Program-made: the position numbers and the translations under genes
The notes under the pieces: model-generated
The model's input: only the letters and a program-made list of their open reading frames with translations
Told to the model about the DNA's origin: nothing
Databases searched by the model: none
Assembly (NCBI GenBank): GCA_035048495.1
Contig: CM068545.1
Coordinates: forward strand, 43,518,450 to 43,582,449
Direction of reading: 5' to 3'
DNA length: 64,000 nucleotides
Source: Euptelea pleiosperma
Taxonomy: Eukaryota; Streptophyta; Magnoliopsida; Ranunculales; Eupteleaceae
Shown here: piece by piece, positions 1 to 64,000 of the stretch
Numbering within the stretch: position 1 is the first letter of the stretch
Layout of the letters: every line of letters begins with the position of its first letter

Positions 1-2
1 AA

Positions 3-1676
3 CATGTCATCCTACTTTTCAAGAATCAGAACCTCGATGATGACAATGTGCGTCTGCGAGTTTTCCCATTCTCGCTCAAAGACCGAGCCTCAGATTGGCT
101 CTACTCCTTACCCGCTGATTCAATCAGCAGTTGGAAAGAGTTGGTGGGCAAATTCATGTCTAAATTCTACCCCATGACTCGGACCAACCAAATGAAGCAA
201 CTCATCCAGGACTTTCGACAGAAGTCCGATGAAAAATTTTTCGAAGCGTGGGATAGATTCCAAGACTACCTGACTAAGTGTCCCCACCATAGCATCGACA
301 AGGGCAATCTTGTCCATGTCTTCTACAAGGGACTTACTGATGAGTCCCGGACCATGGTAGAGTCAATGTGCCAAGGAAAATTCCTGCACCAAACTCCGAC
401 CGATGCATATAAATTCTTGGGAGAGTTAGGAGAAAACTCTCAACATTGGACGACTAACTCAGAGTTCAGTCGAACCACTTCGGTCTAAAGGACAACCAAG
501 GGACATGATGCTACAGCTGATACTGAGCTTCGATCAGTCATTCAAGAGTTGAGCAAGTCAGTCTCGGCACTGGCTGTGTCTGTACAAAAACCTACTCAAC
601 AATCTACCCCAGTCATGCATGTGGGACACGAGAGCCCTATGGAATCCTGCACCCTCTGTCTGCAACCCTCCCATACTACTGAGCATTGTCCTTTGAATGA
701 AGGATGGTCTAATCCTCTTCAGGAAGAAGTTTGTGCTTTCAGCACATACAAACCACCCACTCAGAACTCGTATAGTCAATCTTATCATCCGGACACGAGA
801 AACCACCCTAACTTCTCTTGGAGGCCTCAGTCTACTCAACTTCAAGCTCAACCTCCGCGTCAACCTCAGGGCATGTATCCCCCTGGGTTCAATCAACCCA
901 CTAGGCAATTCAATCAAGGTCAGTACCAGCAGAGTCAGTACCCATCTACTCAGAACCAGCAGTTCCAACAGGGTCAATACTCTGGACAACAGAGCACATT
1001 TCAGAATCAGCAAAGAGTTCCCCAGAACTTTCAGAACCAACAGATTGTCCCAACTAATTCTTCCACCTATAACTATAATGCCCCGATGAGCTCGAGTCGC
1101 GAATTGGTGCCTCAGCTCCCATTAGCTGCTCCCCAACAGTCGGTCCCCAAATCTGGTATCGAAGACCTTCTAGCTCAACTCATTACTCAGCAACAACAAT
1201 CTATGCAACGCCTAGAGCAACAGCAACAGCAATCCATGCTTCGTCTAGAACAATGTCTAGGTAACTTGGAAGCTGAGAAAGCTAAGGGGATCTTTCCTAG
1301 CCAACCCATTGCCAACCCTAAAGGAAATGCCAAAGGGGCAGTATATGAGATCGGATCTCAATCTCAAAGCCAGAATGAGAAGTGTCAAGGGTAGGTGCAA
1401 GCTGTAACCACCCTACGATCTGGAAAAACTGTGGACATGGGAGTCCAACCACCACCGGTGCCATCTCCAGCACCCATCACTCGTACAGAGGAAACTAGTA
1501 CCAATCCTACATCTGCTTCTTCTACCTCTGCACCAACATCAGATATCCCTGTGCAGAAATCTAAGGCTAAAGACAAATCCATTTGTCGAGTAAAGCCTCC
1601 CTTCCCGGACAGACTTGTCCAAGATAAGCGGGATCAGCAATTCTCAGAGATCTTAGACGTCTTTAAAGACGTCTAG
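3..1676 (+). pseudogene. gag: gag of element A (N-terminus missing, three nonsense codons)
   Basis: This is the structural protein of the virus-like particle. The frame is open at the left edge and begins within the conserved capsid region (VILLFKNQNL, then a WLYSLPADS..W block typical of Retrotrans_gag). A CX2CX4HX4C zinc knuckle (CTLCLQPSHTTEHC) lies at 648-689. After it comes a long Gln/Pro/Tyr-rich stretch and a Gln-rich coiled-coil-like segment around 1190-1290. In-frame stops occur at 486-488, 1392-1394 and 1674-1676. The homologous codons of element C show that the first and third are CAA/CAG to TAA/TAG changes and the second is GAG to TAG. Gag runs on into pol without a frame change, so the two were once a single polyprotein. 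Confidence 0.9.
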
Positions 1677-1739
1677 ATCAATATCCCATTCCTTTCTGCT
1701 ATCAAGCAAATCCCCTCCTATGCCAAATTCCTCAAGGAC

Positions 1740-4700
1740 TTGTGCACAGTTAAGCGGCGTACGCATGTACCCAAAGCTGCCTTCTTGGCCGAAAAAGCTA
1801 CCGCGTTCATTCAACGCAATAGTGTGATCAAACACAAGGATCCAGGTAGCCCAACTGTCCAATGTGAAATTAGTGACAACTTTAGCTGCACTGCCTTGCT
1901 AGATTTAGGGGCTAGCGTTAACCTCATACCGTTCTCGGTATATCAGCAGTTAGGACTGAAAGATATGAAGCCTACCAATGTCACCCTGAAATTGGCTGAT
2001 CAGTCCATCAAGATTCCAAGAGGAATCATTGAAGATGTCCTAGTAAAAGTCGCTGACTTTTATTATCCTGTGGACTTTATCATTCTTGACACAGAGCCGT
2101 GTCAGGATAACTGCATTCCGGTCATCTTAGGCCGTCCATTCCTTGCCACCGCGAACGCACACATCGGCTGCCGGGACGGAAACATGTCCATTGCTTTCGG
2201 AAACCTCAAAGCTGAGGTCAATATCTTTCGTTTAATGCAACAAGATGCCGATCGCGACGTGACCGATGAAATGTGTGCAGTTGAGAGTCTAATCCCGGAC
2301 TCCACCGAAGATATTCTTCAGCAGTGTCTAGAACACTTTGGAGCTGACTTTGCAACAGAGTCAGCTATTTCTGATCTCAATGATCTTTTGGAGACTGCTC
2401 CACTGATAGAGATCCCCGCTCCACTCATCGAGTTCGAGCCTCTGATAACCATGGCCAGAGAACCCATCCTTCCTTTACCTACTGAAGTCAAACCTCTTCA
2501 ATCTGTGTCTTCTGTGACACCTATTTCTACTCCATCTGCTCAAATATTGGAGCTTAAGCCTCTTCCCACAGATCTTTCCTATGCCTATCTTGGTCCTAAG
2601 GAAACCTACCCTGTCATTCTTGCTTCCGCTTTGTCTGAGAGTGAACGTAAAAAACTTCTCGAGCTGCTCAACGAGCACAAATCTGCGATAGGTTGGACTA
2701 TAGATGATATTCGAGGCATAGACCCCTCGGTGTGCCAACATCACATCTATCTCGAGGATGAATCCAAAACCTCTCGAGAACACCAGAGGAGGTTGAACCC
2801 CGTCTTGAAGGATGTAGTCCGGGATGAGGTCCTTAAACTGTTAGATGCGGGTATCATTTATCCCATCTCCGATAGCAAATGGGTGAGTCCTATTCATGTC
2901 GTCCCTAAAAAGGCAGGATTCACAGTTGTGGAAAATGAGATCAAGGAAATGGTAACCCAGCGCCTGAAGAAAGGGTGGAGAGTCTGCATCGATTACCGAC
3001 GACTCAACACCAACACTAGGAAGGACCATTTTCCTTTACCCTTCATAGACCAAATGTTGGAGAGATTAGCAGGTCACTCCTATTACTGCTTCCTCGATGG
3101 TTACTCAGGGTATAATCAAATACCAATCGCCCCTGAGGATCACGAGAAGACAACCTTCACTTGTCCCTTTGGCACTTTTGCCTACAAGCGCATGCCCTTT
3201 GGCCTCTGCAATGCACCCGCGACCTTTCAAAGGTGTATGATGAGCATATTCTCTGACATGGTGGAAAAATTCCTCGAAGTCTTTATGGACGACTTCTCAG
3301 TCTTTGGGTCATCCTTTGATGACTGTCTGAACCATCTAGGGCTTGTACTTCAACGCTGTCAGGACAAGCGACTTGTCCTCAATTGGGAGAAATGCCACTT
3401 CATGGTGAAGAAGGGCATTGTTCTGGGACATATCATTTCCCATCAGGGCATTGAGGTCGACAAAGCTAAAATTGATATCATCTCGACCTTGCCCATTCCT
3501 AAGTTCGTACGTGACATCCGGTCCTTTTTGGGACACGGAGGATTCTATAGGCGATTCATCAAGGACTTCTCTCAAATCGCTCGACCTCTGTCTAATCTTC
3601 TGGCTAAAGATAGTCCTTTCGACTTTAATGCTGACTGTGTCAAGGCATTTGAGCGTCTCAAATCTGAGCTCACTACTGCACCCATTATCCGTCCCCCGGA
3701 TTGGACTCTACCTTTCGAGGTAATGTGCGATGCTTCTGACTACGCGTTAGGCGCTGTTCTAGGGCAGAGAGTTGACAAAAGATCACACGTGATCTACTAC
3801 GCGAGCAAAACTCTTAACTCTGCCCAAATGAATTACTCTACCACTGAGAAAGAACTCCTGGCGGTAGTCTTCGCCCTTGATAAATTCCGTCAGTACCTCT
3901 TAGCCACTAAGGTGGTTGTGTACACTGATCATGCAGCCCTTCGTTATCTCATGTCAAAAAAGGAAACCAAACCTCGATTAATTCGATGGATTCTCTTACT
4001 GCAGGAATTCGACCTCGAGATTAAGGATAAGAAAGGAACTGAGAATGTAGTGGCTGATCACTTGTCTAGACTGACTTTAGAGTCATCCTTCGACAGCCAG
4101 CCCATCCCTGAAACCTTTCCAGACGAACAACTGTTCGCCATCTCTGTTAATCCTTGGTATGCTGACATTGTCAACTACCTTGTCACCGAAGAAATGCCTT
4201 CACACTGGTCAAAACAGGACAAAAGCCAATTCCTAGCAAGAGTTAAGTACTACTCTTGGGATGACCCTTATTTGTATAAATACTGTCCTGACCAGATCAT
4301 TCGTCTCTGTGTCCCTGAATCGGACCAACTCAATATCTTGTCTTCATGTCATGACCAACCTTGTGGTGGTCATTTCAGCACTAAGAAGACTGCAGAAAAA
4401 GTGCTGCAATGCGGATTCTACTGGCCCACATTATTTAAAGATGCCCACATCTACAGCAAAACCTGTCCTAATTGTCAGCATCTAGGCCGCATCTCCCAGA
4501 GGAACATGATGCCCCTCACTCCCATCCAGGTCGATGAAATATTTGACATCTGGGGCATCGACTTCATGGGCCCCTTTCCCATTTCCTATGGTTTTGAGTA
4601 CATTCTCCTTGCGGTAGACTATGTCTCCAAATGGATAGAAGCCATTCCCACCAAGACCAATGACCACAAAGTGGTGGTCAAATTCCTAAAGGAGTTCATC

Positions 4701-5453
4701 TTCGCTCGATTCGGTGCCCCTAAGGCCATCATTAGTGATGGGGGCACCCATTTCTGCAATAAGATATTCGAGAACTTAATGAAAAAGTATGGGGTAACCC
4801 ACAAGGTTGCCCTAGCTTATCATCCGCAGACTAGTGGTCAAGTGGAGGTTTCTAATCGTCAGATCAAGCAGATCTTGGAGAAGACAGTCAATACCACACG
4901 TAAAGACTGGTCTACTCGTCTCACTGATGCTTTATGGGCATACAGAACCGCCTACAAGACCCCACTCAATATGTCTCCCTATCGTCTAGTCTTTGGGAAA
5001 CCCTGTCATCTTCCGGTAGAGATTGAACATCGTGCCCTGTGGGCCATTAAGAAGCTCAACTTCGACCTAGACTCCGCAGGGGAGGAGCGGAAACTTCAAA
5101 TGAATGAGTTAGAAGAACTCAGAAATGATGCCTACAACTTGTCCAAGAATTACAAAGCCAAAATGAAGTGGATACATGACAAGAGCATCCTCAGGAAAGA
5201 GTTCCATCCAGGACAGAAGGTCCTTCTTTATAATTCTCGTCTCCATCTCTTCCCTGGGAAACTGAAATCTAGGTGGACCGGTCCTTATACGGTCACCGCA
5301 GTCACACCCTTTGGGGCAATCACTATTGAGGATCCCAAGGATCACTCCTCTTTTCAGGTCAATGGGAAGCGTCTAAAACAGTTCCATGAACTTGACGTAT
5401 TGTTCATTCAGACTTTTGAGATCGATCTCATCGATCCTGCCTATGTCGACTGA
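1740..5453 (+). CDS. pol: pol polyprotein: protease, reverse transcriptase, RNase H, integrase
   Basis: Open for 1237 codons from the first Met; the true polyprotein continues upstream in frame through the stop at 1676. Protease: LLDLGASVN with Asp at residue 55 (nt 1902) and ILGRPFL at about 130-135. [15 protein letters not shown] (379-391), LDGYSGY (452-458) and the catalytic FMDD box (515-518). RNase [10 protein letters not shown] (663-671), TEKE (702-705), YTDH (728-731) and ADH (772-774). Integrase: a zinc-binding H871-x6-H878-x30-C909-x2-C912, then D941, D1000 and E1036 with 35 residues between the last two, then an RWTGPY box (about 1178-1183). No chromodomain follows, which with the overall wording fits the Athila lineage. 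All catalytic residues are present. Expression as a full polyprotein is blocked by the gag stop codons. Confidence 0.96.
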
Positions 5454-5487
5454 TGATCTACTCAGTCTCCTGTGCTCCAACTTGGTT

Positions 5488-5506
5488 GGGGGTGCCTGTC
5501 ACCCCC
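5488..5506 (+). other. Stem-loop just after the pol stop codon
   Basis: A seven-pair stem, GGGGGTG / CACCCCC, closes a CCTGT loop 34 nt past the stop. The same place in B (17572-17592), D (59296-59316) and E (35458-35478) has GGGGGTA / TACCCCC with a different 7-nt loop. The seventh pair therefore changes from G-C to A-T while still pairing. C (54129-54147) keeps the A form with one weakened outer pair. Confidence 0.6.
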
Positions 5507-5743
5507 GTCATGTCTGGCTGAAGACGTAAAACTTAGCGCTTTCGGAAAGGCAATTCCGGTATTCCTAGAGTACATGAGTCTCATGCATTTGTTATTACTG
5601 TTATATCTCTGGAAAAGCAGGTACATTCATTCTTCCGATCATCAGGTACCACACACTGTCGAGTTTCTGCCGACTTGGTAACATCCTTCCTGAATCTTTG
5701 CATCATCATCATTGATTTGTTATCATTTTATGTCCCGGTCATG

Positions 5744-5761
5744 AGCACCGAGGACGGTGCT
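5744..5761 (+). other. Second conserved stem-loop in the 3' region
   Basis: AGCACCG and CGGTGCT pair around the tetraloop AGGA. The same hairpin is seen near 54388 in C and, in reverse orientation, near 13611 (B), 59040 (D) and 35206 (E), with only small changes. Confidence 0.5.
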
Positions 5762-7358
5762 GTATTTTGGTTAGGGGTGGGTATTTACCAAAACTCATGT
5801 CTTCATTTTGAAAAAAAAAGAAAAAAAAAAAAAAGAAAAAGGTTTTTGGGGTGATTTCCGATAGTTTTCTAGAATTTCAAAAATGTGTCAAATACCCTGA
5901 CTTTGATTAGCTGAAAACCTCCGTTAAGTTAGTATTGAGGATGTCAATTTTTGTTTAAGGCTAGCTTTGAATCAAGTCAAGCGTGGCTACAGCAGTTTTG
6001 AAAACTTAGAAAAACTCAGATTCGGCACAATTGTACACTATCAACATCAGAATCATCCTAAGTATAGAAACTCTAGAGATCCTGTGAGAAGAATTGTGGA
6101 GACCTAACCCAGTGAGCTTTCGAGCCTTTAATCGTTTCAGAGAGTTATACATTAATCCTGAGTCACAAGATGACTCACTATTCTTCATGCCCGCAATATT
6201 CGTTGAGAGATCTCATTATCTTTTGCTTCGATCATAAAACTCAGAACGACATCAAAAATTGGATTACTACGACAGAACCTTCTCTGTATCCAGTCAAGAT
6301 AGTATACATGATAGTGCAAACCTTAGAAAATGATTTAGGCCATTTTTCTGAACCATTCAGCCTTTTTACTCACCTGAATTATACTTCACTAGAAACCCCT
6401 TGAGCCATTCTATAAAAGCCTTTTCTTTGTAAACCCATCAACCTAAAATCCAGTCTAGCTACGAAACATGACTGGCTACCCTTATTTTGAGATGGACAAA
6501 AGAATAACTGATGTGGGTGTACCGTGAAAAAAAAAAGTAAAGAAGAAGAATCAAAAGGAAAAGAAAGTGGTTCAAGCCAAAAACAAAATATAGAAAGAAA
6601 GTATGAAGAAGAGCTGAAAAGAAATTGAGCAGTCTCAGAAATATCAAGAAAAAGAGAAAAATACGAAAAAAGGAAAAAGAACCAGATAATGGTGTTATGT
6701 CGTAGGAAAAAATTCAAGAAAATGGCAATATCCTCTCAAGATCTTTGAAATCCTGTATTCCTTTATCTCTCTACACCTGACCTAAGCCTCATTACAACCC
6801 AGGAAAGTCCTACTTGATTCTAGGATAGCACGATCATAAAATGTGGAGATTGGAGAAAGAAAAGCTATAGAGTTTGATCTGACGTTCCCGAGTGAAGTGG
6901 TATTCCAATCATGAGATCTTCTTCTGTTAAAGATGTCCTTCCTTCAAATAAAACATATGTGAGATCTTTTGCCTCTTTATATTAAATACATCTCCTCACA
7001 TATAAATTGAGAGAAAAGAAGAAAACCCTTCTTGTGTGATTCTATTCTGAGTGTTAAACATGTGAGATTTGAGGTCGAGGCAGAAAAACTTAGAGGTGAT
7101 TTGGAAATCTTTACTGTCGGATGATGAGAATGTTGTGCACACACACACGCAGAGTCTGACTATTCTGGGTCATGATTATCAGTCTGTAGTCTTGCCAAAA
7201 CTCTCCAACTCTTCGCTAGCATGTAACTATTTTTGCATCCATTCAATTATTTGACGAACGATGTTTTCCCTGAGCTAATATGAAAAAGTGTGCAGCATGT
7301 GCAGAGCCCTTTTAAGCTCATTTATTTCGCACTAATTGCCAAGGATTGGCAATATGCT

Positions 7359-7370
7359 GGTTGGGGGTTG
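7359..7370 (+). promoter_or_regulatory. G-rich tract at the 3' LTR boundary (polypurine-tract position)
   Basis: ggttgggggttg sits directly before the first base of the 3' LTR, where the plus-strand primer is made during reverse transcription. It is G-rich but contains T residues, so it is not a pure purine run. Its reverse complement lies at the same boundary in B (11988-11999) and D (57429-57440). Confidence 0.6.
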
Positions 7371-8261
7371 TGATATTCGCTCAAAAGTGCTTATTTTAAG
7401 CAATTATCCTTTTAGCATTATTGCAGTCTCCTACGTTAAAATACTCTATTTATCTACTTTTCTACGTAAGAGTCTCTTTTGTTGCGTAGAACACACTTTT
7501 CTGGACGAAATGGTATATTTGCATGCATTAAACACATTTTCGAAAGTCTAGGTATGAGACGTTATGATTGAGACTCATTACGCGTTTTTCACTATTGCAG
7601 GAAACCAAATCGGATGATTCTTGAAAATTGCGAACCAACGAGCTGACTGGTCCGTGAAACAAGATAAAGATGACTGTAGGGAGTTCCATGCAAATAATGA
7701 AGATGGTGTTGCACGTGAGTTCCAAGGATCCAATCAAGAAATTTCCCAAGACCTGGGAAGCATTGGTCGAGTCAGGAGACCACGGGCCATAGGGTGACCA
7801 AGTCAATGGCTAGCTAGATCATGAAGAGACAAACATGGTTCAAACAAAGATGATCAAAGAGATTGATTCAAGATGAGGGGTCACGGTTTTAAAAATACAT
7901 GGAAAGTTGGCCTGTGAACATGATAAGAAAGGTCAGATGGTTCTGACTGTCTGATTGAGTTGAACAGCTAGATAGTGTCGAATCAGGGACAAGACGGAGC
8001 TAGATGCATGGACCAATGATTATTGTTAGAAAATTGGTCTAAACAATTCCCAAAATGGTGGTTGCATTTGCAATAAACCACCACATGTGTGGCAAAGATT
8101 TAGCAAGCGTGTTCCATTCCAGAGAAGTAGGAAAGAGAGTAGTTTGGCTAACAAGAAGTGATGACATGTGAGGTGGCAGCATGTAGCATGCTATGGACCA
8201 TCACATGGGATAATATCTTGCCTAATTGAGAAGAGGGCTGTAGCATTGTCCACCAAATAGT

Positions 8262-8430
8262 GACTATCCTCCCTTGGAAGTTTTGATAAGGTGAATCTCG
8301 CCTTATTGGGGAGAGTTAAGTTGGACCAAGAAAGGAAAAGTAGAGGACTATCTTCCCTTGGAAGTTTTGATAAGGTGCATCTCACCTTATGGGGGAGAGG
8401 GCAAGTTGGACCAAGAAGGGAAAAGTAGGG
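8262..8430 (+). repeat. 84-bp tandem duplication in U3 of A
   Basis: Two units begin at 8262 and 8346 and differ at only a few positions. Each contains an inverted repeat: ATAAGGTG-N5-CGCCTTAT (8286-8306, one wobble pair) and ATAAGGTG-N5-CACCTTAT (8370-8390, perfect). The units end about 35 bp before the TATA box, so they may act as promoter or enhancer elements. Confidence 0.8.
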
Positions 8431-8463
8431 ACCAAACCCTAATGAGGATGGTCTTATCCTTAA

Positions 8464-8469
8464 TATAAA
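8464..8469 (+). promoter_or_regulatory. TATA box of the A LTR
   Basis: TATAAA within a purine-rich context, followed by a GA-rich stretch. Transcription would be expected to begin near 8495, which places the U3/R border there. Confidence 0.6.
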
Positions 8470-10370
8470 GAGAAAAGAAAGAGGAGAAGAAGGGGGCGCT
8501 CTTCATTCTTGACGTTCTCTCTTCATCTCTCCCGCCATGCTCTTCTTCCCCAAGCCGTTACAGCCCCTCTTCACTATCAATCGATCCATCTCCAAGACTG
8601 CCCAGTAACTTCTTCACGTTGCTGCCCTTTGCACGATCTTCAGTGTTGCCATCCTTCTCCTCAACCTGCATGCACATCTCCGTTTTCATTGGTGAAACCA
8701 GCAACACGCTGCTGCAACGCCAACCGTTCCAACACTCTCCACCCACCTCTTGACCTCCCTTCCTCATCTCTCCATCATCCAGTATTGCAACCCATCTCCA
8801 GCCCCTCAAAGAAAACAAAAAAAAAAAAGAAAAATTTTTTTTTTTTCAAGATCACCGGAGTTGCAGGTTGCAACTCCGGCAACCTCCATTAACTCCGGCC
8901 ACCTGTTGCTGATCACCTACCTCTTCCCCCTCTCGCTAGCAACCACCACGAAGCTGCTCCTCTTGCCATTTTTCTCCACCGATCCCCCCTGCATCTTCAT
9001 CTTCTCTACCATTATCTCACCGTGCTCCTCATCAAAAAACCAGAAAAAAAAAAGAAAGAGAAAAAGAAAGGAAAGAGAGAAGAGAAGAGAAGAGAGGAGG
9101 AGAGGACTCCTACCTGCTGGAGTGCAAGCCCAGCTCGCCCCCCCCCTTCATCATTGTTGCTGCCACTGCCAGCACCGCCTGCACCAGCCACCGCCCCCAC
9201 ACCCCGTCTCTCTAACGTGCTGGAGTTGCAACCTGCAACTCCAGTCCGTTGAAGGAGAAGGGGAAGCCGTCAACCCCACTTGATCTCCTCCATACTCCCC
9301 ATCTTCTCCTCTCCATTAAAGCTTCCGAGTTGCACGCCTGCAACTCGAATCCACACATGCAACACCTCATTTGCAGGCTGATCCTCCGGTAAGCACCACC
9401 ATCTCGAGCAAGTTGTTGTTGGACGTCCTACAATCCACGCCGGAAATGAGCTCTTCCTGCCACTGCACCTCCACGCTCTCCTCCATTGCCTGCACCTGAG
9501 CAAAATGTTACACATGCAACACTTTTGAGCCGCTGCTCCCTTCCATCACGCTCCACCTTGCTTTGGCTGAACCACCACCACCAAGTGCAACGCCTCGCAC
9601 ACCAGCAACCACCAAGGGTTCTGACTCTTGATGGCTCCTTCCACGGTCTCAACTCCATCATGGCCGACCTACTACAAGTCCAAATCTGATCTCCTCCGTC
9701 GATGCCAAAATCCGATAAGTCCTATGGTAATACTCTCCTCTCTAAACTCAATCACTCAATTCTCTCTCTAAGCCTTTCCACTTTCTCTCTCTAGAATAGA
9801 CCTCCTCTTTCTCTACCTTTCTCTCTCTATCTCCCTTCTATTTCATGCTTTCTAGTTAATTTTTGAAATTTATTTATGCACCAATCAGATTCAAGATTAT
9901 TGTAAGTTACTTTTCATTTTAATAAAGATGGTTAATTTCTTTAGTTTTGCTTATTATATTATGTCCTTCCTATTTTCTCTCTCATCATTTTAGCAGATAA
10001 TGGTTCCCTCTAAAATTTATAAAATCAATCATATTTTAATCCCGTGATCATCATTCTCACCCTTCAATCTCTTCTTTTTAGCAATTTTTGAGAAAAACCC
10101 GTCATTTTATGTCCTTGATTTGCATGAACTAATCCCGAGTGCGGATCGACATCCGACACGAGCCACTGTACAACCCTGTGAAATTTTACAGGATTTGAGT
10201 GAAAATCTCGGATAATATACAAATGTGTTGATTCTAGGGTTTCCGTAACCAACGACGCGGAAAAATCCTACTTTCAGTGGTCCAAGAGGAGCTCGCCGGA
10301 AAAGATGAACCAGTCCGGCGAGCTTCAAGATGAAGAAGAAGTAGAGCAAGAAGAGGAGGAGTAAGGGAAG

Positions 10371-10616
10371 GAGAAGAAGAAGAAGAAGAAGAAGAAGAAG
10401 AAGAAGAAGAAGAAGAAGAAGACCAGTCCGCCGGAGTAGTGGCGAGGATGATGACCGGAGTTGCAGGTTTTGCAACTCCGGTGGAAGGCGTGGGAGGAGG
10501 ACGTTCAACAGGTGCGGTGGAGGAGGAGAAGAAGAAGAAGAAGAAGAAGAAGAAGAAAAAGAGGAAGAAGAAGAAGAAGAAGAAGAAGAAGAAGAAGAAG
10601 AAGAAGAAGAAGAAGA
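10371..10616. repeat. GAA-repeat tracts in the B 3' LTR
   Basis: Nearly pure GAA runs cover 10371-10422 and about 10527-10616, separated by a unique spacer with the family inverted repeat. Similar tracts occur at 15166-15212, 22997-23117, 39621-39660, 52734-52796 and 56210-56265, and as TTC at 32839-32899 and 33011-33088. The long Lys/Arg/Glu or Ser/Leu/Phe reading frames over these tracts are not genes. Confidence 0.95.
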
Positions 10617-11070
10617 GAGGAAGAGGGCGCACCGACTCGCCGGAGGAACCCCCGGACGAGAAGAAGAAGTGGAAGGAAGGAGATAGAAGGGGGAAAGAGG
10701 GAGAGAGACCAAAAAGGAGAGAGGTCTCAGGGTTTTCAACCCTTCTTCTCAAGGATAAACCGTGGGTTTCTCCACTTGGAAACTCACGGTTTCTAAAAAT
10801 ATTTTTTTTTATTATTATTTTTTTTTTATTTTTTATTTGTATATTTGAACTTGCGGGCTTGGGCTCGAGGTTTATGGGCCGTTTGGCCATAAGGCTGATT
10901 GATTATTAGGCCGAGAGATGACGCCACGAGTCGGCCAGTGGTTGGCCAATGGGAACGCTAAAAATCGTGGGCCCAGAGTGCATCGGCCATGGGCCAGAAG
11001 GTAGGTGAGAAGGATAGTGGGCCACTGGGCTCGATGGATGTGGGTTAGGGTGTGTTTGGTTGCCAGGGAA

Positions 11071-11121
11071 GAAAAATGCATTTTCCCCTTGAAATACCCA
11101 TCAAGGAAAAATGTATTTTCC
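11071..11121. repeat. Long imperfect hairpin in U3 version I
   Basis: Arms at 11071-11092 and 11101-11121 pair over about 20 bp around the 8-nt loop aataccca. The same structure is found in the other version I LTRs, near 23571-23621 and 32312-32362. It lies directly beside a tgtgtttggttgcc motif like those at the ends of many plant MITEs, so it may be a captured MITE remnant. Confidence 0.55.
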
Positions 11122-11987
11122 TTTCTTCGGAAATCGAGCTCTACGCTCTCAGCCACAATCAATCATCTGAGGCATTTCTCTACAATCAAACCTACACTAG
11201 GGACTGATATTTTACAATGGAGATCGGGTGGTTGATAGGATGGATGATCGACTGATTGGTAGCACGATCGGATGGTCGGATGCATAGAATTGATAGATCA
11301 GATGGCGATCTATAGAGATCCAACGGCCTGATGGAAGATCCAACGGTCAGAAAGCTAAGGGAGATGAGACAGAGCCAATGGGCAGGAGTTCTGGGGTTAA
11401 GTCAATAAATTCGAGGACTGAGAGATGAAGAGAGAGAGAATAAAGAGAGATGAGAGAGAAAAATCAGAAAAAGTATTGGCAGAGGGTCATGAACCCTGGT
11501 TTTCCATTGTTCTTCACTTGAGCTTGGCCAGTAGAGCAGGCCATCATTTGATGTGGCTTTAAATGCTTTGGTCCTTCTCTTGGTTATTAGCTCTCCCGCT
11601 CTCGTGGTTCCTTGGGCCAGCTCTTCGATCCCCTTGTTCAGCCCATAATAGGCTCATATCTTCTAGACATAGCCTGTGGACTCTTTAAGCTTTGATAATG
11701 GGCTTTCATGATCCATGTGGGCCCACAAGTCTCGAGAATCATCCAATCAGGGTTTCCTGCGACAGACGAAGCGCGTAATGAGACTTAATCAGAACGGCTT
11801 AATATCTAAACTTCTAAAAAATGTGTTTAATGCATGCAAATATACCATTTCGTCCAGAAAAGTGTGTTCTACGCAATGAGATAGACTCTTAGGTAAAAAA
11901 GTGGATAATTAGAGCAGTTTTACGTAGGAGAGTACGATAATGCTAAAAGGATAATTGCTTAAAATAAGCACTTTTGAGCGAATATCA

Positions 11988-13696
11988 CAACCCCCAACCA
12001 GCATATTGCCAATCCTTGGCAATTAGTGCGAAATAAATGAGCTTAAAAGGGCTCTGCACATGCTGCACACTTTTTCATATTAGCTCAGGGAAAACACCAT
12101 TCGTCAAATCATTGAATGGATGCAAAAATAGTTACATGCTAGCGAAGAGTTGGAGAGTTTTGGCAAGACTACAGACTGATGACCCAGAATAGTCAGACTC
12201 TGCGTGTGTGTGTGCTCAACATTCTCATCATCCGACAGTAAAGATTTCCAGATCACCTCTAAGTTTTTATGCCTCGACCTCAAATCTCGCATGTTTAGCA
12301 CTCAGAATAGAATCACACATGAAGGGTTTTCTTCTTTTCTCTCAATTTATATTTGAGGAGATGTGTTGATATATGAAAGCAAAGATCTCACATATGTATT
12401 ATTTAAAGGAAGGACATCTTTAACAGAAGAAGATCTCATGATTGGAATACCACTTCACTCGGGAACGTTAGATCAAACTCTATAGCTTCTCCTTCTCCAA
12501 TCTCCACATTTTATGATCGTGCTATCCTAGAATCAAGTAGGACTTTCCTGGGTTGTAATGAGGCTTAGGTCAGGTGTAGAAAAATAAAGGTATACAGGAT
12601 TTCAAAGATCTTGAGAGGATATCTCTATTTTCTTGTATTTTTCCTGCGGCGTAATACCATTATCTGGTTCTTTTTTCTTTTTTCGTATTTTTCTCTTTTT
12701 CTTGATATTTCTGAGACTGCTCAATTTCTTTTCAGCTCTTCTTCATACTTTCTTTCCATATTTTGTTTTCAGCTTGAACCACTTTCTTTTCCTTTTGATT
12801 TTTTTCTTCTTTACTTTTCTTTTCACGGTCTACACATCAGTTATTCTTTTGTCCATCTCAAAATACGAGTAGCCAGTCATGCTTCGTAGCTAGACTGGGC
12901 TTTAGGTTGATGGGTTTACAAAGAAAATGCTTTTATAGAACGGCTCAAGGGGTTTCTAGTGAAGTATAATTCAGGTGAGTAAAAAGGCTGAATGGTTCAG
13001 AAAAATGGCCTAAATCATTTTCTAGGGTTTGCATTATCATGTATACTGTCTTGACTGGATACAGAGAAGGTTCTGTCGTAGTAATCCAATGTTGATGTCG
13101 TTCTGAGTTCCATGATCGAAGCAAAAGATAATGAGATCTCTCAGCGACTCTTGCGGGCAATGAAGAATAGTGAGTCATCCATTGACTCAGGATTATTGTA
13201 TAACTCTCTGAAATGATTAAAGGCTCGAAAGCTCGAAAGCTCACTGGGTTAGGTCTCCACAATTATTCTCACAGGATCTCTAGAGTTTCAAAACTTAGGA
13301 TGACTCTGATGTTGATAGTGTACAATTGTGCCAAATCTGAGTTTTTCTGAGTTTTCAAACCTGCTGTAGTCACGCCTGACTTGACTCGACACTAACTTTA
13401 AACAAAAATTGACATCCTCAATACTGACTTAACGGAGGTTTTCAGCTAATCAAAGTTAGGATATTTGACACATTTTTGAAATTCTAGAAAACTTTTGGAG
13501 AACATCGGAAATCACCCCAAAAACGAAATTTTTTTGTTTTGTTTTGTTTTGTTTTTTTTTTATTAAAATGAAGACATGAGTTTTGGTAAATACCCACCCC
13601 CAACCAAAATACAGCACCGTCCTCGGCGCTCATGACCGTGACATAAAATGATAAAAATTCAGTGATGATGATGCAAAAGTTCAGGAAGGATGTTAC
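11988..13696 (-). other. 3' non-coding region of B (LTR-proximal part)
   Basis: Reverse-strand counterpart of the A region 5700-7370, beginning with the G-rich tract (11988-11999). It contains purine-rich tracts (12620-12835 on this strand) and the second stem-loop near 13611. It has no coding frame. It is cut at 13697 by an insertion and resumes at 17401. Confidence 0.8.
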
Positions 13697-16600
13697 TGAA
13701 AGTAGGGTTTTTCCGCGTCGTTGGTTACGGAAACCCTAGAATCAACAAGATTTGTAATTTTTATCCGATTATCCTGCAAAATTGACAGATTTGTATAGGG
13801 ATTCGTGTCGGATGTCGATCCGCACTCGGGATTAGTCGGATTAGCGCAAATAAGAACATAAAATAATATGAAAATTGCCAGAATTCATGGGGAGATGAGA
13901 GTGGTGGAATTGCTTAAAATAATCAGAAAATGAACACCTTAATTAAAAATTCAAAGATTAACTCAATTCAATCTAATGTCATTACAACTTTTTTATCGAA
14001 AATGAAAAATAACAATTTAACAAGAACACTAGAAGAGAAATTAAGAGGATAGAGAAAAAGAAGAGAGAGTTAGAGAGAAAAAGTAGAGTGAGATGGTGAA
14101 TACCTAAAGATTCTAGAGAGAGAAATGGAGTTTTAGAGAGATATACCTAGAGAGATAAGAGAACTAGAGAGATCCTAGAGAGAGAATGGAGAGAGAGAGA
14201 ACAACTACCTTGATAATTATTGGAGTCCCCGGAGAGAATTGGCCATGGGAATGGTGAGAGGTGGTTCGGCCTTAATGGACATGGGTCCAAAAGAGGAAAG
14301 AGGAGGTGTACATCGCTTTGTTGCTGCACATGGGGTGTGGTTCACCCGGAATAGAAATCACGACCTCTTGAAGACGGCGGCTGGTGATGGTGGCAATGGA
14401 ACTTCCGGCGGCTATGGTGAGAATGGAGGTAGCAAGGACTCCTCCACGTTGGTGTGCACGTTGTTGAAAGCTGGTGGCTGACGGTGGTGGAAGGGAGCAG
14501 CAGCAAGGGGATCCTGCTGGTGCGTGGTTTCTATAGCCACGAGGTGAAGAAGACAGACCGACTGCCTGAGTTTCAGATCATGTTGCTCCCCAAAAAGAGA
14601 TGTATTTGCAGATCGTCTCCAAGAGAGAAGGTTCGAGATGTAGAAGAAGAGGACCGTGGGATCTGAACTGTGATGGAGAGGCAACACCGTCTGATTCAGC
14701 TTTTGGAAGTGGGAGAGCTATAGCTTAAACGGTGCTCAAGAAAGAGCAGCAAGTGGAGAACCTAATGCTCTCTTAAGCAGGTTGCTAGAGGAGGTTGGTG
14801 TGGAGAAATATCAACGTTAGGATCCAGGAGAGGGACATCCAAGGTGGTGATCGTTTGATGCAGGTAGCACACTTCTCGTTGCAGGTTACCAGTTTGCAAA
14901 CCGGTGGTGAAGATGATGTAGATCTGATCTGGCCGTGAGTTGCAGGAGGTGCAGCAGTAAGAAGAGACCACAATGATGATGGGGATGTTGTGTATTGTTA
15001 GTGCAAGGAAGAAAGGAGGGCAGCAGGCGGTATCAAGGAGGAGGGGAGCACTGACGGCCGGAGTTGCAGGTCTGCAACTCCGGCGTTGAGAAAACGTTAA
15101 TGACAAAAAAAACGAAAACGAAAACGAAAAAAAAATGAGAAGAAAAAGAAAAAGAAGAAGAAAAAGAAAAAGAAGAAGAAGAAGAAGAAGAAGAAGAAGA
15201 AGAAGGAGAAGGAGAAGGAGAAGGAGAAGGAGACGGATGCATTACCAGACGGCCGGAGTTGCAGGCAACTCCGGCGAAGAAGAAGAAGAAGATGAAGAAA
15301 AATGAGAAAGAGAAAAGAAGAAAAAGAAGAAGAATGGGGCCAAGGGTGAATGCGGGATTGATAGGGGGAGAGAAAGGAGAAGATTTGAGGGGGATTAGGG
15401 TTTGAACGAACCCTTCTCCCTCATCTTATAAAGCTCCCTATTTCCATTAATGGAAATAGGGTATTTTTTAAAAATAAAAAATAATTTTTTTTTTTTTTTT
15501 TTTTTAAGTAAAAACCTACTTTTCTATGGGGAATCTCCCCAATTAGTGGACCCCCCATTTAATTAAAATTATTTTTGAAATTCGCGGGGTCCACTAACTG
15601 GTCGGACAGCGGGTCGATGCTGATGGGCCTGGCTACTGGCCCACATGGACTGATGATGTCCATCGTCTCACAAGATGATGTGACAGGCATTCTGAAGGCG
15701 ATCGGATGGATGGTGACTTAATTGGGACCCAGATTGGTAGATCGACGGATCTAGAGAGATCCAACGGTCCGATTGAAGATCCAACGGTCCGATAGAAGAT
15801 CCAACGGTCAGAAAGCTAAGGGAGATGAGATAGAGCTGATAGGCAGGAGTTCTGGGGTTAGGTCAGTAGATTCGAGGATCGAGAGATGAAGAGAGAGAGA
15901 GAATAAGGAGAGATGAGAGAAAAAGTATCAAAAAAATGGAAAAAAGCACTGGCGGAGGGTCTGGAACCCTGGTCTTCACTGTGACCATCCTCACGCTTCT
16001 CCAGTAGAGTCGACCATCATTCTTTGCTGACTCATGTGGCTTTAAACGCTTTGGTCCGTCTCTTGGTCATTGGCTCTCCTACTCTCTTCGTTCTTTGGGC
16101 CGGCTTTTTGGTCCTCTTATTCAGCCCATATTTGGCCCATATCTTCTAGTTATAGCATGTGGGCTTGTTAAGCTTTGATAATGGGCTTTCATGATCGATT
16201 TGGGCCCACAAGTCTCGAAAATCGTCCCATCGGGGTTTCCTGCGACAGAAGAAGCGCGTAATGAGACTTTATCAGAACGGCTTAATATTTAGACTTCCGA
16301 AAATGTGTTTAATGCATGCAAATATACCATTTCGTCCAGAAAAGTGTGTTTTACGCAATGAGATAGACTCTTACGTAGAAAAATGGATAATTAGAGCAGT
16401 TTTACGTAGGAGAGTGCGATAACGCTAACAGGATAAGTGCTTAAAATAAGCACTTTTGAGCGAATATCACAACCCCCAACCAGCATATTGCCAATCCTTG
16501 GCAATTAGTGCGAAATACATGAGCTTAAAAGGGCTCTGCACATGCTGCACACTTTTTCATATTAGCTCAGGGAAAACCCCGTTCGTCAAATCATTGAATG

Positions 16601-17395
16601 GATGCAAAAACAGTTACATGCTAGCGAAGAGTTGGAAAGTTTTGGCAAGACTACAGACTGATAATCATGACCCAGAATAGTCAGACTCTGCGTGTGTGTG
16701 TGCTCAACGTTCTCATCATCCGACAGTAAAGATTTTCAGATCACCTCTAAGTTTTTATGCCTCGACCTCAAATCTCACATGTTTAGCACTCAGAATAGAA
16801 TCACACAAGAAGGGTTTTCTTCTTTTCTCTCAATTTATATGTGAGGAGATGTATTTAATATAAAGAGGCAAAAGATCTCACATATGTTTTATTTGAAGGA
16901 AGGACATCTTTAACAGAAGAAGATCTCATGATTGGAATACCACTTCACTCGGGAACGTCAGATCAAACTCTATAGCTTCTCTTTCTCCAATCTCCACATT
17001 TTATGATCGTACTATCCTAGAATCAAGTAGGACTTTCCTGGGTTGTAATGAGGCTTAGGTCAGGTGTAGAGAGATAAAGGAATACAGGATTTCAAAGATC
17101 TTGATAATGGGCTTTCATGATCGATTTGGGCCCACAAGTCTCAAAAATCATCCCATCGGGGTTTCCTGCGACAGAAGAAGCGCGTAATGAGACTTTATCA
17201 GAACGGCTTAATATTTAGACTTCCGAAAATGTGTTTAATGCATGCAAATATACCATTTCGTCCAGAAAAGTGTGTTTTACGCAATGAGATAGACTCTTAC
17301 GTAGAAAAGTGGATAATTAGAGTAGTTTTACGTAGGAGAGTGCGATAACGCTAACAGGATAAGTGCTTAAAATAAGCACTTTTGAGCGAATATTA
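13697..17395 (-). mobile_element. Deletion-derived mini-element: LTR head + 3' region + full LTR
   Basis: Flanked by a perfect 5-bp target duplication gttac (13692-13696, 17396-17400). Read on the minus strand it has the first ~294 bp of an LTR (17395-17102), then ~630 bp of the family 3' non-coding region (17101-16470), then a complete LTR of 2773 bp (16469-13697, U3 version II). The rest of the 5' LTR, primer site, leader and coding region are gone. The breakpoint at about 17101 shares 4 bp (ttga) between the two parents, suggesting microhomology-mediated deletion. The outer end has mutated from TCA to TTA. Confidence 0.88.
15436..15461. repeat. Perfect 26-bp palindrome next to the promoter, U3 version II
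   Basis: The half-site CCCTATTTCCATT is followed by its exact complement. On the minus strand it ends 2 bp before the stretch CTTTATAAG (15425-15433), the likely TATA box. Related near-palindromes occur at the same place in the other version II LTRs, near 39770, 52936 and 56374. Confidence 0.8.
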
Positions 17396-17663
17396 GTTAC
17401 CAAGTCGGCAGAAATTCGACAGTGTTTGGTACCTGATGATCGGGAGAATGAATGTACCTGCATTTTCAGAGATATAACAGTAATAACAAATGCATGAGAC
17501 TCATGTACTCTAGGAATATCGGAATTGCCTTTCCGAAAGCGCTAAGTTTTACGTCTTCAGCCAGACATGACGGGGGTATATCAAGTACCCCCAACCAGGT
17601 TAAAACTCATGGAGACTGAGTGAATCTGCAGTCTTCCTGACACCTAAGGTGGAAGGGAAACAA

Positions 17664-19430
17664 CTATCCTATCCCTTGTCTAGGTGTACCTGTGTAGAAC
17701 AGGTCTTTCTCAGTGTAGACTGAGAGAAGGGCATTGAGATCTCTGAGCAGACCGGCAAAAGTACGGAGTTGATATGGGAGGGATCGAAGCTTCTCAGTAA
17801 AGATTGAGAGGAGAGTAGTAGTGGGTTCTCTGACCATGGTTAGCAGAGCCGAAAACTCATTGAGTTTAGCGGGAATGTATCTGAATGGAGCAGACTCCTG
17901 CAGATCAGTAATACCAAAATTGTCTGACTCTGAGATGAAGTCAGACTCAAAGTGTTCTTGACACTTGGATAATTTATCCTCGAGAGAGTCCTGAATTAGA
18001 CTCTCAATGACATACGGTTCATCAACAACATCGACGTAGGGTGACGGGTGAAAACTGTTGACCTCTCCCTCGATGTTTCCTAATTTGATAGGGATGTTCC
18101 AATCCCTACATTCAATATGTTCATCCTCGGTGGGGAATGGTAGGTCTAGGACAGCTGGAATCTCATATTCTAGACACGGTTCTACGGTAGGAATGTCTGC
18201 ATCCAAGGCAGAGAAAGAATTATCAGAGATAGAGATGGAACCGGGTTTCTCTGGGCTCGGTCTAGAAGTTGGTGCTGTTAAGGGCACCAAAGATTGAGAC
18301 TCGGGTTCATCACAATTTTTGCACAATCCAAGGGAGGTGCGGAGGAACGGTAGATCTATGACAGCAGGGATCCTACGATCGAGACAAAACTCAGTGTCAT
18401 GATGATCATCTTTAGGGTCCAGGTTAGAAGCAGCAGTGGGAGAGTGAGAAATAGGTTGCTCTGAGGTAGGTTCAGGATGTGGTGCTTTTAAAGGCATCGA
18501 AGAAGGAAACACTGGCTCCTCAATAGTCTGGCTCGATCTAGGGGTGGGTACAACTTCTATTTCTTCCTTGCAATGCTGGTACTGGGTCCAATTGTGCGGC
18601 TCCTCATTATAGACAGTGGCCATGTCATTCTCCTCAGGATAGGCTATTGGTGGGCTAGTGAAGTTGACTTCCTCTCTTTCATTTTCTAATTGAACTAGAC
18701 GTTGCTCCAAGCTCTCCATAGATTGCTGTTGTTGGTGCTCTAGACTTTGGAAATACTGTTGTTGCTGGGCAATGTATTGAGAGAGAAGATCCTCTAGACA
18801 GGGTTTAGTAGCCAACGGAGGCGGTTCAGCCAAGGGGAGCTGAGGTGCCAACTCTTGATTGTAGTCCGACTGGGTATGAAAGTTATAAGGCAAAGTGGAG
18901 TCTGGGACTAGTTGCTGACTCTGAAAATCCTGAGGGGCCCACTGTTGATCAGAATAATCATTTTGTGGATATGATGGGTATTGGGATTGCGAGTGTTGCC
19001 AGTCATACTCTCCATTGGGTTGATGGAACCCGTAAGGATAATTATCCTGCGACAGTTGTTGCGGGATAGCAGACTGTTCCCAACCAAAGTTATTGTGACT
19101 CCTATTATCCGGATAATAAGTGTTGTCATAGGAGGTCTGCATTGGAGATGGAAATGTACAAACATCTTGCTGGATAGGAGGGTAATATCCTACAGAGTGG
19201 GAATGGTACACGGGTTGCTGGACTGCGGCACGAAGGGCAGAGACTGAATTTTTAAGTTCTTGGAGTACAGAATTGTACTCCGGATCTCGGTGATTATCAT
19301 ACCCTGTAGAAGTGTGCGAGACTGGAGTATCATGATGATACGCAGAATTGTCATACCATTGTTGAGAGTGATCACCTCGATTCTCATAGAAACTGTAGTA
19401 GGTCTCATACAGAGGCCGTTCATCTGCCAT
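17664..19430 (-). CDS. Gag-tail/protease-tail protein of non-autonomous element B
   Basis: 588 residues, intact. Residues ~50-260 align with the C-terminal half of the A gag: QELKNSVSAL, Tyr/Gln/Pro-rich stretches, LAPQLPLA, then a Gln-rich coiled-coil-like segment (213-254). The capsid region and the zinc knuckle are absent. Residues ~349-370 and ~419-459 both resemble the protease segment after the active site (around CRDGN and ILGRPFL in A), so this piece is present twice; the catalytic Asp motif DLGAS is missing. Residues ~470-540 match the protease-RT linker of A. The end has a short repeated motif (L-S-x-F/Y-T-E-K). There is no RT, RNase H or integrase. Function is unknown; it may bind the Gag particle or RNA. 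The start ATG is the first in this frame, just after the leader. Confidence 0.85.
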   Translation of the reverse strand: MADERPLYETYYSFYENRGDHSQQWYDNSAYHHDTPVSHTSTGYDNHRDPEYNSVLQELKNSVSALRAAVQQPVYHSHSVGYYPPIQQDVCTFPSPMQTSYDNTYYPDNRSHNNFGWEQSAIPQQLSQDNYPYGFHQPNGEYDWQHSQSQYPSYPQNDYSDQQWAPQDFQSQQLVPDSTLPYNFHTQSDYNQELAPQLPLAEPPPLATKPCLEDLLSQYIAQQQQYFQSLEHQQQQSMESLEQRLVQLENEREEVNFTSPPIAYPEENDMATVYNEEPHNWTQYQHCKEEIEVVPTPRSSQTIEEPVFPSSMPLKAPHPEPTSEQPISHSPTAASNLDPKDDHHDTEFCLDRRIPAVIDLPFLRTSLGLCKNCDEPESQSLVPLTAPTSRPSPEKPGSISISDNSFSALDADIPTVEPCLEYEIPAVLDLPFPTEDEHIECRDWNIPIKLGNIEGEVNSFHPSPYVDVVDEPYVIESLIQDSLEDKLSKCQEHFESDFISESDNFGITDLQESAPFRYIPAKLNEFSALLTMVREPTTTLLSIFTEKLRSLPYQLRTFAGLLRDLNALLSVYTEKDLFYTGTPRQGIG

Positions 19431-21248
19431 TAGAGGCGATAGAGGGATGCGGTGGACTAACTCTCAGATCGAGTCAGTAAAAGGTTAGGACAGGTCCAAC
19501 CGGGCTTCTACTTGAAAAACCAAGCCCAAGATTTGGCAAAAATTTGCCAAAAGGAGACACTGGAGTAGTGATTCTAAATGATGCACACGAAGCACAGATA
19601 ATCCTATTCTAAACAATCAGGATATATTTTAGGCATTATCTTGTTAGTTTTGGGGCTAGAGTAGATTATGACAATGGGCGGACCACTGGTTTATTTTTTA
19701 GCCGTCGGACTAACTGTATGCACTCAGAGGTTCTCACCAGGTTACACTCTTCAGAGCGAATCCTTTAGTACTAACTCTAGTCAACAACAAGGCAATCCAA
19801 AGCCTAGACAGACATGCGGCACAATGGCTGTCTTAAGTACGTCCCAGACTAACCGGATTGGTCAAGTGTATAAGAAGAGTGTTCCCTCGGGTTAAGCTAG
19901 GGTTGGTGTGTGTTCCTATTCCACACGCAACTAACCGCCGAATAGTCCAAGATGCCACGTCGAGCTCAATGTACTTGAGTAGCAGGGACTTATGGGTGTG
20001 TTAGACAACAGGGACCCGCGCTCGTGGTCTTATTTCGATTGGATGTTAAGCGGGTTCGCTTTGTGTGGATTTTTCCTCGAACACCGGGCTAATTGGCTCT
20101 ACTTCTTGATTCTTTTTAGTATAGATGGATCCTGGGGATCAATTTCAGCTGGAGTGATGATGTGGGTGATGAAATCCCACCAATTTCAATTTTTGGAGCT
20201 GGGTTTGCTCTCTTAGAGTTGATTGATTAACGGCCACGCCACGCAAGTCAAAGAATATGGATGCGAAAGCAAATAGACAAGCGGCAATGATTCACCCAAT
20301 AACACCGTATCGCACTCAAGGCGACGATAGGGACTTACCTCCCGTGGGACTTACCTCCCGTGGGCCACACCACGGGGTCGCCTCCGTGGGTTAGAGAGGG
20401 GTATCCTAATGGGCTTGGGCCCGACTCCACCTCTTTGAGCTTTCGCTCTCTACCCACACTGGATCGTGTTCGTGCAGAAAAGTTAGATCGCACGGTCTAG
20501 GTATTTGGGATTCTATTTGGAAGATCCTTGCCTTTTTAGGGTTCACAGAACAAGCACTGGATTTAGGCAAGTTTTTGAATTAGTTTCCAAATTCGAGATG
20601 GGTTAAAATTTAAGAATTCCCAGATTTGGAAAATACCTAGATTGGAATGTTTTCCGAACTGTGGAGATCTTCCAAGAAAGATTTGATTGCGGGATCCCTT
20701 ACAATTTTGGAAAATTTCCCAAAATTGAAATTCTATTAGATTTGGGGTGTTTCCTTTTGCATACTTTTCCAAATTCGGAAGATTTCTAAAGATAGAAATT
20801 CTTCTAAAGAGGAAACTTCTAAAAGGGGAAACCCTAATTTAGCAAAGTTTCAAGATTTTAGAATCTTTCCAAAAATCGCAAATCCTTGATTGGTGATTTC
20901 TAAAAATCTGCAGAATATAAAACCCTAATTTTTTTGAATTTTGATTTTTTAATTTTTTTTGTAATTTCCACTTAATCTAGGGTTTCTAAAAAAACCCTAG
21001 AACAAGATCTAGCAGTTATTTGGAAAGCAGTTAAAATTCCTAAATTATTACAACTTTGCACTCGGCCTTCCGAGGCATTAAAAATAGTAATTTAAAAACT
21101 GCTAAAAATCACTAAAAACCAAAAATAGAAAGTTTTTCAAAAAGGTCAGGCTGTCCAAATTGAGCAGCTTTTCACTTCAGCAACTTTCCAATTCTGTCTT
21201 TACGTCCTTTTTCGCACTCCCGAACACCCGAGCGGCAGCGGCGCCATT
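19431..21248 (-). other. 5' leader of B
   Basis: Runs from the primer site to the start codon and is clearly homologous to the leader of the gag-pol element C (41075-42720) and of D. The last part before the ATG differs between the two element types. It contains an AT-rich stretch of short complementary motifs (ggaaa / tttcc, about 20560-21000), and a duplicated GTAAGT splice-donor motif at 20333-20338 and 20349-20354. Confidence 0.8.
21229..21246 (-). promoter_or_regulatory. Primer binding site of B
   Basis: On the minus strand TGGCGCCGCTGCCGCTCG begins two bases after the LTR end. The first 13 bases resemble the tRNA-Asp-type primer site known from Athila elements (TGGCGCCGTTGCC), with one difference. 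Confidence 0.8.
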
Positions 21249-24200
21249 TGAAAATAGGGTTTTCCCGCGTCGTTGGTTACGGAAACCCTAGAATCAACAA
21301 GATTTGTAATTTTTATCCGATTATCCTGCAAAATTGACAGATTTGTATAGGGATTCGTGTCGGATGTCGATCCGCACTCGGGATTAGTCGGATTAGCGCG
21401 AATAAAAACAAAAACTGACGGACCATCATAAGAAATAATAGATAAAAACAAACTTCATAATTCAGTGATCAAAATGTTTTATTACAATGCTTGAATCGAA
21501 AATAACATAAAATAAGATAAACTAAAAAGTAATTTTAAGGAAGAAAATTCTAGAGAGAGTTAGAGAGAGAAAATAAAGTGGAGAGAGAAAGTTAGAGAGA
21601 GATCTCTAGAGGGAGAAAAAGAGATCTAGAGAGAATTATGTAGAGAGAGAACCTCCTAAAAAACTAGAGAGAGAAACAAGAGATAGGGAGAGAAAGATAG
21701 AAAGAGAATCTAAAGAGGAGGAGAGAGAAAATAAAAAAGAAGAGAGAGAAAGTTACCGCTTACCCACCATGAGGAATGATCGAGTAGATCCAACAATTTG
21801 GGGAGATGCAGGTCAACCTATTGGTGGTAGCAGTTCCTTGTTGGTTGTCCAATCAACAACGCATGTTGTAAGAGGAGCCCGACTTGTGAGAGGGCAGTAG
21901 GCGGTAGAAGGATGGTTCGATCCTTCCTACCTTCTCTTCTTCTTCTTCTATTCTTTTTTTTTTTTTTTTTTTTTCTTTTGCCTTGCTGTTTTTCTTTTTC
22001 TTTTCGACCAGGAGGTTGCCGGAGATGCTGTGGTGGAACGGCTAGAGGAGCAGGGTGCTTTGGCACTTGATGGGGAGTGGTTTTTCAAGCTGAGATGGAG
22101 GTATGCTATGGCAGGTCAGCAAGGGAGGTAGAAACCGGTGGTGGAGCCACCTACAACAGTGTTGATTTCCTCTCCTCTCTTCTATCCTTCCTTTTTTTTT
22201 TTTTTGTTGAAGAAGCAGGCAAAGGAGAAAAGATGGACGCCGGCAAAGTGGTGTGGGCGGTGATGGATGGAGAAGGAGGCGCTGACTGTTGGTGGCGCTC
22301 GGGCTCGTGGGTGTGGTGTCCAACAGATGTTGGGAAGACGTGGGCAGCAGCCTGGAATGATGAAGTGGGTGGACCGGTGGTGGTTCTGGTGTGGATGACT
22401 TGCTGCTGGAGATGAAGAACGGCCGGAGGAGAGAGCCTTGGGGCGAGATGGTGATGATGCACAACACAGGAGAGGACACAGGCTGGGAAGAGGAGATGTC
22501 CACAGTGGTTACTGGGATGTGCTCTGGAGGCGTGTAGACACCAGAGTTGCTGAGCATCAATAGAGATGAGTGTGCTTCACGGTGAGGAGTTGTTGTTGGT
22601 GGGAACGGTGGTGTGCAGGTACTCACGGTGATGAGAAGTTGCAGACCTGCCGGAGTTGCAGGTCTGCCCGAAACAGTGGTGGACGGAATGGTTGATGGAG
22701 GGGATACCGCTGGTTGTTGGAGAAAATGGAGGAGTTGCAGGCGTTAATGGTGGTGAGAAGAAGAACCAGTCCGGCAGGTGAAGGATGACGGTGGTGGAAG
22801 TGAACGGTGCAGGCGGTGCTAGTGGTGCTGCTCGCCTTTGCAGACGTAGGAAGAGAGAAGAATAGACAAAGAAGAACGGAGGGAGACAGAGAAGATGGAG
22901 GTGGTCCAAGAGGAGCTCGCCGGAAAAGATGAACCAGTCCGGCGAGCTTCAAGATGAAGAAGAAGTAGAGCAAGAAGAGGAGGAGTAAGGGAAGGAGAAG
23001 AAGAAGAAGAAGAAGAAGAAGAAGAAGAAGAAAAAGAGGAAGAAGAAGAAGAAGAAGAAGAAGAAAAAGAGGAAGAAGAAGAAGAAGAAGAAGAAGAAGA
23101 AGAAGAAGAAGAAGAGAGGAAGAGGGCGCACCGACTCGCCGGAGGAACCCCCGGACGAGAAGAAGAAGTGGAAGGAAGGAGAAAGAAGGGGGAAAGAGGG
23201 AGAGAGACCAAAAAGGAGAGAGGTCTCAGGGTTTTCAACCCTTCTTCTCAAGGAGAAACCGTGGGTTTCTCCACTTGGAAACTCACGGTTTCTAAAAATA
23301 TTTTTTTTTATTATTATTATTTTTTTTATTTTTTATTTGTATATTTGAACTTGTGGGCTTGGGCTCGAGGTTTATGGGCCGTTTGGCCATAAGGCTGATT
23401 GATTACTAGGCCGAGAGATGACGCCACGAGTCGGCCAGTGGTTGGCCAATGGGAACGCTAAAAATCGTGGGCCCAGAGTGCATCGGCCATGGGCCAGAAG
23501 GTAGGTGAGAAGGATAGTGGGCCACTGGGCTCGATGGATGTGGGTTAGGGTGTGTTTGGTTGCCAGGGGAGAAAAATGCATTTTCCCCTTGAAATACCCA
23601 TCAAGGAAAAATGTATTTTCCTTTCTTCGGAAATCGAGCTCTACGCTCTCAGCCACAATTAATCATCTGAGGCATTTCTCTACAATCAAACCTGCCCTAG
23701 GGACTGATATTATACAATGGAGATCGGGTGGTTGATAGGATGGATGATCGACTGATCGGTAGCACGATCGGATGGTCGGATGCATAGAATTGATAGATCA
23801 GATGGCGATCTATAGAGATCCAACGGCCCGATGGAAGATCCAACGATCAGAAAGCTAAGGGAGATGAGACAGAGCCAATGGGCAGGAGTTCTGGGGTTAA
23901 GTCAATAGATTCGAGGACCGAGAGATGAAGAGAGAGAGAATAAAGAGAGATGAGAGAGAAAAATCAGAAAAAGTATTGGCAGAGGGTCATGAACCCTGGT
24001 TTTCCATTGTTCTTCACTTGAGCTTCGCCAGTAGAGCAGGCCATCATTTGATGTGGCTTTAAATGCTTTGGTCCTTCTCTTGGTTATCAGCTCTCCCGCT
24101 CTCGTGGTTCCTTGGGCCAGCTCTTCGATCCCCTTGTTCAGCCCGTAATAGGCTTATATCTTTTAGACATAGCCTGTGGACTCTTTAAGCTTTGATAATG

Positions 24201-24487
24201 GGCTTTCATGATCCATGTGGGCCCACAAGTCTCGAGAATCATCCAATCAGGGTTTCCTGCGACAGAAGAAGAGCATAATGAGACTTAATCAAAATGGCTT
24301 AATATCTAAACTTCTAAAAAATGTGTTTAATGCATGTAAATATACCATTTCGTCTAGAAAAGTGTGTTCTACGCAATGAGATAGACTCTTACGTAAAAAA
24401 GTGGATAATTAGAGCAGTTTTACGTAGGAGAGTGTGATAATGCTAAAAGGATAATTGCTTAAAATAAGCACTTTTGAGCGAATATCA
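21249..24487 (-). repeat. 5' LTR of B (U3 version I)
   Basis: 3239 bp, TG...CA ends. It includes a GA-rich block (21540-21760), a variant inverted repeat with arms at 22641-22650 and 22658-22667, a long GAA tract (22997-23117), a hairpin at about 23571-23621, and the common 250-bp U3 head ending at 24487. It is followed by caagg (24488-24492), the expected target duplication. Confidence 0.92.
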
Positions 24488-24492
24488 CAAGG

Positions 24493-25330
24493 ATTCAAGC
24501 AAAAATCAAAAGAAAATGACTAAATTTTCACTACGAAACCCACAAAAATAACTACTAACAAAGTAACCACCAGAGGCGTTTCTGTTCTTCACGGATTGCA
24601 TGAAACTGACCTTAGACGAAGAGATGTGGCGGCGTCCAAGATCTCAAGGGTGGTGGTGGTTTTGATGATGAGGAAGAGGCGGGAGCCATTGGATCGGAGC
24701 CGGACAATAAACCCAAAATGGGTCCGTCTGCCACTTGGGACTGTTGTTCGGGAGAAACCAATGGAGCAGAACCTTTATGGATTCGCCAATGCCTGGTACT
24801 ACTGCTGCCATTTTTGCCACTGAGATATCAACCTTATAAGCTTCTCAACATAAAGCCTGTTCCACAATTCTTAGAGATACAAAAACAAAATCAAAACCCC
24901 CAAACCCAGAAACCAAATTACACAAAGAAAAACCCCTGATGGATATCAAAACCCCCAAAACAATCAAAACACCCAAACCCATAAACCAAGTTACACAAAG
25001 AAAAAACCCTAATGGATGTCAAAACCCCAAAAAGTTTGGTGAAAGTGATGAAACCCCCAAAAGATCAAACCCGGAGAGAGAGGCTCTATAGAGGTGTAGC
25101 AGCAGCAGAGGGATGAGGGAGACGGGCACCACTACCATGAGAGCCTTCCTCGGTGAGAGAGAGACAATGACCAGCATGACAGAGAAACCTCTCAGATGAG
25201 GTGAGCAAAAACAAAAGGAGCGGCAAAAATGGGCGCGATGAAAATAAAATGTCGATTTTTTTTAAACAAACGAATCACAACCGTTCGTATGTAGTAGATC
25301 TCAGCCGCTAGTTACTGGGGGGACAACCGT
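24493..25330 (-). other. Right flank of B, possibly a host-gene 5' fragment
   Basis: This DNA does not belong to the dominant family. On the minus strand it looks like the start of a plant gene: a CT-rich stretch with CTCTCTCTC near 25075 and 25160, T/G-rich intron-like DNA containing a ~70-bp tandem duplication (about 24891-25030), then GC-richer DNA (24600-24815) with Ser/Pro-rich short frames. I cannot recognise a protein and no long frame survives. It could also be anonymous intergenic DNA. Confidence 0.3.
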
Positions 25331-25981
25331 CCTGTTTTGTTATATAGATTCATCCAAAAATTATGTGTGATAGTTAATATTGTTGGATATCTCATTACCC
25401 TTTTGAGATGTTCCATCAAGAAAGGTTCAATCTTCAATGTACTTTCTTAATATTAAGAAACTATAGCTTTTCATATGATACTTAGGCTCTGCTTTGGTAT
25501 CCTACTTGTAGTTTGCAAGAAAATGTTTGTAGGTATATAAATGTTTGATAATCAAATGTTTGTAATAACAAACTTGTTGGAAAAATATTCGTATGGTTGG
25601 GGAGGAGAAAGTCATTTGGAGAGACCAACGGGATGAGAGTAATTTAACTATTACTAGGGGTGCCACGTGCGATGCACCTGCACCTTACACGTGGTAGCAC
25701 CTTACACGTGGATCACTGACCATATAGATGTTTGGCCCATCCCTAGGTGCATTGACCTACATACAAAAAAATTCATCTTGATTAGTTATTTTTTCTCCGC
25801 TAGATTAGAGACTTTTTCATGGTTTGTTTTTAACAATGGATTTTGAGTATTATTTGGCCAATGACAAAGTGACACCACTACACAACATGATATATATATT
25901 GTCTATGGTTCTTGGAGCATTTGATCATTACACTTTTAATAATAGAGTACGTACGGTAGGAAATTCCCTTTTAATTACCAC
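25331..25981. other. AT-rich stretch, nothing identified
   Basis: No coding frame. It has a ggctctgctttggta motif (25487-25501) of the kind seen at MITE ends and a 'gtgcgatgcac' repeat-like motif near 25667. I cannot delimit a mobile element here. Confidence 0.5.
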
Positions 25982-27545
25982 AATATGTCCTAGAGGGGGG
26001 TAGATAAGATAATTTATAATTTCTCTACAGATTAATGATCATACAAGGCGGAACATGATCAAACAATCAAAATACTAATCATCTACAGAACATAGATATG
26101 GGTAAATCTGAGATAAAATATGTAAATATTCACAATCACATGAGACACAGATTTATAGTGGTTCGGTGGCTCTACACCTATGTCCACTGTCCAATACTCA
26201 ACATGAGTAATATTATATTATTTCAATCATGCATTACAATATATCCAATTGAAATAAATAATCAAATAACTAAGATAACACTTAGTCTCAATCTAACGAG
26301 AATTACTTCTCGCTCACCTAAAGAGTCAACCTAGGCCAGTAGTCTTTTAGATAAGTACTTTTCTCACGGATCTATAATTTTCAACTCGATCTATATGAAA
26401 ACCACTTCTTGCTCATCTAGAAAGTCAGACTAGGCCAGTAGTATTTTAGAGAAACATATTTTTCTAGGATTCCACCATCCTAAACTCAATTCAATGAGTA
26501 AACACTCATCCACCAATCTCAAATATTCAAGTTTGATAAATTTGAATTCAATCTAAGAGGTTTGTTCATAGTGACACTTATCTTTCGATGAATTCGATAA
26601 ATTGGAGAATCCTCGGAGAAGAATTCACCACAGAGACACTTTACCAAGATAATCCTCTAATAGGAAGAAGATGATTGCCGGAATCAATACGCTTTATAGT
26701 CTCTCAAACAATTAGAACCTTCACTAAAGATGTACTAGATTTGCTCAGGTGAAGCTCTCTCAAATTCTAAATCTTTAGACTCAAGAGATGTTAATCAAGG
26801 AATGAGAGTTAAAGAGATGACTTGATTGATGTTCTTTCCATTGATGGCTTTAGTCTCTGTTATATAATGCTATACCCAAACAAGAGAAATAGACCTAAAA
26901 GAGCCATTCGAATGACTTAAGTGCGCCAAAAATTGAACAAAAGACGAAGTCAAAATGAGATCCATAATAGGGGGGTCAACCACACATATTGACCGGTCGA
27001 CCGCACTTTGGTTGGCCACACAATAAGGCTGGTCGGCCGCTCAGGTGACCGCACATTTTAACCGATTGATTGGTCAGAGTCAGAAGACTTAGGTCGGCCG
27101 CTCAAATTGGTCGATCAGCCAGTCTACTGAGACCTTCGCCGATAACCCCAAGATATAACAAAACCATCATATGTGATAAGGAGAGCCTCAAAACAATAAG
27201 AATAGGTCCAATGGACATCTAGGGTCAAATCCTTCTATTGGCAACGCGCGATACACCCTTAGATGTACGCAAGAAATAGCGATACGAGATTCTGATAGTT
27301 GCATGTTCGTTGAGTGAGAACGTACATTAAATATTTGCTTCAAATCTTTATGCTTGAGTTTGACTTTGTATTCAGTTGCGCTTGAACACTTGGATAGGTT
27401 TTCTTCAACTTTTATTCTTCTTTGATTTGTTGATGAAGTCCACTTGATCTTTGACACTTCAGTCGTCAGCAAACTTCTAACTTAACTGGATAGATTACAG
27501 AAGAACTAAGAGTTCTTGGGATTGACAATCGAGACTTTTTAATCT
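25982..27545 (-). repeat. Ty1/copia LTR remnant (approximate ends)
   Basis: Read on the minus strand it has landmarks common in plant copia LTRs: CACCGAACCACTATAAATCT (complement of 26151-26170), and near its end CTACCCCCCTCTAGGACATA. Immediately before its start lies TGACAAAGGAAGAGAT (complement of about 27543-27558), the usual place of a copia polypurine tract. Repeated ggtcggccgctc / ggtcgaccg motifs lie at 26980-27125. The ends were judged by eye and no target duplication was confirmed. Confidence 0.5.
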
Positions 27546-27727
27546 CTTCCTTTGTCAATGCCAGGATAAAATAAATAACTACCCAATAATATTATAATTT
27601 TTGCCCAATCAGAAACAAATAAGTAAAGCTCCCCCTAAGTACAAAATTCCCTACAATAAATGATCTAGAAAAATCAAAGGGCAAGGGAGCAACACAGTAT
27701 CTCACGATTTGTACCAAAATTTTTGTT
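27546..27727 (-). other. 3' internal scrap of the copia element
   Basis: On the minus strand it includes a second purine-rich tract (TTAGGGGGAGC, complement of about 27629-27639), as seen upstream of copia 3' LTRs. No coding frame remains. It is cut at about 27728 by another LTR-like sequence. Confidence 0.4.
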
Positions 27728-28672
27728 GTAATACCCTGAACTTTTGTCTAGGGGTATTAGAGTAATTTATATTTAGAATGGTATTTTCGACAAACAATAA
27801 AATTAAAATAACTAATAAAATAATTAATATCTTTGAGTTACACATTAATTGTCTTAATAAAAATTTTTCATAACTTTCAGTCTTTTGGAAATAATTAAAA
27901 TTTTTCCCTAATCAAAGATTTGAACTTTAAAAATAAATAAACTATTTAAATAAATTACCAATAAAAATTAATTGCATACATAAATTAAGAAATAATTATT
28001 ATTATCTTTTGAGCAACTATTAAAAATAAAAAAATCTTCCAAAAACCTACACATTTTTCATTTTTCACCATTAGAGAGTTTTCCATTATAAATAGTTGAG
28101 AGCTTTGAGAGCCCTAGAAAACACCATAACGTCTCACCCTTTGAAACTATTCCTTTAGACAAAATATTCATACTTTCGAGATGTTCGACATACTCGAATC
28201 CTAGCTTCATCCAACGATGATCGGTGAAAACACCCATGACTACTTTTTCACCATTGATTCAAGTTCAGATGAAGATCAACGGACAAGGTAGGTACACCTA
28301 CATATTTTAATAGATAATCTTCCTTATTTTATTTTATTAATAATGTTATAAGTATGTGCTTAATTGATAATGTTGTAGATATTATTGTGATTCGAATCGA
28401 ATGATTTTGTATAATATTGAAGTGTTAGTTGGGTGTGATCCTAATGGATAACCGTGGAAACAAAAATTAAGAAGGGCCTGAAGCCCTAGGGTGAAAGACC
28501 CCAAACCCCTGCGGAAGAGCCTTTTGGCTACTCTTGGCGTGGGAAGGAGAAGGAGACCCAAGATTGGGTTGTAGTCATAATCGTATGAATATAATATTAT
28601 TGGACTAGTCGTGAAAAAGATTTATTATTCTTCGTTGACGCTACTGGTTTATATTATTTGTTATTGTTGACA
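27728..28672 (+). repeat. LTR-like sequence starting tgtaataccctgaac, right end uncertain
   Basis: Its start matches the first bases of the solo LTR at 46018, and the stretch ccctagggtgaaagacccc (28480-28498) is shared with that LTR (47710-47728). A TATAAATA box lies at 28087-28094. It may end at tgaca (28672), but I find no matching target duplication, so it could be truncated. Confidence 0.5.
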
Positions 28673-28813
28673 GTAAAATATGGATCGCTACGAAAATCAC
28701 GACCAAGGGACACGAAGACTGACTGCCGACATAACCACACATGTCATTTCTTCAAGATAATGGCATTTTTCAGAGTAGAGGAATTTAAGAGGACATTTTA
28801 CCGATGAGATGAG

Positions 28814-29492
28814 TACATATGATTGTACAGAGGACAAGAGTACACAATCGTATTTAGTTAAAAGTCGCATAGTTGGTGCGGATTTCAAGAAAAATGAAGA
28901 ACCATCCCAATTCTTTGAGAAGTAACTACATACGAGTTCTGTAACACATGGGGATACACAATCGTATGCCCTCAGATTTGACAAATCAGGGTTATATTTT
29001 TGCATAAAGGGCACACCTCAATTTCTGAACCAACCACCCACAGATTAGAGAGATAAATTGGATACGATTGTGTAGAAAGGAAAGCTACACAACCGTATGG
29101 AGTCAGATTTGGAAGATCTAAGGTCAAAAATGAGAAAAAGTACATGTGCCCTTTTCATTGAGATCCGCGCAGTAGGATGAAAAACTATTCACATACGGTT
29201 GTGTAGGACCTCCTCTTACACAACTGTATGCAATTACATTTCTAAAAATACCTCTCATATCCCCAGAAAAGCACCCATGTCATTTTCCTCAAAATTTGTG
29301 CAGGGGATTTAAAAAGTAATGATATACGGTTGTGTAGGACCTCTTCCTATACAACCGTATGCAGTTAAAATTTCAGGAAGATCTCTCATTTGTCTAGAAA
29401 AGCATACATGCCATTTTTCTCGAAAAGCGTGTAGAATCTGCTAGAGTTAGTGCCATACGGTTGTGTATCTCTAGGAACCCTACAACCGTATA
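28814..29492. repeat. 131-bp tandem array, each unit with an inverted repeat
   Basis: Six inverted repeats of the form CATACGGTTGTGTA ... TACACAACCGTATG start near 28816, 28929, 29061, 29192, 29323 and 29454, a spacing of 113 then 131-132 bp. The DNA between them is also similar from unit to unit (for example agaaaagca.acatg.cattttct). Leftmost units are the most diverged. It ends about 100 bp before a TATA box. Confidence 0.8.
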
Positions 29493-29591
29493 TAATTATT
29501 TTGTTAAGATTATTTATAATTTTTTATTATTTTAAGTATTTTTCCTTATAAAGGTAAGTCTGCAACATGTGCAGACGCCTCTCAAGAACTC

Positions 29592-29599
29592 TATAAATA
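29592..29599 (+). promoter_or_regulatory. TATA box downstream of the 131-bp array
   Basis: TATAAATA within the nearly palindromic CTCTATAAATAGAG. It follows the array directly, as an LTR or pararetrovirus-like promoter would. The transcription unit it serves is not identified. Confidence 0.45.
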
Positions 29600-30586
29600 G
29601 AGAACTCTGGGGACAAAAGAAAGGATCTTTTCCTATGTTATTGTGATAAGGCTATACTCTGTCGAAATTCATCTAGAATTTGACTTAGTATTTTCCTTCA
29701 GTGTATGTGAGATTTACCGAATAAATACAGAATCTCAAGTTCAAATATCTTGTACAACACTAGTAAAATGGTAATCCCTAATGAACTATACTGGATAGAT
29801 GTTCCTCTTCTAAGAACTCTATGCCGGGTTACTACACGATTAATGCTTGAGTGACATACTCCCCATCTTGAGGAGAATGGACTAAAGCAAGAGAACAAGC
29901 CTATCATTTGTGAGTCCAAGGGATTCCACTTAGGGTCAGAAAACGGTTAAGAATCCAGCAACTAGAATGTTATGGAATTGTCTTGTCACATAGACGTTTC
30001 TGTCACATCGTTTTAATGAACCTATTAATGTTATTGAGACCCGAAGATCTTCTCCTTCTTAATGAACTTATTAATGTTATTGATATCTGGAGATTTTTTC
30101 TCCATTGTTTAAAAATAGGACGCTTAAAAGATAATCATTGACTAATCAATGAATTAATTAAATCATACTCCTTTGAGACTATCTAAGTAGAGGACGACTC
30201 CATTTAACAATATTTGAAACCGTTGGATCCATTTTGGACATTCCCCAGTCTCTCAGTGTGACAGGCTGAGGGACCCATTCAGCATGACTAAATTAAGATC
30301 ACCTTTATGGGGAATGATGAACTAGAAGCGACATTAATCAATCAACCTCCTATTACATTTGTGGTTGTTTGGAATGGCGGTGTTAGTGAAGGACAATTCA
30401 GCCAAGTTCTGCTGTATGAAATGAATGCCATTATGTCTATGGTTTTTCAGAAGAGACAACACATATCGCATTACCACTCTCACGAACTAACAAAGACCAC
30501 TCATACCCTAGGAACCGTAGAAATGACATAAGCCCACAACGGCCCGCTCTCAGTCTCATGTGTTGCCAAATTGTGCCCGACATTTC
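29600..30586. other. Unassigned DNA between the array and element E
   Basis: Two similar stretches around 30012-30040 and 30060-30085 (taatgaac.tattaatgttattga) form a short direct repeat. A 74-codon frame at 30307-30531 (+) matches nothing I recognise. No known element boundary is visible until element E starts near 30587. Confidence 0.4.
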
Positions 30587-31436
30587 TAGATCACCTCTAA
30601 GTTCTTATGCCTCGACTTCAAATCTCACTTGTAAACTACTCAGAATGGAATCACTCAGGAATGATTTTCTTATTTTCTCTCAATTTATATGTGAGGAGAT
30701 GTGTTGATATATGAAGCAAAGATTTCACATATGTATTATTTGAATGAAGGACATCTTTAATAGAAGAAGATCTCATGATTGGAATATCACTTCATTCGGG
30801 AACGTCAGATCAAACTCTATAGCTTCTCTTTCTCCACTCTCCACATTTTATGATCATGCTATCCTAGAATCAAGTAGGACTTTCCTGGGTTGTAATGAGG
30901 CTTAGGTCCGGTGTAGAAAAATAAAAGGATACAGGATTTTAAAGACCTTAAGAAAATATCTCTATTTTCTTGTATTTTTTCCTGCGAGTGTAACACAATT
31001 TCTTTTCGTTTTCCTTTTTTCGTATTTTTCTCTTTTTCTCGATATTTCTGAGACTGTTCAATTTCTTTTCAGATCTTTTTCATACTTTCTTTCCATATTT
31101 TCTTTTTAGCTTAAACCACTTTCATTTTCTTTTGATTTTTCTTCTTTTCACGGTACACCCATATCAGTTATTCTTTTATCCATCTCAAAAGTAGGGTAGC
31201 TAGCCATACTTCGTAGCTGGATTGGGTTTTTTGTTAATGGGCTTAACAAGAAAAGGCTGTATAGAAAGGTTCAAAGGATTTCTAGTGAAATATAATTTAG
31301 GTGAGTTAAAAGGCTGAACGGTTCAGAAAAATAGCCTAAGTCATTTTCTAGGGTTTGCACTATCATGTATATTGTCTTGATTGGATACAGAGAAGGTTCT
31401 ATTGTAATAATCCAATTTTGATGTCGTTCCGAGTTC

Positions 31437-34400
31437 TGATATTCGCTCAAAAGTGCTTATTTTAAGCAATTATCCTTTTAGCATTATCGCACTCTCCTAC
31501 GTAAAACTGCTCTAATTATCCACTTTTCTACGTAAGAGTCTATCTCATTACGTAGAACACACTTTTCTGGACGAAATGGTATATTTGCATGCATTAAACA
31601 CATTTTTAGAAGTTTAGATATTAAGCTGTTCTGATTAAGTCTCATTACGCGCTTCTTCTGTCGCAGGAAACCCTGATTGGATGATTCTCGAGACTAGTGG
31701 GCCCACATGGATCATGAAAGCCCATTATCAAAGCTTAAAGAGTCCACAGGCTATGTCTAGAAGATATGAGCCTATTATGGGCTGAACAAGGGGATCGAAG
31801 AGCTAGCCCAAGGAACCACGAGAGCGGGAGAGCTGATAACCAAGAGAAGGACCAAAGCATTTAAAGCCACATCAAATGATGGCCCGCTCTACTAGTAAAG
31901 CTCAAGTGAAGAACAATGGAAAACCAAGGTTCATGACCCTCTGCCAATACTTTTTCTGATATTTTCTCTCTCATCTCTCCTTATTTTCTCTCTCTTCATT
32001 TCTCGGTCCTCGAATCTATTGACTTAACCCCAGAACTCCTGCTCATTGGCTCTGTCTCATCTCCCTTAGCTTTCTGACCGTTGGATCTTCCATCGGGCCG
32101 TTGAATCTCTATAGATCGCCATGTGATCTATCAATTCTATGCATCCGACCATCCGATCATGCTACTGATCAGTCGATCATCCATCCTATCAACCACCCGA
32201 TCTCCAGTGTAAAATATCAGTCCCTAAGGCAGGTTTGATTGTAGAGAAATGCCTCAGATTATTGATCATGGCTGAGAGCGTAGAGCTCGATTTTCGAAGA
32301 AAGGAAAATACATCTTTCCTTGATGGGTATTTCAAGGGGAAAATGCATTTTTCTCCCCTGGCAACCAAACGCACCCTAACCCACATCCATCGAGCCCAGT
32401 GGCCCACTATCCTTCTCACCTACCTTCTGGCCCATGGCCGATGCACTCTGGGCCCACGATTTTGAGCATTCCCATTGGCCAACCATTGGCCGACTCGTGG
32501 CGTCATCTCTCGGCCAACCACTGGCCAACACGTGGCATCAGCTTTTGGCCTGGTGGTCATGGCCAAATAGCCCACGAGCCCAAGCCCGTAACCCACTTAT
32601 CACTTTTCAAAAATAAAAATTAAAATAAAATAATAATAAAAAAATAAAAAAATAAATTTTTTTTAGAAACCGTGAGTTTCTAAGTGTAGAAACCCACAGT
32701 TTCTACTTAAGGAGAGGGTTGAAAAACCCTCCGGATCTCTCTTCTTCCTCTCCCGCCGCTCGGACACCTCTTCTTCCTCTTCCCTTTCCCCTTCTTCTTC
32801 TCCTCCGGCGCGCCATCGCCGGTGAGGAGTGGAGCGTCTTCTTCTTCTTCTTCTTCTTCTTCTTCTTCTTCTTCTTCTTCTTCTTCTTCTCTTTCTTCTT
32901 CTTCTCCTCTTCCCCCTCCTCTTTCTTCCTTCTTCTTTTTCTTCTTTCTCTTCTTCTCCACTGATCCGGCGAGCTACACCGGCGAGCCAACTCCGGCGAC
33001 TGGTTTTCTTCCTCTTCTTCTTCTTCTTCTTCTTCTTCTTCTTCTTCTTCTTCTTCTTCTTCTTCTTCTTCTTCTTCTTCTTCTTCCCCTCTTCCTCCTC
33101 TTCGTTTTATTCTTCTTTTGCTGGAGTTGCAGGTCTGCAACTCCGGCCGGCGAACCATGCTCCATCACCGTCATCTTCACAGCAGAAAACGGTGAACTTC
33201 TCCCCCTCTCCCCCTATCCTTCTTCTTCCTCTTCGTTTTCTTCTTCTTCCTCTTCGTTTTCTTCTTCTTCTTGTCCTCAGTTTTCTTCTTCTTCTTTTCC
33301 TTTAATTCCACCGGAGTTGCAGGTGCAACTCCGGTCGTCTTCTACGGCGAGAAGCTCGCCGGAAACCTGCACAGCAACCAGCTTACATCCTCCTCGCTTC
33401 TCTCCTCTTCTCGCCATCTTACCTCCCCCTTGGAGCTGCTGCACCACCGTCTCTCTCCTTGCTGCCATTAACTTCCACACCTTCTCCTCCAATCTCAGCT
33501 CATCTCCATATTTTCACATCCAGCAACCCAACTGCCCCCATCTCCATCTCTTAAGCAAGCCGGTGGTCTCCCTCTTCCTAGAGTGGCTGGTTCACGGCCT
33601 GCAAGAAGTTGCTGGCCATTATCTCATCTTCTCACATTGCTGGCCGTCACATCTCTTTCAATCTCTGAAAAAAAAAAAAAAAAAAAAAACCGTCCTGCTC
33701 CCTCTTCTAGTGCTCTCACCCCCTCTAACGGTTGCTGGAGTTGCAACCTGCAACTCCAGTCTGTCCAAGCCTTCCTAGCCGGTCTCTTCCTCTCATTTCT
33801 CTTTCAAAAGAAAGCCAAAAACAACAAAAAAAAAAAGAAAAGAAAGAGAGGAGGAAAGAAAGAAGAAGAAGATAGAGGAAGGGGTGCAAACCTGGTGCGC
33901 CCCTCTCCTTGCTGCCACCTCCCATCTGCCGCCTCCAAAGATCCAAAGCCAATGAACCACCATCTCCATGCCCCGAAGGCCAGCAACCTCTCCCTCAAAT
34001 CCCTTTCAAGAATCATGGTAAGCATTTCTTCCTCTTTCTACTTTCTCTCTCTAGGTTAGGTTTCTCTATCCTTCTCTAATTCTCTCTAAATCTCTTTCTC
34101 CTTCCACTTTCTATCTCTTCTCTCTCTCACTAGATCTCTCTCATATCCTCACTTTCTCTCTCTAGTTCTCTCTTTCTCTCTCTGCAATTTTCTTTCTCTC
34201 TATCACTCTCTCTCTTCCTTAGGTTCTCTCTACTTTCCCTATCTAGAATCCTCTTTCCTATCTCGAAAAAAAAGAAAAAAAAAAAACTATTTTCTCTCTT
34301 TTCTCCTTAGATTCTCTCTCTAGAACTCATTCTATCATTCATCTCTCACCCTCTCTCTATTTTCTATCTCTAGACATACTTTCTCTCTCTAGATTTCTCT

Positions 34401-34723
34401 ACTTTCTCTCTCTACCTAGATGTTCTCTCTCTTCTCTTTCTATCTGATTTAGTTTTATTGCTTTCTAGATTAATTATCTCATGTTTGAATTGTAAGTACA
34501 GTTGAATTCAAGAAATAAAGTTTATTTTGATTTAAGATCGATAAATTCCTGTTATTTTATGTTCCTTATCGCACTAATCCAACTAATCCTGAGTGCGGAT
34601 CGACATCCGACACAAGCCACTGTGCAAAATTGCCCATTTTACAGGTTAAATGTCTCGGATCAATTAAAAATGTGTTGATTCTAGGGTTTCCGTAACCAAC
34701 GACGCGGAAAAACCCTACTTTCA
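31437..34723 (+). repeat. Solo LTR (U3 version I) with target duplication agttc
   Basis: 3287 bp, TGATATTCGC...CTTTCA, flanked by agttc at 31432-31436 and 34724-34728. Homologous uninterrupted DNA near 58550 (D) confirms the site. It contains two TTC tracts, three family inverted repeats (33121-33146, 33311-33334, 33735-33759), the U3 hairpin near 32312-32362, the tRNA-like module near 31880-31955 and a CT-rich U5. Confidence 0.92.
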
Positions 34724-35554
34724 AGTTCCATGATCAAATAAAAGGGTAATGAGATCTCTCAACGAATATTGCTGGGCACGAAAAAATAGTGAGTCGTTTT
34801 GTGACTCAGAATTGTTGTATAACCCTCTAAATGATTAAAGGCTCGAAAGCTCACTGGGTTAGGTCTCCACAATTATTCTTCTAGGATTTCTAGAGATTCT
34901 AAACTTAGGATGACTCTGATGTTGAATGTATAAATTTGTGCTGAATCTGAATCTTCTCAGTTTTCAAATCCCCAGTAGTCATGCTTGAATTGACTCAAAG
35001 CTAACTTGAAACAAAAATTGACATCCTCAATACCGACTTAACAGGGATTTTCAGCTAATCAAAGTCAGGGTATGTGACATATTTTTGAAATTCTAGAAAA
35101 CTTTGAAAAACATCAGAAATCACCCAAAATCACAACTTCTTTTTTTATATTTATCAAAATAATTACATGAGTTTTGGTAAATACCCACCCCAACCAAAAT
35201 ACAGCACTGTCCTCGGTGCACATGACCGGGACATAAAATGATGAGAAATCAGTAATGATGATGCAAAGGTTCAGGGAGGATGTTACCAAGTCGGTAGAAA
35301 CTCGATAGTGTGTGGTACTTGATGATCTTCAGACTAAATGTATATGCATTTCCAAAGATATAACAGTAATAACAAATGCACGAGACTCATGTACTTTAGG
35401 AATACCTGAATTGCCTTTCCGAAAGTACTAAGTTTTACTTCTTCAACCAGACATGACGGGGGTATATCAACTACCCCCAACCAGGTTGAAACTCATGGAG
35501 ACTGAGTGAATCTACAATCTTTCCTATACCTAAGGTGAAACTAAGACAGTTATC

Positions 35555-35778
35555 CTATCCCTTGTTTAGGTAACCTGTGTAGAACAGGTGTTTCTTAGTA
35601 TAGACTGAGAGAAGGACATAAGTTCTCTAAGTAGACCCACAAAAATATTTCGTTCAGCAGGGAGTGATCGAAGCTTCTCAGTAAAGATTGAGAGGAGAGT
35701 AGTAGTGAGTTCTCTGACCGTGGTTGGCAGTGCCGCAAACTCATTGAGTTTAGCAGGAATGTATCTAAATGGAGTAGA
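35555..35778 (-). pseudogene. C-terminal fragment of the gag/protease-tail frame in E
   Basis: Corresponds to about the last 75 codons of the B protein and ends at the homologous stop (35555-35557). It includes the repeated T-E-K motif region but carries indels, and it is cut at 35778 by the C LTR. Confidence 0.7.
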
Positions 35779-36229
35779 TAATATTCACTCAAAAGTGTTT
35801 ATTTTAAGCAATTATCTTTTTAGCGTTATCACACTCTCCTACGTAAAATTGCCTTTTTTATCAACATTTCTACGTAAGAGTTTCTCTCATTGCGTAGAAC
35901 ACACTTTTCTAGTCAAAATGGTATATTCACATGCATTCATATGTATTTATTTGACCCACATGCGAAGCCGTTTTGTAGAATTCTCATTACACGATTTTTC
36001 TATCGCAAGAGCACTAATCGGACAATTTGGATGGAATGCGGGCCCACAATCAACTTACAATGCCTTTGATCAAAGCATGAAGAGTTAGTTGACTTAGACA
36101 AGAAGATGTAGGCCAAAGACGGAGAGAGCTGGAGAATCGAAAGAGTCGAGAGATGACTAAGCGAGAAGGAGAAACAAGCTCTCAAAAAAGAGATTAAGGA
36201 GATTAAAGCTTATCAACTAACATAAGAGG

Positions 36230-36302
36230 AGTGCTTGCTCAATTGGTAAAGCATACAGAAGACCAAGTCAAAAACTAGGGTTCAAGATCCTCTGCTAGCA
36301 CT
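36230..36302 (+). other. tRNA-like module in the LTR (not a functional tRNA gene)
   Basis: 73 bp. The ends AGTGCT and AGCACT pair as an acceptor stem would. A-box-like TTGCTCAATTGGTAAAGCA starts at 36236 and B-box-like GGGTTCAAGATCC lies near 36278-36290. No good anticodon stem forms. The same module, less tRNA-like, is in version I and II LTRs (for example about 31880-31955 and, on the minus strand, 56914-56975). Confidence 0.5.
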
Positions 36303-38034
36303 TTCTCTTAAATTTTATAATATTTTCTCTCTCCTCTCTCTACAACACTCATACTCTCTCCATTCCGAAATCACTCTATCATATGGCCTACCTCGGCCAG
36401 TTCGCACCGTCCGATGATCCATCCTATCATCACCATCCATCTATGTCATCCAATCGTCCACCCTATCATCAGATTATCCACGCTTCACCACTCACACTTT
36501 CCATTCCTCTCTTCATCGGACGGCCCTTGATGAACCTAGGCATTGGTCAACTTTATGAACCTAGGAAGATATTCTTTCTAAAAGAGAGATTTTGATCATT
36601 TCAAAAAAATAAAAAGAGATTTCCCAAAGTAATAAATAGATTCCATTTTGAGGTAAGGTACGTTTTCACAAAGGAATTTTTCATGGGAGGGATATTTATT
36701 CCTTTAATGGGATGATTGCCAAGATTCCCAACCGAAGGCATAAAGGTTGGAGTATTTTTTCCATGAAGGAGGCTGAGCGGGCAGCAACTTAAAAAAGGGA
36801 TGAGGATGCTAAATTTTCAAAACGGTTTTTAGAAGGAGAGGATAATCTTTTCTTAAAGAAACCCTACTCACCTTCCAAAGTGAGAAAATTGTATCTTGCA
36901 TGCTAATTGGGGGCCATTGATCTAAAAGCCTAGAGTTTTCCATGTTTTAGAAAGTGGGGAGGTCTCCCACTTCTCTCCTCTTCACAAACCCTAGCCGCCC
37001 CCATATATATTGGGCCATTCACGTTCTTTACCCCCCCCCCCCACGTTTTGGAACAAAGGAGATCTATTCTCTAAACACCCCCAAGCCGTTAGCCCATTTT
37101 CTTGACGTTTTCTCCATTGAGAAAACTAGCCACCACAACCACATTACCGCCCCCTACCTGCTACACCATTACCGCCCCCATTTCTTCCCCATTCTCTATC
37201 TCAAAGCCGTTACATCCACCAGCCCCTCCTCCATCACTACCACTGTGGGTCGCCTTCTCCTCCACCAAAGATCGCCGGTCTGCAACTCTCCACCGTCCTC
37301 TCATCTGCCATTCTTCTTCCAAAAAAAAAAAAAAAAAAAAGGAGAAGAAGAATAAAAGGAGGAGTAGGAGGGAAAACGGCCTCACCTGGTTCTCCAAGCT
37401 GGTGCACCTCCTCCATTAGTGCCACCCTAGACCAGCAGCAACTGACCTCCATCTTCCAACTGGCAAGCCATCAACCACTTCCACGCTGCTGCACACACCA
37501 TTTCTGGTGTTGCAAACAACAACTCCGCCTCTCTATCCACCTTGCAACAAGCACCACCACCCAGCACCTCCATCAATCGCATGCTGTCCTCTCCACCTTC
37601 ATCGCCGATGGTACACCCATGCTTCTCACGGGGCTGCATCTTCACAGGGTAGCAACTTCTCCAAAAGGTCTAACATGCTGGTTGCTGCACACCCTCATCA
37701 CTGCCCTTCTTCTTGACTGTTGTGCGCACATCCAATGGCCTACAACCTGCAACTCATCTTGCTGCCCTTCGCCTCCATAGTTCATGCCCCTTTCATGCAC
37801 TCCATACATCTCACAACTAGATGGATCGATTCATTGGCTGACACCTCTTCTGTAAGAATTTCAGGGTAAACCCCTCTCTCTTATCTCTACCATTTCTTTA
37901 TCATTTCTCTCTCTAACTCATCTCTCATTTTCTCTCTCTACTTCTTCCTCTCTCTAGGTTTTTTTATCTTTATTTTTTTAGTGCTCTCTAGATTAGTCAC
38001 TTTATTATTGTTTTTTTTATTAGAAGTTGTATCT

Positions 38035-40811
38035 TGAAAGTTGGGTTTTTCTGTGTCGTTGAATCTGAAACCCTAATTTCAACACATTTTTAATTATCCG
38101 AGACTTTAATCCTGCAAAATTAGACAATTCTTGCACAGTGGAAAGTCGGAGTCGTATCCGCACTCTGGATTAGTCAGATCAGTGCAATAAGGAACATAAA
38201 ATAACAGGAATTCATCGATCTTGAATCAAAATAAACTTTATTTCATGAATTCAAATGTAACTTACAACTCAAACATGAAACAATTAATCTAGAAAATAGT
38301 AAAATTGAATTAGAGAGAGAAAGATAAGAGAGATGAAAGCTAAGTAGAGAGAGAAAATATCAAAACCTAGAGAGAGAAATAAGAGACCTAGAGAGAGAAA
38401 CTAGTGTAAAGAGAGAGAAAGATGAAAGTAGAGAGAAATCTAATCCTAGAGAGAGGTCTAGAGAGAGAAAGGAAAGTAAAAGTAGAGAGAGAAAATGATG
38501 AGAGAGAAAGTGGAGATAATAGGGAGAGAAACTAAAGAGGAGAGAGACAAGCTTACCACCAACTTACTGTGATTTGGGAATGGCCGGCTGAACACGTGGC
38601 GAACTCGCCAGTGGGGAGAGAGGCAGAGGCGGTAATGGTGAGAAGGTTGGTTGCACCCCGGAGTACTAGGGAACTGGTGTTTCTGCCTGCAACATCGGCA
38701 GTGAGCAACAGGGCGTGGAGGAGAAGAATGGTCGATCTATGTGGGGGAATTGCAGGGGCTCTTGCAAGGATGCTAACGGTGGCTGGAGCCATGAAGAGGC
38801 GGAGCGTGCAACAGCAGGTGGACTGGTTCAGGCTGCTAGTTGTCACCCTTAGGAAGGAGGCAGTAGAGATGATGAGTTGCTGCCAATGCAGCCCGGAATG
38901 TGGTGTTGTGGGGCGATAGAAAATCAGGTAGAGTGGGACAGCAGGTAGGCGTTCACACTAGCAGCAAAAGGGCGCTGATACTTAGATGAAGAAAAAGAAC
39001 GTGGAGGAGGAGACCGAGGTGGAGATGCAGGGCAGTGGCTGGGGTGCAAGAGAGGAAGCGTAGAGGTAAGCTTCCTCTCCTCTTCCCTTCATATTTTTCT
39101 CTCTTTCTTCCTTTTTTTTGTTGTTGTTTCTCTTCTCTCAAAAGAAAGAAAATGGTTTGTAAGAGGAGAGATTGAGGGAGCTGTAGGGTGAAGGCGGACT
39201 GGTGCAGGCGTTGCTGATAGAGGCGGATTGGTGCAGGCGGATTGGTGCAGGCGGAGTGGTAGAGGCGGATTGGTCCAGGCGGAGTGGTGATGGTGCTAGC
39301 AGGGGGCGTCCTCCAATGGTGATGTTGACGGTGAAGAGGATAGCAGCAATGCTCTAGCAGGAGGCGGTGGAGATGAGATACGAGGTGTTCTCTTGCTACG
39401 AAACTATACGATGGTGGCTGTTGGAAGAACAGCCACCGTGTAGAATAGATGAGGTGGGTGGCGGCTTGGATTTTTGCAGCTTCAGTTTTAGAAGAAGAGA
39501 GGGTTGCAGGCGACCGTGCAAGAGGCGGAGCAAGGTGGAGATGAAAAGAAGAAGAAGAGAACAGCAAAAGAAGAAGGAGGAAGGACGGCTGGAGTTGCAG
39601 GTCTTCAACTCCGGCGAGATCAAGAAGGAAGAAGAAGAAGAAGAAGAAGAAGAAGAAAGGGAAGGAAGAAGAGAAGGAGAACGTGGGGGATGGTTTTGGG
39701 AAGAGAAAGGAGAAGAAAGGAGGGGGATTAAGGTTCCAAAGAACCCTTCTCCTTCCCCTTTAAAAGCTCCCTAGTTTCCATTAATGGAAATTAGGGAATT
39801 TTTGAAATAAAAAAATATTATTATTATTATTTTTTTTTAAAGTAAAACTCTACTTTTCTTTGGGGAATTTCCCCATTTAGTGGACCCCCGATTTTTTAAA
39901 ATTGAATTGAAATTATTTTGAAATTCACTGGGTCCACTAAATGGTCGGACAGCGGGTCGATGATGATGGGCCCGACTACTGGCCCACATGGAATGATGAT
40001 GTCCATCGTCTCACAAGATGATGTGACAGACAATCTGATGGCGATCGGATGGATGGTGACTTGATTGGGACCCAGATTGGTAGATCGACGGATCTAGAGA
40101 GATCCAACGGTCCGGTAGAAGATCCAACGGTCCGATTGAAGATCCAACGGTCAGAAAGCTAAGGGAGATGAGATAGAGCCAATGGGCAGGAGTTCTGGGG
40201 TTAGGTCAGTAGATTCGAGGACCAAGAGATGAAGAGAGAGAGAATAAGGAGAGATGAGAGAGAAAATATCAGAAAATGGAGATAAAAGTATTGGCAGAGG
40301 GTCTGGAACCCTGGTATTCACTGTGACCATCCTCACGCTTTTCTAGTATAGTAGACTATTATTCCTTGCTGACTTATGTGGCTTTAAACGCTTTGGTCCG
40401 TCTCTTGGTCATTGGCTCTCCTGCTCTCTTCGTTCTTTGGGTCGGCTTTTTGGTCCTCTTATTCAGCTCATATTTGGCCCATATCTTCTAGTCATAGCAT
40501 GTGGGCTCTTTAAGCTTTGATAATGAGCTTTCCTGATCAATGTGGGCTCGTAAGTCTCGAGAATTGTCTCATCGGGGTTTCCTGCGACAGAAGAAGCGCG
40601 TAATGAGACTTTATCAGAATGACTCAATGTCTAGACTTCCGAAAATGTGTTTAATGCATGCAAATATACCATTTCGTCCAGAAAAGTGTGTTCTACGCAA
40701 CAAAAGAGACTCTTACGTAGAAAAGTAGATAAATAGAGCATTTTAACGTAAGAGAGTGTGAACACGCTTAGAAGATAACAGTGGAAAATACGCACTTTTA
40801 AGCGAATATCA
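38035..40811 (-). repeat. Solo LTR (U3 version II) with target duplication tatct
   Basis: 2777 bp, flanked by tatct at 38030-38034 and 40812-40816. It lies inside the 5' LTR of C. It includes one inverted repeat (39589-39614, one mismatch), a GAA tract, the near-palindrome at about 39770, and 21-bp tandem units of 'gatccaacggtc' type at about 40095-40155. Confidence 0.92.
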
Positions 40812-41056
40812 TATCTCAACATTTTAGAGCACTTCAATCACCACTCTCACCCCTACATGGATTTTAGAGCAATTTCTGTAAAACAAATCCATCATTTCAT
40901 GTTCTTGTTTGTGCTAACTAACCCCGAGTGCGGATCGACATACTTTCCTTTATGCTAGAAACTCATATTTTGCAGGAAAAGTGAACCAGATTAATTACAA
41001 ATTGTGTTGGAATTAGGGTTTCTGATCCGACAACATAGAAAAACTCTACTTTCAAA

Positions 41057-41074
41057 TGGCGTCGCTGCCGCTCG
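41057..41074 (+). promoter_or_regulatory. Primer binding site of C
   Basis: TGGCGTCGCTGCCGCTCG begins two bases after the LTR end. It matches the site of B except for one C-to-T change. Confidence 0.8.
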
Positions 41075-42912
41075 GGTGTACGTGAGTGCGAAAAAGGACG
41101 TAAAGACAGAGTTGGAAAGTTGCCAAATCGGAAAGCTGCTCAATTTGGACAGCTCGACCTTTTCGGAAAACTTTCTATTTTTGATTTTTAGTTATTTTTA
41201 GCTACTTTTAAATTACTATTTTTAATGCCTCGGAAGGCCGAGTGCAAAGTTGTAATAATTTAGGAATTTTACTACTTTCCAAATAACTGCTAGATCTTGT
41301 TCTAGGGTTTTTTAGAAACCCTAAATTAAGTGAAAAATACCGAAAAAATCAAAATTCAAAAAAATTAGGGTTTTATATTCTGCAGATTTTTAGAAATTAC
41401 CAAGGATTTGCGATTTTTGGAAAGATTCCAAAATCTTGAAACTCTGCTAAATTAGGGTTTCCCCTCTTAGAAGTTTCCACTTTAGAAGAATTTCTATCTT
41501 TAAAAATCCTCCGAATTTGGAAAAGTCTGCAAAAGGAAATACCCAAAATCTAGCAGAATTTCAATTTTGGGAAATTTCTCAAAATTGTAAAGGATCTCGC
41601 AATCAAATCTTTCTTGAAAGATCTCCGCAGTTCGGAAAACTTTCCAATTTAGGTATTTTCCAATCTGGGAATTCCTAAATTTTAACCCATCTCGAATTTG
41701 AAAAATAATTAAAAAACTTGCCCAAATCCAGTGCTTGCTCTGTGAACCCTAAAAAGGCAAGGATCTTCCGAATAGAATCCCAAATACCTAGACCGTGCGA
41801 TCTAACTTTTCTATAGCATACGATCCCAATGTGGGTAGGGAGCGAAAGATCAAAGAGGTGGAGTCGGGCCCAAGCCCTTTTGGATACCCCTCCCTATTCC
41901 ACGGAGGCGACCCTGTGGCGTGGCCCACGAGAGGTAAGTCTCTATCCTCACCTTGAGTGTGATACAGAGCAATTTGGGTGAATCATTGCTGTTTGTCTAT
42001 TTATTTTTTAGCTCCAACTTACTCGACTTGCGTGGCGTGGCCGTTAATCAATCAACTCTAAGAGAGCAAACCTAGCTCCAAAATTGAAACTGGTGGGATT
42101 TCATCACCCACCTCATCATTCCAACTGATTTGATCCCAAGGCTCCATTTAATTAAAAAGAATCAAGAAGTAGAGCCAATTAGCCCGGTGTTCGAGTTAAA
42201 ATCCACACAAAGCAAACTCGCTTAACATCCAATCGAAGTAAGACCACGAGCGTGGGTCCCTATTTTCTAACACACCCATAGGTCCCTGCTACTCAAGTAC
42301 ACTGAGCTCAACGTGGCATCTTGGACTATTCGGCAGTTAGTTTTGTGTGGACTAGGAATACGCACCAACCCTAGCTGAACCTGAGGGAACACTCTTCTTA
42401 AACACTTGACCAATCCGATTAGTCTGGGACGTACTTAAGACAACCATTGTGCCGCACGTCTGTTTATGCTTCAGATTGCCTTGTTGTTGACAAGAGTTAG
42501 TACTAAAGGATTCGCTCCGAAGAGTGTAGCCTGGTGAGATCTCCTGAGTGGAAACAGTTAGTCCGACGGTTAAAAAATAAACTAGTGGTTCGCCCACTGT
42601 CATAATCTACTCTAGCCCCAAAACTAACAAGATAATTCCTAAAATATATCCTGATTGCTGAGAATAGGATTATCTATACTTGGTGTGCATCATATAGGAT
42701 AGTGTTCCCCTCTAGCAACTTTTTGCCAAGTCTAGAGCTCGCCTCTTCAGCGTATGCCCGTTTAGATTCGTCTGAACAAACGCTTGATTTGATCTGAGAA
42801 TCACGTACCTGTAGTGGATCCTCCACTGAATCCTTCCTCATCTCTTTCCCCACCCGCCTCTCCTAGTACTACTACCCTTGTAGTAATGGTAGTCGAATGA
42901 CCTCTTATCAAG
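41075..42912 (+). other. 5' leader of C
   Basis: Homologous to the leaders of B and D up to about 42720, with a separate stretch before the gag ATG. It contains the AT-rich block of short complementary motifs (about 41260-41760) and a candidate short intron. Confidence 0.8.
41934..42011 (+). other. Candidate 78-nt intron in the C leader
   Basis: Donor AG|GTAAGT at 41932-41939 and a T-rich acceptor tttattttttAG ending at 42011. D has the same arrangement at 62126-62050 (77 nt, minus strand, acceptor TTGTTTTCTAG). B keeps a duplicated donor but has lost the acceptor AG. The length is near the minimum for plant introns. Confidence 0.4.
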
Positions 42913-44438
42913 ATGTTCGCCCCTATCTCTGCTAATCCGCCCACCTACATTGTTCTTCCACCTACTACGACGGTGGAGTTTGAGATCAAGCCGCAAACGA
43001 TCCAAATGATGCCAACCTTTCGCAATCTCCTAAGAGAAGACCCATATTCCCATATTAGGGAATTCCAACATGTCATCCTACTTTTCAAGAACCAGAACCT
43101 TTATGATGACAATGTGCGTCTGCGAGTTTTCCCATTCTTGCTCAAAGACCGAGCCTCAGATTGGTTCTACTCCTTACCCGCTGATTCAATCAGCAGTTGG
43201 AAAGAGTTAGTGGGCAAATTCATGTCTAAATTCTACCCCATGACTCGGACCAACCAGATGAAACAACTCATCCAGGACTTCCGACAGAAGTCCGATGAGA
43301 AATTTTTTGAAGCATGGGATAGATTCCAGGACTATCTTACTAAGTGTCCCCACCATAGCATCGATAAGGGCAATCTTGTCTACATCTTCTACAAGGGGCT
43401 TACTGATGAGTCTCGGACCATGGTAGAGTCAATGTGCCAGGGAAAATTCCTACACTAAACTCCGACCGATGCATACAAATTCTTGGGAGAGTTAGGAGAA
43501 AACTCTCAACATTGGACGACTGACTCAGAGTTCAGTCGAACCACTTCGATCCAAAGGACCACCAAGGGACATGACGCTATAGCTGATACTGAGCTTCGAT
43601 CTGTCATTCAAGAGCTAAGCAAGTCAGTCTCGGCACTGGCTGTGTCAGTATAAAAGCCTACTCAACAATCTACTCCAGTCATGCATGTGGGACACGAGAG
43701 CCCTATGGAATCCTGCACCCTTTGTCTTCAACCCTCCCATACTACTAAGCATTGTCATTTGAATGAAGGATGGTCCACTCCTCTTCAGGAAGAAGTTTGT
43801 GCTTTCAGCACATATAAACCTCCCACTCAAAACTCGTATAGTCAATCTTATCATCCTGACATGAGAAACCACCCTAACTTCTCTTGGAGGCCTCAATCTA
43901 CTCAACCGCAAGCTCAACTCGAACATCAGCCTCAAGACTTGTATCCTCCTGGGTTTAATCAACCCACCAGGTAATTTAATCAGGGTCAGTACCAACAGAG
44001 TCAGTACCCATCTACTCAAAACCATCAGTTCCAATAGGGTCAATACTTTGGACAACCGAGCACATTTCGAAGTCAGCAAAGAGTCCCCTAAACCTTTCAG
44101 AACCAACAAATTGTCTCCACTACTTCTCCATCCTATAACTGTAATGCCCCAATGAGCTCTAGTCGAGAATTTGTGCCTCAGCTCACATTAGCTGCCCCCA
44201 ACAGTCGGTCCCCAAACCCGGTATTGTGGACCTTCTAGCTCAACTCATTACTCAATCTATGCAATGCCTAGAGCAACAACAACAATAATCCATGCTTTGT
44301 CTAGAGCAACATCTAGGTAACTTAGAAGATGAGAAATCTAAATGATCTTTCCCAGCCAACCCTAAAGGGCATGCCAAGGGGGCAGTGTATGAGATCGGTT
44401 CCCAATCTCAAAGCCAGACTGAGAACTGTTAGGGGGAG
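42913..44438 (+). pseudogene. gag: gag of element C
   Basis: The only gag start in the window: ATG at 42913, then a capsid region matching A. The frame is open to a CAA-to-TAA stop at 43456-43458. After another stop, a zinc knuckle (CTLCLQPSHTTKHC) is intact within 43681-43974. Further downstream there are several stops and at least one frameshift before pol. The N-terminal ~60 residues show what is missing from A. Confidence 0.9.
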
Positions 44439-46017
44439 GTGCAAGCTGTCACCACCCTACGGTCAGGAAAAACTGTGGACATGGGAGTCCAACCACCATT
44501 GGTGCCATCTCCAACACCCATCACTTGCACAGAGGAACCTAGTTCCAATTTTACCTCTGCACCAAATTTAGATGTCCCTGTGCAGAAATCTAAGGCTAAA
44601 GACAAATCCATTTGTCGAGTAATGCCTCCCTTCCCAGATAGACCTGTCCAAGATAAGCGGGATCAACAATTCTCAGAAATCTTAGACATCTTTAAAGACG
44701 TCCAGATCAATATCCCATTCCTTTCTACTATCAAGCAAATCCCCTCTTATGCCAAATTCCTCAAGGACTTGTGCACAGTCAAGCGGCGTACGCATGTACC
44801 CAAAGCTGCCTTCTTGGCTAAAAAAGCTACCGCATTCATTCAACGCAATAGCGTGATCAAACATAAGGATCCAGGTAGTCCAACTGTCCAATGCAAAATT
44901 AGAGACAGCTTTAGCTGCACTGCCTTGCTAGATTTAGGGGCTAGCGTCAACCTCATACCATTCTCAGTATATCAGCAGTTAAGACTGAAAGATATGAAGC
45001 CTACGAATGTCACCCTAAAATTGGCTGATCAGTCCATCAAGATTCCAAGAGGAATCATTGAAGATGTCCTAGTGAAAGTCACTGACTTTTATTATCTTGT
45101 GGACTTTATCATTCTTGACACAGAGCCGTGTCAAGATAACCGCATTCTAGTCATCTTAGGCCGCCCATTCCTTGCCACTGCGAATGCACACATCGGGTGT
45201 CGGGACGAAAACATGTCCATTGCTTTCGGTAACCTCAAAGCTAAGTCAATATCTTTCGTCTAATGCAACAGGATGCCGATCGCAATGTGGCCGATGAAAT
45301 GTGTGCCGTTGAGAGTCTAATCCCAAACTCCACGAAGATATTCTTAAATAGTGTCTGGCACACTTTGGGGCTGACTTTACAATAGAGTCAGCCATTTCTG
45401 ATCTCAACGATCTTTTGGAGACTACTCCACTAATAGATATCCCCGCTCCACTCATCGAGTTCGAGCCTCTGATAACCATGGCCAGAGAACCCATCCTACC
45501 TTTACCTATTGAGGTCAAACCTCTTCTATCCGTGTCTTCTGTGACACCTACTTCAACTCTATCTGCTCCAACATTGGAGCTCAAGCCTCTTCCTACAGAT
45601 CTTTCATTGTCTATCTTGGTCTTAAGGAAACCTACCCTGTCATTATGGCTTCCGCTTTGTCTCTGAGTGAACGTAAGAAACTTCTCGAGCTGCTCAATGA
45701 GCACAAATCTACGATAGGATGGACTATAGATGATATTCAAGGCATAGACCCCTCGGTGTGCCAACATCACATCTATCTCGAGGATGAATCCAAGACCTCT
45801 CGAGAACACCAGAGGCGGTTGGACCCCCATCTTAAAGAAAGTAGTCTGAGATGAGGTCCTTAAACTGTCAGATGCAGGTATAATCTACCCCATCTCGGAT
45901 AGCAAATGGGTGAGTCCTATTCATGTCGTACCTAAAAAGGCAGGCTTCACAGTAGTGGAAAATGAGAACAAGGAAATGGTCACCCAACACCTCAAGAAAG
46001 GGTGGAGAGTCTGCATT

Positions 46018-48944
46018 TGTAAAACCCTGAACTTTTCAGGGATTTTTCATTTTCTTATTAAGGGTAAAATAGGAACTAGAAAAAAAAATTTCTTTGAAAA
46101 TTAAATTCGACATTTAAAAATTGTGTGAGAACGTAGAAATCAAAACCGACATCTTTGCATGACACTTAGAAATTTGCACCATTGTTCTATTAGCTTTTAA
46201 TACTATTTTAACATAATTATATAAGACATTTTTGTTGGTATGATTAAACTATGCATAAGTAGACTTAAATAACAATTCACTTAGTTATTTTGAACATCAT
46301 TTAAATAATATTTCATGTTAGATAAGTCAATTTTTGACTTTTATAAAAAATGGATAAATTGCATAATTGGGTCAATCTTTATGATAAACACTTTTAATCA
46401 CAAATGATTTTGAGAATATCTAATTTTAGGGGTATGTGGACCCCATGTGATAGTTTTTAAACAACGTTTTAAACGGTTGAGACATAACGTATTTTTCGGG
46501 TCTTAATTTGGACTTATGGTAAGAATATTAGAATTTTGGCCTAATTTGTAAAATTTCCAGAAAATAGGGACCTCATTGCAAAATTACTTATTTTTATTTT
46601 TCCCACATGTGTACACATGTTCACACACGTGAGAGACTTGGGCCGGACCTTGAAAACAGTATTTTTGATGATGAGTTTTCAAAATATAGTATTAATATAT
46701 ATATTCTTTAAGAGCCTTTATAAAAATAAATGAATGTAACATTTTTTCATACCAAATATGGTGGGACATTAAGACCAATGGGTCCCACATCGGAGATCCC
46801 CAAATACCAAAAGGAATATCTTTACAATAAATATTTGACCATTCAACTTGACTTTTACCAAAAATAATAATATTTTATTCTAAAGAAAATAAATGCTAAG
46901 GAATCCAACGGTTTTGTTTAGTAATTACTTATATTTTCTTAAGAAAAATTTAAGGAAAAGCTTTCACACCAAAGAAAACAGCCACTTTATTAATAATAAA
47001 AAATTAATTAATTTATTCTTTACCATTAAAAGAAAATTTGGAAACTTTACCATGTCACTTACCTTATAGGTTCACCCAAGAGAATTTATTGCCATGAATG
47101 AAAAAACCGTTACAAAACCTTTCACCATCCCAAATTGGTAACTCCCTCACCCCAAAAACACTATAAATAAGGGTCCTCCCCCATACATAATTCACACCTC
47201 TCCTCTGTGAATTCTTCACCTCCTAAAGAATTCTTACTTCGCTTTCTAGTTCTAGTTCTAGTAGGAGTGTAATTCTTGTTCTACATTGGGAGGAAGAGGA
47301 AGGAAATAAAGCAAGAAAAAGGTATGGATATTTTAATTGTTTACATGCCTTAATCGATCTTTCTACCATAAAAAGATTAAAATTTTGGATTCATTGTAAA
47401 TACATGCTCATAAACTTTTACCTGTTCGTCGAATGCTTATAATTTGATTTAACATTCTTGTTGTTAAACTGTCATTCTAGTTAATTCTTTTGTTAACAAA
47501 TTAAGGTTATCTTGAAATGTTATTAGTCGGGAGTGCGTATAGGCTCTGCGGCCCGAAGGTTTGAATTAGTCGGGAGTGCGCATAGGCTCTGCGGCCCGAA
47601 GGTTTGAATTAGTCGGGAGTGCGCATAGGCTCTGCGGCCCGAAGGATTGAATTTAGCTGGGAGTGCGCATAGGCTCTGCGGCCCAGAGGAACCCCAAAGA
47701 ATTAACAAGGGCTCGGTGCCCTAGGGTGAAAGACCCCAAACCCCTACAGAAGAACCTACGGGTTGGACCATTGACTTTTATAGATGGTTAGTTAGGATAC
47801 GGATTCTCAAATTTTCCCATCTCTTTCATGCATTTGTTATATGATTTTGTTACTTGAACTGCTTATAAAATAAATGTTAGATTTATTAATGTATGAAGAA
47901 ATGATTGTATCCGTGATATACTGAGCTTTAAAGCTCACGGTTTGCATGTTTCAAACCGCCAGATCAAGAGGATCTTATTGAAGATGGAGTGTTCGAGGAA
48001 GACCACGGAATCATAGAAGCAGACTTAGATTTAGAATTTAATTCACCTGAGGGTAACTAGGTTTGCTTTTCTGTTAGTTAACTTTATTTCAGTTAATAAG
48101 TTTTGAATAATGTAATCCTCATGAATTCCATGAAGATATTAGTAGAATACTTCAATAACTTTGAATTGAATAAAAATGGGAGTTTTATTGAAGAATATTC
48201 TTTAAAAAAATATTTATTTTAAAAAGAATTATTATAGCGTAACCAATTTGATAAATTAATTTTTCTTTGACTTCCATTAGATTTGACCTCAATCAACTCT
48301 AAGTCATCTGGTTAATTTAATGGTTGTGTTTATACATGATAATTACTTTAGATGGATCATAAGTTTCTAGAATACCTGGAGCATGTGCCACAAACACGAG
48401 TTAGGATGATTACCGGGATACACCCTGCGTACGGTTACTTTTTCTCCACGGACCAGCGAAAAGTCTATAGACGGCAAGCATGACACTACAGGGCATACCA
48501 ACGCATGTTTAGAAGGATATTCGGAATCCTACCAAGAAGGCTACAAAGGGTAGATCCAGATTTGTTGTCAACCGCGGAGTTCGATCCACGAGTACACACT
48601 TACGACGTGAACCGAGTTCCTATACCGCCATCATCTCCGACTTATACCCCGATGGAACCGGATGAAGATGTAGCGGATAACTACACTCATATCCCTTCAC
48701 CGACATGTTCTCATACTTAGCAATGATCACTACTAGAATTTAGTTAATTATTTCAGTTTTTTCGTTGTATTTCTCTTCCGCACTAACTCTGATATTATGA
48801 AGTACTTTAAATGAATGAATAATTATTTTGGTTACGTATAATGTTTCATTTTTCTCTGTTACTTTATCACGTCTTTTAACTGGGTCATGCGTCGATCCAC
48901 GAGTTATCGAAACGGTCCAGGGTGCCCGAATTTGGGGCGTGACA
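46018..48944 (+). repeat. Solo LTR of a different family, target duplication gcatt
   Basis: 2927 bp, starts TGTAAAACCC and ends GGGGCGTGACA, flanked by gcatt at 46013-46017 and 48945-48949; joining the flanks restores the RT frame. TATAAATA at 47162-47169 marks the promoter. A 43-bp tandem repeat lies at 47523-47695. These LTR ends are common among plant Ty3/gypsy chromoviruses, but the family cannot be fixed without internal sequence. Confidence 0.88.
47523..47695. repeat. 43-bp tandem repeat, four units
   Basis: Units start near 47523, 47566, 47609 and 47652, each containing gggagtgcgcataggctctg and gcggcccgaag. The first three are almost the same; the fourth differs more. Confidence 0.9.
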
Positions 48945-51304
48945 GCATTGATTACAGACGACTCAACACCAACACCAGGAAGGACCATTTTTTGTTACCG
49001 TTCATAGACCAGATGTTGGAGAGACTGGCAGGTCATTCTTATTACTGCTTCCTTGATGGTTACTCAGGGTATAATCAAATACCCATCACCCCTGAGGACC
49101 ACGAGAAGACAACATTCACCTATCCCTTCTGCACTTTTGCATACAAGCGCATGCCCTTTGGCCTCTGCAATGCACTCGCGACCTGCCAACAGTGTATGAT
49201 GAGCATTTTCTCTGACATGGTGGAAAGATTCCTCAAAGTCTTTATGGACGACTTCTCAGTCTTTGGGTCATCCTTTGATGACTGTCTCAACCATCTAGGG
49301 CTTGTACTTCAATGGTGTCAAGACAAACGACTTGTCCTCAATTGGGAAAAATGTCATTTCATGGTGACGAAGGGCATAGTCCTGGGACATGTTATTTCCC
49401 ATCAGGGCATTGAGGTTGACAAAGCTAAAATTGATATCATCTTGACCTTGCCCATTCCTAAGTCCGTATGTGACATCCAGTCCTTTTTGGGACATGGAGG
49501 ATTCTATAGGCGATTCATAAAGGACTTCTCTCAAATCGCTCGACCTCTGTCTCATCTTCTGGCTAAAGATAGTCCTTTCGATTTTAATGCTGACTGTGTC
49601 AAGGCATTTTAGCATCTCAAATCTGAGCTCATTTCTGCACCCATCATCCGTCCCCCGGATTGGACCCTACCTTTCGAGGTGATGTCCGATGCTTATGACT
49701 ACGCGTTAGGAACCGTTCTAGGGCAGAGAGTTGACAAAAGGTCACACGTGATCTACTTTGCAAGCAAAACTCTTAACTCTGCCCAAATGAATTACTTCAC
49801 CACTGAGAAAGAGCTCCTGGCGGTATTCTTCACCCTTGATAAATTTCGTCCGTACCTCCTAGCCACTAAGGTGGTAGTATACACTGATCATGCAGCCTTT
49901 CGTTATCTCATGTCGAAAAAAGAAACCAAGCCTCAATTATTCTGATGGATTTTATTACTGCAGGAATTCGGCCTCGAGATTAAGGACAAGAAAGGAATTG
50001 AGAGTGTAGTGGCTGATCACTTGTCTAGACTGACTTTAGAGTCATCCTTCGACACCCAGCCCATCCATGAGACATTTCCAGATGAACAATTGTTCGCTAT
50101 CTTCGTTAATCCATGGTATGCTGACATTGTCAACTACTTTGTTACCGAAGAAATGCCTTCACGCTGGTCAAAATAGGACATGAGCCAATTCCTAGCAAGA
50201 GTTAAGTACTACTCTTGGGATGGCCCTTATTTGTATAAATACTGTCCTGACCAGATCATTCGTCTCTGTGTCCCTGAGTTTGACCAATTCAATATTTTGT
50301 CCTCGTGTTATGACCAACCTTGTGGTGGTCATTTTAGCACTAAGAAGACTGCAGAAAAAGTGCTACAATACAGATTCTACTGGCCCACACTATTTAAAGA
50401 TGCCCACATCTTCAGGAAAACCTGTCATAATTGCCAGCATCTAGGCCGCATCTCCCACGGAAACGTGATGCCCCTCACTCCCATCTAGGTCGATGAAATA
50501 TTTGACATCTGGGGCATCGACTTCATGGACCCCTTTCCAGTTTCCTATGGTTTTGAGTACATTCTCCTTGCGGTAGACTATGTCTCCAAATGGATAGAAG
50601 CCATTCCCACCAAGACCAATGACCACAAAGTCATGGTCATATTCCTAAAGGAGTTCATCTTCACCCGGTTTGGTGCCCCTAAGGCCATCATTAGTGATGG
50701 GGGCACCCATTTCTACAATAAGATATTTGAAAAATTAATGAAAAAGTATAGGGTAACCCACAAGGTTGCCCTAGCTTATCATTTGCAGATTAATGGTCAA
50801 GTAGAGATTTCTAATCGTCAGATCAAGCAGATCTTGGAAAATACAGTCAATACTACACGTAAAGACTGGTCTAGTCGTCTCACTGATGCTCTATGGGCAT
50901 ACAGAACCGCCTACAAGACCCCGCTCAATATGTCTCCCTATCGTCTGGTCTTTGGGAAACCTTGTCATCTACCGGTAGAGATTGAACATCGTGCCCTGTG
51001 GGCCATAAAGAAGCTCAACTTCGAGCTAGAAACCATAGGGGAGGAGCGAAAACTTCAAATGAATGAATTAGAAGAACTCATAAATGATGCCTACAACTTG
51101 TCCAAGAATTACAAAGCAAAAATGAAGTAGATACATGACAAGAGCATCCTCAGAAAAGAGTTCCATCTAGGACAGAAGGTCCTTCTTTATAATTTCCGTC
51201 TTCATCTCTTCCCTAGGAAACTGAAGTCTAGGTGGACCGGTCCCTATACAGTCATAACAGTCACGCCCTTTGGGGCAATCACTATTGAGGATCCCAAGGA
51301 TCAT

Positions 51305-53981
51305 TGAAACTAGGATTTTTCCGCGTCGTTGGTTACGGAAACCCTTCCAACAAAATTTATAATTTGATCCGATTTTATCCTGTAAAATGCAGAGATTTTG
51401 TATAGGGATTTGTGTCGAATGTCGATCCGCACTCGAGATTAGTCGGATTAGCACAATAAAGAACACATAAAATGACAGGAAAACTTGCAGAGAATGTAAT
51501 ACTACTTTATTTAAATCAACTTCATTCACTCGAACATGTTCTTACAATAAAAATCAAACAAAAATAAACTAATCTAGAAAGCATTTTAACAAGAGAGAGA
51601 TATAGAGAGAGAAAGAGGTGTATGAGAGAGGAAATGATAGAGAGAGAAAGAGACTAAGGTAGAGAGAGAAAGTAGGAAAAGAAGAGAGAAAATTAGGTTT
51701 TTAGAGAGATAGAGAGAGCAAATGAAGATAAGATGTTTATTCTAGAGAGAGAAATACTCACCCTGATACACTAACCTTGGACTTGAAAGATGGACATATC
51801 ATTTGGGTTAGTGCATGGAGTGGTGCACTGTGATGCACGGGCTTGCCGGTGTTGATGAAGGTGATCCTTGATGGTGTGGCTAAGAGGAGCACCATGGAGC
51901 TATGAAGAAGATGGAGAAGGTTGACCAAGTGGATCTCGTGCCCATGTGGGTGCATGCGAGGTACCAACGGTGTGCAACATCGTTTGAAGAGAGGGGTGCT
52001 CTTGGGGGGTGCGGCTGGTGTTGCAGGGTGCTCAACGGTTGAAGGCGTTGCAGGTGCAACCTTTGAAGCATTGGACCAGGCCGTGGCAAGGGGAATAGGG
52101 TGTGTAGTGGTGCGTAGTGGTGCACGTGAGACTAAGGAGGAATAGCCGGCTATGTTTGTGTGGACTTGTTGAAGAACCAGTCCAGCGAGATGATGTAGAG
52201 GAAGGAGGCAGTGCTGTTCTTGCAGCAAAGTTCCTTTTCTTTTCTTTTTTTTGTGGTGGCTGCCAGATCGTGTGACAGAGGTGGTAGAGGATCGAGAGAG
52301 GAATGGGTAGGAGAAAAGATGAGAGGGGGAGAACCCGAACAGCAACCGAAGTTGCAGGCGGCCGGAGTTGTAGACTTGCAACTCTGGTGAGCAAAAGAAA
52401 GGAAGAAGAAAAAGAAGAAGAAGGTACCTGATGCTGTGGATCGCCTACTGGTGGTGAAACCAGGAGATGAGCGTTTGGTAATGGCGCCTGAGTTGCAACG
52501 GTGACCAGCGTTGAAGAAGGAGGCAGTTGCAGACTCTCTAGAAGATGGATAGAGCGGCTAGCTTTCGGGGGGGGGACTAGCATCAGGCCAGCAAGGTGGG
52601 GACTTCTGATGAGAAGAAGAACAGGCGGTGATGTAGCAGGTGATGAGTTGTTGCAACCCGTGGAGAAGACGATGGTGGCGGCGTGTTGCTACTTTCAACA
52701 CCAGAACGGTGTGGGTAGCAGCAAGATGAAGCAGAAAAAGAAGAAGAAGAAGAAGAAGAAGGAGAAGAAGAAGAAGAAGAAGAAGAAGAAGAAGGGGAAG
52801 GAAGAAGAGGAAGAAGAGAAAGTGGAGAAAAGAAGGAGGAGAAGGGGGCAAACGTGGGGGGGAAGGTTTTGGGGAAAGAGAGGAGAAGAAAGGAGGGGGA
52901 TTAGGGTTCAAACGAACCCTTCTCCTTCCCCTTTAAACCTCCCACTTTCCTTTAATGGAAATGGGGTTTTTTAAAAATAAAAAAAATATAACCTTACGTT
53001 TCTTTGGGGAATTTCCCCATTTAGTGGACCCCCCTTTTTTTTATTTAAAAATAATTAATTTAAAGCATTTGAAAATCGCGAGGTCCACTAAATGGTTGGG
53101 CCACGGGTCGATGATGATGGGCCCGGCTACTGGCCCACATGGATTGATGATGTCCATCATCTCACAAGATGATGTGACAGACAATTTGATGACGATCGGA
53201 TGGATGGTGACTTGATTGGAACCCAGATTGGTAGATCGACGGATCTAGAGAGATCCAACGGTCCGGTGGAAAATCCAATGATCCGATTGAAGATCCAACG
53301 GTCAGAAAGCTAAAGGAAATGAGATAGAGCCAACAGGCAAGAGTTCTGAGGTTAGGTCAGTAGATCTGAGGATCAGGTGGTGATGTATAGGGAGATGAAG
53401 AGAGACGAGAGAGAAATAGGAGAAATGAGAGAGAAAACTCTACAGACTATAGAGATAACTGCTGGCGGAGGGTCTGGAACCCTAGTTTTCAATATGTTCT
53501 CTTCTCAGGCTTCGCCAGCAGAGCAGATTATCATTTTCTTCTCATTTCATGTGGCTTCGACTGCTTTGGTCCGTCTCTTGGTCATCGGCTCTCCTGCTCT
53601 CTTCGTTCTTTGGGTTGGCTTTTTGGTCCTCTTATTCAGCCCATATTTGGCCCATATCTTCTAGTCATAGCCTGTGGGCTCTTTAAGCTTTGATAATGGG
53701 CTTTCATGATCGATTTTGGCCCGCAAGTCTCGAGAATAGCCCGATCGAGTTTCCTGCAAGAGAAGAGCACGTAATGAGACTTGATCATAACGTCTTCATA
53801 CCTAGACTTTCGAAAATGTGTTTAATGCATGCAAATATACCATTTCGTCCAAAAAAGTGTGTTCTACGAAATAGAAGAGACTCTTACCTAGAAAAGTAGA
53901 TAAACAGAGTATTTTACGTAGGACAGTGAGATAACGCTAAAAGGATAATTGCTTAAAATAAGCACTTTTGAGCGAATATCA
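51305..53981 (-). repeat. Solo LTR (U3 version II) near the end of C pol
   Basis: 2677 bp, flanked by atcat (51300-51304) and atcac (53982-53986), one base different. The reading of A at 5337-5360 shows the uninterrupted site. It contains one decayed family inverted repeat (52362-52387), a GAA tract (52734-52796) and a GA-rich block. Confidence 0.9.
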
Positions 53982-54094
53982 ATCACTCATCTTTCCAGGT
54001 TAATGGGCAGCGTCTAAAGCAGTTCCATGAACTTGATGTATTGTTCATTCAGACTTTTGAGATCGATCTCATCGATCCTGTCTATGTCAACTGA

Positions 54095-54571
54095 TGATCC
54101 ACTCAGTCTCCTGTGCTCCAACTTGGTTAGGGGTGCCTGTCACCCCCGTTGTGTCTGGCTGAAGACATAAAACTTAGCGCTTTCGGAAAGGCAATTCAAG
54201 TACTCTTATAGTCTCATAAGTTGCATGCATTGTCTTTATCACTGCTATAATTTTCTGCCCATGCAGGTACCATCACTCTGGCACTACTCTGGTACTTTCC
54301 CTTGTTGTTATCCGGCAGAATTGCTAAAACCCTTCCTTCAGACTCGCATCATGAACTTATCGTCTTCACTATTTGTCTTGGTCATGAGCACCGAGGACGG
54401 TGCAATATTTTTGTTGGGGGTGGGTACTTTGCCAAAAACTCATGTGACTTTCAAAAAAAAATGAGAAAAATGGGAGAAAAGATATACTTTGTGGTGATTT
54501 TCAGAGTTTTCAAGGTGTCTTTTGTTGATTTCAGATGTGTTTTAAAAAATCGTTACAACGATGAGTCAAAA
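54095..54571 (+). other. 3' non-coding region of C, first part
   Basis: Contains both conserved stem-loops (54129-54147 and near 54388). After the second it diverges from A and is cut by a reverse LTR at 54572. Confidence 0.8.
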
Positions 54572-54845
54572 TGAAAGTAGGATTTTTCCTCGTCGTTGGT
54601 TACGGAAACCCTAGAATCAACAAGATTTGTAATTTATCTGAGATTTCCTGCAAAATTAAGAGATTCTAGCATAGGGATTCGTATCGGATGTCGATCCACA
54701 CTCGGGATTAGGGAAAGTGCAGTAAAGAACATAAAATGACTCTTTTTTTTTTTTTTTTTTTGAATTCGAACTTGATAAATCAAACACAATAATGGAAACT
54801 TAGATTAGTAAAAATGACTAAAACTTTATTAAAGTAACTGCTCTT
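54572..54845 (-). repeat. LTR fragment F (3' end of a reverse LTR)
   Basis: Begins tgaaagtaggatttttcc, the reverse complement of the LTR end. Only 274 bp are seen before element D interrupts it. The remainder and its target duplication should lie right of the window. Confidence 0.8.
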
Positions 54846-57428
54846 TGAAAGTAGGGTTTTTCCGCGTCGTTGGTTACGGAAACCTTAGAATCAACATATT
54901 TGTAATTATCCGAGACATTTAACTTGTAAAATGAGCAGTTTTGCATAGTGGCTCGTGTCGAATGTCGATCCGCACTCGGGATTAGTCGGATTAGCACGAA
55001 TAAGAAACATAAAATAACAGAGTTTTGTCAAACTCGAATCAAAATAAACTTTATTTCTTGAATTCAACTGTAACTTACAATTAAAACATGAGATAATTAA
55101 TCTATAAAACAATAAACCTAAATTAAGTAGAGAGAGAAGATAGATGGCCTAGAGAGAGAAATAGAAATTAGAGAGAAAATAAGGAAGAAAAAGATAAAGA
55201 GGAGAAGAGAGAGAAAAATGGAAGAAACTAGGGAAAGAGAGCTAGAGAAAGAAACTAGAGAGGATGGAAGAAAAGAGAAAGTGAAGAAACTTACCACTTA
55301 CCAGAGAGATCGCATCGGCCTAGATCGCACGGTCTAGGTGAAGGTGGTTTAGGACATGATGGAGCTGAAGATACCCCTTTTTTTCGGAGTGGTTGGGTCG
55401 TCGGCCAAGGAGAGAGTCCAAGGAGCATCTATTGTGGAGGACCTTGGTGCATGGAAGTCGGGGTGGTCTTCTTGAACGGTGCACACGTAGGAAGCGATAC
55501 ACCCCAGTAGTTGAGGCACCACATGGTGGCTGGCCAAGAGGAGATCTACCTCTTGAGTTGGAAGGACAGTCCGTGAGTGGGAAGAGAAGGCAGTGACGGT
55601 GCATCAGAGGAGGAGGACGAGATCAGGCGGTGGAGAGGAGAGGAATCAGCAGGCGGTGCATATGCTGCAAGGCGGTGGTGCGTGAGGAGCTCGCGGTTGA
55701 GGAGGTGAGAGATCGCCGGAAGTTGAAGCAACCGAACTTGCTGGTTCATTTTCAGGTGAAGGAGCAGCCATTCTTCAATGGAGGATGAAGCATGAAGATG
55801 GCAATGGTGGAGGCGCTGTTGCAGGTGGGCTGAGGAGGGCGGTTCGTGACGTGGTGGCCGGAGTTGCAGGCTGCAACTCCGGTAAGAAAACGCAACAAGA
55901 AGCGGTGTGGCCCGTGGCAGCAAGCTCTGCTGCGCACAGGCGGAGGGGGGGAAGTTTTAGATGAAGGAGCAGAAGAAGGAGACAGCAGCAAGAGGCGGAA
56001 GCAGACACGGTCGGAGTTCTGCAACTCCGGCCGGTAAATGAAGGTGAAGAAGACGGTGGTGGGGTTTTAGGAGCTGCAGGCCGTTGTAGGCCAGACCAGT
56101 AGCGTGGGTGGCCACTAAAGTGGCTAAACTGAGCAGGATGTGAGTGGTAGCGAGTTGGACACCTGTTGGCCGGAGTTGCAGACCTGCAACTCCGGCGAAA
56201 GAAGATAGAGAAGAAGAAGAAAGAAGAAGAGAAGAAGAAAAAGAAAAGAAGAAGAAGAAGAAGGGGCCGAGGATGAAAGGGAAGGAGCCGGAATGATATG
56301 GGGGGAAGGAGAGGAGAAAAGGGGTGAGGGATTAGGGTTCGAACGAACCCCTCTCCTTCTCCTTTTAAAGCTCCCTATTTCCTTTAATGGAAATAGGGTA
56401 TTTTTTGAAAATAAAAAATATGAAAAAAAAAATATATATATATATATTTTTTTTTAAAGTAAAACACTACTTTTCTGTGGGGAATCTCCCCATTTAGTGG
56501 ACCCCCCATTTTTTTAAAATTTAATTAAAATTATTTTGAAATTCACGGAGTCCACTAACTGGTCGGACAGCGGGTCGATGATGATGGGCCCGGCTACTGG
56601 CCCACATGGATTGATGATGTCCATCGTCTAATAAGATGATGTGACAGACAGTCTGATGGCGATCGGATGGATGGTGACTTGATTGGGACCCAGATTGGTA
56701 GATCGACGGATCTAGAGAGATCCAACGGTCTGATTGAAGATCCAACGGTCCGATGGAAGATACAACGGTCAGAAAGCTAAGGGAGATGAGATAGAGCCGA
56801 TGGGCAGGAGTTCTGGGGTTAGGTCAGTAGATTCGAGGACCGAGAGATGAAGAGAGAGAGAATAAGGAGAGATGAGAGAGAAAGTATCAGAAAATAGAGA
56901 GAAAAGCACTGGCGGAGGGTCTGGAACCCTGGTCTTCACTGTGACCATCCTCACGCTTCTCCAGTAGAGTCGACTATCATTCTTTGCTGGCTCATGTGGC
57001 TTTAAACGCTTTGGTCCGTCTCTTGGTCATTGGCTCTCCTGCTCTCTTCGTTCTTTGGGCCGGCTTTTTGGTCATCTTATTCAGCTCATATTTGGCCCAT
57101 ATCTTCTAGTCATAGCATGTGGGCTCTTTAAGCTTTGATAATGGGCTTTCATGATCGATTTGGGCCCACAAGTCTCGAGAATCGTCCCATCGGGGTTTCC
57201 TGCGACAGAAGAAGCGCGTAATGAGACTTTATCAGAACGGCTTAATATCTAGATTTTCGAAAATGTGTTTAATGCATGCAAATATACCATTTCGTCCAGA
57301 AAAGTGTGTTCTACGCAACAGAAGAGACTATTACGTAGAAAAGTAGATAAATAGAGCATTTTACGTAGGAGAATGCAATAACGCTAAAAGGATAATTGCT
57401 TAAAAAAAGCACTTTTGAGCGCATATCA
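54846..57428 (-). repeat. 3' LTR of D (U3 version II)
   Basis: 2583 bp, ends TGATATGCGC (reverse reading) and CTTTCA. Three inverted repeats (55858-55882, about 56012-56029, 56170-56195), a near-palindrome near 56374, and 21-bp 'gatccaacggtc' units at about 56714-56770. Confidence 0.92.
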
Positions 57429-59387
57429 CAACCCCCAACCAGCATATTGCCAATCCTTGGCAATTAGTGCGAAATAAATGAGCTTAAAAGGGCTCTGCAC
57501 ATGCTGCACACTTTCACATTAGCTCCGGGAAAACACCGTTCGTAAAATCATTGAATGGATGCAAAAATAGTTACATGCTAGCGAAGAGTTTGAAAGTTTT
57601 GGCAAGACTACAAACTGATAATCATGACCCAGAATAGTCAGACTCTGCGTGTGTGTGTGCTCAACGTTCTCATCATCCGACAGTAAAGATTTCCAAATCA
57701 CCTCTAAGTTTTTATGCCTCGACCTCAAATCTCACATGTTTAGCACTCAGAATAGAATCACACAAGAAGGGTTTTCTTCTTTTCTCTCAATTTATATGTG
57801 AGGAGATGTATTTAATATAAAGGGGCAAAAGATCTCACATATGTATTATTTGAAGGAAGGACATCTTTAACAGAAGAAGATCTCATGATTGGAATACCAC
57901 TTCACTCGGGAACGTCAGATCAAACTCTATAGCTTCTCTTTCTCCAATCTCCACATTTTATGATCGTACTATCCTAGAATCAAGTAGGACTTTCCTGGGT
58001 TGTAATGAGGCTTAGGTCAGGTTAGAGAGATAAAGGGATACAGGATTTCAAAGATCTTGAGAGGAAATTGCCATTTTCTTACACTTTTCCTGCGGCGTAA
58101 CACCATTATCTGGTTCTTTTTCCTTTTTTCGTATTTTTCTCTTTTTCTTGATATTTCTGAGACTGCTCAATTTCTTTTCAGCTCTTTTCATACTTTCTTT
58201 CCATATTTTGTTTTCAGCTTGAACCACTTTCTTTTTCTTTTGATTCTTCTTCTTTACTTTTCTTTTCACGGTACACCCATATCAGTTATTCTTTTGTCCA
58301 TCTCAAAATAAGGGTAGCCAGTCATGCTTCGTAGCTATACTGGATTTTAGGTTGATGGGTTTACAAAGAAAAGGCTTTTATAGAAGGGTTCAAGGGGTTT
58401 CTAGTGAAGTATAATTCAGGTGAGTAAAAAGGCTGAATGGTTCAGAAAAAATGGCCTAAATCATTTTCTAGGGTTTGCACTATCATGTATACTGTCTTAA
58501 CTGGATACAGAGAAGGTTCTGTCGTAGTAATCCAATGTTGATGTCGTTCTGAGTTTTATGATCGAAGCAAAAGATAATGAGATCTCTCAACGAATATTGC
58601 GGGCATGAAGAATAGTGAGTCATCTTGTGACTCAGGATTAATGTATAACTCTCTGAAATGATTAAAGGCTCGAAAGCTTACTGGGTTAGGTCTCCACAAT
58701 TCTTCTCACAGGATCTCTAGAATTTCCAAACTTAGGACGACTCTGATATTGATAGTGTACAATTGTGCCGAATCTGAGTTTTTCTAAGTTTTCAAAACTG
58801 CTGTAGCCACGCTTGACTTGACTCAAAGCTAACCTTAAACAAAAATTGACATCCTCAATACTGACTTAACGGAGGTTTTCAGCTAATTAAAGTCAGGGTA
58901 TTTGACACATTTTTGAAATTCTAGAAAACTTTTGGAGAACATCAGAAATCATCCCAAAAACAAGAATTTTTTTTTTTTATATATATTTTATCAAAATGAA
59001 GACATGAGTTTTGGTAAATACCCACCCCCAACCAAAATACAGCACCGTCCTCGGTGCTCATGACCGGGGCATAAAATGATGAAAAATCGGTGATGATGAT
59101 GCAAAGATTCAGGAAGGATGTTACCAAGTCGACAGAAACTCGACAGTGTGTGGTACCTGATGATTGGAAGAATGAATGTACCTACATTTCCAAAGATATA
59201 ACAATAATAACAAATGCATGAGACTCATGAACTCTAGGAATACCGAAATTGCCTTTCCGAAAGCGCTAAGTTTTACGTCTTCAGCCAAACATGATGGGGG
59301 TATATCAAGTACCCCCAACCAGGTTAAAACTCATGGAGACTGAGTGAATCTGCAGTCTTCCTGACACCTAAGGTGGAAGGGAAACAA
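57429..59387 (-). other. 3' non-coding region of D
   Basis: Uninterrupted version of the region, beginning with the G-rich tract (57429-57440). It shows both stem-loops (59296-59316 and near 59040). It serves as the reference for the insertion sites in B and E. No coding frame. Confidence 0.8.
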
Positions 59388-61220
59388 CTATCCTATCCCT
59401 TGTCTAGGTATACCTGTGTAGAACAGGTCTTTCTCAGTGTAGACTGAGAGAAGGGCATTGAGCTCTCTGAGCAGACCGACAAAAGTACGGAGTTGATCTG
59501 GGAGGGATCGAAGCTTCTCAGTAAAGATTGAGAGGAGAGTAGGAGTGGTTTTTCTGAGCAGACCCGCAAAAACATTTAGTTCAGCGGGGAGGGATAAAAG
59601 CTTCTCAGTAAAGACTGAGAGGGGAGTAGTAGTGGGTTCTTTGACCGTGGTTAGCAGAGCCGCAAACTCATGGAGTTTTGCGGGAATGTATCTGAATGGA
59701 GCAGACTCCTGCAGATCAGTAATACCAAAATTGTCTGACTCTGAGATGAAGTCAGACTCAAAGTGTTCTTGACACTTGGATAATTTATCCTCGGGAGAGT
59801 CCTGAATTAGACTCTCTACGGCACACAGGTCATCGATAATATCGACGTAGGGTGACGAGTGTAAACTGTTGACCTCTCCCTCGATGTTTTCTAATTTGAG
59901 AGGGATGTTCCAATCCCTACATTCAATATGTTCCTCCTCGGTGGGGATCAGTAGGTCCAGGACAGCGGAAGTCTCATATTCTAGACACGGTTCTACGATA
60001 GGAATGTCTGCATCAGAGATAGAGATGGACATGGGTATCTCTGTGCTCGGTCCAGAAGTCGGTGCTGTTAAGGGCACCAAAGATTGCGACTCGGGTTCAA
60101 CACTAATGTTGCACAATCCAAGGGAGGTGGGGAGGAACGGTAGATCAATGACAGTTGGGATCCTACGATCGAGACAAAACACAGTGTCATGAAGATCATC
60201 TTCAGGGTCCAGGTTAGAAGCAGCAGTGGTAGAGTGAGAAATAGGTTGCTCTGAGGTAGGTTCAGGATGTGGTGCTTTTAAAGGCACTGAGGATGGATAC
60301 ACTGGCTCCTCAATAGTCTGGCTCGATCTAGGGGTGGGTACAATTGCAATTTCATCCTGGCAATTCTGGTACTTGGTCCAATTGTGCGACTTCTCATTAT
60401 AGATAGTGGCCATATCATTCTCCTCAGGATAAGCTACTGGTGGGCTAGTGAAGTTGACTTCCTCTCTCTCATTTTCTAATTAAATTAGACGTTGCTCGAA
60501 GCTTTCCATAGATTGCTTTTGTTGGTGCTCTAGACCTTGGAAAAACTGTTGTTGCTGGGCAATGTACTGAGAGAGAAGGTCCTCTAGACCGGGTTTAGTA
60601 GCCAACGGAGGCGGTTCAGCCAAGGAGAGCTGAGGTGCCAACTCTTGATTGTAGTCCGACTGGGTATGAAAGTTGTAAGGCAAAGTGGAGTCTGGGACTA
60701 GTTGCTGACTCTGAAAGTCCTGAGGGGCCCACTGTTGATCAGAATAGTCATTCTATGGATATGACGGGTACTGGGATTGCGAGTATTGCCAGTCATACTC
60801 TCCATTGGGTTGATGGAACCCGGAAGGATAATTATCCTGCTGTAGTTGCTGTGGGATAGCAGACTGTTCCCAACCAAAGTTATTGTGACTCCTATTATTC
60901 GGGTAATAAGTGTTGTCATAGGAGGTCTGCATTGGAGATGGAAAGGCACAAACATCTTGCTGGATAGGAGGGTAATATCCTACAGAGTGGGAATGGTACA
61001 CGGGTTGCTGGACTACGGCACGAAGGGCAGAGACTGAATTTTTAAGCTCTTGGAGTACAGAATTGTACTCTGGATCTCGGTGATTATCATACCCTGTAGA
61101 AGTGTGCGAGACTGGAGTATCATGATGATACGCAGAATTGTCATACCATTGTTGAGAGTGATCACCTCGATTCTCACAGAAACTGTAGTAGGTCTCGTAC
61201 AGAGGCCGTTCATCTGCCAT
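59388..61220 (-). pseudogene. Gag-tail/protease-tail frame of D, two nonsense codons
   Basis: 611 codons in one frame with stops only near 60480 (CAA to TAA relative to B) and 60754 (CAA to TAG). Compared with B it lacks 7 residues around B positions 404-410 and has one extra ~29-residue C-terminal repeat (L-S-x-F-T-E-K...F-x-G-L-L-R). Both length changes keep the frame. Otherwise the proteins align throughout. Confidence 0.85.
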
Positions 61221-62997
61221 TAGAGGCGATAGAGGGGTGCGGTGGACTAACTCTCAGATCGAGTCAGTAAAAGATGAGGACAGGTCCAACCGGGCTTCTA
61301 CTTGAAAAAGGAAGCCCAAGATTTGGCAAAAAGTTGCCAAAAGGAGATACTGAAGTGGTGATTCTAAATGATGCACACCAAGCACAGATAATCCTATTCT
61401 AAACAATCAGGATATATTTTAGGCATTATCTTGTTAGTTTTGGGGCTAGAGTAGATTATGACAGTGGGCGGACCACTGGTTTATCTTTTAGCCGCCTGAC
61501 TAACTGTATGCACTCAGAGGTTCTCACCAGGCTACACTCTTCAGAGCGAATCCTTTAGTACTAACTCTAGTCAACAACAAGGCAATCCGAAGCCTAGACA
61601 GACGTGCGACACAATGGCTGTCTTAAGTACGTCGCAGACTAACAGGATTGGTCAAGTGTATAAGAAGAGTGTTCCCTCGGGTTAAGCTAGGGTTGGTGCG
61701 TGTTCCTAGTCCACACGCAACTAACCGCCGAATAGTCCAAGATGCCACGTCGAGCTCAGTGTACTTGAGTAGTAGGGACTTATGGGTGTGTTAGACAACA
61801 GGGACCCGCGCTCGTGGTCTTATTTCGATTGGATGTTAAGCGGGTTCGCTTTGTGTAGATTTTTCCTCGAACACCGGGCTAATTGGCTCTACTTCTTGAT
61901 TCTTTTTAATTAAATGGAGCCTCGGGATCAAATCAGTTGGAATGATGAGGTGGGTGATGAAATCCCACCAGTTTCAATTTTGGAGCTGGGTCTGCTCTCT
62001 TAGAATTGATTGATTAACGGCCACGCCACGCAAGTCGAATAAGTTGTTGCTAGAAAACAAATAGACAAGCGGCAATGATGCACCCAATAACACCGTATCG
62101 CACTCAAGGCGAGGATAGGGACTTACCTCCCGTGGGCCACGCCACGGGGTCTCCTCCGTGGGTTAGGGAGGGGTATCCTAATGGGCTTGGGCCCGACTCC
62201 ACCTCTTTGAGCTTTCGCTCCCTACCCACACTGGATCGTGTTCCTGCAAAGACAGTTAGATCGCACGGTCTAGGTATGTGGGATTCTATTTGGAAGATCC
62301 TTGTCTTTTTAGGGTTCACTGAACAAGCACTGAATTTAGGCAAGTTTTTGAATTAGTTTCCAAATTCGAGATGGGTTAAAATTTAGGAATTCCCAGATTG
62401 GAAAATACCTAGATTGGAAAGTTTCCCGAACTGTGGAGATCTTCCAAGAAAGATTTGATTACGAGATCCCTTACAATTTTGAGAAATTTCCCAAAATTGA
62501 AATTCTGCTAGATTTGGGGTGTTTCCTTTTACAGACTTTTCCAAATTCGGAAGATTTCTAAAGATAGAAATTCTTCTAAAGAGGAAACTTCTAAGAGGGG
62601 AAACCCTAATTTAGCAAAGTTTCAAGATTTTAGAATCTTTCCAAAAATCGCAAATCCTTGATTGGTGATTTCTAAAAATCTGCAGAATATAAAACCCTAA
62701 TTTTTTTGAATTTTTATTTTTTTATTTTTTTTGGTAATTTCCACTTAATCTAGGGTTTCTAAAAAACCCTAGAACAAGATCTAGCAGTTATTTGGAAAGT
62801 AGTAAAATTCCTAAATTATTACAAATTGCACTCGGCCTTCCGAGGCATTAAAAATAGTAATTTAAAAACTGCTAAAAATCACTAAAAACAAAAAATAAAA
62901 AGTTTCTCGAAAAGGTCAGGCTGTCCAAATTGAGCAGCTTTTCGCTTCAGCAACTTTCCAATTCCGTCTTTACGTCCTTTTTCGCACTCCCGAACAC
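61221..62997 (-). other. 5' leader of D
   Basis: Closely matches the B leader, including the AT-rich block of complementary motifs (about 62330-62830) and the short candidate intron at 62126-62050. Confidence 0.8.
62050..62126 (-). other. Candidate 77-nt intron in the D leader
   Basis: On the minus strand GGAG|GTAAGT at the donor and TTGTTTTCTAG at the acceptor, in the same position as in C although the acceptor sequences differ. Confidence 0.4.
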
Positions 62998-63015
62998 CTG
63001 AGCGGCAGCGGCGCC
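62998..63015 (-). promoter_or_regulatory. Primer binding site of D, outer base altered
   Basis: GGCGCCGCTGCCGCTCAGG on the minus strand matches B and C, but the base that should give TGGCGCC is changed and the LTR does not follow. The break falls right at this site. Confidence 0.65.
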
Positions 63016-64000
63016 CAACTAGTCCAGTCCGCCTCTCTCTCCTCTCTCTCCCGCCGCCGTCTTCATCCTCTCTCAAGCAATAAAGAAAACCAAAAAAAAA
63101 AAAAGAAAAAAAAAAGAAAGAAAAGAAAAAGAGAAGAAAAGGAAAAAGGAGGAGGTTGTTTCCTCCACCCGAACCAGCAAGGATCCACCACGTTCTGCTC
63201 TTACCATAGCCAGCAACGCTCCTGTCCGACCACCTCCTGCTGCACCCCATCGTGAAGACCTCTCTCCAAATAGGCAAGCCCATTCATCATTGCAAACGGG
63301 GTTGCAACCTGCCACTTTCGAGTTGCTGTACCAGCAACACCACAACGCTTTCCTCCTCCGAACCAGCAAATCTCTACTGCTATGCGCCCTCCTTCATTGG
63401 ATGAATCCCGTGAGCTCCACTGGCTCCTAATCCAGCCACCTTCATCATCCATTCGACACCAGATTCGCCAGCAACATCACCTAGCTTTCCCATACTCGGC
63501 CAACAATCCGATCCAATGGTCTATGCCCAAGCATCTTGCACAACTATGATGATGCCTAGTATCCAACCCTTGCTAGGCCGATCTCACTACCCTGGCCGAA
63601 CTACTCACCAGGCAAGCACCACCAATGGTCGATCCCATGAAACCCTTCTCCATGCATTCATTGGCCGATCACTCACCTTCTTTGGCTGATCCATTCATCT
63701 CGGTCCGATCCAATCTCCGGTAAGTGTTTGATGAATTATTTCTCTCTCTAGGGTTTGAAAATCGATTCTCTTTAGAGTCCCCAGGCTGATCGCCTTTTTG
63801 CACCGCCGACTCCGTTAGGTGAATGCAAGAGGGTGAGTTTTTCTCTCACCTCTACCTTGTCGGCCGGTAAACGACCGAGGTGTGAAAAATCTCTCTCTAC
63901 CTTCTTCCTCTTTCTCTAAAATCTCTTTTTACATGCTTTCTTACATGCTTTCTAGAATAGATTTACCGCTTTATTTATTTCTGTCATTTATTTCATGTAA
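63016..64000 (+). repeat. LTR-like DNA in + orientation, another subfamily
   Basis: Resembles the transcribed part of the family LTR read forward: A-rich purine tract (63091-63150), gagttgctg / gttgcaacc motifs (near 63300-63330), a GTAAGT donor motif at 63720-63725 followed by CT-rich DNA, and 'catgctttctaga' near the end. It lacks the LTR start and joins the primer site of D directly. Confidence 0.45.

What the first reader, a model, noticed from the sequence alone, without database searches (positions are those of the whole stretch)
17664..19430. Non-autonomous Athila-like lineage keeping a chimeric gag-tail/protease-tail protein
Seen: B and D share LTR, primer site, leader and 3' region with gag-pol elements A and C. 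They encode instead one frame joining the gag C-terminal half to sequence from after the protease active site, with no zinc knuckle, catalytic Asp or enzymes. Known: non-autonomous LTR elements that keep a gag frame have been described in plants, but a protein built from gag tail plus a duplicated, dead protease tail is not one I know. Inference: it may be selected for particle assembly, RNA binding or interference, and the elements move using A/C-type enzymes.
Basis: partly seen in the sequence, partly recalled or inferred. Interest (0 to 1): 0.85.

Follow-up and report, generated by a model that had tools for sequence, protein, structure and literature searches.

The report
Capsid-less partner of plant retrotransposons
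A plant genome carries many copies of a mobile element that has lost its enzymes but still keeps one gene, a remodelled leftover of the particle protein with no recognisable shell-forming part, and the front half of that gene is still under selection, which suggests that this hitch-hiking element gains something from it.

Summary
B (10277-24487, minus strand, with a nested insertion) and D belong to a high-copy non-autonomous Athila-like family in a 613-Mb plant genome. It shares leader, primer site and 3' region (94-95%) with gag-pol elements but carries a frame whose synonymous divergence from A's gag-pol is saturated. The frame lacks the capsid domain, zinc knuckle and protease active site. 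It retains the gag tail, the protease end and the linker to RT. Of 33 copies read end to end (31 genomic, B, D), 28 have lengths divisible by three and 12 are fully open. Shared variants give omega 0.38-0.39 in codons 1-300 but 0.96-0.98 beyond. Shared indels are in frame 6 of 6, against 7 of 43 in noncoding. L019 has an open frame, LTRs without substitutions and a target duplication. So the gag-tail half is kept by selection; the protease tail is only kept open. Non-autonomous partners with a selected ORF are known; a capsid-less one is a new variant. Its role is inferred.

The parts
17664..19430 (-). B: chimeric ORF, 588 codons (gag tail without capsid core or zinc knuckle; a protease-end motif twice; protease-RT linker; C-terminal repeat region)
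19431..21248 (-). B: leader between primer site and ORF, 88.8% identical to the leader of gag-pol element C; similarity falls off about 90 nt upstream of the ORF
21233..21246 (-). B: primer binding site TGGCGCCGCTGCCG (tRNA-Asp type, by comparison with Diaspora/Calypso)
   Evidence: literature passage
21249..24487 (-). B: 5' LTR, TG...CA
17396..17663 (-). B: first part of the 3' region; matches A from its pol stop onward, beginning about 30 nt behind B's stop
13697..17395 (-). Separate element nested in B's 3' region, internally deleted, target duplication GTAAC (minus strand) at 13692-13696 and 17396-17400
11988..13696 (-). B: rest of 3' region ending in polypurine tract TTGGGGGTTG; 94.0% to A, 94.1% to D
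10277..11987 (-). B: 3' LTR, cut by A; 97.4% to the 5' LTR over about 1,468 nt
59388..61220 (-). D: collinear chimeric ORF, two in-frame stops, no frameshift
57429..63016 (-). D: internal region (primer site 63003-63016, one mismatch); no LTR sequence follows beyond 63016
54846..57428 (-). D: 3' LTR
34729..35778 (-). G: third, more diverged remnant of the same type (ORF end and 3' region), continued at 30582-31436 beyond a solo LTR
3..5453 (+). A: gag-pol frame (capsid, zinc knuckle, protease, RT, RNase H, integrase) with three in-frame stops in the gag/pre-protease part; 5' end lies outside the window
7371..10276 (+). A: 3' LTR, lying in B's 3' LTR
41057..51304 (+). C: second gag-pol element, damaged (primer site 41057, one mismatch; unidentified insertion 46017-48944)

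Best explanation
B-type elements are a long-lived, high-copy, non-autonomous branch of the Athila-like family in this plant. Shown: (a) their LTR starts and polypurine tract match A's, their primer sites match C's within one or two bases, and leader and 3' region are close to those of C and A, while their one gene is an old, diverged derivative of gag-pol without capsid core, zinc knuckle, protease active site or enzymes; (b) some copies inserted very recently; (c) in the mobile lineage the frame is kept open and codons 1-300 (gag tail) are under purifying selection, while the protease-derived part drifts but stays in frame. Inferred: reverse transcription and integration are done in trans by enzymes of gag-pol elements with the same ends; the gag-tail protein associates with the partner's Gag through the retained tail and favours its own RNA in those particles. 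The last step rests on this: selection among elements needs a benefit that falls mainly on the RNA that encodes the protein.
For: Family, not a one-off: 40 of 40 scored genome matches (B included) at 96-100% over 300/300 nt, out of 1720 first-look candidates; ORF end joined to the same 3' region in 20 of 20 and ORF start to the same leader in 18 of 20 large loci. Selection: variants shared by 3 or more of 27 copies, codons 1-300, omega 0.39 (0.21-0.70), p 0.0009; 0.38 (0.20-0.73), p 0.0021, in 26 copies without L009; stops among shared variants 1 seen, 10.0 expected (p 0.0023); shared indels in frame 6/6 vs 7/43 in noncoding (p 1.2e-4). B against D: 0 frameshifting gaps, 7.3 expected (P 7e-4; 0.003 on non-homopolymer gaps alone). 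Recent mobility: L019 open frame, LTR pieces without mismatches, target duplication AAGAT; L011 open, duplication CCCAT. Partner: 4 of 13 sampled gag-pol 3' ends carry a full-length U3 92-96% identical to D's; A's 3' region is 95.0% identical to D's, against 94.1% between B and D, although ORF dS between A and B is about 1.8; 40 of 40 scored RT matches are 99-100% identical to A.
Against: No expression, protein or particle evidence. Pairwise B-D omega is 0.90, not different from 1. Codons 301-end show no amino-acid constraint; codons 201-300, which hold the predicted helix, give 0.81, not significant. A direct Fisher test of singletons against shared variants is not significant (p 0.32 whole, 0.087 gag tail). 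Six spanned copies with frameshifts or many stops were left out of the codon test, which lowers stop counts. The structure model is poor (mean pLDDT 42). Copies were picked by similarity to B. A's LTR is of another type, and I did not check whether any gag-pol copy is intact.
Confidence: 0.6

Rival explanations
1. The protein is a trans-dominant restriction factor of Gag assembly, like Ty1 p22/p18 (C-terminal half of Gag), limiting copy number of the autonomous partner.
For: Similar anatomy: the C-terminal part of Gag made alone. [quoted passage not shown] B-type frames lack the capsid domain.
Against: Ty1 p22/p18 contains capsid sequence (recalled); this protein has none recognisable. A factor that harms all copies equally is not kept by selection among elements that themselves need those particles (inference).
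Confidence: 0.13
2. Only an open frame is selected, not the protein: a long translated frame protects the RNA from decay or helps its export, so the frame is kept and residues drift.
For: Codons 301-end: omega 0.96-0.98, while 6 of 6 shared indels of the ORF are in frame and shared stops are few; B-D omega 0.90.
Against: Codons 1-300 are constrained at amino-acid level (omega 0.38-0.39; 0.23 in 1-100 and in 101-200), and 38% identity to A's gag tail persists at saturated dS.
Confidence: 0.15
3. Dead passenger: the frame is a remnant without function, amplified from a few master copies.
For: 21 of 33 copies are not fully open; second half unconstrained; the Fisher test is not significant.
Against: A neutral master-copy model predicts shared variants with omega 1 and stops and frameshifting indels at the neutral rate; shared variants depart from this in codons 1-300, in stops and in indels. 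Saturated dS against A speaks against a recent remnant.
Confidence: 0.05
4. Independent internal deletions of gag-pol that happen to look alike.
For: Internal deletions do occur here (nested element 13697-17395).
Against: The same diverged ORF with the same in-frame losses is found in B, D and the genomic copies read.
Confidence: 0.01

Closest known systems
Non-autonomous Athila families of Arabidopsis (Marco & Marin 2008, PMC2410132; passages and section 8 read)
   Same: Athila lineage; pol-less families whose ORFs are under purifying selection and which multiplied for up to 2 My; recombination with autonomous families, hybrid ORFs.
   Different: Their ORFs are Gag, or Gag plus Env, in what I read; here no capsid domain is recognised and protease-end sequence is fused on.
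RLG_Sabrina / RLG_WHAM with RLG_Wilma in wheat (PMC9744471; passages read)
   Same: High-copy non-autonomous gypsy elements that co-evolve with an autonomous partner; GAG-Pro ORF kept in some; [quoted passage not shown]
   Different: Another family; GAG and protease both present in the semi-autonomous forms; no gag-tail/protease-tail fusion in the passages read.
RLG_Quinta / RLG_Cereba in wheat centromeres (PMC11302176; passages read)
   Same: Non-autonomous partner with conserved LTR parts and primer site but a GAG barely similar at DNA level; an extra domain of unknown function; Quinta lineages A and B have GAG genes about 65% identical in flanks over 90% identical.
   Different: Quinta keeps the GAG domain; centromeric CRM-type elements, not Athila (lineage name recalled).
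TR-GAG elements (Chaparro et al. 2015, not held; described in PMC8704663, passages read)
   Same: LTRs plus one gag-derived ORF; a new insertion of one such element was seen in Arabidopsis ddm1.
   Different: TR-GAGs have the GAG domain; these frames do not.
Ty1 p22/p18 (PMC4599808, PMC8458377; starts of abstracts in a listing only)
   Same: Protein from the C-terminal part of Gag without the rest.
   Different: Made from an internal transcript of an autonomous yeast element, inhibitory; contains capsid sequence (recalled).

Membership tests
Athila-like (Ty3/gypsy) lineage | Primer site complementary to tRNA-Asp just behind the 5' LTR | tested here: inconclusive
   TGGCGCCGCTGCCG at 21233-21246; 41057-41070 and 63003-63016 with one mismatch each; tRNA identity taken from a paper's passage, no host tRNA compared
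Athila-like (Ty3/gypsy) lineage | Pol of the partner groups with Athila pol | tested here: inconclusive
   P0002 has protease, RT, RNase H, integrase; 7949 hits, best 120 listed, plant wherever an organism is named; no tree with named Athila references built
Athila-like (Ty3/gypsy) lineage | B-type backbone shared with the gag-pol elements of the window | tested here: met
   leader 88.8-89.2% to C, 3' region 94-95% to A
TR-GAG | LTR element with a single ORF and no pol | tested here: met
   L019: one frame of 618 aa, the next longest between the LTRs 144 aa. The RT probe hit 1 of 20 large loci (L027, opposite strand, beyond a break in its 3' region) and the protease probe 2 of 20 (L027, L028), all outside the B-type internal region
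TR-GAG | ORF carries a GAG (capsid) domain | tested here: not met
   PF03732 not listed up to E 1 in B, L010, L019; found in A and C
Semi-autonomous GAG-Pro element (Sabrina/WHAM type) | GAG plus protease domain | tested here: not met
   no capsid domain in 3 frames tested; no D[STL]G motif in 13 stop-free copies
Non-autonomous partner with a selected ORF (Arabidopsis Athila type) | Purifying selection on the ORF in the mobile lineage | tested here: met
   codons 1-300 omega 0.39, 0.38; not met for codons 301-end (0.96-0.98)
Non-autonomous partner with a selected ORF (Arabidopsis Athila type) | Recent insertions | tested here: met
   L019: LTR pieces without mismatches, target duplication AAGAT
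Ty1 p22-like restriction factor | Inhibits Gag particle assembly | not testable with these tools
   needs a biochemical assay

The most novel reading that the evidence does not exclude
Retrotransposon families can keep, for long periods and in very high copy, an accessory protein that has no enzyme and no capsid: a largely disordered gag-tail adaptor whose conserved job is to get its own RNA into particles built by another family. That would make it the counterpart of a satellite virus's packaging factor rather than of a Gag donor.
Probability: 0.3. Interest if true: 0.75.

Novelty: new variant of a known kind. Interest (0 to 1): 0.55.

Why it matters
Non-autonomous plant elements with an ORF are commonly read as Gag donors: they supply the bulk protein and borrow the enzymes. 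Here the protein has no recognisable shell-forming domain, yet its gag-tail half is conserved in a family with recent insertions. That separates 'supplying Gag' from 'having a selected gag-derived protein' and makes a specific question testable: does a free gag tail act on its own RNA, or on the partner's Gag? The contrast between a constrained first half and a drifting, frame-keeping second half says where to look.

Tried and rejected
Homologues elsewhere: P0001 whole (7005 candidates, none at E 0.001 or better) and residues 290-599 (1916 candidates, none at E 10 or better), although the same database gave 7949 relatives of A's pol. Two limits: full gag-pol proteins lie outside the length range, and a relative as diverged as A is from B might be missed. 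'Restricted to this plant' is not shown.

Structure: a single-sequence AlphaFold2 model has mean pLDDT 42, confident only around residues 221-250, with weaker C-terminal helices; too poor for a fold search, so none was run. Matches to alphavirus capsid in Pfam (E 0.13) and PDB (best E 0.044) were judged chance: low scores, one short stretch, under Pfam's cut-off.

Pairwise B-D dN/dS: plain counting gave 0.61 (0.41-0.90), but with the observed mutation spectrum it is 0.90 and not significant. I do not use it as evidence; the family-wide shared-variant test replaced it.

Host species: not identified (contigs C1-C14 all appear in the hit lists; 613 Mb; best pol matches 68% over 98% of the query, or 71% over half of it).

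Copies left out: of 37 fetched places, 31 were spanned end to end; L013, L018, L021, L027, L041, L045 were not. Of the 31, L012, L020, L022, L029, L034, L039 (frameshifted or rearranged) were left out of the codon test; the indel test used 32 sequences (31 less L012, plus B and D), against 13 leaders and 17 3' regions. Two tandem neighbours of the C2:26.07 Mb copy were not fetched. A search with a second ORF piece did not complete.

Full report
What is there. The window is a nest of LTR elements in a plant genome of 613 Mb (window = contig C6 43,518,450-43,582,449). LTRs start TGATATTCGCTC and end CTACTTTCA; ten starts and nine ends were found with up to three mismatches (one end, at 54572, is unassigned). 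From these, the primer sites and the self-comparison I ordered most of the nest. B lies on the minus strand: 5' LTR 21249-24487, primer site 21246-21233, leader, ORF 19430-17664, 3' region 17663-17396 continuing at 13696-11988, polypurine tract TTGGGGGTTG, 3' LTR from 11987 down to 10277, where element A begins. The stretch 13697-17395 is an insertion into B's 3' region with target duplication GTAAC on both sides. D has the same internal layout (63016-57429) and a 3' LTR at 57428-54846 but no 5' LTR. G is a more diverged remnant of the same type. A encodes capsid, zinc knuckle, protease, RT, RNase H and integrase with three in-frame stops; C has the capsid domain, matches A's protease, RT and integrase, and is interrupted.

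The frame. B's ORF is homologous to A's gag from just behind the capsid core: 38% over residues 50-299 of P0001 (E 2e-47); and then to the end of the protease and the protease-RT linker: 46% over residues 420-551 (E 1e-27). The zinc knuckle falls in a gap of an otherwise collinear alignment, and the protease half with the catalytic Asp is missing. A 17-residue motif from the protease end occurs twice. The capsid domain scores 1e-21 and 1.9e-22 in C and A and is not listed up to E 1 for the three B-type frames tested.

Old ORF, young backbone. Between A and B the ORF's synonymous sites are saturated (dS about 1.8, dN 0.51 by simple counting). Yet the 3' region of A is 95.0% identical to D and 94.0% to B, while B and D are 94.1% identical to each other. 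The leader of C is 88.8-89.2% identical to those of B and D. Similarity to C's leader falls off about 90 nt before the ORF, and similarity to A resumes about 30 nt after the ORF's stop, at A's pol stop. The simplest reading, an inference, is repeated template switching between partners that exchange everything except the diverged gene. LTR types cross the autonomy line too. A's own LTR is of another type (58% over 613 nt against B). Of 13 sampled places downstream of RT matches, 9 showed a 3' region-LTR junction; 4 of these carry a full-length U3 92-96% identical to D's (82-84% to B's own), and the other 5 carry U3 of other types.

Copies. A 300-nt piece of B's ORF gave 1720 first-look candidates and 40 scored matches, all 96-100% identical over the full length. 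A piece of D's gave 1873 candidates (40 scored, 93-100%); the RT of A 1430 (40 scored, 99-100%) and of C 1572 (40 scored, 92-100%). First-look numbers are loose. I read 37 of the 39 places outside the window. In the 20 large loci the ORF end joins the same 3' region 20 times and the ORF start the same leader 18 times; L012 and L021 are rearranged there, and several ORFs are split by later insertions. Of 31 genomic copies read end to end, 26 have a length divisible by three and 11 are fully open; with B and D, 28 of 33 and 12 of 33.

Selection. For 27 copies I classed variants by the number of copies that carry them, and took the neutral expectation from the mutation spectrum of the leaders and 3' regions of the same family. 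Variants in three or more copies, which should mostly predate the last insertion: codons 1-300, 26 synonymous, 25 replacement, 1 stop, omega 0.39 (0.21-0.70), p 0.0009; codons 301-end, 29, 64 and 0, omega 0.98. Stops overall 1 against 10.0 expected (p 0.0023). Singletons: omega 0.85, not different from 1, stops 16 against 17.4. Leaving out L009, a segmental duplicate of B, gives 0.38 (0.20-0.73) and 0.96, and singletons of codons 1-300 then give 0.65 (p 0.025); under a uniform or the singleton spectrum the shared values are 0.26-0.38 against 0.73-0.93. Codons 1-100 and 101-200 are each 0.23; 201-300, which holds the predicted helix, is 0.81 and not significant. A direct Fisher comparison of singletons with shared variants is weaker and not significant (p 0.087 in the gag tail, 0.32 overall). 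Copies with frameshifts or more than three stops were not in this test, so stop counts are low for all classes. Indels shared by two or more copies: 6 of 6 divisible by three in the ORF, 7 of 43 in noncoding (p 1.2e-4); counting singletons too, 12 of 17 against 15 of 85. The two-copy test of B against D points the same way for the frame: no frameshift in 1746 nt against 7.3 expected after correcting for homopolymers (P 7e-4; 0.003 on the 15 non-homopolymer gaps alone), although its omega is 0.90.

Recent movement. L019 has an open 618-codon frame; its LTR pieces match without a substitution (1488 and 711 nt at 100%, 884 nt with one gap) and the element is flanked by AAGAT on both sides. L011, also open, is flanked by CCCAT. 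Most other pairs compared differ more. No host clock was available, so I give no years.

How it may work. Shown: non-autonomous, recently mobile, gag-tail half under selection, backbone shared with gag-pol elements. Inferred: enzymes come in trans, because LTR starts and polypurine tract of B are identical to A's and the primer sites of B and C differ by one base; the protein benefits the RNA that makes it, because otherwise selection among elements would not keep it; association with Gag through the retained tail is the most economical way. A p22-like inhibitor is possible but harder to select for. The second half seems to need only to be open.

What is known. Arabidopsis Athila has pol-less families with selected Gag or Gag-Env frames (PMC2410132; passages and section 8 read). 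Wheat has semi-autonomous GAG-Pro elements, variants with unrelated ORFs, and one with a partial proteinase (PMC9744471, passages), and the Quinta/Cereba pair (PMC11302176, passages). Transposition of a TR-GAG has been seen (PMC8704663, passages). LTR swapping between autonomous and non-autonomous soybean elements is recalled, not read. The lists of searches (titles and abstract starts) show no capsid-less gag-tail/protease-tail family; I read passages of five papers only (the fifth PMC1142308), so this is weak evidence of absence.

Limits. Copies were chosen by similarity to a piece of B; one genome; no expression data; recombination between copies blurs the shared/singleton division; no gag-pol copy was tested for intactness.

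Noticed in passing
window 31437-34723 (+), 38035-40811 (-), 51305-53981 (-): Three apparent solo LTRs with flanking 5-bp duplications (AGTTC; AGATA; GTGAT/ATGAT with one difference), sitting in G, in C's 5' LTR and in C's pol end.
   Followed up: partly
window about 18 kb to 60 kb, and contig C6 about 44.59-44.64 Mb: B, C and D each have a 99% match about 1.0-1.1 Mb away in matching order but opposite orientation, with somewhat different spacing: probably an inverted segmental duplication of this nest. L009, B's match there, lacks the nested insertion, so I treat it as a duplicate and not an independent insertion.
   Followed up: partly
G000 C2 26.057-26.073 Mb; C11 31.275-31.302 Mb; C5 7.117-7.132 Mb; C3 32-44 kb: Regularly spaced matches (about 7.62, 8.8, 7.05 and 5.39 kb) suggest that pieces of these elements have become tandem arrays.
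   Followed up: no
window about 14-16 kb, 22-24 kb, 38-40 kb: LTR interiors of minus-strand elements are strongly G- over C-skewed (0.35-0.39); the middle of the LTRs gives repeat-like multiple matches in some LTR pairs.
   Followed up: no
window 46017-48944: Insertion in C's gag-pol, AT-rich (GC 0.33 for 46001-48000); not identified.
   Followed up: no
ORF C-terminus (B residues about 540-575; D has 29 extra residues): A repeat like FTEKLxSLPxxLxxFxGLLR is gained and lost in frame (87 nt between B and D; 84- and 90-nt indels shared by 2, 3 and 7 copies).
   Followed up: partly
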